Assembly: GCF_024584785.1 (NCBI RefSeq)
Contig: NZ_CP074112.1
Span: forward strand, 2,170,001 to 2,234,000
DNA: 64,000 nucleotides
Reading direction: 5' to 3'
From: Idiomarina loihiensis
Lineage (GTDB): Bacteria > Pseudomonadota > Gammaproteobacteria > Enterobacterales > Alteromonadaceae
Positions 1 through 64,000 of this stretch are shown piece after piece; position 1 is the stretch's first letter, and each line of letters opens with the position of its first letter. Under the pieces are notes generated by a model. It ran no database searches, was not told the origin of the DNA, and saw only the letters and a program-made list of their open reading frames with translations. The position numbers and the translations under genes were made by a program.

Positions 1-504
1 TAAGTTGCCGGTAGGCTCGTCCGCCAACAATAACGGCGGCTTATTGACCACGGCACGAGCTATCCCAACGCGCTGCTGCTCACCGCCCGATAGCATATAA
101 GGATAGTGCCGAACTTTGTCCAACAGACCTACTTTCTCCAGTGCTGCGTGCACCCGTTTTTTCGCTTCGGCCATACTGTAGCCTTCAATGAGTAAGGGCA
201 GTGCGACATTGTCTAACACGGTTTTATCCATCAGCAGGCGGTGGTCTTGAAAAATCATTCCAATATCACGCCGCACATAAGGTACTTGCCGTGCCGAGAT
301 CCGTTTTAAATCGTGGCCATTAATGAGCACACGGCCAGCACTTGGACGCTCAAGGATACTTATTAATTTGAGCAAGGTACTTTTACCTGCCCCCGAATGA
401 CCCGTTAGAAACGCCATTTCACCTGGCTCCAGATGAAAGCTCACGTTGTTTAATGCCTGAAAGCCACCAGGGTAAGTTTTGCTTACTTGCTCAAATTTAA
501 TCAT
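1..504 (-). CDS. ftsE: FtsE, cell-division ABC ATPase (3' end outside window)
   Basis: Cytoplasmic ATPase partner of FtsX; the FtsEX complex acts at the divisome to activate peptidoglycan hydrolysis. The 168 visible codons begin [14 protein letters not shown] and carry the Walker A motif GHSGAGKST near residue 40. The complementary strand in the first 100 bases encodes the signature/Walker B end of the ATPase (LSGGEQQR-like, then [10 protein letters not shown]). FtsE is usually about 220 residues, so roughly a quarter is missing. The ATG overlaps the ftsY stop (ATGA), which indicates translational coupling in the usual ftsY-ftsE-ftsX operon. Confidence 0.95.
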
Positions 505-1826
505 GCGTTATCACTGTGGGTTAACTCGCGCTGAAACAGCGCTGCAACAAACTCGTCCGCGACAAACGGGCGTAAATCGTCAATACCTTCGCCTACCCCA
601 ATATAACGAATAGGAATGTTAAATTGGTCGGCGATAGCAAAAATAACCCCACCTTTGGCGGTGCCATCAAGCTTAGTTAAAGTGATTCCAGAAACCCCCA
701 CAGCTTCAGTGAAAAGCTTGGCTTGGCTGATGGCATTTTGCCCTGTGCCAGCATCTAGCGTCAGCATCACTTCATGCGGTGCGGTTTCGTCTAGCTTGCG
801 CATCACCCGTACCACTTTCTTCAGTTCTTCCATCAAATGGGCTTTATTTTGCAAACGCCCGGCCGTGTCGGCAATCAAGACATCAACCCCGCGCGCTTTG
901 GCCGCTTCTACCGCATCAAAAATCACGCTAGCACTATCAGCGCCCGTATGCTGCGCAATAACAGGGATATCGTTACGCTCACCCCACACTTGCAATTGCT
1001 CGACCGCTGCAGCCCTAAAGGTATCGCCAGCAGCTAGCATCACCGATTTGCCTTGGCGTTTAAATTGCTGGGCTAACTTACCAATAGTGGTGGTTTTACC
1101 TACTCCGTTCACACCTACCATCAAGATCACAAAAGGGCCATCTTGATTCACTTGTAACTGTTGTTCAACGGGCTTGAGGATCTCGGTTAAATCCTGTTGC
1201 AACAGGTCATACAAGGCATTGGCATCTTTCAACTGATGGCGGTTCGCATGCTGCGTTAAACGGTCGACAATACGCTGCGTGGTGGGAACCCCAATATCAG
1301 CCGTAAGCAACTGCGTTTCTAATTCCTCAAACAGCTCATCATCTATTTTTTTGTCTTTGAACAAGCCCCACAAGCCATCGCCAATAGCACTTGATGTTTT
1401 TTTGAGGCCTTGGGTCAGGCGAGCCCATAAACCTTGTTTGGCCGGTTTAGCTGCCTTCTTAGCGGCTACCTCTGCAGTGACTTGGGCGCACACTTCGGCC
1501 GCATCAGGTGCTGCTACCGCCGCCACTGTTGCCGGCTCGGCTGGTTCGGCTGGCTCAACTGACTCAACTGGCTCAACTGGCTCAACTGGTTCAACTGGTT
1601 CAACTGGTTCGGCGCTTTCGGCTGGTTCTGTACTTTCGGTTGGTTCTGTGCTTTCGGCTAGTTCGCCAGCCTCCGCTATCGTGGCTTGGTCACTCACTGA
1701 ATCACTGTTCGAATCTATGCTTGGATCAGTGGCAGAATCAGTGGTTGCTGGAGTTGAGGTTACCTCGGATGCCTCTTTGGGCTTGTCTTTTTTACGAAAA
1801 AACGAAAATAACGATCCTTTGGCCAT
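501..1826 (-). CDS. ftsY: FtsY, signal recognition particle receptor GTPase
   Basis: Membrane-associated GTPase that docks SRP-ribosome complexes at the Sec translocon. The C-terminal NG domain is complete: G1 GVNGVGKTTTIGKL, DTFRAAAVEQL, DTAGR and TKLDGTAKGG. The N-terminal third is an acidic, low-complexity A domain with a run of EPV/EPT/EPA triplets (around 1550-1660). I start at 1826 (MAKGSLFSFFRKKD), where a basic-aromatic membrane-targeting N terminus begins, with AAAGG upstream; an in-frame start at 1874 would add 16 unconvincing residues. The gene is divergent from rsmD and is followed by ftsE with an ATGA overlap. Confidence 0.96.
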   Translation of the reverse strand: MAKGSLFSFFRKKDKPKEASEVTSTPATTDSATDPSIDSNSDSVSDQATIAEAGELAESTEPTESTEPAESAEPVEPVEPVEPVEPVESVEPAEPAEPATVAAVAAPDAAEVCAQVTAEVAAKKAAKPAKQGLWARLTQGLKKTSSAIGDGLWGLFKDKKIDDELFEELETQLLTADIGVPTTQRIVDRLTQHANRHQLKDANALYDLLQQDLTEILKPVEQQLQVNQDGPFVILMVGVNGVGKTTTIGKLAQQFKRQGKSVMLAAGDTFRAAAVEQLQVWGERNDIPVIAQHTGADSASVIFDAVEAAKARGVDVLIADTAGRLQNKAHLMEELKKVVRVMRKLDETAPHEVMLTLDAGTGQNAISQAKLFTEAVGVSGITLTKLDGTAKGGVIFAIADQFNIPIRYIGVGEGIDDLRPFVADEFVAALFQRELTHSDNA

Positions 1827-1912
1827 GCTTGCTTTACCTTTGGAAGTTCTGTGCTGCTCGGTTACAATGCCCAACAGTTTACCATGTCAAACCCTAGAAG
1901 GCGTACTTTAGC

Positions 1913-2563
1913 ATGCCAAACCGCTCAAACAAGCAGAAAAAAACCAGCCACAAAGGTGCTGGCGAACTCCGCCTTATTGGTGGTTTTTTGCGTGGCCGCA
2001 AATTAAGCATCGCTGATTTACCAGGGCTACGACCAACCACCGATAGAATTCGCGAAACCCTATTCAACTGGCTGCAGTTTGAGCTGGCCCAACAACGCGT
2101 GCTCGACGCCTTTGCTGGCAGCGGAGCGCTAGGTTTCGAGGCGCTCTCACGGGGGGCTGCGAGCGTGATCCTGTTAGAGCGCAATAAGCAAGCCGCGACC
2201 TTATTGCAACAACATGCAAAGGTACTCAACCAAGCCATGCAGGCCAGAGACCTAGCAGAGCCTTGTCAGGCCGAGGCACTAGCAACGGATGCTTTAACCT
2301 ATTTAGCGCAACCAGCGCCGCAGCAGTTTGATGTGGTCTTTATCGACCCGCCGTTTCAACAAGGCCTTGCTGATAAATGCATTGCGGCACTTGAGCAGCA
2401 GCAATGGCTAGCACCAGACAGTTGGGTGTATGTGGAAACAGAGGCGAATTGGATTGCGCAAGTGCCAGCTCATTGGCATTTGTATCGAGAGAAGCGAGCT
2501 GGCCAAGTCGCCTTTCGCTTATATCAAGTAACTAGCACCAACGTGACTCCGATACCAGAGTAA
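1913..2563 (+). CDS. rsmD: 16S rRNA (guanine(966)-N2)-methyltransferase
   Basis: SAM-dependent enzyme that methylates G966 of 16S rRNA in the assembled small subunit. Seen: N-terminal GGFLRGRKL and LRPTTDRIRETLFNWL, the SAM-binding segment VLDAFAGSGALGFEALSRGA, and the N2-guanine methylase motif DPPF (VFIDPPFQQG). At 216 residues it has the normal family length. It is divergent from ftsY with an intergenic gap under 90 bp, the classical rsmD/ftsYEX arrangement, and is followed closely by a DUF1145 gene in the same direction. Confidence 0.95.
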   Translation: MPNRSNKQKKTSHKGAGELRLIGGFLRGRKLSIADLPGLRPTTDRIRETLFNWLQFELAQQRVLDAFAGSGALGFEALSRGAASVILLERNKQAATLLQQHAKVLNQAMQARDLAEPCQAEALATDALTYLAQPAPQQFDVVFIDPPFQQGLADKCIAALEQQQWLAPDSWVYVETEANWIAQVPAHWHLYREKRAGQVAFRLYQVTSTNVTPIPE

Positions 2564-2584
2564 CAGTTAATTAGGATAACAATA

Positions 2585-2863
2585 ATGAGTATGGCAGTTT
2601 GGGCGGGACGTTTATTATTTGCTTTGGTATGGGCCGCGATGCTAGCCAATTTGGTCTGGCCGTTTCCTGGTAAAGGCTTTGCGCTTTTTCTCATCTTAAT
2701 GATGGTACTGATTGCGGTGCATTTGTTGCAATTACTGATGTTTGTCACCGTCTACAAAGAGCATATTTTGTGGCGACGAGGTGACTATTGGCAAATAGTC
2801 ATTTTTGGCATTATTGGTTGGCTTGCCATTGTCCAATCACAACCGCAACGCCAACCAAAGTAG
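2585..2863 (+). CDS. DUF1145 (YhhL-like) small inner-membrane protein
   Basis: A 92-residue protein with about three hydrophobic segments (ALVWAAMLANLVWPF, LFLILMMVLIAVHLLQLLMFVTV, IVIFGIIGWLAIV). Its position directly after rsmD matches the YhhL/DUF1145 family, which is known from the same neighbourhood in enterobacteria and has no established function. The gap to rsmD is 21 bp, with AGGA before the ATG, so the two are probably co-transcribed. It converges on the DUF416 gene with only 5 bp between stops. Confidence 0.8.
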   Translation: MSMAVWAGRLLFALVWAAMLANLVWPFPGKGFALFLILMMVLIAVHLLQLLMFVTVYKEHILWRRGDYWQIVIFGIIGWLAIVQSQPQRQPK

Positions 2864-2868
2864 AGTCG

Positions 2869-3483
2869 TTAATCAGCTAAGCTAACCCCAATATTGGAGA
2901 CGCCTTCGTCTGCTACCATTTGGCGCACCTGTTGCACCAGTGCCTGACTTGGTTGAGGCTGGCTGGCGGCAAGGGTCTCCAAAAAGTTTAACATGGCTTG
3001 TTGCACTTCAACTTCGTACACCGCCAACTCATGCTCGCGCAATAGTTTGCGGCGCTGCTCGGCAGACATCTCAGCACCTTCGGTTAGCTCAAGGAATTTC
3101 GCTACGCCAGCTTGAGATACTTTTGCGACGCTAACGAAATCAGCGCTGTTGTTATCCATCAGTCCTTGCAATAAAGTACTGATTGCGGTGCAAGCATCCA
3201 TCGCCGGATAAACACCAAGCATATCGTGGCCATGTTCGCTAGGCGTCTCGTCATCGACTTTCTCTTGCCAGCGAGCAAAGTTCACTTTAACTTTCTTAGG
3301 TTGCCAGACCCATTCCCAACAGGCATTAAGTGCACCTTGCAAGGGTTTTGGATCACCAAAGCCGGTGACCTGATGAAAGAGTTCATAGTTAGGTAGCATG
3401 CGCTGACTCAAATAGAGCGCCAGCAGCGTTTGATAAGGCATAGGTAGCGCACGAATGCGCTCAAAAGTATTGAGTACCGCCAT
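2869..3483 (-). CDS. DUF416 (YjaG-like) cytosolic protein
   Basis: A 204-residue, mostly alpha-helical acidic protein with no signal peptide or membrane segment. The N terminus (FERIRALPMPYQTLLALYLSQRMLPNYELF) and the central WQPKKVKVNFARWQEKVDD / YPAMDACTAI region are typical of the YjaG (DUF416) family, whose function is not established. It stands alone: convergent with the DUF1145 gene and divergent from the PLP lyase gene at 3519. Confidence 0.8.
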   Translation of the reverse strand: MAVLNTFERIRALPMPYQTLLALYLSQRMLPNYELFHQVTGFGDPKPLQGALNACWEWVWQPKKVKVNFARWQEKVDDETPSEHGHDMLGVYPAMDACTAISTLLQGLMDNNSADFVSVAKVSQAGVAKFLELTEGAEMSAEQRRKLLREHELAVYEVEVQQAMLNFLETLAASQPQPSQALVQQVRQMVADEGVSNIGVSLAD

Positions 3484-3518
3484 AATGTCCTCATATTTAT
3501 TTAGTCACAGGAGTATAC

Positions 3519-4505
3519 ATGCATTTATCACTAAACACCGAATACTCTGAGGTTGTTGCAGCAGCAAAACGACTGGCGGGGCGCACTCGGCGTACCAATG
3601 TCATCGTCAATCAGCAGCTTAATGACGCCTTAGGTGCTACCTTGATGCTCAAATGTGAACATACTCAGCACACGGGGGCGTTTAAATTTCGAGGCGCTTG
3701 TAATGCCCTTTTGCAGCTTACCCCAGCGCAACGTCAAGCGGGGGTGTATACGGTTTCGTCAGGTAATCATGGTGCGGCTTTAGCTGCTGCTGGGCAACAG
3801 CTGGGGATTGCGGTAACCGTAGGAGTCGCTACCAATGCCTCACCGATAAAACGCGCGAACATGCAGCGCTATGGCGCCGAATTGATCGATATAGAGCCTG
3901 GCATGGCTGCCCGTGAAGCTTTTGTCGCAGCTCGCGAACCTAGTGGTGGCATCTTTGTGCCACCCTACGACCATCCTCACATTCTGCAAGGCCAAGGCAC
4001 GGCGGCGCTAGAATTATTACAAGAGTATCCAGAGTTAGAGGTGTTACTCGCCCCGCTTGGTGGCGGCGGTCTGTTAAGCGGGACTGCGATCGTGGGTAAG
4101 CAGCACCAAGTAGCCAACGTGTATGGGATTGAACCTGAATTAGCTGCCGATGGCTATGCCAGTTTTAAAACCGGTGTGTTGCAACCAGCAATGCCACCGT
4201 TGAGCATTTGTGATGGCTTGCTCACCCGCGTCGGAGAGCATACCTTTGCCCGTATTAAAGCGTGGGTAGATAAGATTTTACTGGTGAATGATGACCAAGT
4301 GCTGCAAGCCCAAGCACTGGTATGGGAGCACACCCAACAATGGATAGAGCCGTCGTCAGCAACAGTTATCGCAGCCATAACGCGCTACCCTGAACTATTT
4401 CAGGGTAAACGTGTTGGAGTGATTATTAGTGGTGGTAATTGTCAGCGAGCAAATAACAGATCTAAGTCTTGGAAGGCCTTAAACTCAAGTGCATTGCCAC
4501 AGTAA
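3519..4505 (+). CDS. Fold-type II PLP enzyme, threonine/serine dehydratase-like
   Basis: Predicted PLP-dependent ammonia-lyase or racemase of the serine racemase / catabolic threonine dehydratase / threo-3-hydroxyaspartate ammonia-lyase group. Seen: Schiff-base lysine motif HTGAFKFRGACNAL (K near residue 53), phosphate/asparagine loop SSGNHGAALA, and the glycine-rich phosphate loop APLGGGGLLSG. There is no C-terminal ACT regulatory domain (328 residues), so it is not biosynthetic IlvA. AGGAG precedes the ATG. Its 3' end overlaps the convergent VOC gene by 64 bp. Exact substrate cannot be read from sequence. Confidence 0.8.
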   Translation: MHLSLNTEYSEVVAAAKRLAGRTRRTNVIVNQQLNDALGATLMLKCEHTQHTGAFKFRGACNALLQLTPAQRQAGVYTVSSGNHGAALAAAGQQLGIAVTVGVATNASPIKRANMQRYGAELIDIEPGMAAREAFVAAREPSGGIFVPPYDHPHILQGQGTAALELLQEYPELEVLLAPLGGGGLLSGTAIVGKQHQVANVYGIEPELAADGYASFKTGVLQPAMPPLSICDGLLTRVGEHTFARIKAWVDKILLVNDDQVLQAQALVWEHTQQWIEPSSATVIAAITRYPELFQGKRVGVIISGGNCQRANNRSKSWKALNSSALPQ

Positions 4506-4861
4506 TCGTAAAAGAACATGGTGGCTTGTTCGCCCGGCTGGCCGGCGAAGCGAATATGTGGTTCTATCACAAACTTGATGCCTGCCGCGGTCACTTGCTC
4601 AGCTAATTGCTGCCATTGCGGCATAGTTAGCACCACGCCAAAGTGAGGTACCGGAACCTCATGCCCATCAACCGGATTATGGTGAGCCACGCCGGCACGC
4701 TCGGGTGCTAAATGAGTCACTAATTGGTGCCCAAAGAAATCCCAGTCAACCCATTGTGCTGCGCTGCGACCTTCAGCTAAGCCCAATACGTTACCGTAAA
4801 AGGCTCGCGCTTGCTCAATAGAGCTTACTGGAATAGCCAAATGAAAAGGTTGTAACTGCAT
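4442..4861 (-). CDS. VOC-superfamily (glyoxalase/bleomycin-resistance fold) protein
   Basis: A 139-residue protein with the paired beta-alpha-beta-beta-beta modules of the vicinal-oxygen-chelate fold: FHLAIPVSSIEQARAFYGNVLGL at the start and ATMFFYDYCGNALEFKAF at the end. The His near the N terminus and the Glu in the final strand (NALEF) are positioned as metal ligands in this superfamily. Substrate is unknown. The 3' end overlaps the dehydratase-like gene in antisense orientation by 64 bp. Confidence 0.8.
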   Translation of the reverse strand: MQLQPFHLAIPVSSIEQARAFYGNVLGLAEGRSAAQWVDWDFFGHQLVTHLAPERAGVAHHNPVDGHEVPVPHFGVVLTMPQWQQLAEQVTAAGIKFVIEPHIRFAGQPGEQATMFFYDYCGNALEFKAFQDLDLLFAR

Positions 4862-4897
4862 TGACCCTACTGCCTCGTGGCTCGTTAATCGTCTTAA

Positions 4898-5107
4898 TTA
4901 ATGTTTAATCGGCATGGCTGCGGCTGGCTTGTGCCAGAGTCGGTAGCCGACTGCCAACATAAGCACCAACCAATTCACTGGCGGTACTAACCCTAAAGTT
5001 AGTACCGCTAAGGTATTCCACAACGGCTGGCGATAGTGCTGCCCTACCAATCCATAAAACAACAACGCCGCAAGTAAACCCTGCAATAAAAACAGGCTAA
5101 TAGGCAT
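4898..5107 (-). CDS. Small two-segment membrane protein, unknown function
   Basis: A 69-residue ORF with two hydrophobic stretches (LFLLQGLLAALLFYGLVG and LTLGLVPPVNWLVLMLAVGY) and a basic C-terminal tail. It lies between the VOC gene (same strand, 36 bp away) and the transsulfuration operon. AGGAACATCT precedes the ATG. I do not recognise the family; composition and spacing suggest a real gene. Confidence 0.55.
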   Translation of the reverse strand: MPISLFLLQGLLAALLFYGLVGQHYRQPLWNTLAVLTLGLVPPVNWLVLMLAVGYRLWHKPAAAMPIKH

Positions 5108-5196
5108 AGATGTTCCTTAATGTCTCGTTATTATTGTGGAAATAAGCCTACCTTATCTTCATTGAATTGTAAAAGATGTTTAAATTTTCTGACATA

Positions 5197-6360
5197 TTAA
5201 GCGCTTAGAGCACGATCTAAATCTGCAATAAGATCTTCAACGTCTTCAATCCCCACTGAAATCCTTACAAAGTTGTCAAGAATGCCCAACTTGGCACGAT
5301 TTTCGGCAGGAATAGATGCATGGGTCATGATCGCCGGATGCTCAATCAAGCTCTCCACTCCGCCCAAGCTTTCCGCTAGAGCGAAAATTTCTACAGCTTC
5401 TAAAAAGCGGCGTGCTTTATCGAGGTCGCCTTTCAATAAAATAGAAATCATGCCGCCAAAGCCGGTCATTTGTTGCTTAGCGAGCTGGTGTTGCGGGTGA
5501 CTTGGTAAGCCCGGGTAAATGACTTTTTCTACTTGCGGATGCTGATCTAACCATTGTGCAATCTTCAGTGCAGCAGCATTATGGTGCTGCATACGCAACG
5601 CCAGAGTTTTCACCCCGCGCAATGCTAGATAACTGTCGAATGGCCCGGCAATAGCACCTACAGCATTTTGTAAAAAGGTCATTTGCTCAGCTATCTCGGC
5701 GTTATCGCCAACCACCGCAATACCACCAACCATATCTGAGTGACCATTCAAATATTTAGTAGCCGAGTGCATCACCACGTCTGCGCCGAGCTCTAACGGA
5801 CGTTGATTAAAAGGTGTCGCAAAGGTGTTGTCCACCACAACCCAAATATTATGCTGCTTTGCTAGCTTGCACACGGCGGCAATATCAACCAACTTCAACA
5901 TCGGATTACTTGGCGTTTCAATCCAAATCATCTTGGTACTGCCAGTAATAGCGGCAGCGACTGCTGCTAGATCGGTTAAATCGACGTACGAGAAGTTCAG
6001 CCCTGCTGAACGTCCACGAACCTTATCAAATAGACGGAAGGTACCGCCGTACAAGTCGTCCATCGCGATCACATGGTCCCCGCTGTTCAGCAGTTCCATG
6101 ATGGTTGAGGTTGCGGCCATCCCTGAAGCGAACGCATAACCATGCTGGCCGCCCTCAAGATTCGCTACCGCGCGCTCCCAAGCAAAACGTGTTGGGTTGT
6201 GCGAGCGTGAATACTCAAACCCTTTGTGTACACCGGGGCTCTCTTGAATATACGTAGAGCTGGTAAAAATAGGCGGCATGACCGCGCCAGTCGCCGGTTC
6301 AGGTGCTTGTCCGCCATGAATAGCACGAGTTGCAAATTTTAGTGTCTTTTGGTCAGCCAT
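5197..6360 (-). CDS. Cystathionine gamma-lyase / gamma-synthase family enzyme
   Basis: Fold-type I PLP enzyme of the Cys/Met metabolism family, 387 residues. Seen: N-terminal FATRAIHGGQAPEPATGAVMPP, YSRSHNPTRFAWERAVANLEGG, and the PLP lysine motif HSATKYLNGHSDMVGG. The start at 6360 is chosen because GGAGAAGTAATA immediately precedes this ATG; an upstream in-frame start at 6396 would swallow the Shine-Dalgarno and overlap the preceding gene. It follows a cystathionine beta-synthase core gene by 2 bp, so its likely job is cleavage of cystathionine to cysteine (reverse transsulfuration). Gamma-synthase activity cannot be excluded from sequence. Confidence 0.88.
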   Translation of the reverse strand: MADQKTLKFATRAIHGGQAPEPATGAVMPPIFTSSTYIQESPGVHKGFEYSRSHNPTRFAWERAVANLEGGQHGYAFASGMAATSTIMELLNSGDHVIAMDDLYGGTFRLFDKVRGRSAGLNFSYVDLTDLAAVAAAITGSTKMIWIETPSNPMLKLVDIAAVCKLAKQHNIWVVVDNTFATPFNQRPLELGADVVMHSATKYLNGHSDMVGGIAVVGDNAEIAEQMTFLQNAVGAIAGPFDSYLALRGVKTLALRMQHHNAAALKIAQWLDQHPQVEKVIYPGLPSHPQHQLAKQQMTGFGGMISILLKGDLDKARRFLEAVEIFALAESLGGVESLIEHPAIMTHASIPAENRAKLGILDNFVRISVGIEDVEDLIADLDRALSA

Positions 6361-6362
6361 TA

Positions 6363-7334
6363 TTACTTCTCCAGCAGGCCTTTCTCGGCCATCCAATCGT
6401 CATTGTAGAGTTTTGATAAATAGCGATTACCAGTGTCACAAGCCAAGGTAACCACACGTTTAGGACTGGTTTGCTCACGGCAATAGCGGAGCGCGGCAGC
6501 AATCAAAGTACCGCTTGATGACCCTACCATCACGCCTTCTTTCACCAACAGCTCACGGGCCGTATGAAAGGCTTCTTTGTCACTGATAGCATAAGCTTTG
6601 TTAGCTAAGTTGATCTGACAAATATCTGGCACGAAATCTTCTCCTATGCCCTCTACTAACCAACTACCTGCAGTTACTTCTTCATTGCGATTAATCAAAG
6701 GTTCTAAAATAGAGCCCTCTGGGTCAGCGAGAACCAAATCAACCTGTGGGTTTTGTTCGCGTAAATAGCTACCAATACCGGATAGCGTTCCGCCTGAACC
6801 TACGCCGCACACAAAGGCATCCAGCTGGCCTTGCATCTGTTGCCAAATTTCAGGTCCGGTCGTGCGATAATGAGCTGCCACGTTGGCTGGGTTAGTAAAT
6901 TGATTCACATAGAACCAACCATGTTCAGCAGCCAAGCGCTCAGCCATATCTTGGTAGTATTCAGGGTGGCCTTTACCCACGTCTGAACGAGTACGAATCA
7001 CTTCAGCACCCATGGCTTTTAAGTTATTCACTTTTTCTGCCGACATTTTGTCTGGCATCACAATTTTTAGCGGGTAGCCTTTACTGGCAGCAACCAAGGC
7101 TAAGCCTAAACCGGTATTGCCTGCGGTAGCTTCAATAATCGTCATTCCAGGGCGTAATTTGCCCTGTTGTTCAGCGGCTTCAATCATGCTTACCGCAATA
7201 CGGTCTTTAATCGAGCCACCTGGATTCAGCAGTTCTAATTTCAAATACAACTCACAGGGGCCGGTATCAATATTACTAACTTTGACCATCGGCGTGTTGC
7301 CAATCATTTCTAAAACGTTCTGATAAACATGCAT
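6363..7334 (-). CDS. Cystathionine beta-synthase (catalytic core only)
   Basis: PLP beta-replacement enzyme joining homocysteine and serine (or acting on O-acetylserine). Seen: IGNTPMVKV, Schiff-base motif NPGGSIKDRIA, EATAGNTGLGLA, CGVGSGGTLSG, DPEGSIL, and a C-terminal TGNRYLSKLYNDDWMAEKGLL segment. The DPEGSIL and DDWMAEKG segments resemble eukaryotic-type CBS more than CysK. The regulatory CBS-domain pair is absent (323 residues). It is first in a two-gene operon with the gamma-lyase 2 bp downstream. A role in reverse transsulfuration is inferred from this pairing. Confidence 0.85.
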   Translation of the reverse strand: MHVYQNVLEMIGNTPMVKVSNIDTGPCELYLKLELLNPGGSIKDRIAVSMIEAAEQQGKLRPGMTIIEATAGNTGLGLALVAASKGYPLKIVMPDKMSAEKVNNLKAMGAEVIRTRSDVGKGHPEYYQDMAERLAAEHGWFYVNQFTNPANVAAHYRTTGPEIWQQMQGQLDAFVCGVGSGGTLSGIGSYLREQNPQVDLVLADPEGSILEPLINRNEEVTAGSWLVEGIGEDFVPDICQINLANKAYAISDKEAFHTARELLVKEGVMVGSSSGTLIAAALRYCREQTSPKRVVTLACDTGNRYLSKLYNDDWMAEKGLLEK

Positions 7335-7460
7335 ATGAATGAATTCCGCTACTAGGTTCGCTTAAAATATAATGGCATTATCGCACGGTGCAGTGTTCCA
7401 TAGCAAAAGCCGGTGTGGCAGAGTAATAGCACCTGAGCTACATAACAATAAAGGATAATC

Positions 7461-8126
7461 ATGGCTAATCAACCGCAACCTCAGTATCAGCAAGTTAGGC
7501 GTACATTGTTAACCCGAGCGAAACCAGCTTGGTACCTTAGCACCATTGCTGCCAGTGGCTTGCTGTTAAGTGCCTGCGGCCAACCAACAGCCTCGGTCGA
7601 AAGCCCTCAACAACAGTTCATGGCGGCTTTTAAACCTTATTGCGGACAAGCCTTCAGCGCCACTATCGTGGCCGATAATCAGCCGAGCCCAGCCTGGGAT
7701 CATCCGTTAGTGGTGCATATTCGCGATTGTGAAGCTAATACCATTCGGATGCCGTTGCATGTTGGTGACGATCGTTCACGTACATGGGTACTAACCAGAC
7801 AACAAACTCAACAACAAGAAGTTATTGATTTTCAACATTATCATTTGCATGAAGATGGTAGCGCCGATGCCGTCTCACCATACGGTGGCCAAACTGTACA
7901 AGCTGGCAGCGCTAGTAAGCAGGCATTTCCTGTCGATGAGGCCAGTAAAGCTTTGTTTGTCGCGAATGGATTGGATGTGTCTACCACCAATACTTGGACG
8001 TTTGAGTTTGTTGACGCCAATACCCTAAGCTATCAATTGAGCCGGCCGGGTCGTTTATTTGAAGTTCACATTGATCTCAGTCAACCCATACCAGTACCGC
8101 CACCAGCTTGGGGTTATCAGGAGTAG
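7461..8126 (+). CDS. Predicted lipoprotein, unknown function
   Basis: 221 residues. A hydrophobic segment ends in a lipobox (LLSAC, Cys near residue 39) after an unusually long, basic N-terminal extension (MANQPQPQYQQVRRTLLTRAKP), so the true start may lie further in or the leader is atypical. The mature part has two further cysteines (YCGQ, IRDCEA) and no motif I recognise. AAGGA sits 7 bases before the ATG. The threonine aldolase gene starts 4 bp after its stop, so they are probably co-transcribed. Confidence 0.65.
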   Translation: MANQPQPQYQQVRRTLLTRAKPAWYLSTIAASGLLLSACGQPTASVESPQQQFMAAFKPYCGQAFSATIVADNQPSPAWDHPLVVHIRDCEANTIRMPLHVGDDRSRTWVLTRQQTQQQEVIDFQHYHLHEDGSADAVSPYGGQTVQAGSASKQAFPVDEASKALFVANGLDVSTTNTWTFEFVDANTLSYQLSRPGRLFEVHIDLSQPIPVPPPAWGYQE

Positions 8127-8130
8127 AGCC

Positions 8131-9153
8131 ATGCTAGATTTACGGAGCGATACGGTCACCAAACCAACAGCGGCCATGCGTGCCGCAATGGCAGCAGCGC
8201 CCGTTGGCGATGATGTTTTTGGGGATGATCCTACCATCAATGCATTGCAACAACGCATTGCCAAATTGGCTGGTAAAGAAGCCGCGCTCATTGCTAGTAG
8301 TGGTACCCAAACCAATTTATTAGCTCTCCTCAGTCACTGTCAACGTGGCGATGAGTACTTAGTTGGTCAGGAATATCACACCTATCGCTATGAAGCTGGT
8401 GGCGCCGCAGTGCTAGGTGGCATCGTACCGCAGCCGTTTGAATTGGAAGCGGATGGTACGCTTAACTTAACTCAAGTCGAAAAACGAATTAAGCCCGATG
8501 ACCCGCATTTTCCAATCACTCGCTTACTATCTTTGGAGAATACTCATACGGGTAAAGTGATTAGCCAAGACTTTATGCTCAAGGCACGTAAACTTTGCAA
8601 TAAACATGGCCTTAAGCTGCATTTAGATGGCGCCCGCATTTTTAACGCCTGTGTAGCTAATAAACAATCACTGGCCACCCTTGTTGAACCCTTCGATAGT
8701 GTCTCTATCTGTTTTTCTAAAGGGCTAGGCACGCCCATTGGCTCCGTCTTGGTAGGTTCGCACAAACTCATCGAACGTGCCCGGCGCTGGCGCAAAATGC
8801 TCGGTGGCGGCATGCGCCAAGCTGGGATCGTAGCGGCCGCAATGGATTATGCCCTTGACCATCATCTTGAGCGGCTTGCCGACGATCATCGACATGCACA
8901 GCAACTACACGACGGATTAATGCAGTTAAGCCAGAACGGCGCTGCTATTACCGTAGAGCCAGCGCAAACTAACATGGTTTACCTCAACTACAACAGCACC
9001 GACGACGCGCAGAAAGTGAGTACACACTTACGTGAGCAGGGCATTATTGTTGGAGCAGGCCAACGGCTGCGACTAGTCACTCATTTAGATATCAGCAGCC
9101 AGGATATTGAACGCGTGATCATTGCTTTTGATCAGGCCTTAAAGTTGTTGTAA
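8131..9153 (+). CDS. ltaE: Low-specificity L-threonine aldolase
   Basis: PLP fold-type I enzyme cleaving L-threonine/allo-threonine to glycine and acetaldehyde. Seen: MLDLRSDTVTKPTAAMRAAM at the start, GDDVFGDDPT, HLDGARIFNA, and the PLP lysine motif CFSKGLGTPIGS. I start at 8131, where the canonical N terminus begins behind CAGGAGTAGAGCC; a longer frame from 8059 merely overlaps the upstream lipoprotein gene. 340 residues, normal family length. The last 15 bp overlap the convergent comM-like gene. Confidence 0.93.
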   Translation: MLDLRSDTVTKPTAAMRAAMAAAPVGDDVFGDDPTINALQQRIAKLAGKEAALIASSGTQTNLLALLSHCQRGDEYLVGQEYHTYRYEAGGAAVLGGIVPQPFELEADGTLNLTQVEKRIKPDDPHFPITRLLSLENTHTGKVISQDFMLKARKLCNKHGLKLHLDGARIFNACVANKQSLATLVEPFDSVSICFSKGLGTPIGSVLVGSHKLIERARRWRKMLGGGMRQAGIVAAAMDYALDHHLERLADDHRHAQQLHDGLMQLSQNGAAITVEPAQTNMVYLNYNSTDDAQKVSTHLREQGIIVGAGQRLRLVTHLDISSQDIERVIIAFDQALKLL

Positions 9154-10674
9154 TTGTTGAAGTAACCGGTCTAAAGCCCGATAACTTAAACTTTCGGCAA
9201 GATGGCTACGCTGAATCTCCGAAGCTTGTGCAGCGTCGGCAATGGTTCGCGCTAACCGCAAGGTGCGGTGATAGGCCCGATGGGATAGCTGCAAGCGCTC
9301 GATGGCTTGCACCAAAAACTGATGATCCGCATCACTCAAGCAGCAATGCTCTGCCAGTTGACTCGGTTTAAGCTCAACATTTAAACAGCCTTGTCGCGCC
9401 AGTTGTACCTCGCGTGCGCTGGCCACTTGCTGGCGCCAAAGCGCAGTTAGCGGTGGCTGAGCAACCTCACGCTGGGCGAGCACCTCCGGCTGTCGCGGCA
9501 CATCCACTTGCATATCGATGCGATCAAGCAAGGGGCCAGAAAGCTTGCCAAGATAGCGCATGATTTGCTCTGGGCTCGAGCGCGCACTTGCCAAGGTGCC
9601 ATCAAATTGTCCGCACGGTGATGGATTAAGAGCACAAACCAGTTGAAACTTTGCTGGAAACTGCGCTTGGTAACCCGCCCGGCTTATGGTGACGTGACCT
9701 GACTCCAAGGGTTCGCGCAGTGAATCTAACACATGACGCTGAAATTCTGGCAACTCATCTAAAAACAAAATTGAGCGATGAGCTAGAGAAATTTCACCTG
9801 GCCGTGGTGGCGAACCTCCGCCCACCAGTGCTGCTGCTGAACAGGAATGGTGCGGCGCTCGAACACAGCGTTGCTGCCAATGTTGGGGCTGCTCCGTTGC
9901 GTTTGAAATACTCCGTACTGCGGCTACTTCTAAGCCTTCTTGTTCAGCCAAATGAGGCAAGAGCCCCAGCAGGCGTTGGGCGAGCATGGTTTTGCCAGTG
10001 CCCGGGGGGCCTACAAAAAGTAAGTGATGACCTCCCATGGCCGCCAACAATAGCGCCCGCTTCGCTTGCTCTTGTCCAATGACATCGGCAACATCGCCAA
10101 AGGGTTCCAAATCGACATGGGGCTCTTGATACTTGATATAAGGAAGCCCATGCGGGCCCTGCAAATGGCTCACCACATCGCGCAGGCTGATGGCCGCAAC
10201 ACACTGTTGTTGCTTTAAGATGCTGGCTTCGGGGGCATTATCAAGGGGAATAACAGCTTCTCGGCCCTCATCTCGACAGGCCAATACCGCCGGCAAAATA
10301 CCTAATACCGAACGTAAATCACCGTTAAGCGTTAACTCACCAAAAAATTCACGGCTTTCAACTTTTGCCGACGACAACTGCTTATCGGCCACTAATATGC
10401 CGATAGCTATAGCAAGATCATAGCGCGCACCGTGCTTAGGTAAATCTGCTGGAGCCAAATTGATGGTGATTTTTTTTGCTTTGGGGAATAAATACCCGCT
10501 GGCCATAATCGCTGATCTAACCCGATCCTTGGCTTCGCGCACACCAGCCTGAGGTAAACCGACCATGTTGAAACCTGGCAGACCGGCCGCTAGGCAAACT
10601 TCTACCGTAACTAAAGGGGCGTCCATACCATACAAGGCGCGCGTATAGACTTGCGCTAAACTGATTGAGCTCAT
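9139..10674 (-). CDS. comM: ComM/YifB-family Mg-chelatase-like AAA+ ATPase
   Basis: AAA+ protein of the YifB/ComM family; ComM acts as a branch-migration helicase in natural transformation in some gammaproteobacteria. Seen: N-terminal Lon-protease-like fold (AQVYTRALYGMDAPLVTVEV, NLAPADLPKHGARYDLAIA), Walker A GPPGTGKTMLAQRL, family motif LVGGGSPPRPGEISLAH, Walker B ILFLDELPEF, and a C-terminal Mg-chelatase subdomain. The ATG at 10674 fits the family N terminus (MSSISLAQV); a GTG two codons upstream is possible. 511 residues, full length. Whether this organism is transformable cannot be judged here. Confidence 0.92.
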   Translation of the reverse strand: MSSISLAQVYTRALYGMDAPLVTVEVCLAAGLPGFNMVGLPQAGVREAKDRVRSAIMASGYLFPKAKKITINLAPADLPKHGARYDLAIAIGILVADKQLSSAKVESREFFGELTLNGDLRSVLGILPAVLACRDEGREAVIPLDNAPEASILKQQQCVAAISLRDVVSHLQGPHGLPYIKYQEPHVDLEPFGDVADVIGQEQAKRALLLAAMGGHHLLFVGPPGTGKTMLAQRLLGLLPHLAEQEGLEVAAVRSISNATEQPQHWQQRCVRAPHHSCSAAALVGGGSPPRPGEISLAHRSILFLDELPEFQRHVLDSLREPLESGHVTISRAGYQAQFPAKFQLVCALNPSPCGQFDGTLASARSSPEQIMRYLGKLSGPLLDRIDMQVDVPRQPEVLAQREVAQPPLTALWRQQVASAREVQLARQGCLNVELKPSQLAEHCCLSDADHQFLVQAIERLQLSHRAYHRTLRLARTIADAAQASEIQRSHLAESLSYRALDRLLQQLQQL

Positions 10675-10784
10675 AACCACTCCGTGGTGAAAAGACCTCA
10701 GTTTAGCGCGGTAAGAAGCACTTGTTGCTATCGCAATAGCGGATTGCGGCTGCGGATTTTACGCAACCTTGCTCGGCAAATGAC

Positions 10785-11525
10785 TTACCAGTAATGCTCC
10801 ATGGTGACATTACCAGGCTTGCGCCGGAGGTTTTTCGGTAACCCGAGATCTGCGAGCACTTGTTTGGCATCACGAATCATGTCCGGATTACCACAAAGCA
10901 TAACTTGTGCACTGGTATCTAACTGGTCTGCTAGCGCAGCTTGCAAAGCTCCTGATTCAATCAAAGCCGGCACCCGACCCGACAAAGCCCCGGTAACCTG
11001 CTCACGACTCACTATCGGCTGATAGCTGAATTGTTGTGGATACTGCTGTAACCACTGTTGCGCTAGGTTCTGATAGGCTAAATCGCTGGCATAACGCACC
11101 GCATGAACTAGATGAATCCGTTTGAACCGTTGCCAAGGCTCTGCCGTACCTAGCATCGAAAAATACGGCCCCACCCCGGTACCGGTCGCAATGAGCCACA
11201 AGCTCTCACCATCCGGCACTTCGTTCAGGGTAAAAAAGCCACTTGGTGGCTGTGATACTTCAATTCTTTGCCCTGCCTGTAAGCCATGTAATAACGGCGA
11301 TAACAAGCCATCTTGAATACGGTTGACCAAAAACTCTAATTCATCTGCGGTGGGCGCGTTAACCAATGAATACGCGCGTTGTACCCGTTGCCCGTCTACT
11401 TCTATACCCAGACGCACAAATTGCCCCGCAATAAAATCAAACTTAGGAGTACGCACCTTTAAGGTGAATAAATCTTGATTCCAGGCGTAGTTTTCAACTA
11501 CTTCGCCCGTTAGCCATTGTGCCAT
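10785..11525 (-). CDS. fpr: Ferredoxin/flavodoxin-NADP+ reductase
   Basis: FAD enzyme moving electrons between NADPH and ferredoxin or flavodoxin. Seen: FAD-binding segment RAYSLVNAPT, NADP-binding segment ATGTGVGPYFSMLGT, CGNPDMIRDAKQVL, and a C terminus GNVTMEHYW with a terminal aromatic residue stacking position as in bacterial Fpr. 246 residues, normal length. It is followed upstream by ubiK, whose stop is 6 bp before the fpr start, so both may share a transcript. Confidence 0.92.
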   Translation of the reverse strand: MAQWLTGEVVENYAWNQDLFTLKVRTPKFDFIAGQFVRLGIEVDGQRVQRAYSLVNAPTADELEFLVNRIQDGLLSPLLHGLQAGQRIEVSQPPSGFFTLNEVPDGESLWLIATGTGVGPYFSMLGTAEPWQRFKRIHLVHAVRYASDLAYQNLAQQWLQQYPQQFSYQPIVSREQVTGALSGRVPALIESGALQAALADQLDTSAQVMLCGNPDMIRDAKQVLADLGLPKNLRRKPGNVTMEHYW

Positions 11526-11531
11526 GATGAT

Positions 11532-11771
11532 TTACTCTGGTTTTTGCATTGCTGCTAAATCACGCTCTAACTGCTCTACCCGCTGCCGTAGACGCAATAA
11601 TAACTGCTGCTGCACATCTAATTCTTCACGCGTAACCACATCTAATTTGCCTAACTGCTGCTGCAAAATAGTTTTTACGCGCTGCTCAAAACTACCCGCT
11701 AAATCTTTGATCCCTGCAGGAATGCTGTCATTAATCTGGCGGGCTATGTCTTCTATTTTTTTCGCATCCAT
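11532..11771 (-). CDS. ubiK: UbiK, ubiquinone biosynthesis accessory factor
   Basis: A 79-residue protein with the BMFP fold: an amphipathic N-terminal helix (MDAKKIEDIARQINDSIPAG) followed by a C-terminal coiled coil rich in Q, L and E/R (LDVQQQLLLRLRQRVEQLERDL). UbiK acts with UbiJ as a scaffold for late steps of ubiquinone synthesis under aerobic conditions. Length and sequence match the family closely. It lies upstream of fpr on the same strand and is divergent from rep. Confidence 0.9.
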   Translation of the reverse strand: MDAKKIEDIARQINDSIPAGIKDLAGSFEQRVKTILQQQLGKLDVVTREELDVQQQLLLRLRQRVEQLERDLAAMQKPE

Positions 11772-11905
11772 AACAACCCCTTATCTTTATCTGGTGGTGG
11801 CTGACATCATTAACGTTTAGCTTAGCAAGAAGTTGCGGTAAAATCTGCTTTTCATACGCTTTACCCAGCTTTTGTCACCTCCAACAAGAAGGTTGTTTAT
11901 TCGTC

Positions 11906-13918
11906 ATGCTGTTGAACCCTCGTCAACAAGAGGCCGTGCGGGCCATTACTGGACCGGTACTGGTTTTAGCTGGCGCAGGTAGTGGCAAAACACGAGTCAT
12001 TACAGAAAAAATTGCCCATTTAATTACTCGATGTGGTTACCCTGCGAAACATATTGCGGCGGTGACCTTTACCAATAAAGCAGCCAAAGAAATGAAAGAG
12101 CGGGTTGGGCAAACTCTCGGTCGTGAGTATACCCGTGGATTAACGGTTTCTACTTTTCACACCTTGGGCTTAACGATTATCAAAAAAGAAGTTACTCAGC
12201 TCAACATGAAAGCGGGCTTCTCTTTATTTGATGATCAAGACAGCTTGGCACTCTTAAATGCCTTAACTGAACCTGAATTAGATGGAGACAAAGAGCTCCT
12301 GAAACGCTTACAACACAAGATTGGGCAATGGAAAAATGCCATGCTCCTGCCCGATCAGGCACTAGCCCAAGCGCAAACCGATGATGATAAGTTATTTGCT
12401 GAGTTTTATCGGCGCTATCAACAAAATATGAGAGCCTGCAACGCACTCGACTTTGACGATCTGATTTTACTGCCAACGCTCTTGCTGCGCACTAACGAGG
12501 CGGTTCGTCAGCGCTGGCAGCAGAAGTTTCAGTACCTTTTGGTTGATGAGTATCAAGATACCAATACCAGTCAGTACGAGCTCGTTCGGTTACTGGTGGG
12601 GGATCAAGCAAACTTTACGGTAGTAGGTGACGACGATCAGTCGATTTATTCTTGGCGTGGGGCCCAGCCCCAAAACTTGGCTTTGTTACAGCGTGATTTT
12701 CCGCAGTTGCAGGTGATTAAACTCGAGCAGAATTATCGTTCCCATGGGCGGATTCTAAAAGCGGCGAATATTCTTATCGAGAATAACCCCCACGTTTTTG
12801 AAAAGAAGCTCTTCTCAGAAATGGAATACGGAGTGCCACTGCGGGTTATCTATGGGCGCAATGAAGAACATGAAGCTGAACGAGTGATCGCAGAAATTGT
12901 GCGTCGACGCTTTCTAGAGCGTACTCCTTATTCGCAATTCGCCTTGCTTTATCGGGGCAATCATCAAGCACGGATTTTCGAGAAAGCTTTGATTGCCAAC
13001 CGAATTCCCTATCGTATGACTGGCGGCCAAAGCTTTTTTGCGCGGGCCGAAATCAAAGACATGATGGCCTATCTAAGGCTATTAGTTAATCCAACCGATG
13101 ATACCGCCTTTATTCGCATCATTAACTGCCCCAAACGTGGCATCGGTCCGAATACCGTGGAGCGGATCGGCGAGTTAGCGCACGAGCTGCATACAGGGCT
13201 CCTTGAGGCAGCAAACCATCAAGCACTCAAAACTCGTTTGGGCGCACGCGAGTTTCAGTCGGTGCAATATTTTTGTCAGCTGATACAACGCTGTGCTCGA
13301 CGTTGCGACCATCAACCAGAGGCTGCATCGGCCTTGTTTGATTTGCTTAAAACGATAGGCTACGAAGAGTGGCTTTACGAAACCAGCCCGAGTGTCAGTG
13401 CCGCTGAAATGCGCTGGAAAAACATCAATGAGTTGATGCGGTGGGTGTCAGATATGCTAAAGGGTGATGCTGAACACGAGCCACTTAGCCTTGCCGATAC
13501 GGTAGCTAAATTGTGTTTACGAGACATGATGTCACGCCAAGAAGAAGCCGAACAAGGCGATCAAGTACAGTTGATGACTTTGCATGCATCCAAAGGCTTG
13601 GAGTTCCCGCATGTATTTATGGTAGGCATGGAAGAAGGTTTACTCCCACATCAATCCAGTATTGATGAAAACATGGTGGAAGAAGAACGCCGGCTTGCCT
13701 ACGTAGGCATTACTCGAGCACAGCAGTCTCTTACCTTTACCATGGCGAAAGAACGTCGACAATATGGTGATACCCTACGCCCTGAGCCTAGTAGATTTTT
13801 ATTTGAACTCCCCCAAGATGATTTAGAGTGGGAAGAGCAAACCATAGCCACAGAAGCTCAGCAAGAGCAAACACGGTTATCAGGGATCGCACTACTGCGT
13901 AAAGCTATGGAAGATTAA
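11906..13918 (+). CDS. rep: Rep, ATP-dependent DNA helicase (UvrD/Rep superfamily 1)
   Basis: 3'-5' SF1 helicase that clears protein barriers ahead of the replisome. Seen in order: Q motif and MLLNPRQQEAV, Walker A AGAGSGKTRV, TFTNKAAKEMKERV, Walker B VDEYQDTNTSQYELVRLL, GDDDQSIYSWRGA, EQNYRSHGRIL, TLHASKGLEFPHVFMVGMEEGLLPH, and YVGITRAQQSL. 670 residues, the normal Rep length. It ends 4 bp into the convergent diguanylate cyclase gene. Confidence 0.96.
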   Translation: MLLNPRQQEAVRAITGPVLVLAGAGSGKTRVITEKIAHLITRCGYPAKHIAAVTFTNKAAKEMKERVGQTLGREYTRGLTVSTFHTLGLTIIKKEVTQLNMKAGFSLFDDQDSLALLNALTEPELDGDKELLKRLQHKIGQWKNAMLLPDQALAQAQTDDDKLFAEFYRRYQQNMRACNALDFDDLILLPTLLLRTNEAVRQRWQQKFQYLLVDEYQDTNTSQYELVRLLVGDQANFTVVGDDDQSIYSWRGAQPQNLALLQRDFPQLQVIKLEQNYRSHGRILKAANILIENNPHVFEKKLFSEMEYGVPLRVIYGRNEEHEAERVIAEIVRRRFLERTPYSQFALLYRGNHQARIFEKALIANRIPYRMTGGQSFFARAEIKDMMAYLRLLVNPTDDTAFIRIINCPKRGIGPNTVERIGELAHELHTGLLEAANHQALKTRLGAREFQSVQYFCQLIQRCARRCDHQPEAASALFDLLKTIGYEEWLYETSPSVSAAEMRWKNINELMRWVSDMLKGDAEHEPLSLADTVAKLCLRDMMSRQEEAEQGDQVQLMTLHASKGLEFPHVFMVGMEEGLLPHQSSIDENMVEEERRLAYVGITRAQQSLTFTMAKERRQYGDTLRPEPSRFLFELPQDDLEWEEQTIATEAQQEQTRLSGIALLRKAMED

Positions 13919-16545
13919 GCTCGCGTTGCCGACTTCCTGGTCGGCTGGGCATTGAATGGTGACTTTACTTGCTGGGGCTCTCCAAACAATTGGCCTTGCC
14001 CGATATTCACGCCATTATGGATAAGCGCCTGTAATTGATCGTGATTATCAACGCCCGCTGCGGCAATTTCGATGGCTAGATCGCGGCATAGATGCACCAC
14101 ATTTCGTACCATCACTTGTGCTCTTTGGCTGGTCGCAATGTCCGCCACAAAGCGCGGGTCTAACTTCACATGGGTAAAGGGATAATTCAAAATAAATTGC
14201 AGTGCTCCTGCACTACGGCCAAACTCGTTCAGCGCCAAACCTACCCCGAGCTCAGCTAACTGACGCAAACAGCTCAGCTGGCGTTTGGAGTTATCATTAA
14301 GCTCAGTCTCACTAAACTCTAGGATCAACGACTCTGGCGCAACTCCAGAGTTAGTGATGATATCAATTAATACCTTCACATCTGCCAGTTTATAAAGATG
14401 CTTACTAGACAGGCCCACATAGATAGGTAACGGCTGATCTTCAGCCTGTAAAATAGCGCAACAGCGTTTCAGCATCCAATGATCAAGCGCCAACGTCATC
14501 CCGGTTTTGTCAGCTACTGCATTAAAGCGATCTGCCGGAAGCAAGCTATCATCGCGTTGCCACCTTAGTTGCAATTCACGGGCAACTTCTGTGTTATCGC
14601 GCAGATCGGCTAAGGTAAACTGTTGTAATACAAAATCTTGGTCAAATTGAGCATGCCGCAATTCGGTTTCGCGATGCAACGAGGCCACCAAATCCTGGTG
14701 AATACTTTCATCAAAGACCACATAGCGACCGCGGCCCATACTTTTTGCTTGATACATGGCAGCATCAGCATCGCGCAGTAAACGCTCTGCCGAATCATTG
14801 CGCGATTTACACTCGGCGATACCCACGCTGGCACCCGAATAATGTTCGCTCTCACCAAAGACAAACGGCAATCGCATTTTTTCAATAATGCGCGATGCAA
14901 CATCTCTAGCATCGTCAATATGGCGAATCATATCTAGTAAAATAACAAACTCATCGCCACCTAATCGTGCCACTGTGTCATTATCGCGAATGCACTCACC
15001 AATCCGACGACTCGCTTCAAGCAAGAACTCATCACCCGCCGAATGGCCTAGCGTGTCATTAATATTTTTGAAGCGGTCTAAATCAACAAACAGCACCGCA
15101 AAATTATGGTGCGGGAAGCGCTTTTTATGCTTCAGCGTTTGCTGTAACCGCTCAGTAAACATGGAGCGATTCGGTAAGCCCGTTAACGCATCATGGTGCG
15201 CGTCATAGAATAGTTTTTCTTCTACTTTTTTACGGCGCTCAATTTCGCTAACCAGCTCTTCTGTACGCTCCGCTACCTTACGCTCAAGATAGGCATTAAC
15301 GCGTTTAACTTCATCGGCATTCCGACGGCGCTCGATGGCTACCGCAACATGTTGTGATACGAAGTTAAGAAGCTCTAAATCGTCCTGCTTATAGGTGATG
15401 TCATTCACGTAGGTTTGCACGGATAACACCCCAATCACTTCGTCTTCAACCACCAAAGGCGAGCCCAACCACTGCGTTGGATGAGTACCGTAATAGCTTA
15501 CCGCATCTTCCACTTCACCTGCCTGCACCAGCTGTTGATACTTGGCTCGGTCAATGAATACCGGTTGCGCATGACGGATAACATACTCGGTCATGCCTTT
15601 AGCTAACTTACGTTCGCGTTGTAAATTGCCATCATAGGCATCAACACTGTAGGGAAACTCCAGCACACCTCGGTCTTGATTAATCAGAGCAACAAAGAAG
15701 TTATCGTTATTGATGAGCATCCCTATCTGTCGATAAAGCTGTTCATAGAAGGTTTGCATGGACTCAGAGGTGTTGGTAATTTCCGAAATCGCAAACAACA
15801 CGGAGGTTAATTTTTCAGCTCGCTCGCGGACACTAATTTCATTAATCAGATCATCATTAATCTGCCGTAATTTTGCGGTTTGACGAGCAATTTCTGCCTG
15901 CATGTATTCACGCTGACGAACTCTATCTAAAGCATTTACAATGTGTTGCGAAACGAATAACAATAACTCTTGGTCTTGCTCTGTGTAGCGAATCTGCTCA
16001 GAGTAACTCTGCACCACCATGGCACCAACCACTTGACCATTTGAGCGCAAAGGCACCCCTAACCAGTCTACTGGAGGTGACCCTAAGTCGCGAATTTCAC
16101 CTCGCTCTTTTAACCGTCCAAAGACCTCAATATCATACAAAAATGGCTTACCCGTACGCATCACATAACCGGTTAAGCCTTGCCCTAGCACCTCAGCCGG
16201 AATCACTTGCTCAAGGGCCGGAAAATCATCATATTCATCCACAAAATAGACAAACTGAACCGTGTCTTTAGCTTGGTCATACAAACAAATGTAAAAGTTT
16301 CGAGCATCCATCAGCTCGCCAATAATGGCGTGCACCGATGCATAGAAATCTTGCATGTTTTGTACAGAAGAGGCTAATTCAGAGATTTTAAACAGTGCTT
16401 TTTGCACCACTTCAGATTGGCGATATTTAAGTGCTAGTTTTTGCAGACGTGCAACAGCCTTACGCAGGCGCGTAATTTCTTTGCTTTCGGTGTTCTGCAC
16501 TGCTGAAGTTTGAGCTTCAGGCTGCATCCCTGTTGACGTAGGCAT
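13915..16545 (-). CDS. GAF-GAF-GGDEF-(degenerate EAL) c-di-GMP signalling protein
   Basis: 876-residue predicted cytoplasmic sensor. An N-terminal coiled coil (about 15-60) is followed by two GAF domains (about 60-200 and 235-395), a second coiled coil, a GGDEF domain (about 440-600) and an EAL-like domain (about 620-860). The cyclase site is intact (ARLGGDEFVIL) and is preceded by an allosteric I-site RxxD (RDNDTVARLGGDEF). The EAL half has lost its signature (ARELQLRW where EALLRW is expected), the DDFG motif reads NEFGRS and the later Glu in the VAEGVE segment is absent (AAAGVD). It is therefore probably a cyclase, with the EAL serving as a binding or regulatory module. No transmembrane helix is seen. 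Confidence 0.88.
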   Translation of the reverse strand: MPTSTGMQPEAQTSAVQNTESKEITRLRKAVARLQKLALKYRQSEVVQKALFKISELASSVQNMQDFYASVHAIIGELMDARNFYICLYDQAKDTVQFVYFVDEYDDFPALEQVIPAEVLGQGLTGYVMRTGKPFLYDIEVFGRLKERGEIRDLGSPPVDWLGVPLRSNGQVVGAMVVQSYSEQIRYTEQDQELLLFVSQHIVNALDRVRQREYMQAEIARQTAKLRQINDDLINEISVRERAEKLTSVLFAISEITNTSESMQTFYEQLYRQIGMLINNDNFFVALINQDRGVLEFPYSVDAYDGNLQRERKLAKGMTEYVIRHAQPVFIDRAKYQQLVQAGEVEDAVSYYGTHPTQWLGSPLVVEDEVIGVLSVQTYVNDITYKQDDLELLNFVSQHVAVAIERRRNADEVKRVNAYLERKVAERTEELVSEIERRKKVEEKLFYDAHHDALTGLPNRSMFTERLQQTLKHKKRFPHHNFAVLFVDLDRFKNINDTLGHSAGDEFLLEASRRIGECIRDNDTVARLGGDEFVILLDMIRHIDDARDVASRIIEKMRLPFVFGESEHYSGASVGIAECKSRNDSAERLLRDADAAMYQAKSMGRGRYVVFDESIHQDLVASLHRETELRHAQFDQDFVLQQFTLADLRDNTEVARELQLRWQRDDSLLPADRFNAVADKTGMTLALDHWMLKRCCAILQAEDQPLPIYVGLSSKHLYKLADVKVLIDIITNSGVAPESLILEFSETELNDNSKRQLSCLRQLAELGVGLALNEFGRSAGALQFILNYPFTHVKLDPRFVADIATSQRAQVMVRNVVHLCRDLAIEIAAAGVDNHDQLQALIHNGVNIGQGQLFGEPQQVKSPFNAQPTRKSATRA

Positions 16546-16681
16546 AAGCTAGCTGTTTCGTTTTGTTTAATTGTTGTTTTTGTTTTATTTATTGTTTTAA
16601 AACTAACCAACCTCAAAGTATATATTTACATTGCTAAATTACAAAGAGATTTATAAAAAAAAGCTCAAATTATAGACACAA

Positions 16682-16706
16682 AAAAAACCGCCGAAGCGGT
16701 TTTTTC
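16682..16706 (-). terminator. Rho-independent terminator of cytochrome c5 gene
   Basis: Stem ACCGC/GCGGT with a CGAA loop, flanked by A and T runs on both sides, so it can work in both directions. It lies 24 bp past the stop of the cytochrome c gene on the minus strand. Confidence 0.85.
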
Positions 16707-16730
16707 TATTCATGTTATGAATGCTAACTA

Positions 16731-17156
16731 TTAAATTTCAGCAATCATAAAATCGATAGCAGCTTGGATTTCTTCATCGCTACAGTCGTTACAGGTACCT
16801 TTAGGTGGCATCGCATTGATACCTTCAATAGCATGCTTCAGCACTGTATCCATGCCTTGAGCTAAGCGTGGCTCCCAATCGGCTGCATTGTTTAATTTAG
16901 GAGCACCTAACACCCCAGAGGTATGACAAGCAACACAGAACTTGCTGTAAACTGCTTCACCAGAACGCGCGCCACCAGAACTTGCAGCTGCGGCTGGAGC
17001 AGCTCCAGCTACCCGTACTTGCGCTACCGGTGCAATGCGCTCTTTAATATCTGCGGTACTTTGTTGTGGTACTACAGCAGCACTTGCACCACCTACGACA
17101 AATGCCATTGCGGCAACCATTAAACGGCTAGATTTAAAAATAGATAATACGTTCAC
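16731..17156 (-). CDS. Cytochrome c5-type periplasmic monoheme protein
   Basis: 141 residues with a cleavable signal peptide (MNVLSIFKSSRLMVAAMAFVVGGASA) and an Ala/Gly-rich linker. One heme-binding motif CVACH is followed by the class I pattern GAPKLNNAADWEPRLAQG and the axial-Met region NAMPPKGTCNDCSDEEI, including the extra Cys pair typical of cytochrome c5. It probably carries electrons to a terminal oxidase. The start codon is GTG at 17156 with AGGAG 6-10 bases upstream. Divergent from dinB. Confidence 0.9.
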   Translation of the reverse strand: MNVLSIFKSSRLMVAAMAFVVGGASAAVVPQQSTADIKERIAPVAQVRVAGAAPAAAASSGGARSGEAVYSKFCVACHTSGVLGAPKLNNAADWEPRLAQGMDTVLKHAIEGINAMPPKGTCNDCSDEEIQAAIDFMIAEI

Positions 17157-17248
17157 AGTAAACTCCTGATTGAGCTAATGAGCTTGCACGCTCGGTTTGT
17201 TGTTGCGATTATAGCCAGATTCCACTCAAGGTTAAATACTTCCGTGCA

Positions 17249-18331
17249 ATGTCAACCAATCCTAGCTTAGATACGCGTAAAATTGCCCTTTTGGATCTGG
17301 ATGCTTTCTTTGCCAGTGCTGAACTCTTGCGCCAACCACAACTGCGCGATAAGCCTTTTGCGGTGGGTGGTGGCGGTGATCGCGGAGTGGTTGCTACTGC
17401 TAATTATTTAGCGCGGCAATATGGCGTGCGCAGTGCAATGGCCGGCAGCCAGGCTCGACGATTATGCCCACAACTTATCTTCGTCCGCCCCGATCATGCA
17501 TACTATCGCGCTATGTCCAATCAAGTTTTCGAGGTGCTACAACAGTATACCGAGACGATTGAACCTGCTTCTATCGACGAATTCTATTTAGATCTTACCC
17601 ACAACAAGCACTATCAAGGGAGTGCCAGCTTAACGGTTAGTGCTATTCGAGAGCAACTACGAGCGCTAGGTTTAACCGCATCGGCGGGCATTTCTAATCA
17701 AAAGATGGTAGCTAAAATAGCTAGCGAAGAAAACAAGCCTGATGGTCAGTATTTAGTAACCCCAGAGCAAGTGAGCGCTTATCTTGCGCAATTAGATCTA
17801 AAGCGAATCCCCGGAATTGGACCGAAAAGTTTACAAAAATTGCATTACGCTGGCTTATTTTTAGGTAAAGATGTCCAACAAGCTGAGTTAACCAGTTTAC
17901 AACGCATTTTAGGCGAAAAGGCAGGCTGGTTAGTTTATCAACGTTGTTTAGGTAACGACCCAAGAGCTGTGATTACCGAGCGTGTGCGCAAAAGTGTTGG
18001 AGTGGAAGAAACCCTAAGCCAAGATGCCACGAGCCTACGCCAACTCGAACAGTTCCTTGAACAAGTGCTACTGCCGCAATTGCAGAAGCGGATGAAAGTA
18101 AGTAACTGGCAGCAAGCCTTCATTAAAAGCCAGACGATTAAGTTAAAGTTTTCAGATTTTCAACAAACAACCGTATCCCGAACGGCTAACTTAGCGTCAC
18201 CCAGCTTATTTTATCAACTGCTACGAGATGCCTGGGATAGGCGCCAGCAACGGCAAGTCCGGCTCATTGGCATCAGCGTGGCGCTACCCGACCCTGATGA
18301 TGCCCTGCAATTGGAATTGGAGCTGGAGTAA
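17249..18331 (+). CDS. dinB: DNA polymerase IV (Y family)
   Basis: Error-prone translesion polymerase. Seen: catalytic segment ALLDLDAFFASAEL, VVATANYLARQYGVRSAM, second catalytic segment ASIDEFYLDLT, helix-hairpin-helix-like RIPGIGPKSLQKL and a C-terminal little-finger domain. 360 residues, normal length. No clear LexA box is visible in the 90 bp upstream of the ATG, so SOS control is not demonstrated. It converges on the prephenate dehydratase gene. Confidence 0.93.
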   Translation: MSTNPSLDTRKIALLDLDAFFASAELLRQPQLRDKPFAVGGGGDRGVVATANYLARQYGVRSAMAGSQARRLCPQLIFVRPDHAYYRAMSNQVFEVLQQYTETIEPASIDEFYLDLTHNKHYQGSASLTVSAIREQLRALGLTASAGISNQKMVAKIASEENKPDGQYLVTPEQVSAYLAQLDLKRIPGIGPKSLQKLHYAGLFLGKDVQQAELTSLQRILGEKAGWLVYQRCLGNDPRAVITERVRKSVGVEETLSQDATSLRQLEQFLEQVLLPQLQKRMKVSNWQQAFIKSQTIKLKFSDFQQTTVSRTANLASPSLFYQLLRDAWDRRQQRQVRLIGISVALPDPDDALQLELELE

Positions 18332-18341
18332 GCGACTGCGA

Positions 18342-19211
18342 CTAGGAGCTAAACTCATAGCTGCCTAACTGAATCACCTGGTTACGCAACTCAATCGCAC
18401 TTAACGCAGCCTGTACGCGTGGATGCTGCAAGTGCCCTTCAAACTCGATAAAAAAGTGGTAGTGCCCGAAGCGCTGCCCGGTTGGTCGCGACACCAACGC
18501 CAATAGGTTAATTTGATGAACCGCAAAAGCTTGTAAATGCTCGAGTAAGAGCCCCGGATGGTCTGCGTCATCGACAATAACTATCGAAGATTTATAGCGG
18601 ATCGAATGATCCGGTGCGGCTAAAGGCTGTGGCTGCTGTACCGCCACAAATCGAGTGACATTGTGGGCGTAATCTGTCACATCATGTTCCACCCAAGCCC
18701 AGTCCGCTGCGCTAGTATTAGGCTCGACCGCTGCCAACAGGTGCTCTGGAATGATTGCTGCCGCCGCCTGGGTTGTTGCTTGCAACTGCGCCAACGCTGC
18801 GGTATTGCTGGCGGTAGAAATCACCTCAATATCATGTTGCGATAACCAATCGCTGCATTGTCCTTGGGCAACAAACTGCGCGAAAATAACGTTCGGCTGT
18901 GGGTGATTTGCAACTACCGAAAAGCGCACCGGAATAGCCACCTCAGCAATAATTTGCAAAGGCTGCTTTAGAAAGCTATCAACGACTGGTGAAACAATCC
19001 CCTCAACGATATTTTCTAACGGCACTACCGCAATCCCCGCCTGCTCAGGGATGGCCTGCAGCGTTCGGGAAAGAGAGCTGTAGAAACTTATCGTAGGCGG
19101 CGCCTTGGTAAATTGCGGTAGGCGCAATACCTCACGCGCAGCTAACTCTGAGAACGTACCTGAAGGACCCAAAGTTGCGAGAAAAGTGGCTGAACTGCTA
19201 GTGGCTGGCAC
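18342..19211 (-). CDS. pheA: Prephenate dehydratase with ACT domain (monofunctional)
   Basis: Converts prephenate to phenylpyruvate in phenylalanine synthesis. Seen: GPSGTFSELAAREV at the N terminus, PLENIVEGIVSPVVD, the catalytic TRF segment (NVTRFVAV, about residue 185) and a C-terminal ACT domain (HPGLLLEHLQAFAVHQINLLALVSRPTG, then HYHFFIEFEGH). The ACT motif reads VSRPTG, with Val in place of the usual Glu before SRP. There is no N-terminal chorismate mutase domain, unlike enterobacterial PheA (289 residues). The start is a GTG at 19211, the least certain part of the call. Confidence 0.9.
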   Translation of the reverse strand: MPATSSSATFLATLGPSGTFSELAAREVLRLPQFTKAPPTISFYSSLSRTLQAIPEQAGIAVVPLENIVEGIVSPVVDSFLKQPLQIIAEVAIPVRFSVVANHPQPNVIFAQFVAQGQCSDWLSQHDIEVISTASNTAALAQLQATTQAAAAIIPEHLLAAVEPNTSAADWAWVEHDVTDYAHNVTRFVAVQQPQPLAAPDHSIRYKSSIVIVDDADHPGLLLEHLQAFAVHQINLLALVSRPTGQRFGHYHFFIEFEGHLQHPRVQAALSAIELRNQVIQLGSYEFSS

Positions 19212-19360
19212 GAGATGCTTTACATCCTTTAACGATATCTTTGTATGAGTTGCAGTGAGATTAACTTACACGCTTTTATTCACAGATAAAAGTTACAGAT
19301 TGTATTGAATTAGCATCTAGGTATTGGCAGTATGGCTGCTGACTTTATCGCTCAAGGCAG

Positions 19361-20740
19361 ATGCGTATGGATTGGCTCACATTGCTACCCCCCTTGGTAG
19401 CCATTATCGTGGTTTTTTGGCGCAAAGAAGTGATTGTTGCGCTACTCCTTGGCATTTTTACCTCAGAATTATTATTACTTTTACACCATCAACAGCCACT
19501 TTGGAGCGCTGGTGCTGCCATGCTAGAGCGTATCATTGCCGTCTTTAGTTCGGCCGGTAACACTCGTATTCTCATTTTTAGTTTGCTGGTAGGTGCGCTG
19601 CTTGCCTATGTGCGTGAGTCTGGTGGCGTGACTGCCATGGTCAATAGTTTACTCAAACGTGGTTTTGGCAAAACGAAGCGCAGTGCCAGCTTAATGACCG
19701 TTTTTACCGGAGTTTTTATATTTATTGAATCCAACCTTAGTGTGCTCACTGCGGGTATATTATCTCGCGGCTTATTTGAGAAGCTAGGCATGAGTAGAGC
19801 GCGATTGGCCTATTTGATTGATAGTACCAGCGCTCCCATCTGTATTTTGATTCTGCTTAATGGCTGGGGTGCCTACGTGCTCGGTATGTTAGAACAACAG
19901 CAACTGCCGGGGTCTTCGGTTGCCACCCTCTGGGCGACCATTCCATTCAACTTTTACGCACTCATTACCTTAGCTCTGGTGTTTTATACTGCCATTAGTG
20001 GCAAAGTACATGGCGCATTAGCTAAACATGAACAACAACCCCAGCCACCGCAAGATATCCAGCCGCAGGCCCCAAGCAACAGCAAGGCGCGTTACATGCT
20101 GGTACCTTTAACCGTCATGGTCGTGGGAATGATCGCATTTATGGTGATTACGGGCGACGGTAATCTAACCGCTGGTGATGGCTCAAAATCAGTGCTTTAT
20201 GCTACAGCGTTAGCCTGTTTGGTCGCCTACTTGATGCTCTTGGTCAGCCGTCGTAACAGCCATCAGCAATTAGTGACGATTGGCTTTAAAGGCATGAGCG
20301 AATTATTACCGCTGGTAACTATCGTTTTGTTATCATTAGCGCTTGGTGCTAGCGTCCGTGAACTTGGCACAGGAACTTTTTTGGCCGGGTTAGTCGGTGA
20401 CTATCTACCGTTGGTACTGATAGCCCCGATGCTATTTATTGCTGGTGCCCTGATTAGCTTTACCACCGGCACCTCGTGGGGCACTTTTGCTATTCTAATC
20501 CCGATTGCGGCACCCTTAATAATAGCACTAGATTTGCCAGCTCCCCTACTTTTGGCCGCGGTGCTTGGCGGAGGGGTTTTCGGTGACCATTGCTCACCCA
20601 TTTCAGATACCACAGCTGTATCTGCGCTGGCGTCAGGCAGCGATTTGCTTGACCATGTTCGCACCCAGTTACCTTATGCACTGGTTGCTGGTGGGCTTAC
20701 GGTAATTTTATATACAGTGGCAAGCTGGCTGATGCTTTAA
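19361..20740 (+). CDS. NhaC-family Na+/H+ antiporter
   Basis: 459-residue integral membrane protein with about 10-12 hydrophobic segments. It contains characteristic NhaC segments SFTTGTSWGTFAILIPIAAPL and FGDHCSPISDTTAVSA. It probably exchanges sodium (or an organic substrate) for protons, which fits a saline habitat; substrate is inferred only from family. Two ATGs lie at 19361 and 19367 and either may be used. It is followed after about 50 bp by alr on the same strand. Confidence 0.88.
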   Translation: MRMDWLTLLPPLVAIIVVFWRKEVIVALLLGIFTSELLLLLHHQQPLWSAGAAMLERIIAVFSSAGNTRILIFSLLVGALLAYVRESGGVTAMVNSLLKRGFGKTKRSASLMTVFTGVFIFIESNLSVLTAGILSRGLFEKLGMSRARLAYLIDSTSAPICILILLNGWGAYVLGMLEQQQLPGSSVATLWATIPFNFYALITLALVFYTAISGKVHGALAKHEQQPQPPQDIQPQAPSNSKARYMLVPLTVMVVGMIAFMVITGDGNLTAGDGSKSVLYATALACLVAYLMLLVSRRNSHQQLVTIGFKGMSELLPLVTIVLLSLALGASVRELGTGTFLAGLVGDYLPLVLIAPMLFIAGALISFTTGTSWGTFAILIPIAAPLIIALDLPAPLLLAAVLGGGVFGDHCSPISDTTAVSALASGSDLLDHVRTQLPYALVAGGLTVILYTVASWLML

Positions 20741-20791
20741 GCTCGCCAGCTGATTTGTTTTTGCTACCAACTATTTGGATAATCATCAAAC

Positions 20792-21895
20792 ATGACACAC
20801 GGTTTGCACTTTCGCTCTACTCGCGCCGAAATATCACGCCAAGCGCTTACCCACAATGTGCAACTCATCAAAGAAAAGTTGGGCAATAATTACCTTATCG
20901 GCGTAGTTAAGGCTGACGCTTATGGACACGGGATGATCAGCACGGCACAGGCTATAGCAGCTAACGTTGATGCTTACGCAGTGGCTTACATTGACGAAGC
21001 TCTAGCCTTACGCGAAGCTGGCTTAACCCAGCCCATTGTATTACTCGAAGGCTGTTTCAGCGCTGCCGAGCTTCCTATCTGTGCACATTACAATTTACTC
21101 CCGGTGATTCATCAGCAACACCAACTCGATGCCGTGCTCACTACACGCTTGGCTCGTCCTGTTGGGGTCTGGCTAAAGGCTGATACAGGATTACACCGAT
21201 TAGGCTGGCGTCCAGAGCAATTACCCGCCGTTTATCAACAACTCGATCAGTCTACGCAAGTTGCTTCTATCACGCTGATGTCGCACCTAGCGATTGGAGA
21301 TACACGCCATCAATTCACCCAACAACAGCTAGAGGCCTTTACTGATCTTTGTGCCCAAACCAAGCCCTCAGCTCAGATGAGTGTCATCAATAGTCCAGCA
21401 TTATTAAGTGCCACTAAGGATATCAGCAATGGTTATGCTCATTGGGTTCGCAGCGGTATTGCCATGTACGGTGTCGCTCCTATTTTAGAAGGAGTTGAAC
21501 TCCCTCCATTGCAACCGGTGATGCGCCTTCTCGCTCCGATCATCGCCTTACGTGATATTCCTCAGGGCGATACGGTCGGTTACGGTGGTACTTGGCGAGC
21601 AACGCGTCCGAGTAAAATTGCAACCGTTGCCATCGGCTATGCTGATGGTTACCCACGCAGTGCAGCCAACGGCACTCCAGTTTGGCTTCACGGTAAACAG
21701 GTGCCCTTAGCCGGTACTGTATCTATGGATATGATTACGCTTGATGTAACCGACCTAGAGCAGGTCGCCATTGGCGATGAGGTTGAGCTGTGGGGGCCTA
21801 ATCTAAGTGTGAATATCGTTGCGGAACACGCCAACACCATCAGTTACGATTTGTTTACTGGGGTTAGTCAACGTGTTCCTAGACTCGAAGTTTAA
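20792..21895 (+). CDS. alr: Alanine racemase
   Basis: PLP fold-type III enzyme producing D-alanine for peptidoglycan. Seen: Schiff-base motif VVKADAYGHG (K near residue 37), HLAIGDT, VRSGIAMYGVAP, IGYADGYPRS and the second-domain active-site region GTVSMDMITLDVTD containing the catalytic Tyr/Met region. 367 residues, full length. It ends adjacent (0 bp) to the convergent S9 peptidase stop. Confidence 0.95.
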   Translation: MTHGLHFRSTRAEISRQALTHNVQLIKEKLGNNYLIGVVKADAYGHGMISTAQAIAANVDAYAVAYIDEALALREAGLTQPIVLLEGCFSAAELPICAHYNLLPVIHQQHQLDAVLTTRLARPVGVWLKADTGLHRLGWRPEQLPAVYQQLDQSTQVASITLMSHLAIGDTRHQFTQQQLEAFTDLCAQTKPSAQMSVINSPALLSATKDISNGYAHWVRSGIAMYGVAPILEGVELPPLQPVMRLLAPIIALRDIPQGDTVGYGGTWRATRPSKIATVAIGYADGYPRSAANGTPVWLHGKQVPLAGTVSMDMITLDVTDLEQVAIGDEVELWGPNLSVNIVAEHANTISYDLFTGVSQRVPRLEV

Positions 21896-23968
21896 TTACT
21901 CGGCTGGCGTGGGCTTCTGATACAACTTAAACCACGCTAGCGTATGTTCAATTTTTGCGATCATATTCGATGGTCTTGCGCTGACCGAATGAGAGGCGTC
22001 TGGCACCCTCACCATCACCGTATCTACCTTGCGCAATTGCAATGCTTGATAATATTGCTCTATTTCAGACATCGGCACTCGACGGTCGTTTTCACCGCTA
22101 AAGAGCAATACTGGGGTTGTTACATTTTCAACCAACGAAAGTGGTGAGCGCTGCCAGTAGTGATCCACATCTTGCCATGGCAATGCCGGAAATTGATTCG
22201 CAATCTGACCCAAGTAGCTATCTGCCGTAAGCGTTTTGCTGATCCAGTTAATGACCGGGTTGGTTGCAGCGGCAGCGTTAAAACGATCGGTTAACCCCAC
22301 CGCATAGGTGGTTGCGATACCACCAGCAGAGCCACCAGCAATGAATAAATTATTACCGTCAACAAAGCCTTTTGCTAACAGCGCATCGATACCCGACATG
22401 TGGTCTGCAAAGTCACGTTCTGACGCATAGTAACCGTCAAGCTTTAACGCATGTTCAGCACCGTAACTGGTGCTACCCCGATAGTTGTTGTAGAAGACTA
22501 CGTAGCCAGCCGCAGCATAGCGCTGATGTTCAGCTGCAAACATGGGGCTGTAGGCTAAATGCGGGCCACCATGAATTTCTAGCAATAGTGGGTACTTTTT
22601 ATTGGGGTCAAAATTGGGTGGAGTGATATACCAACCATGAATCTCCGTGTCGTCAAAACTCGATTTGTAAGTGATCTCGTGCACTTCTCCAAGTGTTTTA
22701 TGCGCAAGTAAATCTTCATTGAGCTTGGTTAATTGGCGCGCCTTCGTGCTAGTTACCGAGTCTAACAAAGCAACATCTGCTGGTCGGTATGAACTAGCTC
22801 GCGTATAGACGACCTGCCCCGTATTAGTAGCAATAGAATAACTACCGCTGGTGTAAGGTCGCGAAATATATTCACCGCCAACATCACTGACCCCCTCGGT
22901 TAACCGCCCATTTAATCTTACTTGCCCCAACTTAACGAGGCCGCGGTCGGTAAATTGAATGGCCAACGCACTATTATTAATCCATTGTGGGTTTTCTACC
23001 GAGCGGTCCCAGTCCGCTAACAACGCCTGCTGCTGATTCTTACCTAAATCTAAAACTTGGAGTCGATTATGATGATAAGCAATGGGTTCGTTTCCTCGAT
23101 GCAAGAACGCCAACAGCTTGCCATTCGGTGACAAGGTTGGAGCAAACTCACGTCCAGGCAACGTAGTTAACTGGCTCAGCTCCTTATCTTTCACTCTTAC
23201 TTGCCATAAATCAGCTTCTGCCACTTGATATTCCCAATCGGTAGAACGGTTCGCTGAAAAAATAAGGTGGCTATTATCTGCACTCCAAACTAGGGGGCCC
23301 GAATGGCTGTAAGGACCTTCCGTTAGCTGGCGTGCATGCCCTCCTTCAGCTGGAACAACAAAAACTTGACTGTATTGATTGGCCAAAATGCCGGCACCAT
23401 CGCGCTGATAATAAGTTCTCTCCACGATGGTAGGCGCTTTTGCCCAGTTTGCAGAAGCGGGCTGTTGCGGGCGGTAAACCGAGCGAGCAAACTCCGATTT
23501 AGGCGCATCAACGTTCATCATAAAAGCTAGCCAGCGTCCATCATGAGACCAGCTCAACTGACTTGGACTCTGGTCTACCGCAGTCACAACTGACATAGTT
23601 TTCTGCGCTACATAATAGACATGAATCTGATTACGGCCTTCATGACTGGTGGTAAAAGCCAAGCGTTTACCATCCGGCGACCAGGTAGGATTCGCATAAC
23701 CATGAGCCATGGTTAGCAATGGAGTATGCTCGCCACTTTGGGTATTGATCAACCACAAGTGGCGCTTGCTATTATCCTTAATCATGTCAAAGCTGTTACG
23801 GCTATAGATTACCCACTTCCCGTCAGGAGAAATTTGGGGACCTGCTGCATGCTCAAGTGCAAAGATATCTTCTGGCATGAAGGTTTCAACTGCTGGCTCT
23901 GCACTTACAACTGCGACATTTAGTAGCACCGCCAGCGGTCCGCTCCAGCGTAATAAGCTCTTAATCAT
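21896..23968 (-). CDS. Secreted S9-family (prolyl oligopeptidase-type) serine peptidase
   Basis: 690 residues with an N-terminal signal peptide (MIKSLLRWSGPLAVLLNVAVVSAEP), a seven-bladed beta-propeller made of WD40-like WSPDGKRLAF repeats, and a C-terminal alpha/beta-hydrolase. Catalytic residues: Ser in GGSAGG (near 544), Asp in SGENDRRVP (near 628), His in DASHS (near 661). It probably degrades peptides in the periplasm. The ATG at 23968 is preferred because GGAG lies 7 bases upstream; the in-frame ATG at 23980 would place that site inside the gene. Confidence 0.92.
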   Translation of the reverse strand: MIKSLLRWSGPLAVLLNVAVVSAEPAVETFMPEDIFALEHAAGPQISPDGKWVIYSRNSFDMIKDNSKRHLWLINTQSGEHTPLLTMAHGYANPTWSPDGKRLAFTTSHEGRNQIHVYYVAQKTMSVVTAVDQSPSQLSWSHDGRWLAFMMNVDAPKSEFARSVYRPQQPASANWAKAPTIVERTYYQRDGAGILANQYSQVFVVPAEGGHARQLTEGPYSHSGPLVWSADNSHLIFSANRSTDWEYQVAEADLWQVRVKDKELSQLTTLPGREFAPTLSPNGKLLAFLHRGNEPIAYHHNRLQVLDLGKNQQQALLADWDRSVENPQWINNSALAIQFTDRGLVKLGQVRLNGRLTEGVSDVGGEYISRPYTSGSYSIATNTGQVVYTRASSYRPADVALLDSVTSTKARQLTKLNEDLLAHKTLGEVHEITYKSSFDDTEIHGWYITPPNFDPNKKYPLLLEIHGGPHLAYSPMFAAEHQRYAAAGYVVFYNNYRGSTSYGAEHALKLDGYYASERDFADHMSGIDALLAKGFVDGNNLFIAGGSAGGIATTYAVGLTDRFNAAAATNPVINWISKTLTADSYLGQIANQFPALPWQDVDHYWQRSPLSLVENVTTPVLLFSGENDRRVPMSEIEQYYQALQLRKVDTVMVRVPDASHSVSARPSNMIAKIEHTLAWFKLYQKPTPAE

Positions 23969-24194
23969 GACATTCTCCAAACTAAACGTTTTGTTTTTAT
24001 TAGTAATTAATGTACCCCTTTCTTTATCAAGAACCTAGTCTTTGGCCTACTTTTTGTATGGCTGGCATTAGAAATAGTCCTAGTAAATCCAGGTTTTTTA
24101 TTTCGCATATGCCTAAATTAATACTATACTCATCTTGTTGTAACACCATGTGAGTAGCGTTTGACTCAACAGAAAACATAACGAGGTCAAGAAC

Positions 24195-25589
24195 ATGCTA
24201 GAAAGTTGGTTCTCGCAAGCTGATGCAGTCTTATTAGCTCGCTTTCAGTTTGCCTTTACAGTGGCATTCCACATCATATTCCCCGCCTTTACGATTGGTC
24301 TTGCAAGTTTTCTTGCCGTGCTAGAAGGGCTTTACCTTAAAACTCGCAATCCGGTCTACCAGAAGCTCTTTCGATATTGGGTGAAGATCTTTGCCGTAGC
24401 CTTCGGTATGGGCGTGGTTTCTGGCATTGTGATGAGCTATCAATTTGGTACCAACTGGGCCGTATTCTCAGATAAAGCAGGACCAGTTATTGGCCCACTC
24501 ATGGGCTACGAGGTACTCACCGCTTTCTTCCTTGAAGCTGGGTTTTTAGGGGTGATGCTATTTGGCATGAACAAAGTAGGAGAGCGGCTGCACTTTTTTG
24601 CCACCTTGATGGTAGCCGTTGGAACTGCCATTAGCGCATTCTGGATTTTGTCAGTAAACAGCTGGATGCAAACACCTGCTGGATTTGCTATGAATGAACA
24701 AGGCCAATTTATTGTTACAAGTTGGTTTGAAGCTATTTTTAATCCTTCATTTCCATACCGTTTAGCGCACATGTTACTTGCCGCCTATTTAACCACAGCC
24801 TTTGTGGTAGGCGCAGTTGGTGCTTGGCACTTACTCAAAGATAGTACCTCGGCCAGCGCTAGAAAAATGTTCTCGATGGCTATGTGGATGGCATTAATTG
24901 TGGCACCACTACAAGTGTTTGTTGGCGACTTGCACGGCCTTAATACGCAAGAGCACCAACCGGCCAAAGTAGCCGCTATGGAAGGCCACTTTGAAACCCA
25001 AAGTAACGCCCCTCTGTACCTGTTTGGACTTCCTAATCAGACCACAGCTGAAGTGGATTACGCGGTAAAAATACCGGGCCTAGCTAGCCTCATATTACAG
25101 CACGATATTAATGCTGAAGTTACCGGTTTGGACCAATTCCCTCGAGACGAGTGGCCACCAGTAGCAATCGTGTTTTGGGCCTTTAGAATCATGGTCGGCA
25201 TCGGTGTGTTAATGATGCTTATCGGTCTCTGGTCTGGGTTCCAGCGTCTACGTGGCGGCCTTTACCAGAGCAAAATGCTGCATCGTAGTGCTGTCTTGAT
25301 GGGGCCACTAGGGTTTGTAGCTGTTATTGCCGGCTGGGTTGTCACCGAAGTAGGCCGACAACCTTGGGTCATTCAAGGCCTCTTAAGAACATCTGAGGCT
25401 GTCTCTCCTGTCGATGCGGTTGGAGTCGGCGCTAGCTTGCTAGCTTTTATTATCGTGTACTTTTTAGTCTTCGGTGCTGGTACCGTTTATATCTTAAGAA
25501 AGATGGCCGGCGATCCCGAGCATACCCACATACCTGATTATGCTCGTATCCCAATGGCTGCAGAACGTCTCTACCACGAGGAGAAATAA
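24195..25589 (+). CDS. cydA: Cytochrome bd-type quinol oxidase subunit I (CioA/CydA)
   Basis: Heme-bearing subunit of the bd oxidase, reducing oxygen with quinol electrons in the inner membrane. Seen: RFQFAFTVAFHIIFPAFTIG containing the N-terminal heme-ligand His, QFGTNW, the Q-loop segment GLNTQEHQPAKVAAMEGHFET, and the family signature EVGRQPWVIQGLLRTSEAVSP. At 464 residues with a short Q-loop it resembles the cyanide-insensitive (CioA) branch. The operon continues with cydB after 3 bp. Confidence 0.94.
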   Translation: MLESWFSQADAVLLARFQFAFTVAFHIIFPAFTIGLASFLAVLEGLYLKTRNPVYQKLFRYWVKIFAVAFGMGVVSGIVMSYQFGTNWAVFSDKAGPVIGPLMGYEVLTAFFLEAGFLGVMLFGMNKVGERLHFFATLMVAVGTAISAFWILSVNSWMQTPAGFAMNEQGQFIVTSWFEAIFNPSFPYRLAHMLLAAYLTTAFVVGAVGAWHLLKDSTSASARKMFSMAMWMALIVAPLQVFVGDLHGLNTQEHQPAKVAAMEGHFETQSNAPLYLFGLPNQTTAEVDYAVKIPGLASLILQHDINAEVTGLDQFPRDEWPPVAIVFWAFRIMVGIGVLMMLIGLWSGFQRLRGGLYQSKMLHRSAVLMGPLGFVAVIAGWVVTEVGRQPWVIQGLLRTSEAVSPVDAVGVGASLLAFIIVYFLVFGAGTVYILRKMAGDPEHTHIPDYARIPMAAERLYHEEK

Positions 25590-25592
25590 GCA

Positions 25593-26594
25593 ATGGATTA
25601 CGCATTAATTTGGGCTGCACTTATCTCGATCGCGGTATTCGCATATGTAGCTCTTGATGGTTTTGATTTGGGTATTGGGCTCTTGTTTCCATGGTTTACA
25701 AACGAGCAACATCGTGACCGTATGGTCAATACTGTTGCGCCGGTATGGGATGGCAATGAAACTTGGCTGGTCCTTGGTGGTGGTGGCCTACTCGCGGTTT
25801 TCCCGCTGGCTTATTCGGTGCTGTTACCAGCTCTTTACATGCCCGTTATTGCCATGCTCCTAGGCTTGATTTTTCGTGGCGTTGCCTTTGAGTTTAGATT
25901 TAAGAGCCGCAATAACAAACATTGGTGGGACCGCTCTTTTATGCTTGGGTCCGCAGTTGCTGCGTTTAGCCAAGGAGTGATGTTAGGCGCCATGCTACAA
26001 GGTATTGATGTCACCGATCGAGCCTACTCAGGCGGATGGTTTGACTGGCTAAGCCCATTTACTATTTTTGCAGGCATTGCGGTATGTATTGGCTATATGC
26101 TGCTTGGCGCCACTTGGTTAATTATGAAAACCGATGGCCAATTACAAGGCCGAAGTTTTTCATTAGCTCGTAACTTATCGTTACTCATGATTCTTGCAAT
26201 AGCAGCCGCAAGTATTTATCTGGTATCAACTTATGGGCAAGTCGCTGATAGATGGTTAACGTGGCCGACCTCCGCTGGTTTGTGGTTGTTACCTTTTGCC
26301 TTAGCTATAGTCGGCGGCGGACTCCTAACAGCACTTAACAAGAAACGTGAGGGAGCTCCATACCTCTGGGCTTTAGGAGTATTTTTAATTGCTTTTATTG
26401 GTTTTGCGGTGAGCATCTTCCCTTATCTTATCCCCTTTGAAATCACCTTATGGGAAGCCGCAGGACCAGATAATAGCCTATCGTTCCTGCTCGTAGGCGC
26501 AGTCATTCTAATTCCTATTATTTTTGCCTACACTGGTTATACCTATTGGGTATTCAGAGGAAAAACCAGTGAGGATTCTGGATATCATGAATAA
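25593..26594 (+). CDS. cydB: Cytochrome bd-type quinol oxidase subunit II
   Basis: 333-residue polytopic membrane subunit. Seen: YVALDGFDLGIGLLFPW, the conserved VAPVWDGNETWLVLGGGGLLAVFP segment, and FRGVAFEFRFKS. GAGGAGAAATAAGCA precedes the ATG, overlapping the end of cydA. Its last 8 bp overlap the start of the DUF2474 small gene, which indicates coupling. Confidence 0.95.
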   Translation: MDYALIWAALISIAVFAYVALDGFDLGIGLLFPWFTNEQHRDRMVNTVAPVWDGNETWLVLGGGGLLAVFPLAYSVLLPALYMPVIAMLLGLIFRGVAFEFRFKSRNNKHWWDRSFMLGSAVAAFSQGVMLGAMLQGIDVTDRAYSGGWFDWLSPFTIFAGIAVCIGYMLLGATWLIMKTDGQLQGRSFSLARNLSLLMILAIAAASIYLVSTYGQVADRWLTWPTSAGLWLLPFALAIVGGGLLTALNKKREGAPYLWALGVFLIAFIGFAVSIFPYLIPFEITLWEAAGPDNSLSFLLVGAVILIPIIFAYTGYTYWVFRGKTSEDSGYHE

Positions 26595-26700
26595 ACCACC
26601 AACTAAGTTACGACAGTGGCTCTGGTTTATTGGTCTTTGGGCTGCCGGGGTGATCACTATCACCCTGGTAGGCCTTCTGATTAGAGCGGCAATTCTTTAA
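26587..26700 (+). CDS. DUF2474-type small membrane protein of the bd-oxidase operon
   Basis: A 37-residue ORF beginning [18 protein letters not shown] and containing one transmembrane helix ending in [11 protein letters not shown]. It overlaps the cydB stop by 8 bp. Small single-helix DUF2474 proteins occupy exactly this place after CioAB-type oxidases and are thought to be accessory subunits (comparable in role to CydX). Length, helix, and trailing IRxxI pattern fit the family. Its stop overlaps the stop of the convergent YqhA gene by 3 bp. Confidence 0.75.
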
Positions 26701-27200
26701 TCGGAGTTTTTCTCTTTTCGAGTTAATCTATCTAAATAACCCATGGCAAAAGCAGAGCCAACAAAAGTTAAGTGCATCAACACGTACCACTTGATGGTTG
26801 GCTCATCCATGTTTTGCGCGTTCATAAACACTTTCAATAAATGAATAGAGGAAATAGCAACAATAGATGCAGCTACTTTATTCTTTAAACCACCTGAATC
26901 AATTTTTCCTAACCAAGCTAACTTCTCAGTGTCGTTATTAATATTGAGTGTCGAAACGAAGTTTTCGTAACCACTCAACATCACCATCACTAACAATCCT
27001 CCAACCAATGCAATATCGATTAAGGTTAGCGTTAACAAAATAAGGTCAACTTCTTTGATCGTTAGAATGTCTGGAAAAACATGTATAAGCTCCTGAAAGA
27101 ACTTAATCCCCAGCAGCAACACCGCCAAGCTCAAACCAAGATAAATAGGTGCCAGCAACCAACGTAAGCTATACATTAAATTTTCTAAAAAACGTTCCAT
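26697..27200 (-). CDS. YqhA/UPF0114-family inner membrane protein
   Basis: 167 residues with about four transmembrane helices: [60 protein letters not shown], and a C-terminal [20 protein letters not shown]. These segments match the UPF0114 (YqhA, TIGR00645) family closely. Function is not established. It stands alone, convergent with the bd-oxidase operon. Confidence 0.85.
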
Positions 27201-27308
27201 GAATATCTCAGAAAGTAAGGGTTCAACAAGAGGAACATCATACCAAGGTTAGCATTCACCGCTAAATTTTTTTTAATCTACCGATGACCTCGACCATCAA
27301 GACTGCCG

Positions 27309-27737
27309 TTAGACCAGCTGAAGCCAAGTATAATTCAAGCCAATAATCAAAACGTAACGCGCTCCTTTACCCAGACTTACAAGCAATAAAAACCAACCGA
27401 AACGTAGCCTAAGCATTCCCGCAAACATAGTTAATGGATCGCCCAAAATAGGTAGCCAAGACAATAATAAACTCCACTTACCATAGCGATTAAACCAAGC
27501 CTGACCCTGTGCTAGACGAATTTTACTCACCGGAAACCAGCGCTGGTTTTGCCAATGAAGAAAATACCTGCCTAAGCTGTAATTCACACAAGACCCAAGT
27601 ACATTCCCTAAAGTAGCGACTGCCCACAGTGTTCCGATCGAGTCTGTCTGATTGAGCAAAAGCATCAGAAGCACTTCTGACGAACCAGGCAATAAGGTAG
27701 CTGATAGAAATGCTGAGATAAAAAGACTCAAGAACAC
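27309..27737 (-). CDS. yqaA: YqaA-type DedA-like membrane protein
   Basis: 142-residue inner membrane protein with the SNARE-associated/DedA-like core: FLSATLLPGSSEVLLMLLL, NVLGSCVNYSLGRYF, and WSLLLSWLPILGDPLTMFAGMLRLRF. I place the start at the GTG at 27737, because AGGAGG lies 10 bases before it; an in-frame GTG at 27779 would add 14 residues upstream of that site. DedA relatives act in lipid flipping or membrane homeostasis; no specific role is known for this member. It is divergent from the tRNA-Arg gene. Confidence 0.8.
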   Translation of the reverse strand: MFLSLFISAFLSATLLPGSSEVLLMLLLNQTDSIGTLWAVATLGNVLGSCVNYSLGRYFLHWQNQRWFPVSKIRLAQGQAWFNRYGKWSLLLSWLPILGDPLTMFAGMLRLRFGWFLLLVSLGKGARYVLIIGLNYTWLQLV

Positions 27738-27884
27738 AATCCACAACCCTCCTTGTACAAAATTCAAACAGGCGAACACGAAAATCTATCATTGCAACTA
27801 GTTTACCTGTTACGTTACTGGACATGGGAGTAATAATTCCCTAAAATCCACGCTCGCTGTTTTACCAACAGTACATTCCAATAC

Positions 27885-27961
<77 letters not shown>

Positions 27962-27991
27962 TTTCTTATAAGGTCTTTACTGATAGTAAAC

Positions 27992-28031
27992 ACTAACAAA
28001 TGTTTCTATGGGACCAAATTGGGACCAATTT
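27992..28031 (+). repeat. Left-end signature of island 1 (ACTAAC plus two 11-bp repeats)
   Basis: ACTAAC lies at 27992, 31 bases beyond the CCA end. From 28010 come two copies of GGGACCAAWT spaced 11 bp. The same arrangement occurs after att copies 2 and 3. Spacing close to one helical turn suggests protein binding, for example integrase arm sites; this is inference. Confidence 0.6.
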
Positions 28032-28138
28032 ATTAGCCCTGATGCGAACCAGGAGCCGCCCCTCCTCTCCCCAACGTGCAAAATTAGCGGTATAGTTACC
28101 CACAACGGATGTAAGACATCGCCTACAGCGGGACAATC

Positions 28139-31030
28139 GTGGCAAGCAACAACGTGGAACAGATAAAGACAATAGAACTGCATCCCAACTGGGTTGGCAA
28201 GTTGTTCGGCGACTATACGCAGCTGACCATAGACGCAGACAGCTTTTACATTGAAGAGCGTAATTGCAAGCAAACGTTACTTGGCACCTTCGATGAGCTG
28301 GCTACACTACCGACCACCGAAAAAGGACTATTCTGGTCAAGCCTAACCATTACCTTGGTGCCGAATAAACGCTACATTTTTAGCTTTATCACCAACGCAG
28401 CACTGACAAACGCGCTGCCAAAAATTCAGCAGCTGTGTTTACCGGCTCTGCAGCAGCGCATATACACAACCTACCAGCAGTTTCAGCAAAACGCGATAAA
28501 GCAGTATTTAAGAGACTCCACTATTCCAGCGCTCGAAACTCAACTAAACCATTTGCTGCCACTGGCGAAGGTAACTCAGTTCGAAGCAACAACGCGCCAG
28601 CAACTGCAGTTCATGCTTGGCCAAACACCAATTAGTGAACACGCAGATAACTTACGCGAAACGTACGAGAAACGCACATTAGCAACATACCAAAGTTTTT
28701 ACGACAAGGCCGAAGCCAACCCGCTAACGCACAGTCAACGCTTGGCGGTTATTCGCAACAATGATTTCAACCTCGTACTCGCCGCCGCCGGTACAGGGAA
28801 AACCTCTGTGATGGTGGCAAAAGCACTTGATCTCATCGTTAACCACGGCGTGAAACCCCATGAAATTTTGGTGTTAGCTTATAACCGTGCCGCCGCGAAC
28901 GAGCTGCAAGAGCGCTTCAACAAACGTGCCAAAGCTATAGGCACCGAAACAGAAAACGAAAGCAACACCCCAAGCATCGCCACCTTCCACGCCCTCGGCC
29001 GAGCCATACTTAAGCAAGCCAACCACACAGTGCACTTATCCAAATTTACCGATGACCCGAAAAAGCTCAATCAGTGGGTCACGCAATGGCTAATTAACCA
29101 ACTGAGGGAACTCCTCACCGTACTCGAAAAGCTATTCTCGTTAGTGTTCAAACCGGTAAACCCGTTTGATTTCGAAACCCAAGAAGACTACGAAAATTAC
29201 GTACGCGACAACGAATACCGCACGCTCAACGGCGAATTAGTAAAAGGCTACCAAGAGCTGATCATAGCCAACTGGCTATGCCGAAATGGCATCGAATACC
29301 AGTACGAATCGCCATACAAAAGCAAGCGCCGCATAGCCGAAGGTGTTGATTACAAACCAGATTTTTACTTAACCGAGGCTGATATCTATCTTGAGCATTT
29401 TGGCGTCGACAGGCACGGCAAAACCCGGCCCGATATCGACCGCCAAAAATACAATCAAGAAATGGAGTTGAAGCGCAACTTGCACCGCGAATGCGGCACC
29501 AAGCTAATAGAGACGTATCATTACGACTGGGTGGAGGGGAAACTTGAGCAGCGGCTCGAGCAGCTGATGCGCGAAAACAACGTAAAACTTCAACCACTAA
29601 CCGACGATGAGCTGCTCGAAAAACTCAACAACAGCGATCTTATTTCGACCTTAGCCGAGGTGTTATACAAATCGCTGCAGGCCATTCGCACCGAGCAACT
29701 CGACGACGAAGGCATCAGTGCGCGTCTAGCCCAGCTCGATAACCAACACGCCAATTGGTGCGCAGCTTTTCTCACGCGCTTGCACGAGTCATACCAACAA
29801 GCGCTGCGCGAAGAAAATGCTATCGACTTCGACGACATGATTTTGCAAGCGCAAGCCGTCGTCCAGCAAAACCAATTCAAGCCCAAATGGCGACACATTT
29901 TGGTCGACGAATTTCAGGACATTTCCGCCGCTCGACTAGGCCTCGTCAAAACACTCATCAAACACGGGCCGAACCCAACCATGACGGCGGTTGGCGACGA
30001 CTGGCAGTCTATTTACCGGTTCTCGGGCGGCAAGCTCGAAATCACCACCCGCTTTGGCGAGTACCTAGGCACGCATAGCCTAACCAAACTCGACAAAACC
30101 TTTCGCTACAACAACAGCATAGCCGACACCGCTGGCAACTTTGTGATGGAAAACCCTGAGCAATACAAAAAGCAGGTCGAAACCCATACCAAAGTGAGCA
30201 GCCCGCAAGTTTACTTGCTAGATTCCCTCATCGCTGACAAGCCCGATCCGGCCGGCAAAGTGGCCAAAATCATAGCTGCCATTCGCGAGCACGCGCCCGA
30301 CGACAGCATTGCCATCATTTGTCGCTACAATTATTTACTCAACGACGTACGCGAGAACCTAAAGCACGACGCAGAGCTGCAAGACGGCCAGCTGAAGAAC
30401 ATCAACTACTGGACCTTTCACAAATCCAAAGGCCTCGAAGCCGACCACTGTATTTTAGTGGGATTTTTTCAGGGCAAAGTCGGATTTCCGAACGAAAACA
30501 AAGGCCACTACATTGTCGAAGCCCTATTGCCGACGCTCGATTCATTTAAACACTCCGAAGAGCGTCGACTATTTTACGTCGGCCTAACGCGCGCCCGTAA
30601 AAAGAGCTACCTCGTCGCCGACCCGCATGGTATGTCAGCGTTCATTAAAGAAATACTGACACCCAAATACGATATCGCAATTTCTTCAGAGCGTTTTCGG
30701 GAGAAGTTTCAGGAAATATTCAAGTGTCCGAAATGCACCAACGGCTATCTGAAACGCCACCAAGGCCAATATGGCGCATTCTACCGCTGCACCACCGGCA
30801 ACGGCTGCTCGGTACGCCCGCGAGTTTGCAGCGCGTGCGGCTCACCCACCATCGACCACTGGTTCCATAGCATCTGTAACAACCCCGACTGCCGCGGCGA
30901 AACGCCAATTTGCGATAAGTGCGGCCGCCCCATGAAACAGCGCGAAGGCCGCTACGGAAAATTCTGGGGCTGCACCGGCTACGGCATTAAAGACGACCAA
31001 TGCCGACACACCCGCAAATGGCTGCCTTGA
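28139..31030 (+). CDS. HelD-like SF1 helicase with nuclease-like insert and C4 zinc ribbons
   Basis: 963 residues, GTG start. The N-terminal ~200 residues resemble the helicase IV (HelD) N-domain. SF1 motifs: AAAGTGKTSV (near 218), LAYNRAAANELQERF, VDEFQDIS (near 588), GDDWQSIYRFSGG, FRYNNSIA, FHKSKGLEADH, FYVGLTRARK. Inserted between helicase motifs (about 370-465) is a segment with YKPDFYLTEADIYLEHFG and EMELKR, resembling a PD-(D/E)xK nuclease core. The C terminus (about 862-960) has two topoisomerase-type C4 zinc ribbons plus a third Cys cluster. It is the first gene of island 1, next to the tRNA. A DNA repair or phage-defence role is plausible but unproven. Confidence 0.8.
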   Translation: MASNNVEQIKTIELHPNWVGKLFGDYTQLTIDADSFYIEERNCKQTLLGTFDELATLPTTEKGLFWSSLTITLVPNKRYIFSFITNAALTNALPKIQQLCLPALQQRIYTTYQQFQQNAIKQYLRDSTIPALETQLNHLLPLAKVTQFEATTRQQLQFMLGQTPISEHADNLRETYEKRTLATYQSFYDKAEANPLTHSQRLAVIRNNDFNLVLAAAGTGKTSVMVAKALDLIVNHGVKPHEILVLAYNRAAANELQERFNKRAKAIGTETENESNTPSIATFHALGRAILKQANHTVHLSKFTDDPKKLNQWVTQWLINQLRELLTVLEKLFSLVFKPVNPFDFETQEDYENYVRDNEYRTLNGELVKGYQELIIANWLCRNGIEYQYESPYKSKRRIAEGVDYKPDFYLTEADIYLEHFGVDRHGKTRPDIDRQKYNQEMELKRNLHRECGTKLIETYHYDWVEGKLEQRLEQLMRENNVKLQPLTDDELLEKLNNSDLISTLAEVLYKSLQAIRTEQLDDEGISARLAQLDNQHANWCAAFLTRLHESYQQALREENAIDFDDMILQAQAVVQQNQFKPKWRHILVDEFQDISAARLGLVKTLIKHGPNPTMTAVGDDWQSIYRFSGGKLEITTRFGEYLGTHSLTKLDKTFRYNNSIADTAGNFVMENPEQYKKQVETHTKVSSPQVYLLDSLIADKPDPAGKVAKIIAAIREHAPDDSIAIICRYNYLLNDVRENLKHDAELQDGQLKNINYWTFHKSKGLEADHCILVGFFQGKVGFPNENKGHYIVEALLPTLDSFKHSEERRLFYVGLTRARKKSYLVADPHGMSAFIKEILTPKYDIAISSERFREKFQEIFKCPKCTNGYLKRHQGQYGAFYRCTTGNGCSVRPRVCSACGSPTIDHWFHSICNNPDCRGETPICDKCGRPMKQREGRYGKFWGCTGYGIKDDQCRHTRKWLP

Positions 31031-31041
31031 AGATAGGGGTG

Positions 31042-31067
31042 CAGACCCTGGTCTGGACCAGGGTCTG
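31042..31067. repeat. Perfect 12-bp inverted repeat (REP-like or terminator)
   Basis: Arms CAGACCCTGGTC and GACCAGGGTCTG flank TG, 11 bp after the helicase stop. No T-run follows, so it is not a classical terminator. GGGTCTG-type palindromes resemble REP sequences mobilised by RAYT transposases; I saw no second copy in the window. Confidence 0.6.
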
Positions 31068-31100
31068 GAGCGAAGATGATAAACCTTAAACGTTTGTACA

Positions 31101-31469
31101 CTAATCGCATGATTGAGTTTGAAGACCTTGCTCGCGATTAAGTTTTTGTGTTGCCTCGCAAGCCGACCTTGATTGCTTACCTGCACACTCGCTATTGAAT
31201 CTATCGACCATTGTTTCGTATTTCATTACATTTGTATTGTAAGCGCTTACTTCGCTTTCGCTATAGCTATTAACTATAGTGACGTCTAGTTTTTGGGCTA
31301 ACCAGTTAGCTTCATTAAATAACTTTACGCACTCTTCCATTTTTTTATCAGATATAACCGAAACAGAGCCTATAGTGCGCTGGCTAGGTGGCATTTTATA
31401 TTCCTGTTGAGTAACGCCACTGACTGAGGAGAGGAGAAGGCTAAATAAAAGAGTAGTTGTAAGAGTCAT
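31101..31469 (-). CDS. Small exported protein, unknown function
   Basis: 122 residues. A signal peptide (MTLTTTLLFSLLLSSVSGV) is followed by a hydrophilic mature part with four cysteines (EECVKLF, SECAGK, SACEAT, QSCD), which could form two disulfides. I start at 31469, with AAGGTGG upstream, rather than at an ATG three codons earlier. It sits convergent to the helicase gene inside island 1. I do not recognise the family. Confidence 0.55.
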   Translation of the reverse strand: MTLTTTLLFSLLLSSVSGVTQQEYKMPPSQRTIGSVSVISDKKMEECVKLFNEANWLAQKLDVTIVNSYSESEVSAYNTNVMKYETMVDRFNSECAGKQSRSACEATQKLNREQGLQTQSCD

Positions 31470-31566
31470 CCTGCCCACCTTAAATAAATATTTGCCAGTT
31501 AGAAATATAGTAAAGACTTGAATCGTGAGAGTGTAAAAGATTTTGTGTAAATGGCTGGTTTCACTG

Positions 31567-31852
31567 TTAAATCCGATCCTGATATATAATCTCGAACTGT
31601 GCCATCGCTGGCTTCCAGTTGCGTATGGGCATAGTCAACTTTTTTGAAGCCTGATGCAAGGCCAAGTACAGCACCTTCATGACGGCTTCGTCGTTAGGGA
31701 ACGACCGGCGAGTTTTGGTGATTTTGCGCAGTGACGCATTCAGCGACTCAATGGCATTGGTGGTATAAATGGCCTTGCGTATCTCAACTGGGGAGTCGAA
31801 GAACACACTTAAGCGCTCCCAGTTTGCCCGCCATGAGCGACTGATGGTGGGA
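31567..31852 (-). pseudogene. IS256-family transposase, C-terminal fragment
   Basis: About 95 residues, from HPTISRSWRANWERLSVFF through the diagnostic EIRKAIYTTNAIESLNASLRK segment of mutator-type (IS256) transposases to a stop at 31567. It is joined abruptly to the IS3-like terminal repeat at 31853. Inactive. Confidence 0.85.
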
Positions 31853-31882
31853 TGATCCGTACCACTAAAAGTGGACACTTTG

Positions 31883-32698
31883 CTAAGCACTATTTTTTAA
31901 TTCAAAGTTCTCTGGGCTGAGATAGCCAATAGCACTATGCCTTCTTGTCTTGTTGTAATCAACTTCGATGTACTCAAAGACTGCTCGGCGCATATTTTCT
32001 CGATCCATGATGGGCTCGTCCTGCAAGGCTTCGACCTTTAATGAGTGAAAGAAGCTTTCGGCACAGGCATTATCCCAACAATTTCCTTTTCGGCTCATAC
32101 TCTGAGTAAGTCTATGTTTTTTAATTAAATCTCGATAATCGTTTGAACAATATTGACTACCTCGGTCGCTGTGAACAATGATCCCTTCGGGAAAGCCTCT
32201 GCGAAATAAAGCCATTTTCAGAGCATCACACACCAACGTTGCGGTCATTCGGTTACTCATCGACCAGCCAACAACCGAGCGTGAATATAAATCGATGATT
32301 ACCGCTAGGTACAGCCAGCCCTCACTAGTGAATAAATACGTGATATCGCCAACCCACTTTTGATTCGGAGCTCTTGCCGTAAAATCTTGCTCCAGCAAGT
32401 TTGGCGCCACAGGCTGATTGTGCTTACTGTCCGTGGTGACCTTAAATTTACGTGCAGCCTTAGGTACAAGGCCCTGGCGTATCATACTATTGCGAATAGT
32501 TTTGATGTCGGGTGTTATGTCGAGCTCTGCCAAATCCACTTGGATACGCCGAGCGCCGCTGCGCTCTTTCGAGTCAATAAATGCCTGCTTAATCGCCTCG
32601 TCTCGCTAAATTTGACGCTGCTCTCGAGGACTGACTGTCTGACCATGTTTCCGCCAGGCATAATACCCACTACGCGATACGTTGAGCACGTTCACCAT
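31883..32698 (-). pseudogene. IS3-family OrfB (DDE transposase), nonsense mutated
   Basis: Equivalent in length (816 bp) to the intact orfB at 57554-58369. The sequence CAAATTTAG replaces CAAATTGAG, making a TAG stop at 32606-32608 about 30 codons after the ATG. Downstream, the catalytic residues are still present (GDITYLF, HSDRGSQY, CWDNACAESFF), so the lesion is recent. An internal restart at 32539 could make only an N-terminally truncated protein. Confidence 0.88.
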
Positions 32699-32748
32699 CC
32701 GCTTTAAGGTGAATTGATGCTGGTGCTCAAGAATAAACTCAAATCTGG

Positions 32749-33033
32749 CTATTTTTGGTTCTTCGCGAAGTAGGTAGCCGCCTTTTTTAATATGGCTAGG
32801 TCCTCTGCCTGTTCAGCTAATTGACGTTTTAATCGAGCAATTTCAGCGGCTTGCTCTGCTTCTCTGGCGCTCGTGCTAGATTTTTTTTGCGCCGCAGTCC
32901 GCCAACTGTACAGCTGGGATTCGTAGACTTTCAGTTCTCTAGCCGCCGCTGCAACGCCTATTCTTTCAGCTAATTTCAGGGCTTCTGCTTTAAATTCTTG
33001 TGTGTGGACTTTGCGTGTTTTATTTGCTTTCAT
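32749..33033 (-). CDS. IS3-family OrfA (helix-turn-helix DNA-binding protein)
   Basis: 94 residues: basic N-terminal HTH (TQEFKAEALKLAERIGVAAAARELKVYESQLYSWR) and a leucine-zipper-like C terminus (AEIARLKRQLAEQAEDLAILKK). In intact elements it is fused to OrfB by a -1 frameshift on an A6G heptamer near its end. It differs from the copy at 57219 by two residues. Here it cannot produce a working OrfAB because orfB is interrupted. Confidence 0.9.
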   Translation of the reverse strand: MKANKTRKVHTQEFKAEALKLAERIGVAAAARELKVYESQLYSWRTAAQKKSSTSAREAEQAAEIARLKRQLAEQAEDLAILKKAATYFAKNQK

Positions 33034-33095
33034 GATTCACCTCGTTAAGTGATTTTACTCACTTAGCTCGGTATCCAAAAGTACTGGTACGGATC

Positions 33096-33421
33096 ATTTC
33101 TGCTAATGCCAGCTTCAGCGCTTTCTCAGAGCGTAACCCTCGCTCTAAACTACTTGGATAAAAATCCGTGTCGCGGGTTTGCGGTATACTTAAATCGAGC
33201 ATCCCGAATCGGCTCTGTAGCGACTTTTTCTTATAACCGTTGGTGTAACCTTGGCGCTCTTCTGAACGCTCCCAGGGGCCTGCTCCAAGGTGCCGCTCTC
33301 GCTCTAACCGCATGGCTTCATTGAGTAAAATACTGATCGCTTCGGCTGTACCGTCCAAGCCTTGTTCAATCAATAATTCCAAAACATCGCCAATCGATCT
33401 ATCCTGTATATCGCAGGTCAT
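33096..33421 (-). pseudogene. IS256-family transposase, N-terminal fragment
   Basis: About 109 residues: DVLELLIEQGLDG, NEAMRLERERHLGAGPWER, RQGYTNGYKKKSLQSRFG and DTDFYPSSLERGLRSEKALKLALAEM, all typical of IS256 N-terminal domains. The frame runs into the IS3-like end at 33095, adding about 11 foreign residues (IRTSTFGYRAK). Inactive. Confidence 0.85.
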
Positions 33422-33538
33422 TGTGGTTCCTCTTTCAATTTACTTTGGTCGGTAAATCAAAAGGATAAACTTTGACCTGCACCTTTTCCAGCTCAGGCGA
33501 AATTACAGAAAGAATGATGCACTAACAATTTTTATTAG

Positions 33539-33568
33539 TTGTTTTTATTTATTTTCGTTTGCTATCAT
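33539..33568 (+). promoter_or_regulatory. Candidate sigma70 promoter of bcsEFG
   Basis: TTGTTT (33539) and TATCAT (33563) separated by 18 bp, in a very AT-rich stretch about 30 bp upstream of the bcsE start. Position and hexamers are plausible but there is no independent support. Confidence 0.35.
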
Positions 33569-33600
33569 ACTAAAAATTATAGATAAAAGACAAACTCGTA

Positions 33601-35148
33601 ATGCTCACGCTGACGAAGCTGGTAAACCATAATGACGACTTCTTACCACCTTTAAACTCAGGTCAGGTACATGCCTTTAGTGCGACAACACACGAGCCTC
33701 TCGTTAACATCGTCGCAGTATTGCAACAACAAGCTTCCGTCATCTATCTGTGCGCTGCGGAGGTTAGTGAGCGCGAGCGCCTTTTTGCTCCTTCCGAACC
33801 TGTTGCGCAAGCCGAAGTTAAGCTCCGAAAGCGGTTTAACAGCGCTGACTTTTATAGCGGTCTCGATGCGCTGACTGCAGGGCACAAAGTTGTTGTAATG
33901 CATTTAAGTACTGAGCCTAGTACCCTCAATGACTTCTTACTAAACGGCGCACAGCTTGTAACCCTAGAGGAATGGGCAGCGAGCGAAGCTAAAATTATTT
34001 GTTTGTGCTTTTCCGGTGACTTAACTTCAACATCACTGGAGCAGCAATTAACGCAGCTAGAAAGCCGTTTTCAAAGTTTTAGTAGCTTTTCCCTTGCCCC
34101 AAATGGGTTTTGGCTCGAGGTAAACTATTGGTTTCATCGCGGCAAAGTCCGCCAAGACAAATTTCGTATTGTTGCAGGTAGTGAGCACGAATGGACGCTG
34201 GACTCAACCAACCCAATGGATGAAGACCACGCTAAGTTGCGATTGGAACAGGCTCCTATTTTTTATCTAAGCAGTGCAGTTACCGGACAAGAGATTGCCC
34301 CCGTGGAATGGCAACAACTCCGCTCCGAGCAAGCTGTTTCAACTGCACTCGAGCGTAACAGTGACGACGCAATATTATTGTCCTATTATCGGGGGCAGGA
34401 TATCGTCACGTTAATGAAAACAATCTTTCAGTTGCGCAGCTATTTTGGCCGCTACCTGCGGATTTATGTGCGCGAATTAGATCAGTCCATCCGTCACACG
34501 GATGAACAGCTATTGTTGCAGGCGGGAGCCACTCTAATACTGCCAATCAATTTACGCTTTAGCCAAGTCGTGTCATTGATAGAAAGCTCTGTTGGCTGGC
34601 GTTTCTCGCGCTCTTTACCACATAGTTTTGCCGCTTTGCAGGAACAGTTTGTACCCAAAGTTCTGCAGGGCTACACCCCACTCTCCTCATTTGTCCAGCA
34701 TGTGCGCAGATTAGCTCGTTTAGCCAGTGAACAAAACATTGACTATAGCTTGGTCTTAGGTAAACCGGCACGAGGGTTAAAAGTAGTCGATGTTGTGCAA
34801 CGCTTTCATCATCGCCGCGGAGGCGACCTGATAAGTAGTGGTGAACGTCTCGTTCCCATTTTTTTATTTGGTTGTCGAGCACAAGACGTCACACACACTT
34901 TGGAGTTTTTATTTGGCGCGCCACTCGCTAATGTTTTCGTAAATGATCAACGCATACATACGTTACAGAGTCTCGAGAGTAAGCTTGATGACCTTGAAGC
35001 GAGTCACAACAACCTCGATCTAACGGATGCCTTAGTTCAGGCAGAACATACCGAGGAGCGTGCTGACGAAGACTTGTACCGTCGCGTGTTCCCACGGGGG
35101 TTCTCGCCACTACATAAGGTAACACCACCTTCAGAGTCGGAGTCGTAA
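33601..35148 (+). CDS. bcsE: BcsE-like c-di-GMP receptor for cellulose biosynthesis
   Basis: 515 residues, soluble. The C-terminal half matches the GIL domain of BcsE: YLRIYVRELDQSIRHTDEQLLLQAGA, then the I-site-like RxxD in HHRRGGDLIS followed by PIFLFGCRAQDV. In enterobacteria BcsE binds c-di-GMP and stimulates maximal cellulose synthesis together with BcsF and BcsG. The gene order E-F-G is preserved here. No good Shine-Dalgarno is seen before the ATG at 33601. The transcript is oriented toward, not away from, the bcsQABZC block. Confidence 0.85.
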   Translation: MLTLTKLVNHNDDFLPPLNSGQVHAFSATTHEPLVNIVAVLQQQASVIYLCAAEVSERERLFAPSEPVAQAEVKLRKRFNSADFYSGLDALTAGHKVVVMHLSTEPSTLNDFLLNGAQLVTLEEWAASEAKIICLCFSGDLTSTSLEQQLTQLESRFQSFSSFSLAPNGFWLEVNYWFHRGKVRQDKFRIVAGSEHEWTLDSTNPMDEDHAKLRLEQAPIFYLSSAVTGQEIAPVEWQQLRSEQAVSTALERNSDDAILLSYYRGQDIVTLMKTIFQLRSYFGRYLRIYVRELDQSIRHTDEQLLLQAGATLILPINLRFSQVVSLIESSVGWRFSRSLPHSFAALQEQFVPKVLQGYTPLSSFVQHVRRLARLASEQNIDYSLVLGKPARGLKVVDVVQRFHHRRGGDLISSGERLVPIFLFGCRAQDVTHTLEFLFGAPLANVFVNDQRIHTLQSLESKLDDLEASHNNLDLTDALVQAEHTEERADEDLYRRVFPRGFSPLHKVTPPSESES

Positions 35149-35149
35149 C

Positions 35150-35299
35150 ATGCCAGAGTCTCAAGTGATTCAAATTGTGCTCGCGACTTTTGCACTTGGC
35201 TTTATTGCCGGCTTGTTGAGCCTCAAGCTCATTAGAATATTCTTAAAACGGGTGCGGCGCCTAACCGCACGATATCGTTATTTTCGCAAACTCAACTAA
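35150..35299 (+). CDS. bcsF: BcsF-like single-pass membrane peptide
   Basis: A 49-residue ORF: MPESQVIQIVLATFALGFIA starts it, one transmembrane helix continues to about residue 28, and a strongly basic tail follows (KRVRRLTARYRYFRKLN). It starts 1 bp after the bcsE stop and ends 22 bp before bcsG. BcsF is a short membrane protein that recruits BcsE and is encoded exactly here in other type II bcs loci. Identification rests on position and topology because such peptides diverge quickly. Confidence 0.75.
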   Translation: MPESQVIQIVLATFALGFIAGLLSLKLIRIFLKRVRRLTARYRYFRKLN

Positions 35300-35321
35300 A
35301 CCTGATTAATAGAGGATATCA

Positions 35322-36929
35322 ATGGCCGAGCCGAGCCTTTATTGGCGTCATCGAGAAGAATTACTAAACCGTCCCCTTTTTATGTGGCCGGGTCTTAGCG
35401 CTTGGGCGTTTTACTTTATCGCCAAGGTAATTCTCTCGTTTCTTGGTTACCTAAATATAGGCATTTGGGACAACCTAGCGATGATGATGCTGTTGGTTTT
35501 ACCCATGCGAACAACAGCGCTTAAGTGGTTACGCCAGCTCGTAGCCATTCCCGTAGCTATTGGCCTGCTCTATCACGAAAGTTCGTTGCCACCTTTTAGT
35601 AGCGTGATTGATCAATGGTCCTCAATTTCGGGTTTCAGCCTTGCCTATATATGGGAATTAGTGACGCGCTCGATAAAGCTTGAGTTCATTATTATTCTTT
35701 TGATCGCATGGATCGGCTTTATTTACTTGCAAAACATTATTCGTATGACGGTCGTTGCCTTCGTTGCTGTACTTGCTGCTGCTGGCATGCAACAGCCCAG
35801 CGAAAGTGAATTACCAACGCTGCAACCGGCACTAGATATGACTGCAGTAAATACGCCTGACGCTATACAGTTTAACTCTCCAGGTGAAAAGTTAACGGCG
35901 TTTTACGAAGAGCAACAAGATTTAATGCTAACGCCAAATCGCCAAACAGCGGCTGATTTTGATATTTTACTCATCAATATCTGCTCCATGGCTTGGCAAG
36001 ATCTTCAAAGTGCTAATTTACAGTCACATCCGTTAATTTCTAATGCTCATATACTGTTGCGCAATTACAACAGTGCTAGCTCTTATTCGGGCCCGTCTGC
36101 CTTACGCTTATTGCGCGCAAGCTGTGGCCATCGCCCGCATCAACAACTGTTTACAAACAGCCCTCAATGTCTTGTTAGTCAGCAACTTGCGAAGCTAGGC
36201 TTCACACCCGAAGTCCTCCTCAACCACACCGGTGAGTACGATGACTTTAAAGGTTTGCTACAGCAATTTGGCGGAATGCCTGAGCCCACGTTAAACGCAA
36301 GCGCCCCGGTAAGCATGACGGGCTTTGATGGGAGCCTAATTAAATCGGACGGCACCATCCTTAATAATTGGTTATCAGCGAGTTCTGACACCACTACACG
36401 CTTCACGTTTTATAACACCTTAACGTTACATGACGGCAACCGTGTTCCCGGATTTAACGGCAACAGTCTCGAAAGTTACGCATTACGCACAGCCAATTTA
36501 CTCGATGAGATTTATCAATTACAAGAAGCTATTAAAGCCTCGGGGCGTCGTGTATTGCTCATTGTAGCTCCCGAACACGGTGCCAATTTGCAGGGAGATG
36601 CGTTACAACTTCCCGGCTTACGTGAAATACCAACCCCGCCTGTGACCCACGTTCCGGTCATGATATCCCTATTTGGCGAAGGGTTTGAAGCTCCCCAAGA
36701 ACAACTGGTTGTCGAGCGAAAAACTGGCCCGACAGCTATCACCAGTGCGATATTTTCGGTTCATGAACAGCAACCGTTTTCCAATGCTTCGTTCTCGCTA
36801 AACAAGGTCGCAGAGCAATTGCCATCTACAGAGTGGGTTGCCGAGAACAAAGATATTAAAGTCATTGATTATAAAGATAGATTTTGGCTCAAAGTCAAAG
36901 AGCGTAATTGGTTGCCCTACAAGGAATAG
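35322..36929 (+). CDS. bcsG: BcsG, cellulose phosphoethanolamine transferase
   Basis: 535-residue inner membrane protein: four or five N-terminal helices (to about residue 160) and a periplasmic alkaline-phosphatase-fold domain. It contains LLINICSMAWQDL and NSASSYSGPSALRLLRASCG, the segment carrying the nucleophile Ser and disulfide Cys of BcsG, and late metal-site residues in IVAPEHGANL. BcsG transfers phosphoethanolamine from phosphatidylethanolamine to cellulose. AGAGGATATCA precedes the ATG. Its presence predicts that this island makes modified cellulose. Confidence 0.9.
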   Translation: MAEPSLYWRHREELLNRPLFMWPGLSAWAFYFIAKVILSFLGYLNIGIWDNLAMMMLLVLPMRTTALKWLRQLVAIPVAIGLLYHESSLPPFSSVIDQWSSISGFSLAYIWELVTRSIKLEFIIILLIAWIGFIYLQNIIRMTVVAFVAVLAAAGMQQPSESELPTLQPALDMTAVNTPDAIQFNSPGEKLTAFYEEQQDLMLTPNRQTAADFDILLINICSMAWQDLQSANLQSHPLISNAHILLRNYNSASSYSGPSALRLLRASCGHRPHQQLFTNSPQCLVSQQLAKLGFTPEVLLNHTGEYDDFKGLLQQFGGMPEPTLNASAPVSMTGFDGSLIKSDGTILNNWLSASSDTTTRFTFYNTLTLHDGNRVPGFNGNSLESYALRTANLLDEIYQLQEAIKASGRRVLLIVAPEHGANLQGDALQLPGLREIPTPPVTHVPVMISLFGEGFEAPQEQLVVERKTGPTAITSAIFSVHEQQPFSNASFSLNKVAEQLPSTEWVAENKDIKVIDYKDRFWLKVKERNWLPYKE

Positions 36930-36945
36930 AGGCTTCCGTTAACGA

Positions 36946-36983
36946 CGAAAAAACCCCGAGGGCAAGCGCGGCCACACGGGGTT
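36946..36983 (-). terminator. Rho-independent terminator for the minus-strand small gene
   Basis: Inverted arms AACCCCG (36952) and CGGGGTT (36977). On the minus strand the stem is followed by TTTTTTCG. It lies about 40 bp past the stop of the gene at 37023, and could also stop read-through from bcsG. Confidence 0.65.
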
Positions 36984-37022
36984 ACGGGAGATTGTCGAGC
37001 GACGGAGTGTTAAGCTTCAGAC

Positions 37023-37208
37023 TTAACCGTCAGTGGTTGAGACGTTGATTTGCATACCACTGGCTTGTGACATCAATGCGCTATTCACATTCGCAGTGAT
37101 AGCTGAGTCACTGATGTGGTCACCAGTTTGCTCCATACCCTGCTGCTGCGTGGTTTCCGGATCTTGCAAAGTGGTCGCAAAATCGGCTGCTTGCTTCCCT
37201 GTAGTCAT
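37023..37208 (-). CDS. Small cytosolic protein, resembling the start of a BON domain
   Basis: 61 residues, Gln/Thr/Asp-rich, no signal peptide. The strong site GGAGG lies 8 bases before the ATG at 37208. The C-terminal half (DHISDSAITANVNSALMSQ... INVSTTDG) looks like the first helix and strand of a BON domain but stops exactly where the domain's next strand would begin. No frame downstream continues it. It may be a truncated gene or an independent small protein. It has its own terminator, and sits between the convergent bcsEFG and bcsC ends. Confidence 0.5.
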   Translation of the reverse strand: MTTGKQAADFATTLQDPETTQQQGMEQTGDHISDSAITANVNSALMSQASGMQINVSTTDG

Positions 37209-37538
37209 AGCACTAACCTCCATGTTGATGCTCCAAGTCTAGCCCATAGCTACGCAGCCTGCGCTGCTGCTAGAATGACGCATTGTCGCTTTTCTACCTC
37301 ATGAAACATACCTGCATCCTATCCACCGCAATCAAACGCACGTGCATTTAATTTGACGCAAACCTGAATTAACTTAGCAATTGCGTACTCTCTCGTACGC
37401 AGACGTTACCGATTAGCCAGATGATGAAAAGATGTCGGTCACCTGAAGCAAACGTGGTGCAACATTTTCAAATCGTGTCAAAAATAATGCGGAAAATGTC
37501 CATTGCCATGCTTTTTTGCTCCTAAAACCAATTCTATT
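37209..37538. other. Noncoding spacer between small gene and bcsC
   Basis: 330 bp without a convincing reading frame. It presumably holds the promoter of the small minus-strand gene and the 3' end of the bcs transcript. I see no clear hairpin, tRNA or repeat. Confidence 0.5.
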
Positions 37539-39926
37539 TTAGTCCCACCATGGCTGGCTCACATAGCGTTGAGGCGGGTATGGTGGTCGATTAGGTGCGC
37601 GACGTGAACCTCCAAAGTCGTAGCGCAAGTACAGCGTAAAGTTGTTCGGATCGTAGAACTCGGAACGCTCCAGCAACGCAGCTACACCGATATACCAATG
37701 GTTCGTAACTTGGTATTCAAGCGTTGCACTCAGACTTCTGCCAAAGCCACCGCCTTCACCTCCTTCAAACACAGGCGTGATGCCTGTCTGCTCGGTCAGC
37801 GCAAGAGCTTCCTCTTGAAGCTCAGGATGTGCCGGGAAAAAGTCTGCGGCGTGTAAGCGCGACTCGGATTGCCCGAACGATGCGCGCACGTGGTAAGAAA
37901 AACGACCAAGACGACCATAGATACTCAGCGGTATACTTAGCGAGAAATAGTTTTTGGGGCTGTAATAGCCGCCTTGCCCATAGGTGGTCTGACTTTGATC
38001 GTTATCAAATCCCCAAGTCAGTGCGGTAAGGCCACTGTCAAAGGCTAATGCTTCAGTGTCATAAAAGGTCTTATAAACACCCGTATAAGCATACCAGCGC
38101 TGGTTCGATTTCACATTAGAGCCAGCATAGCGACTCACGCCCAAATTAGACCACCAGCCCCACCCGGTGCCTTGATCCCAATTAAAGCTGCCCCCCAATG
38201 TGGTTTCGACCACGGGTCCCCACTCCCGTGCTGAGAATGGATCTTCGGCTCCAGCAAAGTTGATGAAAGCAGAGGTCAGCACACGACGCTCAACTTCGGC
38301 GCCCCAACCAAACTCACCGATATCACCGTCGTAGCCGAGAGAGCCAACCCATTTTGACTCACTGAACCCGATCGGGGATCTGCCAAGGTCGGCGTGCCAG
38401 TTTTGCCATTCGACACCTATGCCAACAGCTACACCACTGTCTTTGGCCTCAGGCCACAGCCCCGTTGGGCAGCTATCGTCACACAAAAGTCCGGTTCCAA
38501 AGCGCGGTCGCCAGTAGCTGTCGCTCAAATCCGCCGCTCCGGCGTTGACCTTAGTCGGCTCGATTTGTACAAACCAACGGTTTTCTTGCTCACTGCCAAA
38601 GCTTGAGCTGTAGCGTAGCATCCACGTCTTCGCTTCCAGTGAGCTGATGCCTGGCGTGCTATCACGATCAGCTAGGTTATACCCGAGCCAGAGGTAACGT
38701 TCCGCATTGCTATTCTGGCGTTGCGGCTGTTCGCTCGATTCCTCAGCCGCAGCCAATACCGCCTCCGCCGCAGCAACTACTTCCGCTTCAGCTTGCGCTG
38801 CCCTTGCGGTTAAACGCTCGAACAAAGCCACTACACCGTCGCCTTTGTCTTCGGCAAGCACCTGGCGAGCAAGCACTAATGCTTCATCCTCACGGTCAAG
38901 TTTTTCCAAAATCAAAGCATAGGCAAAGCGCGCATCGGTGGACTTATTTTCTGCAATCAATTGCTGCATTTCTAGTTCAGCTTTGCCAGGCTGTCCCGCT
39001 TCTATAGCAGCCACCGCACTATCAAATGCGGCCCATGGATCAGGTAGTACCGGAGCTTCGGGTTCGGGCGTTACCTGCGGTTGTGCATCGCCGGTCACTT
39101 GCTGCTCTGGCACCACTTCATTCTGGCGTGCCAGGAGAAGTTTTCGATACCGTGCAATCTCACTATGTTTAGGGTAATAGCCGGCAAGATGATTAACTTC
39201 TCTTAGCGTTGCGGCATCAGGTGTTAAACTAGGAAACGCGCGCAGCCAGAGACTTAAAGCTTGTTCACCATAGAACGGGTTTAGACTCAAATCGGTCAAT
39301 CGGGCTAAAACCTCAGGCTCGACCGCATCAATCGCCACTTGATGGCCGATAATCGCCAGTTCAAGCTCTGCTGCTTCAGGGTACCACGATCGCAGTTGGC
39401 GCAGGCCGCCGATGGCTTGCTCGCGACTCTGGGCATTGCCAATGACATCCCAGTATAAAATCGCCGTACTGAGGGTTATCGGGGGCTCGGGATAAAGAGC
39501 ACGTAATAGCCGCTGCGCTTCGTCGTAGCGACCAGCAAAATAGTACAACTCCACTTGCGCTAGTGTTTGCTGTTGCTCAGCCGACAACTGCATTCTTTCT
39601 GCGACTCGGCGCGTCGCAATATGATTAGGTGCTTGCCGCTGTAACCTTTGCCATAAGCTCTGCACGTCCCCAATACGCTCCTCTGCAAGTGCACCATAAA
39701 TAGCCAACTCTAGTAAGTGGGGATGCTCGGGGGCAACACGCATCAGTTGCGCCATGACCTCTTCAAGTTGCACGTTTTGCTTGCGATGATTCCAAAGTTG
39801 TAGTCGCTCTTCGACAAGGCTGCGTGAACGCTCAAATAGGCGTTGATCCACCAGCTCAACTTGGCTAACAGGCTGCGTGTTCTGCCAAACCATCAGCGCG
39901 AGGGTAATCGATTTACTCAATAACAT
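37539..39926 (-). CDS. bcsC: BcsC-like cellulose export outer-membrane porin with TPR periplasmic arm
   Basis: 795 residues: signal-like N terminus (MLLSKSITLALMVW), TPR-type helices to about 290, a Pro/Glu linker, two more TPRs, an Ala/Glu-rich segment, and a C-terminal 16-strand beta-barrel (from about ERYLWLGYNL to a terminal aromatic). It forms the outer-membrane exit for cellulose. It is much shorter than the roughly 1150-residue enterobacterial BcsC, lacking many TPRs. The start at 39926 has GGAG upstream and overlaps bcsZ by 14 bp; the in-frame ATG at 39977 is deeper inside bcsZ. Confidence 0.88.
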   Translation of the reverse strand: MLLSKSITLALMVWQNTQPVSQVELVDQRLFERSRSLVEERLQLWNHRKQNVQLEEVMAQLMRVAPEHPHLLELAIYGALAEERIGDVQSLWQRLQRQAPNHIATRRVAERMQLSAEQQQTLAQVELYYFAGRYDEAQRLLRALYPEPPITLSTAILYWDVIGNAQSREQAIGGLRQLRSWYPEAAELELAIIGHQVAIDAVEPEVLARLTDLSLNPFYGEQALSLWLRAFPSLTPDAATLREVNHLAGYYPKHSEIARYRKLLLARQNEVVPEQQVTGDAQPQVTPEPEAPVLPDPWAAFDSAVAAIEAGQPGKAELEMQQLIAENKSTDARFAYALILEKLDREDEALVLARQVLAEDKGDGVVALFERLTARAAQAEAEVVAAAEAVLAAAEESSEQPQRQNSNAERYLWLGYNLADRDSTPGISSLEAKTWMLRYSSSFGSEQENRWFVQIEPTKVNAGAADLSDSYWRPRFGTGLLCDDSCPTGLWPEAKDSGVAVGIGVEWQNWHADLGRSPIGFSESKWVGSLGYDGDIGEFGWGAEVERRVLTSAFINFAGAEDPFSAREWGPVVETTLGGSFNWDQGTGWGWWSNLGVSRYAGSNVKSNQRWYAYTGVYKTFYDTEALAFDSGLTALTWGFDNDQSQTTYGQGGYYSPKNYFSLSIPLSIYGRLGRFSYHVRASFGQSESRLHAADFFPAHPELQEEALALTEQTGITPVFEGGEGGGFGRSLSATLEYQVTNHWYIGVAALLERSEFYDPNNFTLYLRYDFGGSRRAPNRPPYPPQRYVSQPWWD

Positions 39927-41103
39927 GCACACACTCCGGATTGCTCCAATCCGTTTGTAGGTTGCCGAAAGCATCAAAGTTCAAGCAACCTTGGTCCGCG
40001 CCTACGCCGTAGAGCAGGAGCATGGTGTCATAATAATTGTCGGCATAGGCTGCTGGATTCATCGCTACGATACGTTGCCGCTCAGCAGTTGCTAGCTGCG
40101 GCGCAAGTTGGCCGAGTAGCGGTAAAACTGCTGCCGAAAACCCTATTGGCCCCTGCTCCGAATAACTTCCGGTCAGCCAATCAGTATGCAGCGCCATACT
40201 TCCCAAATCTTCAATTGCAGTCGGCACGCCATAAAACGACGAGAGCTGAGCCTTAACGTTAGCGTCATGTTTAGCCGCCAATGCCCACCAGTAATACGCG
40301 CGAATAGCGTCGTAATCAGCCTCAGCTTGCTGCGTATCCGCAAGCTCACCACTGTTTTTGAGAACAATCCAGTCACTGGCAAACCCATGCTGGTGATAAT
40401 TTAATAACGCGATTGCGCCGTCATACACCTGTTGCCACTCGGCATGTCCTAACTCTGTGGCAAAGTTCTTCAATAGCGGCAACGCGTAATAACTTAGGTT
40501 TAGCTTTAGGGTCTCTGCTGCGCCATCTACAAAACCATAGTAACCAGGCAGCAGCCAGCGGTGGGAGCCAACGATTTGAACTTCACGTTCTAAGATGAGC
40601 CAGGCTAAACGCTCGCCTAAGGCTTGATAACGAGGCGCTTGCCATAGTTTGCCGGCCTGCAGAAGTGCGTAAGCAAGAATAACATCGGCGTCACTTGCCG
40701 AATTATCATCGAGAACTCGCCACTGTCCGTCATCAGCTTCTCCCCACAGCCATGCGGGTAGATGGGTGGTTAAATCCCCCTGAGCCAAATTATTCTCGGT
40801 CCATTCAAGTAGCTTTGCAAACAGCGCTTCATCATTTGCCACAAGCGCAAATAACATCGCGTAGCTTTGCCCTTCAGAGGTACTGATGCGGCGCGAATCA
40901 CTGTAATCAATAACTCGCCCTTGATTATCGACAAACTTTTCGACCAGCCGCTGATAATGGCTCTGAAATACCAATGCATCAGCTTTTGATGGCATCGCCA
41001 CCTTTTGTGGTACCTGTTGTGCTGGGCTGTTATCCTCAGCCTTACCACAACCGACAAGTAACCAAGCCCAAGCTATTGCTAGCGAATATTGCACTATTTT
41101 CAT
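39913..41103 (-). CDS. bcsZ: BcsZ, endo-beta-1,4-glucanase (GH8), predicted lipoprotein
   Basis: 396 residues. GH8 catalytic region: STSEGQSYAMLFALV (general acid Glu) and WRVLDDNSASDADVILAYALL (Asp). BcsZ trims cellulose in the periplasm during secretion. Unusually, the leader ends in a lipobox (WLLVGCGKAED, Cys near 19), so this enzyme is predicted to be an outer-membrane lipoprotein, unlike the soluble enterobacterial BcsZ. Gly at +2 does not signal inner-membrane retention. Located between bcsB and bcsC in the usual order. Confidence 0.9.
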   Translation of the reverse strand: MKIVQYSLAIAWAWLLVGCGKAEDNSPAQQVPQKVAMPSKADALVFQSHYQRLVEKFVDNQGRVIDYSDSRRISTSEGQSYAMLFALVANDEALFAKLLEWTENNLAQGDLTTHLPAWLWGEADDGQWRVLDDNSASDADVILAYALLQAGKLWQAPRYQALGERLAWLILEREVQIVGSHRWLLPGYYGFVDGAAETLKLNLSYYALPLLKNFATELGHAEWQQVYDGAIALLNYHQHGFASDWIVLKNSGELADTQQAEADYDAIRAYYWWALAAKHDANVKAQLSSFYGVPTAIEDLGSMALHTDWLTGSYSEQGPIGFSAAVLPLLGQLAPQLATAERQRIVAMNPAAYADNYYDTMLLLYGVGADQGCLNFDAFGNLQTDWSNPECVHVIE

Positions 41104-41115
41104 TGCAGCCGACTC

Positions 41116-43347
41116 CTATTGACGAACTCTGACCTTGGCGACAAACAATCGGTAGAGTGCAATAACAAGAACTAGCAATGCCAATAAGGCCAACACAGTT
41201 ACCAACACAGGGTATTTAGCTAAGTGGTACATCAAACGATTCCACCAACTTAGATTACCAACATAGTAGTCGCTCTGAGGCTCAAATGAACTAACCCGCG
41301 CAGGTGTCAGCACGGCCAAGAAGCCTGTCATTTGATTCGACAGTATGTCACTTGTTAACGCTTCTCGATAACGACTCAGATAGCTATCGGTCGTCGAAGT
41401 CACGGCAACAACCGAGCGCTGCTCTGCAAATGGCGATTGGAAACCCACGACCGCTGCGCTTGGACCACTGTTTCTAAGCGCTAATTGAGGGCTATATAAC
41501 AACTGCTCACGACCCGTCAAACGTTGTCTTTCAACCTGACGATCAAGTTGTGCTGTGCCATAAGTTTGTAGAAAGCTTTGCAAACTATCGCTGCCGAGTA
41601 ACAATATATCCTTCTCGGTGGTATCAGGTAAATCATCAGCGCTGATAAGCTGCAATTGGGTCGCTGGATACCCAGTGGCACCACTCAATTTTGCCAGCGT
41701 CATAAGTAGGGTTACATACAATTCGCTACTAAGGCGCTCCGGTACAACCACCAGCGACTGTGATAAGTCATCCCATCGGGTAAATGGATAGCCCGTCTTC
41801 ATAAACAACTGCACATCAGGTAGCGCGACGTAATTATCGTAACCACGCAAATCAATAGTCGAATTACCATCGATAACCCCTTGCGAGTTCAATAACGGCG
41901 GCGTACTACAAACGTCACTCACATTGCCAAAATCGAACCGGAATTCCATGCTGTTGACAGCGCCTAAGCGAAACGAAGGCAAGGTCACATTATCTTCCTC
42001 AGGGAGGAGCGAACCCGATAAAATCGGAATGCGCAAACGCTCTTCGGTATTTTCGCTGCCGCTATCGTTCAAGTCGAAAGCTTTAACAAACTCGTTGTTT
42101 ATGCTCACTAACATGCGACTTTCATCTTCCGTTAACGGTGGCGTGTAACGAAAGCGCAAATCCAATGGAATGCCATTACGTTGCCAAATAAACAAGTCCG
42201 GTGGTAGACGCAGTTCTACGTTCACTGGTGCCGTGTTACGCGCAGAGCGCTGCAGCTCGCTTGGGTGATCAACAAGCTCACTTATCTGCACGGGTCTTTG
42301 CGTTGACACCCAACGGGGTGCTTGATAAGCCTCGCGCGGCTCGATAGGCTGTGGATTTACGACCACCCTATCGCCACTCATGGTCTGATTGCTCAACACA
42401 AAAGTACTCACCGTGGCACGTAGTTGTTGTTCATCGGGAGCTGCGATCAGAAGCAACTTATAAGCCGGATAAGCGGGATTAGGAATCACCCTGATCGTGG
42501 GTGCATCCACTTTTTCTAAATTATGGAATGGGCGCGGTCGCTGCGCATTCGTTAACGTCATAATGGCATGATCTCGCGGCCACTGCTGACGCCATTCATG
42601 ATCTTGCAGAAGACTACCAATCGCTGGCTCAACGTCGAAGTGCTCGACAGTTACAGCACGCCAATCGGCCGCCTGACCAAAATAACTTGCGAGCACCGCA
42701 TGCGCTTCGGCTGTCGCTAAGTTTGGCACCCCGAAACTGACAAAGTTTAGGTTCACTGCGCTAAAGTCATTGCGGTCAAACCAAGGCTCTGGGAAATAGG
42801 ACAACTCGTTTGCCACGCGAAGCTGCTGGTAATCGAGCGTTAGCGTACTGTCGTCTAAAAATTCAATCCACGCTGCGGGCGATGCCAAAGTACATTGCCC
42901 ATTAAAAACCTCGCTGATTAACTCTAGGCGTAATTGGTTGTAGCTAGTGAATAACCGCGGGTCGATGTTAAAGCTGCGTTGCTGAACCGTATTCGCCATA
43001 CTTTTTTGCAGTGGCACAGTGCCAATAACTTCTTGATTCATGCTGACGCGGAGTTGACTTACGGTATCGACCATCGCCGGCGAGATCATGAAAGCCAGAT
43101 CCAGCTCAGCTCCCTCAACCACACGATCATAGCGACCGCCGAAGCCAATAGTCATCTCTGGACGCAAACCATCAATGCGCAGTTGCTGTGCGTTCGCTGC
43201 CGCGTTAAGTGAATAATCCTCTTGCCAGCGTGGCAGTAGTTGCCACTCTTCAAGCTCATCAACAGATGTTGCTTGTTGAGCTTGTACGGGACTGCCCCCG
43301 ACAATCAATGTCAGCAGTAACAATGGCAAAGTCCAAGACATATTCAT
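41116..43347 (-). CDS. bcsB: BcsB, periplasmic cellulose synthase regulatory subunit
   Basis: 743 residues with a signal peptide (MNMSWTLPLLLLTLIVGGSPVQA), a large periplasmic body of two carbohydrate-binding plus flavodoxin-like repeats, and one C-terminal membrane anchor (YPVLVTVLALLALLVLVIALYRLFV). The DVCSTPPLLNSQGVIDGNSTIDLRGYDN region is typical of BcsB. The start at 43347 is preceded by GAGGAACGAAGG and overlaps the bcsA stop (ATGA). The anchor helix activates BcsA in known complexes. Confidence 0.93.
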   Translation of the reverse strand: MNMSWTLPLLLLTLIVGGSPVQAQQATSVDELEEWQLLPRWQEDYSLNAAANAQQLRIDGLRPEMTIGFGGRYDRVVEGAELDLAFMISPAMVDTVSQLRVSMNQEVIGTVPLQKSMANTVQQRSFNIDPRLFTSYNQLRLELISEVFNGQCTLASPAAWIEFLDDSTLTLDYQQLRVANELSYFPEPWFDRNDFSAVNLNFVSFGVPNLATAEAHAVLASYFGQAADWRAVTVEHFDVEPAIGSLLQDHEWRQQWPRDHAIMTLTNAQRPRPFHNLEKVDAPTIRVIPNPAYPAYKLLLIAAPDEQQLRATVSTFVLSNQTMSGDRVVVNPQPIEPREAYQAPRWVSTQRPVQISELVDHPSELQRSARNTAPVNVELRLPPDLFIWQRNGIPLDLRFRYTPPLTEDESRMLVSINNEFVKAFDLNDSGSENTEERLRIPILSGSLLPEEDNVTLPSFRLGAVNSMEFRFDFGNVSDVCSTPPLLNSQGVIDGNSTIDLRGYDNYVALPDVQLFMKTGYPFTRWDDLSQSLVVVPERLSSELYVTLLMTLAKLSGATGYPATQLQLISADDLPDTTEKDILLLGSDSLQSFLQTYGTAQLDRQVERQRLTGREQLLYSPQLALRNSGPSAAVVGFQSPFAEQRSVVAVTSTTDSYLSRYREALTSDILSNQMTGFLAVLTPARVSSFEPQSDYYVGNLSWWNRLMYHLAKYPVLVTVLALLALLVLVIALYRLFVAKVRVRQ

Positions 43348-45905
43348 CCTTCGTTCCTCGTTATGGGTGAGCGCGGCAATAGACTTCGAAAAATACGCCA
43401 CCCTTTACCTAATAAATTCGCTACTGACCTCATCCGCGGGGCCATATGTAAAAACAGATGTTGATACCCTTTAATACCGATACCAACAACTTCTCGTAAA
43501 CTTTGAATCGGTCTGTCGACACTATCTTCCGGGCGCCAACCTAACCACGCATCGGCTCGAGCAAAGGTTGCCCGTAAAAACGCTCGCTCTTGCTCATAGG
43601 AGTCAAACAGCACTCTGGTCCCCACACTTTGTCCGCGCCGCGATTTGATATGAAGCTTTACAGCGGTTTGTTGAGAACCGTCGTGCAGGATAAGGTGAAC
43701 GATTTCGCCTTCGCGTAGCAACAGTCCCTTGGGCAACTCTAACCCCACCCCGGCATGAGAGAAGTCGGTCATGGTAACTTGATACATGCGCTCTTCATTA
43801 TCAACGATGGTGACCGCTTGTTTTACGTTAATACGGTGCGCCTGTCTTACTTGCTTGGCCTCTTCAGCCACAGCCACAGCGCCGCCCAATAAAATGAGGT
43901 TGTAAATCACCCAAAAGAGATTCAAAACAACCGTCAAATACTCATCTTTCGGTCCGTCGTAAAGGCGCCAAACGCCAAAACCAAAACAAAGGAAGCTGAG
44001 ACTGATTAAAGTGATATAGGGCCAAGATATTCGCCAATCAAAAAAAGAGCGTTCGGTAACACCGCCTTTTTGCGTAACATTAAACTTGCCATGCTTGGGC
44101 GAAATTAAGGCGACGGTTGTGGGGCGTAATATGTACCAAGCTAAAACGGTTTCATACATTTCAGCCCAAAAGGAGTGACGAAACTTTCCATGTGACCGAG
44201 AATTAGCTAAATTCGCGTGAACGAGGTGCGGGATCGCATAAATCGCAATCATAATCGCCGGCGCAAATACGATGTAACTATGCAAAAGTAGAAATGCTAA
44301 GGGCGCGAGTAAGAATATGACACGTGGAATACCATTTAAAAAATACAACATAGCATTGGCATAACACAGTCGCTGGCCCCAGTTGAGCCCTTTGCCTGTC
44401 AGCGGATTATCCAGTCTAAATATCTGTGCCATACCACGCGCCCAACGTATACGCTGACCGATATGCGCCGATAGACTCTCAGTCGCCAACCCTGCCGCCA
44501 ATGGTATATTCAAGTACGCTGAGTTGTAGCCAAGGCGATGTAACTTTAATGCCGTGTGCGCATCTTCAGTCACAGTCTCGACAGCAATACCACCAACCTC
44601 TTCCAGTGGTCCACGTTTAATGACCGCACATGAACCGCAAAAGAACGAAGCATTCCACATGTCATTGCCATCTTGAATAAGCCCGTAAAACAATTCTCCT
44701 TCGTTTGGATTCTTGCGGAAGACACGTAAGTTTTTCTCAAACGGATCGGCTGAATAAAAGTGATGCGGCGTTTGCACTAACGCCAGCTTTTCGTCGCGTA
44801 AAAACCAACCCATTGTTAGTTGCAAAAAGCCACGCGTCGGAATGTGATCACAGTCAAATATCGCTATGTAATCACCTTTAGAAAAACGCAACGCGTGATT
44901 TAAGTTACCCGCTTTTGCGTGACTGTTGTCAGGCCGAGTTAAGTAGGTTACGTCAATGTCATGGCAGAAATCTCGAATTTCATCACGCTTACCATCATCC
45001 AGCACATAGACCTTTAACTTCTCTTGCGGCCAATCAATAACTTGCGCCGCCAAAATTGTATGGCGAACGACTGATAATGGCTCATTGTAAGTTGGTATAA
45101 ACACATCAACGCTCGGCCAACGGCTTAGGTCACTCGGTAACGGTGCAACTTTTCGCTGCAACGGCCACGCTGACTGAATATACCCCAATGTCAGAATGGT
45201 CCAGGCGTATACCTCTGCGCTCAGCAAGATAAGTCCGAATATCATGTCGGCGGTGACATCCCAGTTGATGGTTTGCGTGACGCGCCAAAACAAGTAACGT
45301 GTACTTACTAATATCGACAAAGTCACCATCAACAATAACGGTATGCGGCCACGAATATTACGTACCCACAACGCGACCGCCCAGAAACATAAAAGCAAGA
45401 TCCCTTGCGAAGTGGCCTCCATCGGCAGACCGATAATAATTAATGCCGTTACACTTGCAATAATGGTCAACAAAATTCGAAATGGCAGATTCCAACGGGT
45501 GGTTTCACTTTGCGCTCGTTGCTGAAAAAATCGTTCAAACCAAAGGGTGGCCCAACGTAAGGGATGTCGCAGGGTTGAGCGTAAGCCTTGTTGGGTTAAT
45601 TCTACCGGTGTTGCGACAGACCAACCTTGTTGCTGACGTTGTTGCCGCTCTTGCCGTGTTTTTCCAACCACAAGCCACATTGCTTGTAGAACAACTCGGA
45701 CTACGTCTAAGGGGCCAAGTTGATCCCAACGCACATGCGGAAACCAAAAACGCAAACTACGACGCTCGTTTGTTGCCGAGGCAGATGTCGTTGTAGCACT
45801 TACTTGCAGGAACACGACCTCTAAATAAAGGATCACTAGATTCATGCCAGCACGCAGACTGGACTGTCTGCGCCTGAGCTCGCGCCACTGCTGACGAATT
45901 AACAT
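43344..45905 (-). CDS. bcsA: BcsA, cellulose synthase catalytic subunit
   Basis: 853 residues, GT2 glycosyltransferase with about eight membrane helices and a C-terminal PilZ domain. Catalytic motifs: VDVFIPTYNEP, VYVLDDGKRDE, FDCDHIPTRGF, TEDAHTALKLHRLGY and QRIRWARGM (QxxRW). PilZ: RQAHR followed by DFSHAGVGLELP, i.e. an intact c-di-GMP-binding RxxxR and D/NxSxxG. It polymerises UDP-glucose and exports the chain on c-di-GMP binding. The start at 45905 forms a TAATG overlap with bcsQ; an in-frame start at 45938 is less likely. Confidence 0.95.
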   Translation of the reverse strand: MLIRQQWRELRRRQSSLRAGMNLVILYLEVVFLQVSATTTSASATNERRSLRFWFPHVRWDQLGPLDVVRVVLQAMWLVVGKTRQERQQRQQQGWSVATPVELTQQGLRSTLRHPLRWATLWFERFFQQRAQSETTRWNLPFRILLTIIASVTALIIIGLPMEATSQGILLLCFWAVALWVRNIRGRIPLLLMVTLSILVSTRYLFWRVTQTINWDVTADMIFGLILLSAEVYAWTILTLGYIQSAWPLQRKVAPLPSDLSRWPSVDVFIPTYNEPLSVVRHTILAAQVIDWPQEKLKVYVLDDGKRDEIRDFCHDIDVTYLTRPDNSHAKAGNLNHALRFSKGDYIAIFDCDHIPTRGFLQLTMGWFLRDEKLALVQTPHHFYSADPFEKNLRVFRKNPNEGELFYGLIQDGNDMWNASFFCGSCAVIKRGPLEEVGGIAVETVTEDAHTALKLHRLGYNSAYLNIPLAAGLATESLSAHIGQRIRWARGMAQIFRLDNPLTGKGLNWGQRLCYANAMLYFLNGIPRVIFLLAPLAFLLLHSYIVFAPAIMIAIYAIPHLVHANLANSRSHGKFRHSFWAEMYETVLAWYILRPTTVALISPKHGKFNVTQKGGVTERSFFDWRISWPYITLISLSFLCFGFGVWRLYDGPKDEYLTVVLNLFWVIYNLILLGGAVAVAEEAKQVRQAHRINVKQAVTIVDNEERMYQVTMTDFSHAGVGLELPKGLLLREGEIVHLILHDGSQQTAVKLHIKSRRGQSVGTRVLFDSYEQERAFLRATFARADAWLGWRPEDSVDRPIQSLREVVGIGIKGYQHLFLHMAPRMRSVANLLGKGWRIFRSLLPRSPITRNEG

Positions 45906-46618
45906 TACAATTCTGACTCCGCTGCTTCTTGCAGCCAATGTGCGAGCTCAGCAATATCGGTATTACCTTGTGCTCCCAAGGTATATTCATAAAGAAGCTG
46001 TTGCGTTGCTAACGCTTCTGGAATGTGTTGGTCACGATTAATGTAAAGCGGCAACAGCCAATCCGGATCGAGTTCGGCCCGACAGAGATCAAAGATGTCG
46101 CGCGGCAATTCAAGGTGAGGGGCTACTTTATTCATAATCGCACGATAGCGAAGCTGTATTGGCCGAGATTCAAACCTTTGCCAACGTTTCAAATTCATAT
46201 AGCAGCGCGGCTCTGGCTCCAAAACCAGAAGACATGAAGTTTCCTTGGGCAAGTCGATGCTTGGCGCAAAACTGAAGCCTGTGGGTAAGTTAATTAACAG
46301 CCAATCAACCTTATACTCTTGCAATTCCTGCAACTGTTGCAAAAGCCGATCAAAACGCTTCTGCTGCTGTTCAGCAGGTTGTTGGTCTTTGTCGACGCCA
46401 AAGGGCGCAACGATAACGCCTGACGCAGCTAAAAATGTTTGCTGCAAGTCCATGTCGTCACCGAGCGGCTGCCCGAAGTGTGCGGCAAGATGATTTTGCG
46501 CACAACAATCAACAACAGCGACGTGCGCGTCGCCGCTTCGCAGGGCTGCCGCAAGGTTCGCAACTAAAGTCGTTGCACCAGCGCCGCCAACTAGACTCTC
46601 CAAGGCAAGTAGCTTCAT
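45905..46618 (-). CDS. bcsQ: BcsQ (YhjQ), MinD/ParA-like ATPase of the cellulose operon
   Basis: 237 residues. The deviant P-loop reads LVGGAGATTLVANLAAAL: the ParA-type lysine is replaced by Ala, comparable to enterobacterial BcsQ where the loop is also altered. AVVDCCAQN and LLINLPTG follow at switch positions. In E. coli BcsQ, with BcsR and BcsE, stabilises the Bcs macrocomplex and polar localisation. The start at 46618 is preceded by GAGGAATAGG and fits the family N terminus; an upstream in-frame ATG at 46786 would overlap the small gene before it. Confidence 0.85.
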   Translation of the reverse strand: MKLLALESLVGGAGATTLVANLAAALRSGDAHVAVVDCCAQNHLAAHFGQPLGDDMDLQQTFLAASGVIVAPFGVDKDQQPAEQQQKRFDRLLQQLQELQEYKVDWLLINLPTGFSFAPSIDLPKETSCLLVLEPEPRCYMNLKRWQRFESRPIQLRYRAIMNKVAPHLELPRDIFDLCRAELDPDWLLPLYINRDQHIPEALATQQLLYEYTLGAQGNTDIAELAHWLQEAAESEL

Positions 46619-46619
46619 C

Positions 46620-46805
46620 CTATTCCTCGCTGACACTGCTGTTAACAGACTCGCCGGTACTGAACAGACGCCACTTTTTGCGAATTGCTTCGACACGTTG
46701 CGTCGCAACAGTCTCAACAAATGGTTGCTCATACGAAGGGACAAAGCGGTGCAGATTGCGGATGTCCAGAGCAGTCGTTCTTGCACCTTGTTTAGTTGAA
46801 CTCAA
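46620..46805 (-). CDS. BcsR/BcsP-like small protein (tentative)
   Basis: About 61 residues, stop 1 bp before the bcsQ start. The C-terminal half (LHRFVPSYEQPFVE... VEAIRKKWRLFSTG) resembles the pattern of short BcsR/BcsP proteins, which end with a helix and a KRWPLL-like segment. The start is uncertain: a TTG at 46805 has GAGGG 6 bases upstream, and an in-frame GTG lies at 46817. Its place as the first gene of the bcs operon is where bcsR sits in E. coli. Function inferred from position. Confidence 0.5.
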   Translation of the reverse strand: MSSTKQGARTTALDIRNLHRFVPSYEQPFVETVATQRVEAIRKKWRLFSTGESVNSSVSEE

Positions 46806-47066
46806 AACAGCCCTCACTGAAAGTCTAACTTATTGATTACATTTATATATGACCAATATAGCTAGTGTTAATTTTTAGATAAAGCAACAATTTGTCTGTA
46901 ATTTCCAGTTTACCCTCTGATTTCACCTATTCAGCTCCATCCATGGTCAGGTACTTTTTACCAGAGCTCCATTCGTCCGATATCTCCATAATCACCGCTG
47001 TGACTAATCTGAGGCAAGAGGCCTTGTAATCCCCCCAAAAATAGGAGTAGTTATGCGTAGAAAGTG

Positions 47067-47678
47067 CTAGTACTGATTGAACTCTGCTCTTGTCTTCATG
47101 GCGCTCGAAAAAATATCGACAAGTGGCTGAAGATCGAGATTCACACCAGAAACATTGGCATAGACCCACTCTTCCTGCGATATTTCAGGCCACAATACAT
47201 CATAACCAAGTGCAAATAGCATTTCTTCAAAAAAGAATCGTTGCGCACGCCCATTACCTTCCCGAAATGGATGTAATAAATTAATCTCGCAGTATAAATC
47301 AGCCACATCACGCACGAAAACTTCAGGTGTTTTTGCATATTTTAGCAAAGGAATTTGGCGAAATAATCTATCAGCCTCAGTTTTTATTCTTGACGCCGTG
47401 CAGAATCGAGTTGCGCCTTTTGAAATATCAATTGTTCGTAACTCGCCAGCCCAATCGTATACATCCTGAAATAAATGCAGATGTAAACGCTGCAGATGCT
47501 CGAGTGTGAACTCTTGAATGTCTAATGTCGTGGATGTGTAGGATTTATAACGTAGGGTAGTAAATTCTATTTCGGCAGCGGCTAGAGTTTCCTCATCGCG
47601 GATATTGAGCTTGTTAACCAAAACATCGGCGTCCGGATAACAATACGGGTCTTTACCAACGCCGTACTTATCTCGCAT
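47067..47678 (-). CDS. fic: Fic-domain protein (AMP transferase, toxin of YhfG-Fic pair)
   Basis: 203 residues with the complete Fic motif HPFREGNGRAQRFF near residue 138 (catalytic His and ATP-phosphate-binding GNGR) and upstream helices ETLAAAEIEFTT and FQDVYDWAGELRTIDISKG, typical of the E. coli-type Fic. Fic enzymes AMPylate protein hydroxyls. It overlaps the 3' end of a YhfG-like gene in the order antitoxin-toxin. It is the last coding unit inside island 1, next to the conserved right end, and could stabilise the island. Confidence 0.88.
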   Translation of the reverse strand: MRDKYGVGKDPYCYPDADVLVNKLNIRDEETLAAAEIEFTTLRYKSYTSTTLDIQEFTLEHLQRLHLHLFQDVYDWAGELRTIDISKGATRFCTASRIKTEADRLFRQIPLLKYAKTPEVFVRDVADLYCEINLLHPFREGNGRAQRFFFEEMLFALGYDVLWPEISQEEWVYANVSGVNLDLQPLVDIFSSAMKTRAEFNQY

Positions 47679-47820
47679 ATTTACGTTTTAAAGATGCGAT
47701 AGACTGCTTTTCAGAAGACTCTTTCATTTTAAGGCCTTCATACCCAAGACTGGTTTTGAAGTTCTCAATATTTGGAACAAAGCGCTCTTGTTTATCTGGG
47801 CTGTTTTTTGTGCGTTTCAT
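47668..47820 (-). CDS. YhfG-like antitoxin of Fic
   Basis: A 50-residue ORF starting MKRTKNSPDKQERF and ending in ASLKRKYAR; its stop overlaps the fic start codon by 3 bp (ATGCGAGATAA arrangement). The central NFKTSLGYEGLKM and the terminal Arg/Tyr-rich helix match the pattern of YhfG (DUF2559), the short partner encoded directly upstream of fic in enterobacteria, which inhibits Fic. A second ATG lies 6 bp upstream (47826). Confidence 0.7.
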   Translation of the reverse strand: MKRTKNSPDKQERFVPNIENFKTSLGYEGLKMKESSEKQSIASLKRKYAR

Positions 47821-47891
47821 TATCATGTACCCTTATGATGAGTCGCATAAATTATAACCTATGCCACTCGTCTAAGCCATGTCCAATACGG

Positions 47892-48160
<269 letters not shown>

Positions 48161-48190
48161 TAATTCTATAGCCTGACATTGATAGCAAGT

Positions 48191-48234
48191 ACTAACTTTG
48201 AGGCTTTTGTGCCGATTCTGTGCCAAAATTGTGA
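48191..48234 (+). repeat. Left-end signature of island 2
   Basis: ACTAAC at 48191 (31 bases after CCA), then TGTGCCGATTC and TGTGCCAAAAT at 48208 and 48219, followed by a partial third unit (TGTGAC, 48230). Same arrangement and spacing as after att copies 1 and 3. Confidence 0.6.
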
Positions 48235-48349
48235 CTTGTTAAGGTTTTGCCTCCAAGTTTCATGACCTTCGCACAACATTCTTGCTCTTAATCGATTTAG
48301 GAAGCAAATTCTGTCGTTTTCTCTTAAGCATAAACAACAATATTCAATT

Positions 48350-49236
48350 TTAAGCATCGTCTTTAAATAATTCCTGTGCTGTATAATACAAGCTTTGATC
48401 AAAACGACGTTCTGGACTTAACTCTTTGTGCCCGCCATTCATAATCACATTTGTGATGCTAGATAATTTCATAATTGGATTATAACGTCGAGGATGATTC
48501 ATAAATCTACGAGTCATTTTACCATTCAGAGCAAATTCTTTGTCAGTCTGCAGGTTGAAAGCCATTTGAGTATAAATATTATGAATATTTACCTTATCTG
48601 TTTGTGTTAGTTCGTAAAGAATCCTTGCAAGCCTTAGCGTTGATCTATAAAGCCTTGTAACTTTCCCCACATCTCGCTCTCTTGATGCGCAATCAATAAA
48701 GGTACGGCAAATAGCAAAGTCGCTCCAAACAAAAATATCATATGCATTACCCTTATCAATAATCGGTGACTTACCCAATGTCTTCCATATTGGATGTAAT
48801 AAAAAAGGTTTTTGGTAGTCTTTAAACTCTGTAAATATTTTATTTAAACACCCAATGATTTCCTCCCTTTTACTCAACATTTCAACAGTATTATCCCAAT
48901 GTTGAATTGTCGAACAGGTAGGCTCTAAGATTTCCTTTAGTCTCGCTCTAAATGGTTTTATCGAATCAAAAATACCTAGCGCGGCGTAAGAAGTACTTGC
49001 AGGTCTAATCACCAACTCGGTACCCCAGTCAGACTCTCTGTCGTTTGCAGTGGTATCGTCCGGAATAACTGTAAGCTTAACTTCCAAGGCTCGAATTTTG
49101 ACTCGAATAAAAAACTCAATTCATTATTTGCCACATCGGTACCAAATATAAAATCAAAACCTTCTTCTCGCGCTTCTACCTGAAGCTCTTGATTCGTGCA
49201 TAGGTATACAGCAGAAGTATTTGTGTGAATCGCCAC
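48350..49236 (-). pseudogene. HindVP-family type II restriction endonuclease, truncated and frameshifted
   Basis: The main part (48350-49087) contains LEVKLTVIPDDTT and GTELVIRPASTSYAALG, the diagnostic core of HindVP-like endonucleases. The preceding part (49009-49236, EEGFDFIFGTDVANNELSF) lies in another frame. Adding one T to a T6 run (49109-49114) restores a continuous reading ANNELSFFIRVKIRALEVKL. The N-terminal ~50 residues normally present are also missing, and no partner methyltransferase is in the window. The stretch is visibly AT-rich compared with neighbours, suggesting separate transfer. Confidence 0.75.
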
Positions 49237-49295
49237 TAGTTGAAAACTATTTTTAATTAATGTACCCTTAAGCTGCTTATTTAGAACTGTAGGTA

Positions 49296-49640
49296 ATGAT
49301 GCTTAGACTCGGATTTTTAATACTGGTGCTTGTTGCTGTTCTGACTCAAATCAGTCAGGCGGTTGCTGATGTGCATCAATCTCACCAGTCCTCTTCTGAG
49401 CAACACCTCAATTTTGAGCATGACGAATCCCACATCGATAAGCGCAATCTCCCTAAAAGTGGAGAAATCAGCTTTGACTACCATCACTGCTGTCACTGCC
49501 ATGGCTCATTTCATTTATATGCCATGGAGACTGAAAAAACTCTCGCGTTACCACGAATGGGCACAATACGTCCTGGGTATACTGAGTTTTACACTAACCC
49601 TCTATCATCTCCGCTGTTCCGGCCTCCCATCTCCTCATAA
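49296..49640 (+). CDS. Small His/Cys-rich exported protein heading metal-efflux operon 1
   Basis: About 114 residues. Signal peptide (MLRLGFLILVLVAVLTQISQAVA) and a mature part with many His (DVHQSHQSSS, NFEHDESHID) and the cluster DYHHCCHCHGSFH. A plausible periplasmic metal chelator or sensor. Similar small genes head the second efflux operon at 61531. ATG at 49296 or 49299. It precedes the CzcC-like gene by 73 bp. Confidence 0.65.
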   Translation: MMLRLGFLILVLVAVLTQISQAVADVHQSHQSSSEQHLNFEHDESHIDKRNLPKSGEISFDYHHCCHCHGSFHLYAMETEKTLALPRMGTIRPGYTEFYTNPLSSPLFRPPISS

Positions 49641-49713
49641 CTGCCTAATAAGCTGCTATAGCAGCGCAAAAAAATCATTATTTTACGCAGTAATATGACT
49701 GAGGAGTCTATCT

Positions 49714-50964
49714 ATGGGTCCGTTTTCGACACATAGCAAACGCTTGTTTATTGCCGTAAGTCTGGCAATAAGTTCAAGCTACGCCAATGCACAGCAGTTG
49801 CCCGAGCAATGGCAAAAAACTGTGCAGCAACACCCCAGTGTTGAAGCCGCTCAACAGCAGGCTGAAGCGCTGATCCAACAGGGCAAACAATTAAATCAGC
49901 CTTTGTACAACCCTAGCTTATCGTCACGCTTAGAGCGTGAGGGTGGCATCAATAATTACGCTGTTGGTCTAAGCCAAACGCTGGACTGGAGCACTCGCAA
50001 TGAAGCAAGAGCCAGTCAGAGTGACGCCATGACGGCTATGGCAGTGAGTATTTATCGCCAGTCGGCGACATCGCATGCTAAAACTCTGTTGAATGCCTAT
50101 GTGCAATGGCTGGATGCAAAACAGCGTTACGCACTGGCGGAGCAGCAAGAGAAAATCGTTAAACAGGCGATAAACTTGGTTGCCGAACGACGTAAAGCCG
50201 GTGACTTAGGTGCCGTCGACGAACAACTGACGGTACTCGCACTAAGTCGGCAACTGCAACAAACGGCAGCGGCTTATCAACAGCTGCAATCCGCTGAAGC
50301 AGAGTTAAACGCTCTGCTAACCACGATTGACGTCGCTCAACTCTCCGTGAATGAGGAGCTATTTAACGTTGAACCTGCGTTAACGGCTCGCTGGCAACAA
50401 CATCCGGCGTTAAAAGCTGCTTACCTGCAATGGCAATTAAAGCGCGCCGATGTCGACTGGAAACGCTCGTTAACCACCGCCAACCCAACCATAGGCGTCG
50501 AAGCGGGCGAGAACGATAACGAAACAGTGGTTGGCTTATCATTCAGCATTCCACTACAGATTCGCAATAACTACAGCGATGCAGTACGCGCAGCCAATAG
50601 CGAAGCTGTTGCTGAAGAAAAACGTTTGATTGCACTAAGGCAACAATGGCAAGCAGCACTGAAATCATCTCTTAACAATTATCGCTTTGTGAAAAAACAG
50701 TGGCAAAGCTGGCAAAAAGACTTTCAATCTCGGCAGGATGAGTCGATGCAGGTGATTGAACAGTCCTGGCTCGCCGGTGACCTATCCACCACAGACTACC
50801 TCACCGCTGTGCAACAGCAGCTCGATAGCCAATTTGCAGGGATAGCGCTGCAAACACAATATCGGTTGGCCGCCATTGAATGGTTGTACCGTTCGGGCGA
50901 ACTCAGTAAAGCGCTGACGTTATCGCCGTTAAGCCAGCAAACAAACGCAGAGATTGGAGAGTAA
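49714..50964 (+). CDS. CzcC/CusC-like outer-membrane efflux protein (TolC family)
   Basis: 416 residues: signal peptide (to about ANAQQ), then two long coiled-coil/beta-barrel OEP repeats rich in Gln and Ala (QQAEALIQQGKQLNQPLYNPSL, VDWKRSLTTANPTIGVEAGEND). It forms the outer-membrane duct of the tripartite pump encoded with the next two genes. TGAGGAG lies 8 bases before the ATG. The adaptor gene follows after 3 bp. Confidence 0.88.
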   Translation: MGPFSTHSKRLFIAVSLAISSSYANAQQLPEQWQKTVQQHPSVEAAQQQAEALIQQGKQLNQPLYNPSLSSRLEREGGINNYAVGLSQTLDWSTRNEARASQSDAMTAMAVSIYRQSATSHAKTLLNAYVQWLDAKQRYALAEQQEKIVKQAINLVAERRKAGDLGAVDEQLTVLALSRQLQQTAAAYQQLQSAEAELNALLTTIDVAQLSVNEELFNVEPALTARWQQHPALKAAYLQWQLKRADVDWKRSLTTANPTIGVEAGENDNETVVGLSFSIPLQIRNNYSDAVRAANSEAVAEEKRLIALRQQWQAALKSSLNNYRFVKKQWQSWQKDFQSRQDESMQVIEQSWLAGDLSTTDYLTAVQQQLDSQFAGIALQTQYRLAAIEWLYRSGELSKALTLSPLSQQTNAEIGE

Positions 50965-50967
50965 ACG

Positions 50968-52113
50968 ATGTCAGTAAAACCTTTATACGCAGCAATAGCA
51001 CTTGCGCTGAGCTTTTCGGTTATGGCGCAGGATGAACACGGACACGACGAAAAAGAAGATACCCACAAGGAAGAAGGCAAACACGAGCAAGGTGAACATA
51101 AGGAAAGCTCAGGCGTGGAGCTATCCAGCAAGCAGCTATCCATGGCAGATATCACCACGCGAACCTTGCAAACTCAAGTCATTGAATATCCGGTTTATGC
51201 CCCGGGCGAGGTGGTTGCTAACGACTTTAACAGCTATATCGTGAGTCCGCGCATCGATTCGACCGTACTCAAACGTTTTGTCAGTATTGGCGATCACGTC
51301 GAAAAAGGTGAGCCACTGGCAACCCTCTTCAGCGCCACTATGGCAGAGGCGCAAAGTCAGTATTTGGTCGCACTTAACGAATGGCAACGCGTGCAGTCAC
51401 TAGGTGAGTCAACGGTAGGTGAAAAACGCTTTGTCGAAGCGAGAAATGCCTTTAGCTCAGCGCAAGCGCAACTCAACGCATTTGGTATGTCAGCCAGTGA
51501 CATTAAGCGTTTAAGTAAAGCTGACTACCCTATCGGCGAATACCAACTGACCTCAGAACTTGACGGGATTGTGGTTAGCGATAACTTCAAGCAGGGCCAG
51601 CAAGTTAATGCCGGTAATCACCTGGTTGAAGTGCTGCAAGAAGAAACCTTGTGGGTTAATGCTCGTCTACCAGGCTCAGCTGACCTTAATGTGCAGTTTG
51701 GTGATCCTGTTACAGTGAGTGTCGACAATCAGCGCTTTACGGCAAAAGTCATTCAAGAAGGCCACACAATAGACCATAAAACCCGCACCCGAACGGTACG
51801 ACTTGCGGTCAATAACGAAAAGGACCAATTACACCCCGGTTTATTTGCGGATGTTTATTTCTCAGTCAAGTCGGATGGCCCGGTGCTTGCAGTTAAGGAC
51901 TCAGCCTTGATGCGGGCGCCTGATGGTGACTGGCAGATATTCATTGAGCACGAACCCGGAAAATTTGAACCGAAGAAAGTCGAATTGGTTGCTGAAAAAG
52001 GTCCGTGGAAAGTCATTAGAGGCGTTAAGGAAGGCACAGAATATGTAGACAACGGCGCGTTTTTCGTTCGCTCTCAAATCGCTAAAGGCGGTTTTGACCC
52101 ACATAACCACTAA
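50968..52113 (+). CDS. CzcB/CusB-like periplasmic adaptor (HlyD family)
   Basis: 381 residues with a signal peptide (to about VMAQ) and a striking His/Glu/Lys-rich N-terminal arm (DEHGHDEKEDTHKEEGKHEQ), probably metal-binding. A barrel-sandwich hybrid (PRIDSTVLKRFVSIGDHVEKGEPLATL), alpha-hairpin and beta-barrel domains follow (VSVDNQRFTAKVIQEG). It links the RND pump to the outer-membrane channel. Operon neighbour of the CzcA-like gene with 11 bp between. Confidence 0.88.
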   Translation: MSVKPLYAAIALALSFSVMAQDEHGHDEKEDTHKEEGKHEQGEHKESSGVELSSKQLSMADITTRTLQTQVIEYPVYAPGEVVANDFNSYIVSPRIDSTVLKRFVSIGDHVEKGEPLATLFSATMAEAQSQYLVALNEWQRVQSLGESTVGEKRFVEARNAFSSAQAQLNAFGMSASDIKRLSKADYPIGEYQLTSELDGIVVSDNFKQGQQVNAGNHLVEVLQEETLWVNARLPGSADLNVQFGDPVTVSVDNQRFTAKVIQEGHTIDHKTRTRTVRLAVNNEKDQLHPGLFADVYFSVKSDGPVLAVKDSALMRAPDGDWQIFIEHEPGKFEPKKVELVAEKGPWKVIRGVKEGTEYVDNGAFFVRSQIAKGGFDPHNH

Positions 52114-52124
52114 CAGGAGGTTTT

Positions 52125-55100
52125 ATGTTTCAGCGCATTATTCAGTTTGCTGTCGCTAATCGCCTGTTATTGGTATTGGCTTTATTCAGCATCAGCATTG
52201 CGTCATTTTTTGTTATTCCCAAACTTAATCTGGATGCCTTCCCCGATGTTACCAACGTTCAGGTAACGGTAAATACGGAGGCCCCCGGGTTAGCAGCGAC
52301 CGAAGTCGAGCAGTTGATTACCTATCCGATAGAGTCGGTGATGTATGCCCTGCCCGACGTCAAAGAAGTTCGGTCAATCTCAAAAACAGGTTTATCGGGC
52401 ATTACGGTAGTATTTGACGAGAGTGTCGATATCTACTTTGCCCGGCAACTGGTGTTTGAACGACTGCAGGCGGCAAAGGAATTAATACCCGAAGGCGTAG
52501 GTACACCCGAAATGGGTCCTAACTCTTCCGGCCTCGGCCAGGTTTATCAGTATCTGCTACTTGCCGAACCGGGCTCCGGTGTCAGCAGTATGGAGCTACG
52601 CAGTCTAAACGACTATGTGGTTAAACTGCTATTGATGCCCGTTGAGGGAATTACCGAAGTCTTGTCCTTTGGCGGCGAAGTTAAACAGTATCAGGTTAAT
52701 CTTAACCCCGCTAAGCTGTTGTCTTACGACCTTACCCAGCAAGACGTCATGAGCGCGGTCAACAAGAATAACGGTAACGTTGGTGGTTGGTATATGCCCC
52801 GCGGTCAGGAGCAGTTGGTTATTCGCGGCACCGGCTGGCTGGATAGCGGTAAAAAAGGCCTGCAACAAATACGACAAATACCGCTCAAAACAGTTGACGG
52901 CGTTTCCGTAACACTGGGCCAGGTTGCCGAAGTCGAAATCGGCAGTGAAATTCGCCAGGGGGCGGTCTCAATGTCGCGTAAAGTCGACAGCGAGGTCAAC
53001 CAGCTGGGCGAAGTGGTGTCGGGTATTGTGCTCAAACGCATGGGCTCGAATACCAAAGCCACCATCGACGGTATTAAAAAGCGCATTCCGCTTATTCAGC
53101 AAGCATTACCCGAGGGTGTCACCTTTGAGCCGTATTATGATCAGGCCGACTTAATACAAAAAGCCGTATCTACGGTCGCGTATTCACTGCTCATTGCCTT
53201 TGTGTTTATTATCGCAGTATTAGCACTGTTTTTGCTCAACATACGCGCTACTTTTTTAGTGTTACTGTCCATTCCCGTTTCTATCGCCATTGCCCTAATG
53301 GTAATGTCCGCGATGGGCATGTCGGCTAACCTGATGTCGCTGGGCGGGATAGCTGTTGCCATTGGTATGCTGGTCGACGGCTCCGTGGTGATGGTTGAAA
53401 ACATCTTTAAGCACTTAAGTCGTCCGGATAGTGAACATCATGGCGACGCCGAGCAACGCACAGAGCACCGCGACCCGGATCCTCAGGCAGCCAAACTCGA
53501 CAGTCATGGTATCAAGCTGCGAGTTAAGGAAGCGGCTAACGAAGTGGCTCGACCGGTATTCTTTGCCGCCATGATCATCTTGGTGGTCTTTATGCCACTG
53601 TTTAGTTTTCAGGGTGTTGAAGCTAAATTATTTGAACCCATGGCTATCAGCATTATGTTGGCCATTATCTCCGCGGTTTTTGTGGCCATTATGGTTGTCC
53701 CGGCATTAGCCAGTTACTTTTTCAGTCGGGGTATTAAGCCTCGTGAAAATAAACTGCTTAAACCACTAGATAATGGTTATAAAAGACTATTGTCGGTCGC
53801 TTTACGCAGTAAAAAGGCCGTTATTACCCTGGCCGGTTTGCTGTTTGTCGGCGCTTTGGTGTTAGTGCCTCGTCTCGGCACGGAGTTCGCTCCCGAACTG
53901 GAAGAAGGCACGATTAATATTCGCGTGACATTAGCCCCCTCCTCTAACCTTGAAACGGCCTTAGAGGTGGCTCCGAAGCTTGAAAAAATCCTGATGTCGT
54001 TCCCGGAAACCACCTACGCACTCAGCCGCATTGGACGAGCCGAAGTGGGCGGTGATCCAGAGCCTATCAGCAACATCGAGATATATGTGGGCCTTAAGCC
54101 GCAATCCGAATGGACAACGGCATCCGATCGCTACGCCTTACAAGAAAAAATGGAGGCAAAACTCGATGCTCACCCAGGCTTGTTGTTTAATTTTTCACAA
54201 CCTATCGCAACACGGGTTGATGAACTGCTCTCAGGTGTAAAATCGCAGCTAGCCATCAAACTATTTGGACCCGAGCTTGACGTGTTGGCCCGTAAAGGCC
54301 AGGAAATAGAAAGTGCCGTCAAGCAAGTTGACGGGGCGGTTGCAGTAGCGATGGAGCAAATAAAAGGTGAATCACAACTCGTGGTTTCGCCGAAACGCCA
54401 ACAACTCTCACGCTACGGCTTAAATGTCTCCGATGTACTGAGCGTTGTCGACAATGGCTTGGGTGGCGCTTCGGCAGGCCAGATCATTCGCGGTAATGAG
54501 CGCTATGATATTTACGTGCGGTTGGCCAAGCAATTCCGCGATACGCCGGAGTCTATTCGCTCGTTACGCTTGTTAACTCCCTCAGGGGCCTGGGTAACCT
54601 TAGGCGAAGTCGCCAGCGTTGCAATTGAATCAGGACCACCGCAAATCCGTCGTGATGATGTACAGCGTCGCGTTGTGATTCAATCGAACGTTCAGGGTCG
54701 TGACATGGGTAGCGTGGTTGCCGATATTCGGAAGGCGATTGACGAGAAGGTGGATTTACCAACCGGTTACTCAGTCGACATTGGTGGCCAGTTCGAAAGT
54801 CAACAAAGAGCACAGAAGCGCTTGTCCATTGTCGTTCCCATATCGTTGGCACTCATCGCCCTGCTGCTTTATTTTGCTTTCGGCACCATGGGTCAAGCCA
54901 TGCTGATTTTGGTGAATGTACCGTTAGCAGTCATCGGTGGTATTGTGGCACTCTATGTGTCAGGACAGTACTTATCGGTGCCCAGCGCGGTTGGTTTTAT
55001 CACGCTTTTTGGTGTGGCGGTACTAAACGGTGTGGTTCTGGTCGAAAGTATAAACCAGAGAATAACCGATGGGCATGCGGTTAATGATGCCGTGTTTGAT

Positions 55101-55322
55101 GGCGCATGGTCGCGACTCCGTCCGGTATTGATGACAGCTATAACCTCAGCGTTAGGGCTCATCCCGATGCTGTTTGCAACCGGTGCAGGGGCTGAAATCC
55201 AACGCCCACTGGCTACCGTCATTGTCGGTGGTTTGGTATCAGCCACTCTGCTGACACTGGTTATCTTACCCGTGCTCTATCCTTGGTTTTCGAAACAAAA
55301 GGTTAATGATTTGAGTCGTTAG
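52125..55322 (+). CDS. CzcA/CusA-family heavy-metal efflux RND transporter
   Basis: 1065 residues with the RND layout: TM1, periplasmic domain, TM2-7, a second periplasmic domain, and TM8-12. It contains NLDAFPDVTNVQVTVNTEAPG, proton-relay region AIGMLVDGSVVMVENIF (Asp and Glu as in HME-RND), and GTEFAPELEEGTINIRVTLAP. A loop after TM4 is rich in His/Asp (SEHHGDAEQRTEHRD). It pumps divalent metal from periplasm or cytosol; which metal cannot be settled from sequence. Confidence 0.93.
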   Translation: MFQRIIQFAVANRLLLVLALFSISIASFFVIPKLNLDAFPDVTNVQVTVNTEAPGLAATEVEQLITYPIESVMYALPDVKEVRSISKTGLSGITVVFDESVDIYFARQLVFERLQAAKELIPEGVGTPEMGPNSSGLGQVYQYLLLAEPGSGVSSMELRSLNDYVVKLLLMPVEGITEVLSFGGEVKQYQVNLNPAKLLSYDLTQQDVMSAVNKNNGNVGGWYMPRGQEQLVIRGTGWLDSGKKGLQQIRQIPLKTVDGVSVTLGQVAEVEIGSEIRQGAVSMSRKVDSEVNQLGEVVSGIVLKRMGSNTKATIDGIKKRIPLIQQALPEGVTFEPYYDQADLIQKAVSTVAYSLLIAFVFIIAVLALFLLNIRATFLVLLSIPVSIAIALMVMSAMGMSANLMSLGGIAVAIGMLVDGSVVMVENIFKHLSRPDSEHHGDAEQRTEHRDPDPQAAKLDSHGIKLRVKEAANEVARPVFFAAMIILVVFMPLFSFQGVEAKLFEPMAISIMLAIISAVFVAIMVVPALASYFFSRGIKPRENKLLKPLDNGYKRLLSVALRSKKAVITLAGLLFVGALVLVPRLGTEFAPELEEGTINIRVTLAPSSNLETALEVAPKLEKILMSFPETTYALSRIGRAEVGGDPEPISNIEIYVGLKPQSEWTTASDRYALQEKMEAKLDAHPGLLFNFSQPIATRVDELLSGVKSQLAIKLFGPELDVLARKGQEIESAVKQVDGAVAVAMEQIKGESQLVVSPKRQQLSRYGLNVSDVLSVVDNGLGGASAGQIIRGNERYDIYVRLAKQFRDTPESIRSLRLLTPSGAWVTLGEVASVAIESGPPQIRRDDVQRRVVIQSNVQGRDMGSVVADIRKAIDEKVDLPTGYSVDIGGQFESQQRAQKRLSIVVPISLALIALLLYFAFGTMGQAMLILVNVPLAVIGGIVALYVSGQYLSVPSAVGFITLFGVAVLNGVVLVESINQRITDGHAVNDAVFDGAWSRLRPVLMTAITSALGLIPMLFATGAGAEIQRPLATVIVGGLVSATLLTLVILPVLYPWFSKQKVNDLSR

Positions 55323-55338
55323 GGTTCAATAGCACTTA

Positions 55339-55362
55339 AAGGGGCGGTTATTGCCGCCCCTT
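55339..55362 (+). terminator. Hairpin between efflux operon and CDF gene
   Basis: Arms AAGGGGCGG/CCGCCCCTT with a 6-base loop, 17 bp after the RND gene stop. Followed only by TTCT, so a weak terminator or attenuator that may lower expression of the CDF gene. Confidence 0.55.
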
Positions 55363-55384
55363 CTACTACAAAAAGGAACGTATT

Positions 55385-56272
55385 ATGGGGCATCACCATA
55401 ACCATGATCACTCAAAGGACATGCCGTCCAAACGCCTGGGGTGGGCATTTGTTCTTAACTTTGTTTTCACAATTATCGAGTTTATTGGTGGCTTTCTTAC
55501 CAACAGTACCGCCATTTTAGCCGATGCCGTTCATGATCTTGGCGATAGCTTGTCGTTAGGTCTCGCTTGGATACTAAATAAACTTGGCAAAAAACAGGCT
55601 AACCAACACTTTACCTACGGTTATAAAAGACTGAATCTTGCCGGTGCATTTATTAATGCCGTTGTGTTAATCGCAGGCTCTGCCTGGGTACTTGTGGAAG
55701 CAATTCCCAGACTCTGGAACCCTCAGATGCCCGTCGCTGATGGCATGATTGCTTTAGCCGTCGTTGGCATTACAGTTAATGGATTTGCTGCTTACAAATT
55801 GTCAGAGGGCAAAACGTTAAACGAACGCGTTATTAACTGGCACTTGCTGGAGGATGTTTTCGGCTGGGTTGCTGTACTTATCGTTGGTATTGTTTTGCTG
55901 TTCGTAGACTGGCCGATTCTCGACCCTATATTGTCGATTGGCTTTACTCTATTTATTTTAGTGAATGTACTACGCAACCTGTGGGCAACACTGAAACTCT
56001 TCATACAGGCCACGCCAGACAAAAAAACCTACAAACAAGTCGCGGACGCTTTACTGGAGCTACCTCATGTCGCTGACCTACACCATCTGCATTTTTGGTC
56101 ACTAGATGGCGAGGAGCATGTATTAACCGTTCATTTGGTGTTATCTAAAAACCTTGATATTGAGGCCCGTAGCGATTTAAAACAGCGCATCGATGACGTC
56201 CTTGCGCCCTATGCTTTAAGCCATACAACGGTAGAACTAGAAGATCCTGATGAAGCCTGTAGGGACAACTGA
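55385..56272 (+). CDS. CDF-family cation exporter (CzcD/ZitB-like)
   Basis: 295 residues, six transmembrane helices, His-rich N terminus ([12 protein letters not shown]). Metal site A residues are seen in [15 protein letters not shown] (HxxxD) and [12 protein letters not shown]; a cytosolic domain ends with [20 protein letters not shown] and [11 protein letters not shown]. It exports Zn2+ or similar ions from the cytosol to the periplasm, complementing the RND pump. AAAAAGGAACG precedes the ATG. Confidence 0.92.
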
Positions 56273-56274
56273 TA

Positions 56275-56606
56275 ATGAGTGCATTATTTTTAATGAAAAC
56301 ACTGGGCTTATTTATTGCCACCGCAATTGCTGAAATTATCGGATGCTATTTACCCTACCTATGGCTCAAAGAGGGCCATTCGGTTTGGTTGCTCATTCCG
56401 GCGGCAGTGAGCTTAGCCTTATTTGCTTACTTATTAACACTTCATCCAGCGGAAAGCGGGTGGGTCTACGCAGCTTATGGTGGTATTTACGTGTTAACTG
56501 CCATAAGCTGCGAATTATCGATAAATCGCCTTTATCCAGCTTCGACTTGATTGGGGCGGCGTTTGTGCTAACCGGTATGGGGATTCTTGTGTATGGCTGG
56601 CGTTAG
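56275..56606 (+). pseudogene. ynfA: YnfA (UPF0060) membrane protein, frameshifted
   Basis: The 5' part ([26 protein letters not shown]... [13 protein letters not shown]) and the 3' part in another frame ([32 protein letters not shown]) together make a full YnfA of about 110 residues. One base is missing around 56503-56508 (ATAAGCTG where a Trp codon before Leu is expected). YnfA is an SMR-like four-helix membrane protein. It starts 2 bp after the CDF stop. Could also be a sequencing error. Confidence 0.8.
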
Positions 56607-56657
56607 CTATAAAGCAATTCAGTTAAAGAACTACGCTCAAAAGTTTTACTACACAGA

Positions 56658-57101
56658 CTAACGCACCTTATGTTTGTCCGTGGTAGCGTCCTCAACCCCG
56701 TCATTAAGCGACGCCATCAGTGGACAATAGACATCTCCGTGTCCGGAGCTGCATTTTTGCACCAGCTCATTCAACGCTCGTTCAACTTGCTGTAAGCGCG
56801 ATATCTTTCGACGAACACTGGTGAGCTTTTGCTCTCCAAGCTCCCGTGCTTCATCGCAATGAGCGCCATCTTGCAGAGTTAATAGCTCACCAATTTCATC
56901 CAGACTAAATCCGAGCCATTGAGACGCGCGAATAAAATGAAGCCGAGCAAGCGCTTGTTCGTCGTAATGTCGGATCCCCCCATACGGCTTCTCCGGCTCG
57001 CTCATTAGCCCTCGGCGCTGATAATAGCGCACCGTTTCCACGCCCACGCCGGCTGTTTTGGCCAGCGTGCCAATTGTCATTACGTTGCGTTTTTTTAACA
57101 T
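56658..57101 (-). CDS. merR: MerR, mercury-responsive transcriptional regulator
   Basis: 147 residues. N-terminal MerR-type winged HTH (MTIGTLAKTAGVGVETVRYYQRRGLM), dimerisation helix, and Hg-binding cysteines at 82 (GAHCDEA), 117 (QKCSSG) and 126 (VYCPLMASL), exactly the MerR positions when translation starts at 57101. An earlier in-frame start (57143) would lie within the operator. No merT, merP or merA is present nearby: an IS3-like element begins 55 bp upstream of the start. It is convergent with ynfA. Confidence 0.88.
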   Translation of the reverse strand: MLKKRNVMTIGTLAKTAGVGVETVRYYQRRGLMSEPEKPYGGIRHYDEQALARLHFIRASQWLGFSLDEIGELLTLQDGAHCDEARELGEQKLTSVRRKISRLQQVERALNELVQKCSSGHGDVYCPLMASLNDGVEDATTDKHKVR

Positions 57102-57106
57102 AGCTA

Positions 57107-57137
57107 TTGCTTCCGTAGTGAGGTACGGGTCTAAGAT
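57107..57137 (+). promoter_or_regulatory. MerR-type operator/promoter (PmerT) directed into the IS element
   Basis: -35 TTGCTT (57107) and -10 TAAGAT (57132) with the over-long 19-bp spacer typical of MerR-activated promoters. The spacer holds the dyad CCGTA-GTGAGG-TACGG (57113-57128), matching the mer operator. It fires to the right, away from merR, where mer structural genes normally lie, but the IS left end starts at 57156. Confidence 0.8.
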
Positions 57138-57218
57138 TAACACATTAAAGCAAAATGATCCGTACCAGTACTTTTGGACACCGAGCTAAGTGAGTAAAAT
57201 CACTTAACGAGGTGAATC

Positions 57219-57503
57219 ATGAAAGCAAATAAAACACGCAAAGTCCACACACAAGAATTTAAAGCAGAAGCCCTGAAATTAGCTGAAAGAATAGGCGTTG
57301 CAGCGGCGGCTAGAGAACTGAAAGTCTACGAATCCCAGCTGTACAGTTGGCGGACTGCGGCGCAAAAAAAATCTAGCACGAGCGCCAGAGAAGCAGAGCA
57401 AGCCGCTGAAATTACTCGATTAAAACGTCAATTAGCTGAACAGGCAGAGGAACTAGCCATATTAAAAAAGGCGGCTACCTACTTCGCGAAGAACCAAAAA
57501 TAG
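57219..57503 (+). CDS. IS3-family OrfA
   Basis: 94 residues: HTH (FKAEALKLAERIGVAAAARE) plus leucine-zipper (EITRLKRQLAEQAEELAILKK). AACGAGGTGAATC precedes the ATG. Near its 3' end AAAAAAG allows a -1 shift into the orfB frame, which is open from that point (KKGGYLLREEPKIARFEF), giving the OrfAB transposase. Confidence 0.92.
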   Translation: MKANKTRKVHTQEFKAEALKLAERIGVAAAARELKVYESQLYSWRTAAQKKSSTSAREAEQAAEITRLKRQLAEQAEELAILKKAATYFAKNQK

Positions 57504-57553
57504 CCAGATTTGAGTTTATTCTTGAGCACCAGCATCAATTCAGCTTAAAGCGG

Positions 57554-58369
57554 ATGGTGAACGTGCTCAACGTATCGCGTAGTGGGTATTATGCCTGGCG
57601 GAAACATGGTCAGACAGTCAATCCTCGAGAGCAGCGTCAAATTGAGCGAGACGAGGCGATTAAGCAGGCATTTATTGACTCGAAAGAGCGCAGCGGCGCT
57701 CGGCGTATCCAAGTGGATTTGGCAGAGCTCGACATGACACCCGACATCAAAACTATTCGCAATAGTATGATACGCCAGGACCTTGTACCTAAGGCTGCAC
57801 GTAAATTTAAGGTCACCACGGACAGTAAGCACAATCAGCCTGTGGCGCCAAACTTGCTGGAGCAAGATTTTACAGCAAGTACTCCGAATCAAAAGTGGGT
57901 TGGCGATATCACGTATTTATTCACTGGTGAGGGCTGGCTGTACCTAGCGGTAATCATCGATTTATATTCACGCTCGGTTGTTGGCTGGTCGATGAGTAAC
58001 CGAATGACCGCAACGTTGGTGTGTGATGGTCTGAAAATGGCTTTATCTCGCAGAGGCTTTCCCGAAGGGATCATTGTTCACAGCGACCGAGGTAGTCAAT
58101 ATTGTTCAAACGATTATCGAGATTTAATTAAAAAACATAGACTTACTCAGAGTATGAGCCGAAAAGGAAATTGTTGGGATAATGCCTGTGCCGAAAGCTT
58201 CTTTCACTCATTAAAGGTCGAAGCCTTGCAGGACGAGCCCATCATGGATCGAGAAAATATGCGCCGAGCAGTCTTTGAGTACATCGAAGTTGATTACAAC
58301 AAGACAAGAAGGCATAGTGCTATTGGCTATCTCAGCCCAGAGAACTTTGAATTAAAAAATAGTGCTTAG
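57554..58369 (+). CDS. IS3-family OrfB, DDE transposase
   Basis: 271 residues from the ATG, or longer as the OrfAB fusion. HTH_21-like N terminus (NVSRSGYYAWRKHG) and integrase core with DDE residues in WVGDITYLF, IIVHSDRGSQY and CWDNACAESFFHSLKVE. Intact, so this copy could mobilise itself and supply transposase to the mutated copy 1. Confidence 0.93.
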   Translation: MVNVLNVSRSGYYAWRKHGQTVNPREQRQIERDEAIKQAFIDSKERSGARRIQVDLAELDMTPDIKTIRNSMIRQDLVPKAARKFKVTTDSKHNQPVAPNLLEQDFTASTPNQKWVGDITYLFTGEGWLYLAVIIDLYSRSVVGWSMSNRMTATLVCDGLKMALSRRGFPEGIIVHSDRGSQYCSNDYRDLIKKHRLTQSMSRKGNCWDNACAESFFHSLKVEALQDEPIMDRENMRRAVFEYIEVDYNKTRRHSAIGYLSPENFELKNSA

Positions 58370-58463
58370 CAAAGTGTCCACTTTTAGTGGTACGGATCAC
58401 TTTTTGAGGGGGCACTAATGTTGATGCTATTTAGTAAGGAAGTAAATAGCAAGCTGAAGTAAA

Positions 58464-58604
58464 TTAATCACTCTTGGATATGAGCTCGATGATCCAAGGT
58501 AGTAGCCATTCGATATCATCACTACGGTCAACTTTTGGCCACGGCGCGAGCAGGTTCATCAAGTAGTCAACTGGCTGTAGATTATAGCCATGAGCGCTCC
58601 AAAC
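58464..58604 (-). pseudogene. Transposase C-terminal scrap, IS66-like
   Basis: About 46 codons ending at a TAA (58464-58466), reading AHGYNLQPVDYLMNLLAP then DIEWLLPWIIELISKSD. The YL...LL...LLPW pattern resembles the C-terminal tail of IS66-type TnpC. No upstream part of the gene is found; the remainder was probably lost. Family assignment is tentative. Confidence 0.4.
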
Positions 58605-58736
58605 AAGTTACAAAACACTGCCAGTCAAAGTCTAGTTTTGCAGCACAGTGTTAGGTGTAACGCTCTTGGTAGTAACAAGCGCTTGCTTTGACTTCGCCTC
58701 GCTGGTTCAAAATTACAGTAATAATAGTTCTAATGG

Positions 58737-58762
58737 GCGAGGCGGATTGTTTTCCGCCTCGC
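58737..58762. terminator. Strong inverted repeat at 3' end of the RHS remnant
   Basis: Arms GCGAGGCGGA and TCCGCCTCGC with loop TTGTTT, about 50 bp past the RHS stop. A further CGCCTCGC lies at about 58695. No long T-run, but the stem is stable; likely transcription end of the minus-strand gene. Confidence 0.55.
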
Positions 58763-58811
58763 TTCTAATTGCTAGCTCATAAAGATAAATTTACTCTTCC
58801 GGTCTGGTAAC

Positions 58812-60873
58812 CTAAAATCCTCGAGGGTTACCGGCATGCGCAGGTGCCGTAATCATATGATTGACGAAGTCCCTGACGCTAAGCTCAGTACCACACCTAC
58901 AAGGGCTTTCCCCTTGCGCAAGCATTATAGGCCCAGTAACAATCATTTCGCCAGCCCCGGTTGGGTTATCAGATGTACATATTTTATCGTAAAAGCCTCT
59001 CTCGCTGTTCGCTGTTGGACAAACACAAGGAGCTGGGGCTTTCTTCATCGTAGCGAATGCATAAAGCGCCTCCCCCATTGCCATAATTTGGTCATGTCGA
59101 TAACCGAGATCACGAAGTTCGCGGTATTGCTGATTATTTGGATTTATCGTTCTAACTACTCTTTGACGGGTTCCATCAGGATCAATCTGTATAATCGGAT
59201 CGCTTTCAACATAAACATACGTATTCATCCCGCCGCTCAACCCAATCGGATCTGACTGAATATAGCGCCCCGTGCTTGGGTCGTAATCACGATGCCAGTT
59301 CTGCCATGTGCCGCTCTCGCTGTCCCAGTACTGACCTGGGAAGCCGATATTCAGTGCACCAATGCTAGAGCTCACAATACTGCGGTCAAAGCTTTGCAAA
59401 TCGGCCTCCCAAACTACCGCTTTCGTGTCATCGGTCACTTTGTGCGGGCGACCTAAGTGGTCGTTGTGCACAAAGTACAATTCATCATTATAAACAAGCG
59501 CAACCAACTCGCCTTCAAGCCAAATATAGCTTTTCACATGTGGCCCGTTCTTGGTTTCGCTCAGTAGTTCGCCGCTCTGGCCATACAAAAAGTGCCAGTC
59601 GGTCGTGGTTGAGCTCTTCGCGACCCGTTGCCCGTTAGTGTCATACCAGTTTTCGTAGTAAAACCCTGATGAGCGTGTCAGCCGGCGTACGCGATTATCA
59701 CCGCCATAGGTCCAAGTGTGGGTCTCTTTTTGCAGCTGATTACCTGCATTGTCATAACTCCATATCGATGCATAGCTACCACTGGCTCCGACACGGTGCC
59801 CGGTCAGTTGGTTGCTGTCGGCATCGACTCTATAGTACTCATTGTTAAATCGTGTGCGATTGCCGTTGGCATCGTAATTGTAGACTTCTAGCGAGTTGCC
59901 ATTGCGCTTACGCTGCGTCAAGCGCGAACGATTATCGTAGGTAAAACTCTCGAGCTCTGAGCCTAACACATCTTCAATGCTGACGATGTTGCCAGCGCTG
60001 TTATACGCCAACTTAGCTTGTGAGATGTAAGGCGCTTGAAAGTAAAAGTTCTGATATTCAGTGGTCAATGGCGCCCAACCGCCGCCCACGTAGGATGACT
60101 TCAACTCATAACCGCTCGTATACTGCCGAAACGCGCTCAGGTCATTACCATAGGTGCCGTAACGCAACGGTCCAAAGGCTTCATGATTGAGCATCGTCAT
60201 TACCGGCTCTCGGACGCCGTTTATCGTCACATAAACCGCTGACGGGCGCCCTTATTTCACAACCATACCGTCATATTCGTAGTCCACCAAGATACCCGAT
60301 GGATAGCTGATTTCAATCACACGTCCTTCATCATCGTACACCCATTGTGTGGTATAGCTAGCACCTAAAATGCTTCGCGTCATGCTCGCCAGTTGACCTG
60401 CTGCGGTATAGTCATAGTCTGTGGAGCCCGCGCGGTCGGTGGTACGACACAGCTTACCCACGCCATAGCTACAGTTATCGTAGCTGAATGTTTCGTTGAC
60501 ATCGCCAGAGCTGCGTTGCGTCACACGCCCGATACCATCATAACTGAGTGTGGTACTCGTCCCGTTCATCCTGGTTTTCTGAAGATGGCGTATCACCAGC
60601 GCCTCCCCCCGAACCACCGCCACCACCACCGAGCTGATAATCCTGGTCGCCGCCTATACCCGGCCATCCGCCATCTAGATTTGCCATGTCATAACATGCT
60701 TGTCATGCAACAAGAACAGTTTCGTACCTTGGCGTGCCATTTGGGAGTGTTCCGTTCGGCCTCGATACCTCTGTATATGTGGTCCAACAGATTTCCTGAG
60801 AAGCCTGCGCATGTAATGTGAAAGGAGTGATGAAAATACTGAAAGCTATTAGGCTTCGAATCGCTAGTTTCAT
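58812..60873 (-). pseudogene. RHS/YD-repeat protein, decayed
   Basis: Secreted RHS-type gene in pieces. The 5' end (60873) encodes a signal peptide (MKLAIRSLIAFSIFITPFTLHA). A Gly-rich linker then follows in a different frame. YD repeats (LSYDGIGRVTQRSSGD, YDYTAAGQLASMTR) run until an in-frame TAA at 60252-60254. The longest part (58812-60230) has more YD repeats, the core DYDPSTGRYIQSDPIGL and a Cys-rich variable C terminus. At least two frameshifts and one stop separate the parts. RHS C termini are often toxins; no toxin fold is recognised here. Confidence 0.75.
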
Positions 60874-60999
60874 GAGGCAACGTCCATGCAAGTTAACATA
60901 AAGTAACTCGACCGTATCACAATTGAAACAACATACCAACATTTTGGTATTCGATTATTCTCGGTGTTGCATGAACGTCAGTGTGCATGCTGATAAACA

Positions 61000-61270
61000 T
61001 GGAATTTTTTCCACCTCAAAACTCAGGTTTTAGGTCGATGATTGAGATTTTTTGTCGCAAGGCAGAGGTCAAAAATCGTCGGTTTTGGGGATGGTGCTCT
61101 GTGACCAATTTTGTTGTTAAATGGTCTCAAAAGGACGAGTATTTTTTAGAAAGGGAAGGCAGCAACACCGTTTAAGCCCATACCACGCCTAGCTTTAACG
61201 ATTTACCACCGAACCCGTGACCGCCCTCCGGAGGCAGAGGTCACAGGTTCGACTCCTGTCGGGTGCGCCA
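61000..61270 (+). repeat. Conserved right-end segment B of island 2 (about 270 bp)
   Basis: Homologous to 47892-48160, with the last 86 bp (from 61185) identical except one base. It begins TGGAATTTTTTCCA and ends in att copy 3. Conservation in two islands with unrelated cargo marks it as part of the element backbone rather than cargo. Confidence 0.85.
61223..61270 (+). repeat. att copy 3: tRNA-Arg 3' half, right border of island 2
   Basis: 48 bp identical to the tRNA-Arg 3' end; the next base upstream differs (CCGCCC versus CTGCCC). No 5' tRNA half is present. Confidence 0.9.
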
Positions 61271-61299
61271 TATCTGCAGGAGCTTCACGGTTTGTGAAC

Positions 61300-61338
61300 A
61301 CTAACACAAAAATTTTTGTGCCAAATCTGTGCCAAATT
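61300..61338 (+). repeat. Left-end signature of a presumed third island
   Basis: ACTAAC at 61300 (30 bases after CCA), then TGTGCCAAATC and TGTGCCAAATT at 61317 and 61328. Its match to the signatures after copies 1 and 2 implies that another element, not chromosomal flank, starts here. Confidence 0.6.
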
Positions 61339-61530
61339 TATTCCTGCTTATAATATTGTCGCCCTTCAGCGCCGCTGATGCAGGCGATTTCCAGCCACTT
61401 TTTACTTTTGTTGAGACCAGTATTTAAGTGTAATAAGTCCAACACACCTTTCTAAGACGGTTGAATTCGATAAAAGAGAAAAAGCCGGTGATTGAGCCCA
61501 TGAGATACATGTGGTAGCCTCTTTCTTATT

Positions 61531-61887
61531 TTGAAATGGTTTTTTCATCTGCAGGTTGTTCGTTTGCCAAAAATTATTTGGTCGTTGATCGTAGTCATTT
61601 TACTTCACAGTTTTTTTACCTGTGCGGTTGCCGCTGGGCATGTGGAGGATAGTAATCACACTTTCGATTATGCCTATCAACATCATACGCACAATGATCA
61701 CGAGACGAAGTCACCCGACAACCTCGATCCAAACCACGAACATCAATTTCACGCACACATAAGCTGTATCACTGGTTATTCAATCTGTGCTGCGGCAACA
61801 CCATGTCCGAATCTTGCAATCCCACATCGATTACTTCCTTTCGATAGTAACGACCATCAACCACCAACCCCACCACCAAATGCCTAA
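61531..61887 (+). CDS. Small His-rich exported protein heading metal-efflux operon 2
   Basis: About 118 residues: a hydrophobic leader (IIWSLIVVILLHSFFTCAVAAG) and a His-rich mature part (YQHHTHNDHETK, NHEHQFHAHIS) with three later cysteines (SCITGYSIC, TPCPN) and a Pro-rich tail. Start uncertain (TTG at 61531; other TTG codons follow). Same place and character as the gene at 49296, although sequence similarity is low. A periplasmic metal-binding role is inferred. Confidence 0.6.
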   Translation: MKWFFHLQVVRLPKIIWSLIVVILLHSFFTCAVAAGHVEDSNHTFDYAYQHHTHNDHETKSPDNLDPNHEHQFHAHISCITGYSICAAATPCPNLAIPHRLLPFDSNDHQPPTPPPNA

Positions 61888-61940
61888 ACTTCACGTCTAA
61901 AATTTGTGCATTAGCACGCCATTTTACTGTGGAGATAATC

Positions 61941-63188
61941 ATGAAATTACTTTATTTCGTGATTGCTGTACTTGTGGGGTTACTTGCAACCTCATATTCA
62001 GCAATCGCAAATGAGTTATCATTGCGAGAGGCATTTGAGAACGTCTTGCGAGATAACCCAATCTTAAAGAAGTACCCGTATCAGCAACGTATGGCTGAAG
62101 CTGAAAAACTGCAGGCATCGCTGCGTCCAAATCCAGTTATCGGGTTCGAACTGGAGGATTTTGCTGGTAATGGTGAAAGCCAAGGATTCGACAGCGCTCA
62201 AGCAACATTGTCGTTCAGTCAGCTTATTGAGCTTGGTGGAAAACGCGAGCAACGAGTTGAGTATGCGAACGCGCGACAACGTCAGCGGGCCGCTGAGTTT
62301 AATTACGAAAAGATCGAAATCCTAGCGGAGACGGCTTATCGTTTTTACGAAGTTGTTCGGTTGCAGCAGTTGGCCGAGTGGAATAGCCATCAGCAGCAAC
62401 GGCTCGATAGTGCAATGCAAATAGTCAAGGAGCGGGTCCGGTCCGGAGCTGTGCCACCATCGGAAGCAACTAAAGTTTCATTGCAACAACGCCAAGTAAG
62501 CATCCAATCCGAAGAGATTATTGGAAAGCTTGACCAAGCACGAGCGAACTTAAGTGCAATGTGGGCAGCACAGCCGAACTTTACAGGTGTAGTCGGTAAC
62601 TTTGATCAATCTTTTGATATTCCTTCACAAACTGAAGTTGAACAAGCGGTCAATCAAGCGCCAGAGTTTCTTCGTTTACTGGATTCAGAACGGTTACTCG
62701 CGGCAAAAGTTGATGCTGTGAAGGCAGATGCTTCTGCCGATCTCAATGTTGGAGTGGGTGTTCGTTACAACAATCAGCTAAATGACACTGGTCTTGTTCT
62801 CCAGGCGTCGATGCCTCTTCAACTTTCGAACCCAAATCAGGGAACTCTTGAGGCTACTAAAGCTGAGCGTACGTTAGTTTTTGAACAGCAGCGTTTAATT
62901 CGAGACCAGTTGCGCGTTCGTGCTCGATCGCTGTTGGGTCGCATACAAACAAATTATCGCTACTTAAAGAGCATTCAAGCAGATTTATTGCCCCTCGCTG
63001 AGCAACTAGTCGATGAAACCACCGATGGCTATCGCCGAGGTATACATAGTCTTTTAGTTGTTCTTGATGCGCAAGATGAACTAGCACAGCTTGAGTATCA
63101 AACCCTTGAGCGCCGAAGCGCTATCCATCAAGACATTCTTGAGCTTGAGCGAATGACGGGTCAATCATTTTTGGAATCTAAATTATGA
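61941..63188 (+). CDS. CzcC-like outer-membrane efflux protein (TolC family)
   Basis: 415 residues: signal peptide (MKLLYFVIAVLVGLLATSYSAIA), then OEP repeats (LREAFENVLRDNPILKKYPYQ, SLRPNPVIGFELEDFAG, FSQLIELGGKREQRVEYA). The start at 61941 has GGAG 7 bases upstream; an in-frame GTG at 61929 is less likely. Clearly diverged from the CzcC-like protein at 49714. Its stop overlaps the next start (ATGA). Confidence 0.88.
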   Translation: MKLLYFVIAVLVGLLATSYSAIANELSLREAFENVLRDNPILKKYPYQQRMAEAEKLQASLRPNPVIGFELEDFAGNGESQGFDSAQATLSFSQLIELGGKREQRVEYANARQRQRAAEFNYEKIEILAETAYRFYEVVRLQQLAEWNSHQQQRLDSAMQIVKERVRSGAVPPSEATKVSLQQRQVSIQSEEIIGKLDQARANLSAMWAAQPNFTGVVGNFDQSFDIPSQTEVEQAVNQAPEFLRLLDSERLLAAKVDAVKADASADLNVGVGVRYNNQLNDTGLVLQASMPLQLSNPNQGTLEATKAERTLVFEQQRLIRDQLRVRARSLLGRIQTNYRYLKSIQADLLPLAEQLVDETTDGYRRGIHSLLVVLDAQDELAQLEYQTLERRSAIHQDILELERMTGQSFLESKL

Positions 63189-64000
63189 ATTTTATAAAAG
63201 CAATTTTTACATTGATCGTTCTATGCGTAGCGCTAAGCCTATCAGCATTGAGTAATGCTTCAACTGAGCATGGCCATACGGAGACAGAGACCAAGGGGCC
63301 AAATGGTGGAATCCTATTAAGCGACGGTGATTTATCAGTCGAGATAACGATTTACGAAACAGGAATTCCCCCGGAAATGAGAGTCTACACCTACCTAAAC
63401 GGAGAAATCGCAGCACCAAAGGATGTGGAGCTCTCGGTGACTTTGCATCGGCTTGGCGACGTCAATGACAACTTGAGCTTCACGCCAGAGAATAATTATC
63501 TGGTCAGTAATGAGGTGGTCACTGAGCCACATTCTTACGAGGTCTCGGTTGCTGTTAGTACGAAAGACCATCGTGCTACATGGCATTATGAAAGCTTTGA
63601 GGGAAGAACAACCTTGTCTGACCGCATCATTCGAAAGGCAGATATTTTGGTTGAGCGTGCGAGCCCGCAGACACTTGAGCTCAAAGAGCGCTTGTTTGGG
63701 GTTATTGCTCCAGTAACAGAAAAAATCATCTCAATTACTCCGACTTATAAAGGGAAGGTAACTGATGTTGAGGTTTCCATTGGCGACCAAGTTTCAGCTG
63801 GCCAGACGCTTGCGAAAATTATCAACGCTGCAAGTGGTGTCAGTTACGATGTTGTTAGCCCTATTAAGGGAGAGATTACCGAAAAGTTTGTATCTGTCGG
63901 TGAAGTGGTTAACGAGCAAACACTTTTCGAGATTGGTGACTTATCCTCGGTTTGGGTTGAGCTCTCAGCGTTCCCTGAAAACATCGAGAAACTTCAAGTC
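63185..64000 (+). CDS. CzcB-like periplasmic adaptor (continues beyond window)
   Basis: 272 codons visible. Signal peptide (MNFIKAIFTLIVLCVALSLSALSNA), a short His segment (TEHGHTETE), an extra N-terminal beta domain (about 35-150), then the HlyD barrel-sandwich hybrid (ISITPTYKGKVTDVEVSIGDQVSAGQ, SPIKGEITEKFVSVGEVV). ATGA overlap with the previous gene shows translational coupling; an RND pump gene is expected next. Confidence 0.88.
   Translation, partial: MNFIKAIFTLIVLCVALSLSALSNASTEHGHTETETKGPNGGILLSDGDLSVEITIYETGIPPEMRVYTYLNGEIAAPKDVELSVTLHRLGDVNDNLSFTPENNYLVSNEVVTEPHSYEVSVAVSTKDHRATWHYESFEGRTTLSDRIIRKADILVERASPQTLELKERLFGVIAPVTEKIISITPTYKGKVTDVEVSIGDQVSAGQTLAKIINAASGVSYDVVSPIKGEITEKFVSVGEVVNEQTLFEIGDLSSVWVELSAFPENIEKLQV

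Follow-up and report, generated by a model that had tools for sequence, protein, structure and literature searches.

The locus described here raises the question of whether mercury could make an insertion sequence (IS) jump. It lies in a 64,000-nucleotide stretch of the Idiomarina loihiensis chromosome (NZ_CP074112.1, positions 2,170,001–2,234,000 of the forward strand), which is called the window below and the numbering of which is used unless genome positions are indicated. The original prediction, made from the letters of the window, was that a mercury-responsive promoter has lost its mer genes and reads into a transposase gene, and that mercury exposure might therefore induce transposition. 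The reading we consider reasonably probable is that an Hg-inducible promoter was stranded after an IS insertion and a deletion, and that it faces an IS with a shielded leader, with little effect on transposition.

The regulator gene merR (56658–57101, minus strand) encodes a protein of 147 aa, whose only cysteines are at positions 82, 117, and 126, the three that had been read from the sequence. Cys82, Cys117, and Cys126 are the three Hg ligands reported for the MerR of Tn501 (PMC5027573). In the profile search, the protein scored over the cut-off of the Hg MerR model TIGR02051 (154.6 bits, cut-off 150.85) and under that of the narrower model NF010315 (169.7, cut-off 261). The models of Zn, Cu, and Cd/Pb sensors gave 57–102 bits, each under its own cut-off, on which a sensor of Zn, Cu, or Cd was rejected. 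His118, reported to be necessary for activation by Tn501 MerR (PMC5027573), corresponds to Ser in the window MerR as well as in all 16 relative loci compared. Over codons 8–147, the window merR differs from those of 14 relatives (L064–L077) by 1–6 amino acids; compared with L064 and L065, it has a single non-synonymous codon difference and no synonymous one.

The promoter of the mer structural genes (57107–57137, plus strand) consists of the −35 hexamer TTGCTT (57107–57112), a 19-bp spacer containing the dyad operator CCGTAGTGAGGTACGG (57113–57128), and the −10 hexamer TAAGAT (57132–57137). It had been called a textbook divergent promoter, and it does fit the mer-promoter pattern with zero mismatches. 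When the 2.90-Mb single-contig chromosome was scanned with TTGNNTCCGTAN6TACGGN3TAN3T, allowing up to two mismatches, two matches were obtained, this promoter with none and another with two, while the reversed pattern used as control gave no match; thus, the match is not due to chance. The site with two mismatches adjoins a second merR and merC. This second merR (genome 1,170,884–1,171,294; L031:7463–8295) scored 141.7 bits, a little short of the 150.85 required by the MerR model. Downstream of it, in the same orientation, is merC (178 bits, cut-off 140); an operator-like site separates the two genes, and no ORF resembling MerA was noticed alongside. The 31-mer of the window promoter is identical in seven of 16 relative loci and differs by a single base in the remaining nine. 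This bears on the possibility that the locus is a dead relic, in which either the promoter or MerR has lost its response and only basal activity is left. The genes served by the promoter are gone, and the divergence of merR from L064 and L065 (one non-synonymous change, no synonymous one) is too small to prove constraint, yet relatives with intact operons have the same cysteines, dyad, spacer, and pair of hexamers, and nothing is visibly broken, which makes such a relic unlikely. The locus would rather retain a working switch, where MerR still represses the promoter without Hg(II) and activates it over the 19-bp spacer when Hg(II) is present.

What this promoter once served can be deduced from the relatives. 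A MerR-based scan of species genomes found 15 loci, 14 of them under the names Idiomarina or Pseudidiomarina (one being a MAG) and one in a MAG named only as gammaproteobacterium. The same promoter region leads to merT in 14 of the 15. A full-length merA is present in 13; in one further locus merA is cut short by the end of the contig, and one locus has none. While merT and merA were scored in all 15 loci, ORFs were listed for four, and merP was seen within those four; for the proteins of L065 the family models gave MerT, MerP, and MerA. The alignment of the relatives to the window stops at 57157, two bases within the tip of the IS. Since their promoter faces merT and the identity ends at the IS tip, the IS is placed within what was once the merT leader, of which 18 bp (57138–57155, as in the empty site of the relatives) remain after the −10 box. 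By this comparison, the element lies before the ribosome-binding site of merT and the DNA on its right side is not mer. The origin of the locus would thus be a chromosomal mer operon like those of Idiomarina and Pseudidiomarina, the left half of which is still in place, and into whose merT leader an IS3-family element was presumably inserted 18 bp past the −10 box.

To the left of the IS, the aligned part comprises czc-type efflux genes, a CDF transporter gene, ynfA, and merR, and is interrupted in some relatives. In L065, an additional ORF (6847–7482), CDF-like by eye and absent from the window, lies between ynfA and the CDF gene, and the alignments of L064 and L066 break at the same place. 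In L078 (Idiomarina sp. MD25a), the promoter side of merR is replaced by other DNA, where an ORF looks transposase-like by eye, and neither merA nor merT was found in this 12.4-kb locus, in which the mer operon was lost independently.

The absence of the mer genes after the promoter was also part of the original prediction, and for merA and merT it extends beyond the window. No merT, merP, or merA follows the promoter in the window, no protein of the single-contig genome reached the MerA cut-off in a profile search, and a search of the genome for MerT, carried out without a positive control, gave no match. On the MerA and MerT searches, a relocation of the operon within the genome was rejected. 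The best relative of Idiomarina MerA in this genome is 29% identical. Broken pieces of a MerA-like flavoprotein are found at 268.4–269.3 kb of the genome, in a second metal region (L032, 262–269 kb) with MerR-family regulators and genes that appear by eye to encode P-type ATPases.

In place of merTPA, the right flank of the IS (58400–61271) contains an Rhs fragment and an att-like repeat, and is related to a different island in genome G245. Its first ~0.8 kb has no match among the matches listed. The Rhs fragment shares 94% identity with one in G245, a genome whose mer site is uninterrupted and located on a different contig. A tRNA-Arg(CCG) gene is located at 27885–27961, and its 3′-end is repeated at 48115–48161 and 61225–61271 (47 bp, identical by eye) and, over 31 bp, at about 2,238,930 in the genome, all repeats being in direct orientation. 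These repeats suggest tandem islands at the tRNA gene, one of which would be the czc–merR–IS–Rhs segment. The Rfam scan of 47000–62500 gave a single match over the gathering score, a tRNA-like fragment at 48101–48157. Beside each att-like repeat in the window there is a ~270-bp element (47891–48161 and 60994–61271, ~77% alike), and stretches similar to it occur in at least 10 other genomes.

This arrangement would be explained by a later deletion directed rightward from the IS, which eliminated the mer structural genes and brought unrelated island DNA next to the IS. The route was probably recombination between IS copies carried by two neighbouring tRNA-Arg islands, and we infer that it would account for the loss of the mer genes as well as for the missing 3-bp target duplication at the window IS, which is flanked by AAA on the left and CTT on the right. 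The latter is a weak sign of deletion, since the duplication was present in four of the 12 elements compared and missing in eight, including the window IS, and all four full-length copies in the genome are without one. In the junction search, which covered 295 genomes with two candidates scored per genome, only the match of the window's own genome (G000) spans the IS junction among the matches listed, while the matches of at least 11 genomes end at 57157, as expected for the empty site. A genome sharing the junction should rank at the top of the matches, so that a junction common to the relatives was rejected on the matches listed.

The IS itself (57156–58399, plus strand) is an IS3-family element of 1,244 bp with the ends TGATCC…GGATCA, delimited by its repeats, model matches, and comparison of copies; we take it to belong to the IS3 subgroup. 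Its first base is the 19th past the −10 box (18 bp between) and orfA has the same direction as the mer promoter, both in accordance with the prediction. The left and right inverted repeats, identified by repeat comparison, extend over 57156–57190 (IRL, plus strand) and 58365–58399 (IRR, minus strand). The orfA gene (57219–57503, plus strand; ORF and model) encodes 94 aa, and the orfB frame (57470–58369, plus strand) encodes a DDE transposase that scored 323.1 bits with the IS3 transposase model NF033516 (cut-off 160). A slippery motif, A_AAA_AAG, is present at 57464–57470 (plus strand), and a −1 frameshift on it gives the fused OrfAB product of 383 aa with D230, D290, and E326. Hence, the description of the copy as intact was correct for the frames, the slippery motif, and both inverted repeats, with the reservation that the transposase has unusual residues at OrfAB positions 188, 222, 237, 271, and 277.

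Residues were counted in aligned stretches (99 over 51 loci, other copies of this genome included); the loci of the junction search overlap in part with another set of loci, and the genomes of that search may repeat species found in the MerR-based scan. The change A271G lies at a near-invariant site, A being present in 33 of 35 stretches and G in none, as does F277S, where 32 of 35 stretches have an aromatic residue (F/Y/W) and one has S. Sites 188, 222, and 237 vary more (D at 188 in 5/36, G at 237 in 1/33), and the E that replaces D at position 78 is common among relatives (18/44). Compared with the three other full copies in the genome, the window copy has six private coding changes, all non-synonymous, among them A271G, F277S, and the E at position 78. 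Six changes are few, and all of them would often be non-synonymous by chance; moreover, four of the five private changes of the copy at 446,098 are non-synonymous, so wear does not set the window copy apart. Among the four full-length copies, it alone has kept both frames and the slippery motif intact: the motif is changed in the copy at 446,098, orfB has a stop in that at 2,201,854, and orfA a frameshift in that at 2,245,524. A close relative of the window copy in genome G026 is 99% identical to it and has open frames. The decay of the other copies weakens the argument from decay of this one. Nevertheless, we infer from the substitutions that the window transposase has begun to decay, and judge its activity to be impaired, with some activity still conceivable.

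Whether the mer promoter can reach orfA depends on what lies between them. A terminator at the IS end that blocks read-through had been set beforehand as a sign against the prediction, and a simple consensus terminator scan of the plus strand found none between the −10 box and orfA. The only plus-strand candidate (57058–57073) precedes the promoter, which excludes it as a block. As no terminator was found, and MerR, the operator, and the hexamers match those of intact operons, an Hg(II)-induced RNA that runs through the IS is likely on sequence grounds.

It would be a further step that Hg(II)-activated MerR, by way of this RNA and its OrfAB product, makes the window IS jump under mercury stress. 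The promoter, the regulator, the orientation, the spacing, and the open frames all fit this, as do the lack of a detected terminator before orfA and the fact that no other full copy has retained its frames together with the slippery motif. Precedents exist in the IS5 copy driven by a host promoter at nmpC (PMC11677980) and, as far as described, in the Zn-responsive expression of IS transposases in Cupriavidus (PMC4803752). Still, the read-through RNA is predicted to be shielded from translation, the transposase has the unusual residues listed above, and the junction, present in one genome among the matches listed, bears no sign of selection keeping it. We regard mercury-triggered jumping as distinctly improbable. 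Thus, the part of the prediction by which the promoter points into the IS stands, while induced transposition is not favoured by the modelling of the leader, which is predicted to hide the Shine–Dalgarno (SD) sequence of orfA, and by the six private non-synonymous changes of a partly worn transposase.

In the predicted fold of the read-through RNA (57179–57214, plus strand), CACC (57179–57182) pairs with the SD GGTG (57211–57214), and an inner hairpin is predicted between 57187–57193 and 57200–57206. The fold of the window read-through leader has a predicted energy of −20.2 kcal/mol (z −3.21), and none of 200 shuffles was as low. Opening of the SD would cost 5.8–7.8 kcal/mol in RNAs starting at 57138–57165 and 4.9–7.4 in that starting at 57175, compared with 0.4–1.5 kcal/mol for starts at 57204 or 57207, and with 2.3–4.1 for the merT leader of a relative by the same prediction. 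Starts at 57185–57190 are cheap as well (1.1–2.7), while those at 57195–57200 are costly (4.8), so the outcome of the shielding depends on the true start site. A candidate internal promoter of the IS (57174–57200, plus strand; TTGGAC, 15 bp, TAAAAT) was recognized by inspection, with its −10 box in the loop of the hairpin and a predicted start near 57207; the promoter scan, which covered spacers of 16–18 bp, did not report this site with its 15-bp spacer. A short RNA begun within the IS would be free of the SD-hiding fold.

The leader was then compared among 41 distinct left ends, the window included, of which 40 were aligned. L136, in which the tip is missing, was omitted, L112 is the same as the window end and was merged with it, and L103 was kept despite a tip cut by 5 nt. 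The palindrome of the leader is conserved: the cells of the whole 12-pair structure pair in 91.9%, with five pairs changed on both sides, and its covariation score was reached by none of 500 shuffles, a comparison in which related sequences can exceed the shuffles without any structure. The inner hairpin is paired in 91.4% of cells, with eight cells changed on both sides and covariation unmatched in 500 shuffles. Of the cells in the four pairs that involve the SD, 94.4% are paired, and this helix showed no covariation beyond shuffles in the 40 ends (105/500 as high), so its pairing could come from the constraints on the inverted repeat and on the SD. RNAalifold gave no consensus structure for the 40 ends. 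A pairing of the tips, TGAT/ATCA, occurs in the window fold and was rejected as a conserved part of the leader, since its start-codon side varies among relatives. In 12 elements with both ends, the window included (L100 and the spurious pairs in L084 and L106 being omitted), the base facing the SD is C in 10 of 12 IRLs and in none of 12 IRRs, which argues that the SD pairing is more than a by-product of the inverted repeat.

The predicted SD opening was scored in 39 of the 40 ends, L107 being skipped for want of a recognizable SD. The mean cost was 7.22 kcal/mol for the full leader, against 3.96 for shuffled leaders and 1.52 for those that begin 4 nt ahead of the SD. It was above the mean of the end's own 60 shuffles in 35 of 39; the exceptions are L139 (1.79 vs. 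3.90) and L116, L117, and L124, which are slightly under their shuffled means. The window is among the ends that follow the trend (6.49 vs. 4.07, 5% of its 60 shuffles being as high). These predictions tentatively point to an IS3-type group with a conserved translational switch that depends on the start site, where RNA from outside hides the SD and RNA from the internal promoter cannot, though we would put such a switch at somewhat less than an even chance.

The same dyad could be a DNA site instead of an RNA shield, that is, the operator through which OrfA represses its own synthesis over the internal −10 box. OrfA of IS3-family elements is a small HTH protein, which counts for this reading, and the dyad brackets the putative −10 box and is perfect in L095; furthermore, compensatory changes are kept by symmetric DNA sites as well. 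RNA is a better fit to the G–U-compatible changes at columns 35/48, 36/47, 37/46, and 38/45, to the C that faces the SD in the IRL only, and to the effect on the predicted SD opening. An operator in place of the shield is therefore a minority possibility, albeit one with some weight, and operator and shield could both be true at once. If the shield is what the dyad forms, orfA would be poorly translated from the read-through RNA, whose IS leader folds its own SD away, and the net result of Hg(II) exposure would be an inducible, largely unproductive transcript with little or no induced transposition. The window locus is a stranded pair of sensor and promoter pointing into a partly worn, probably self-shielding IS. 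It captures a mer operon in the course of being lost, with the sensor and the switch still present but their output gone, and the relatives supply the empty site; in addition, the stranded promoter offers a natural, inducible test of how IS3-type elements are protected against incoming host transcription.

Among known systems, Tn501 is reportedly capable of Hg-inducible transposition, in which transcription from its mer promoter likewise reaches the transposition genes. Tn501, however, is a Tn3-family transposon with a whole mer operon. Typical IS3-family elements resemble the window IS in OrfA and OrfB with a −1 slippery motif, the DDE transposase, and TG…CA ends, and differ from it in the target duplication, which it lacks, and in its unusual OrfB residues. 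IS50 is protected from external promoters, and Tn10/IS10 and IS200 are said to protect themselves in the same sense; as predicted for the window IS, in self-protecting elements the read-through RNA is made unproductive by structure at the 5′-end of the IS. The regulatory part of the locus is like that of Tn501-type merR–Pmer–merTPA operons, with divergent merR, Cys82/117/126, and a 19-bp spacer containing the dyad (PMC5027573), but the mer structural genes are absent and the promoter faces an IS. A truncated mer cluster, merRT with partial merP, has been described on pMOL30 of Cupriavidus metallidurans (PMC6266692); both operons were cut down by loss, but merT remains on pMOL30, while the loss in the window begins in the merT leader and the IS fills the place. 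At nmpC of E. coli BW25113, the host promoter, upstream of and co-directional with the transposase gene as in the window, drives transposition of IS5, an effect that scales with promoter strength and acts chiefly in cis (PMC11677980). There transposition was measured, whereas the window promoter is switched by metal and faces a leader with predicted resistance to read-through. In Cupriavidus metallidurans, the IS's own promoter region is Zn-responsive and upstream flanks lowered ISRme5 expression (PMC4803752), so that metal-linked transposase expression affected by upstream flanking DNA is common to both cases, but the description of the Cupriavidus elements includes no MerR promoter. Terminators at the 5′-end, reported to limit expression after landing in transcribed DNA for ISs including IS3/IS2/IS600-type elements (PMC2965389), differ from the predicted SD-hiding fold of the window IS. 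Structure in the 5′-UTR controls the transposase of ISPpu9 (PMC8450116), a control that is not described there as one of read-through. A literature search limited to titles and abstract openings found neither an Hg-inducible IS3-family element nor such a leader fold. ISs driven by host promoters, and ISs that shield themselves, are both known themes, of which the window locus is a new instance.
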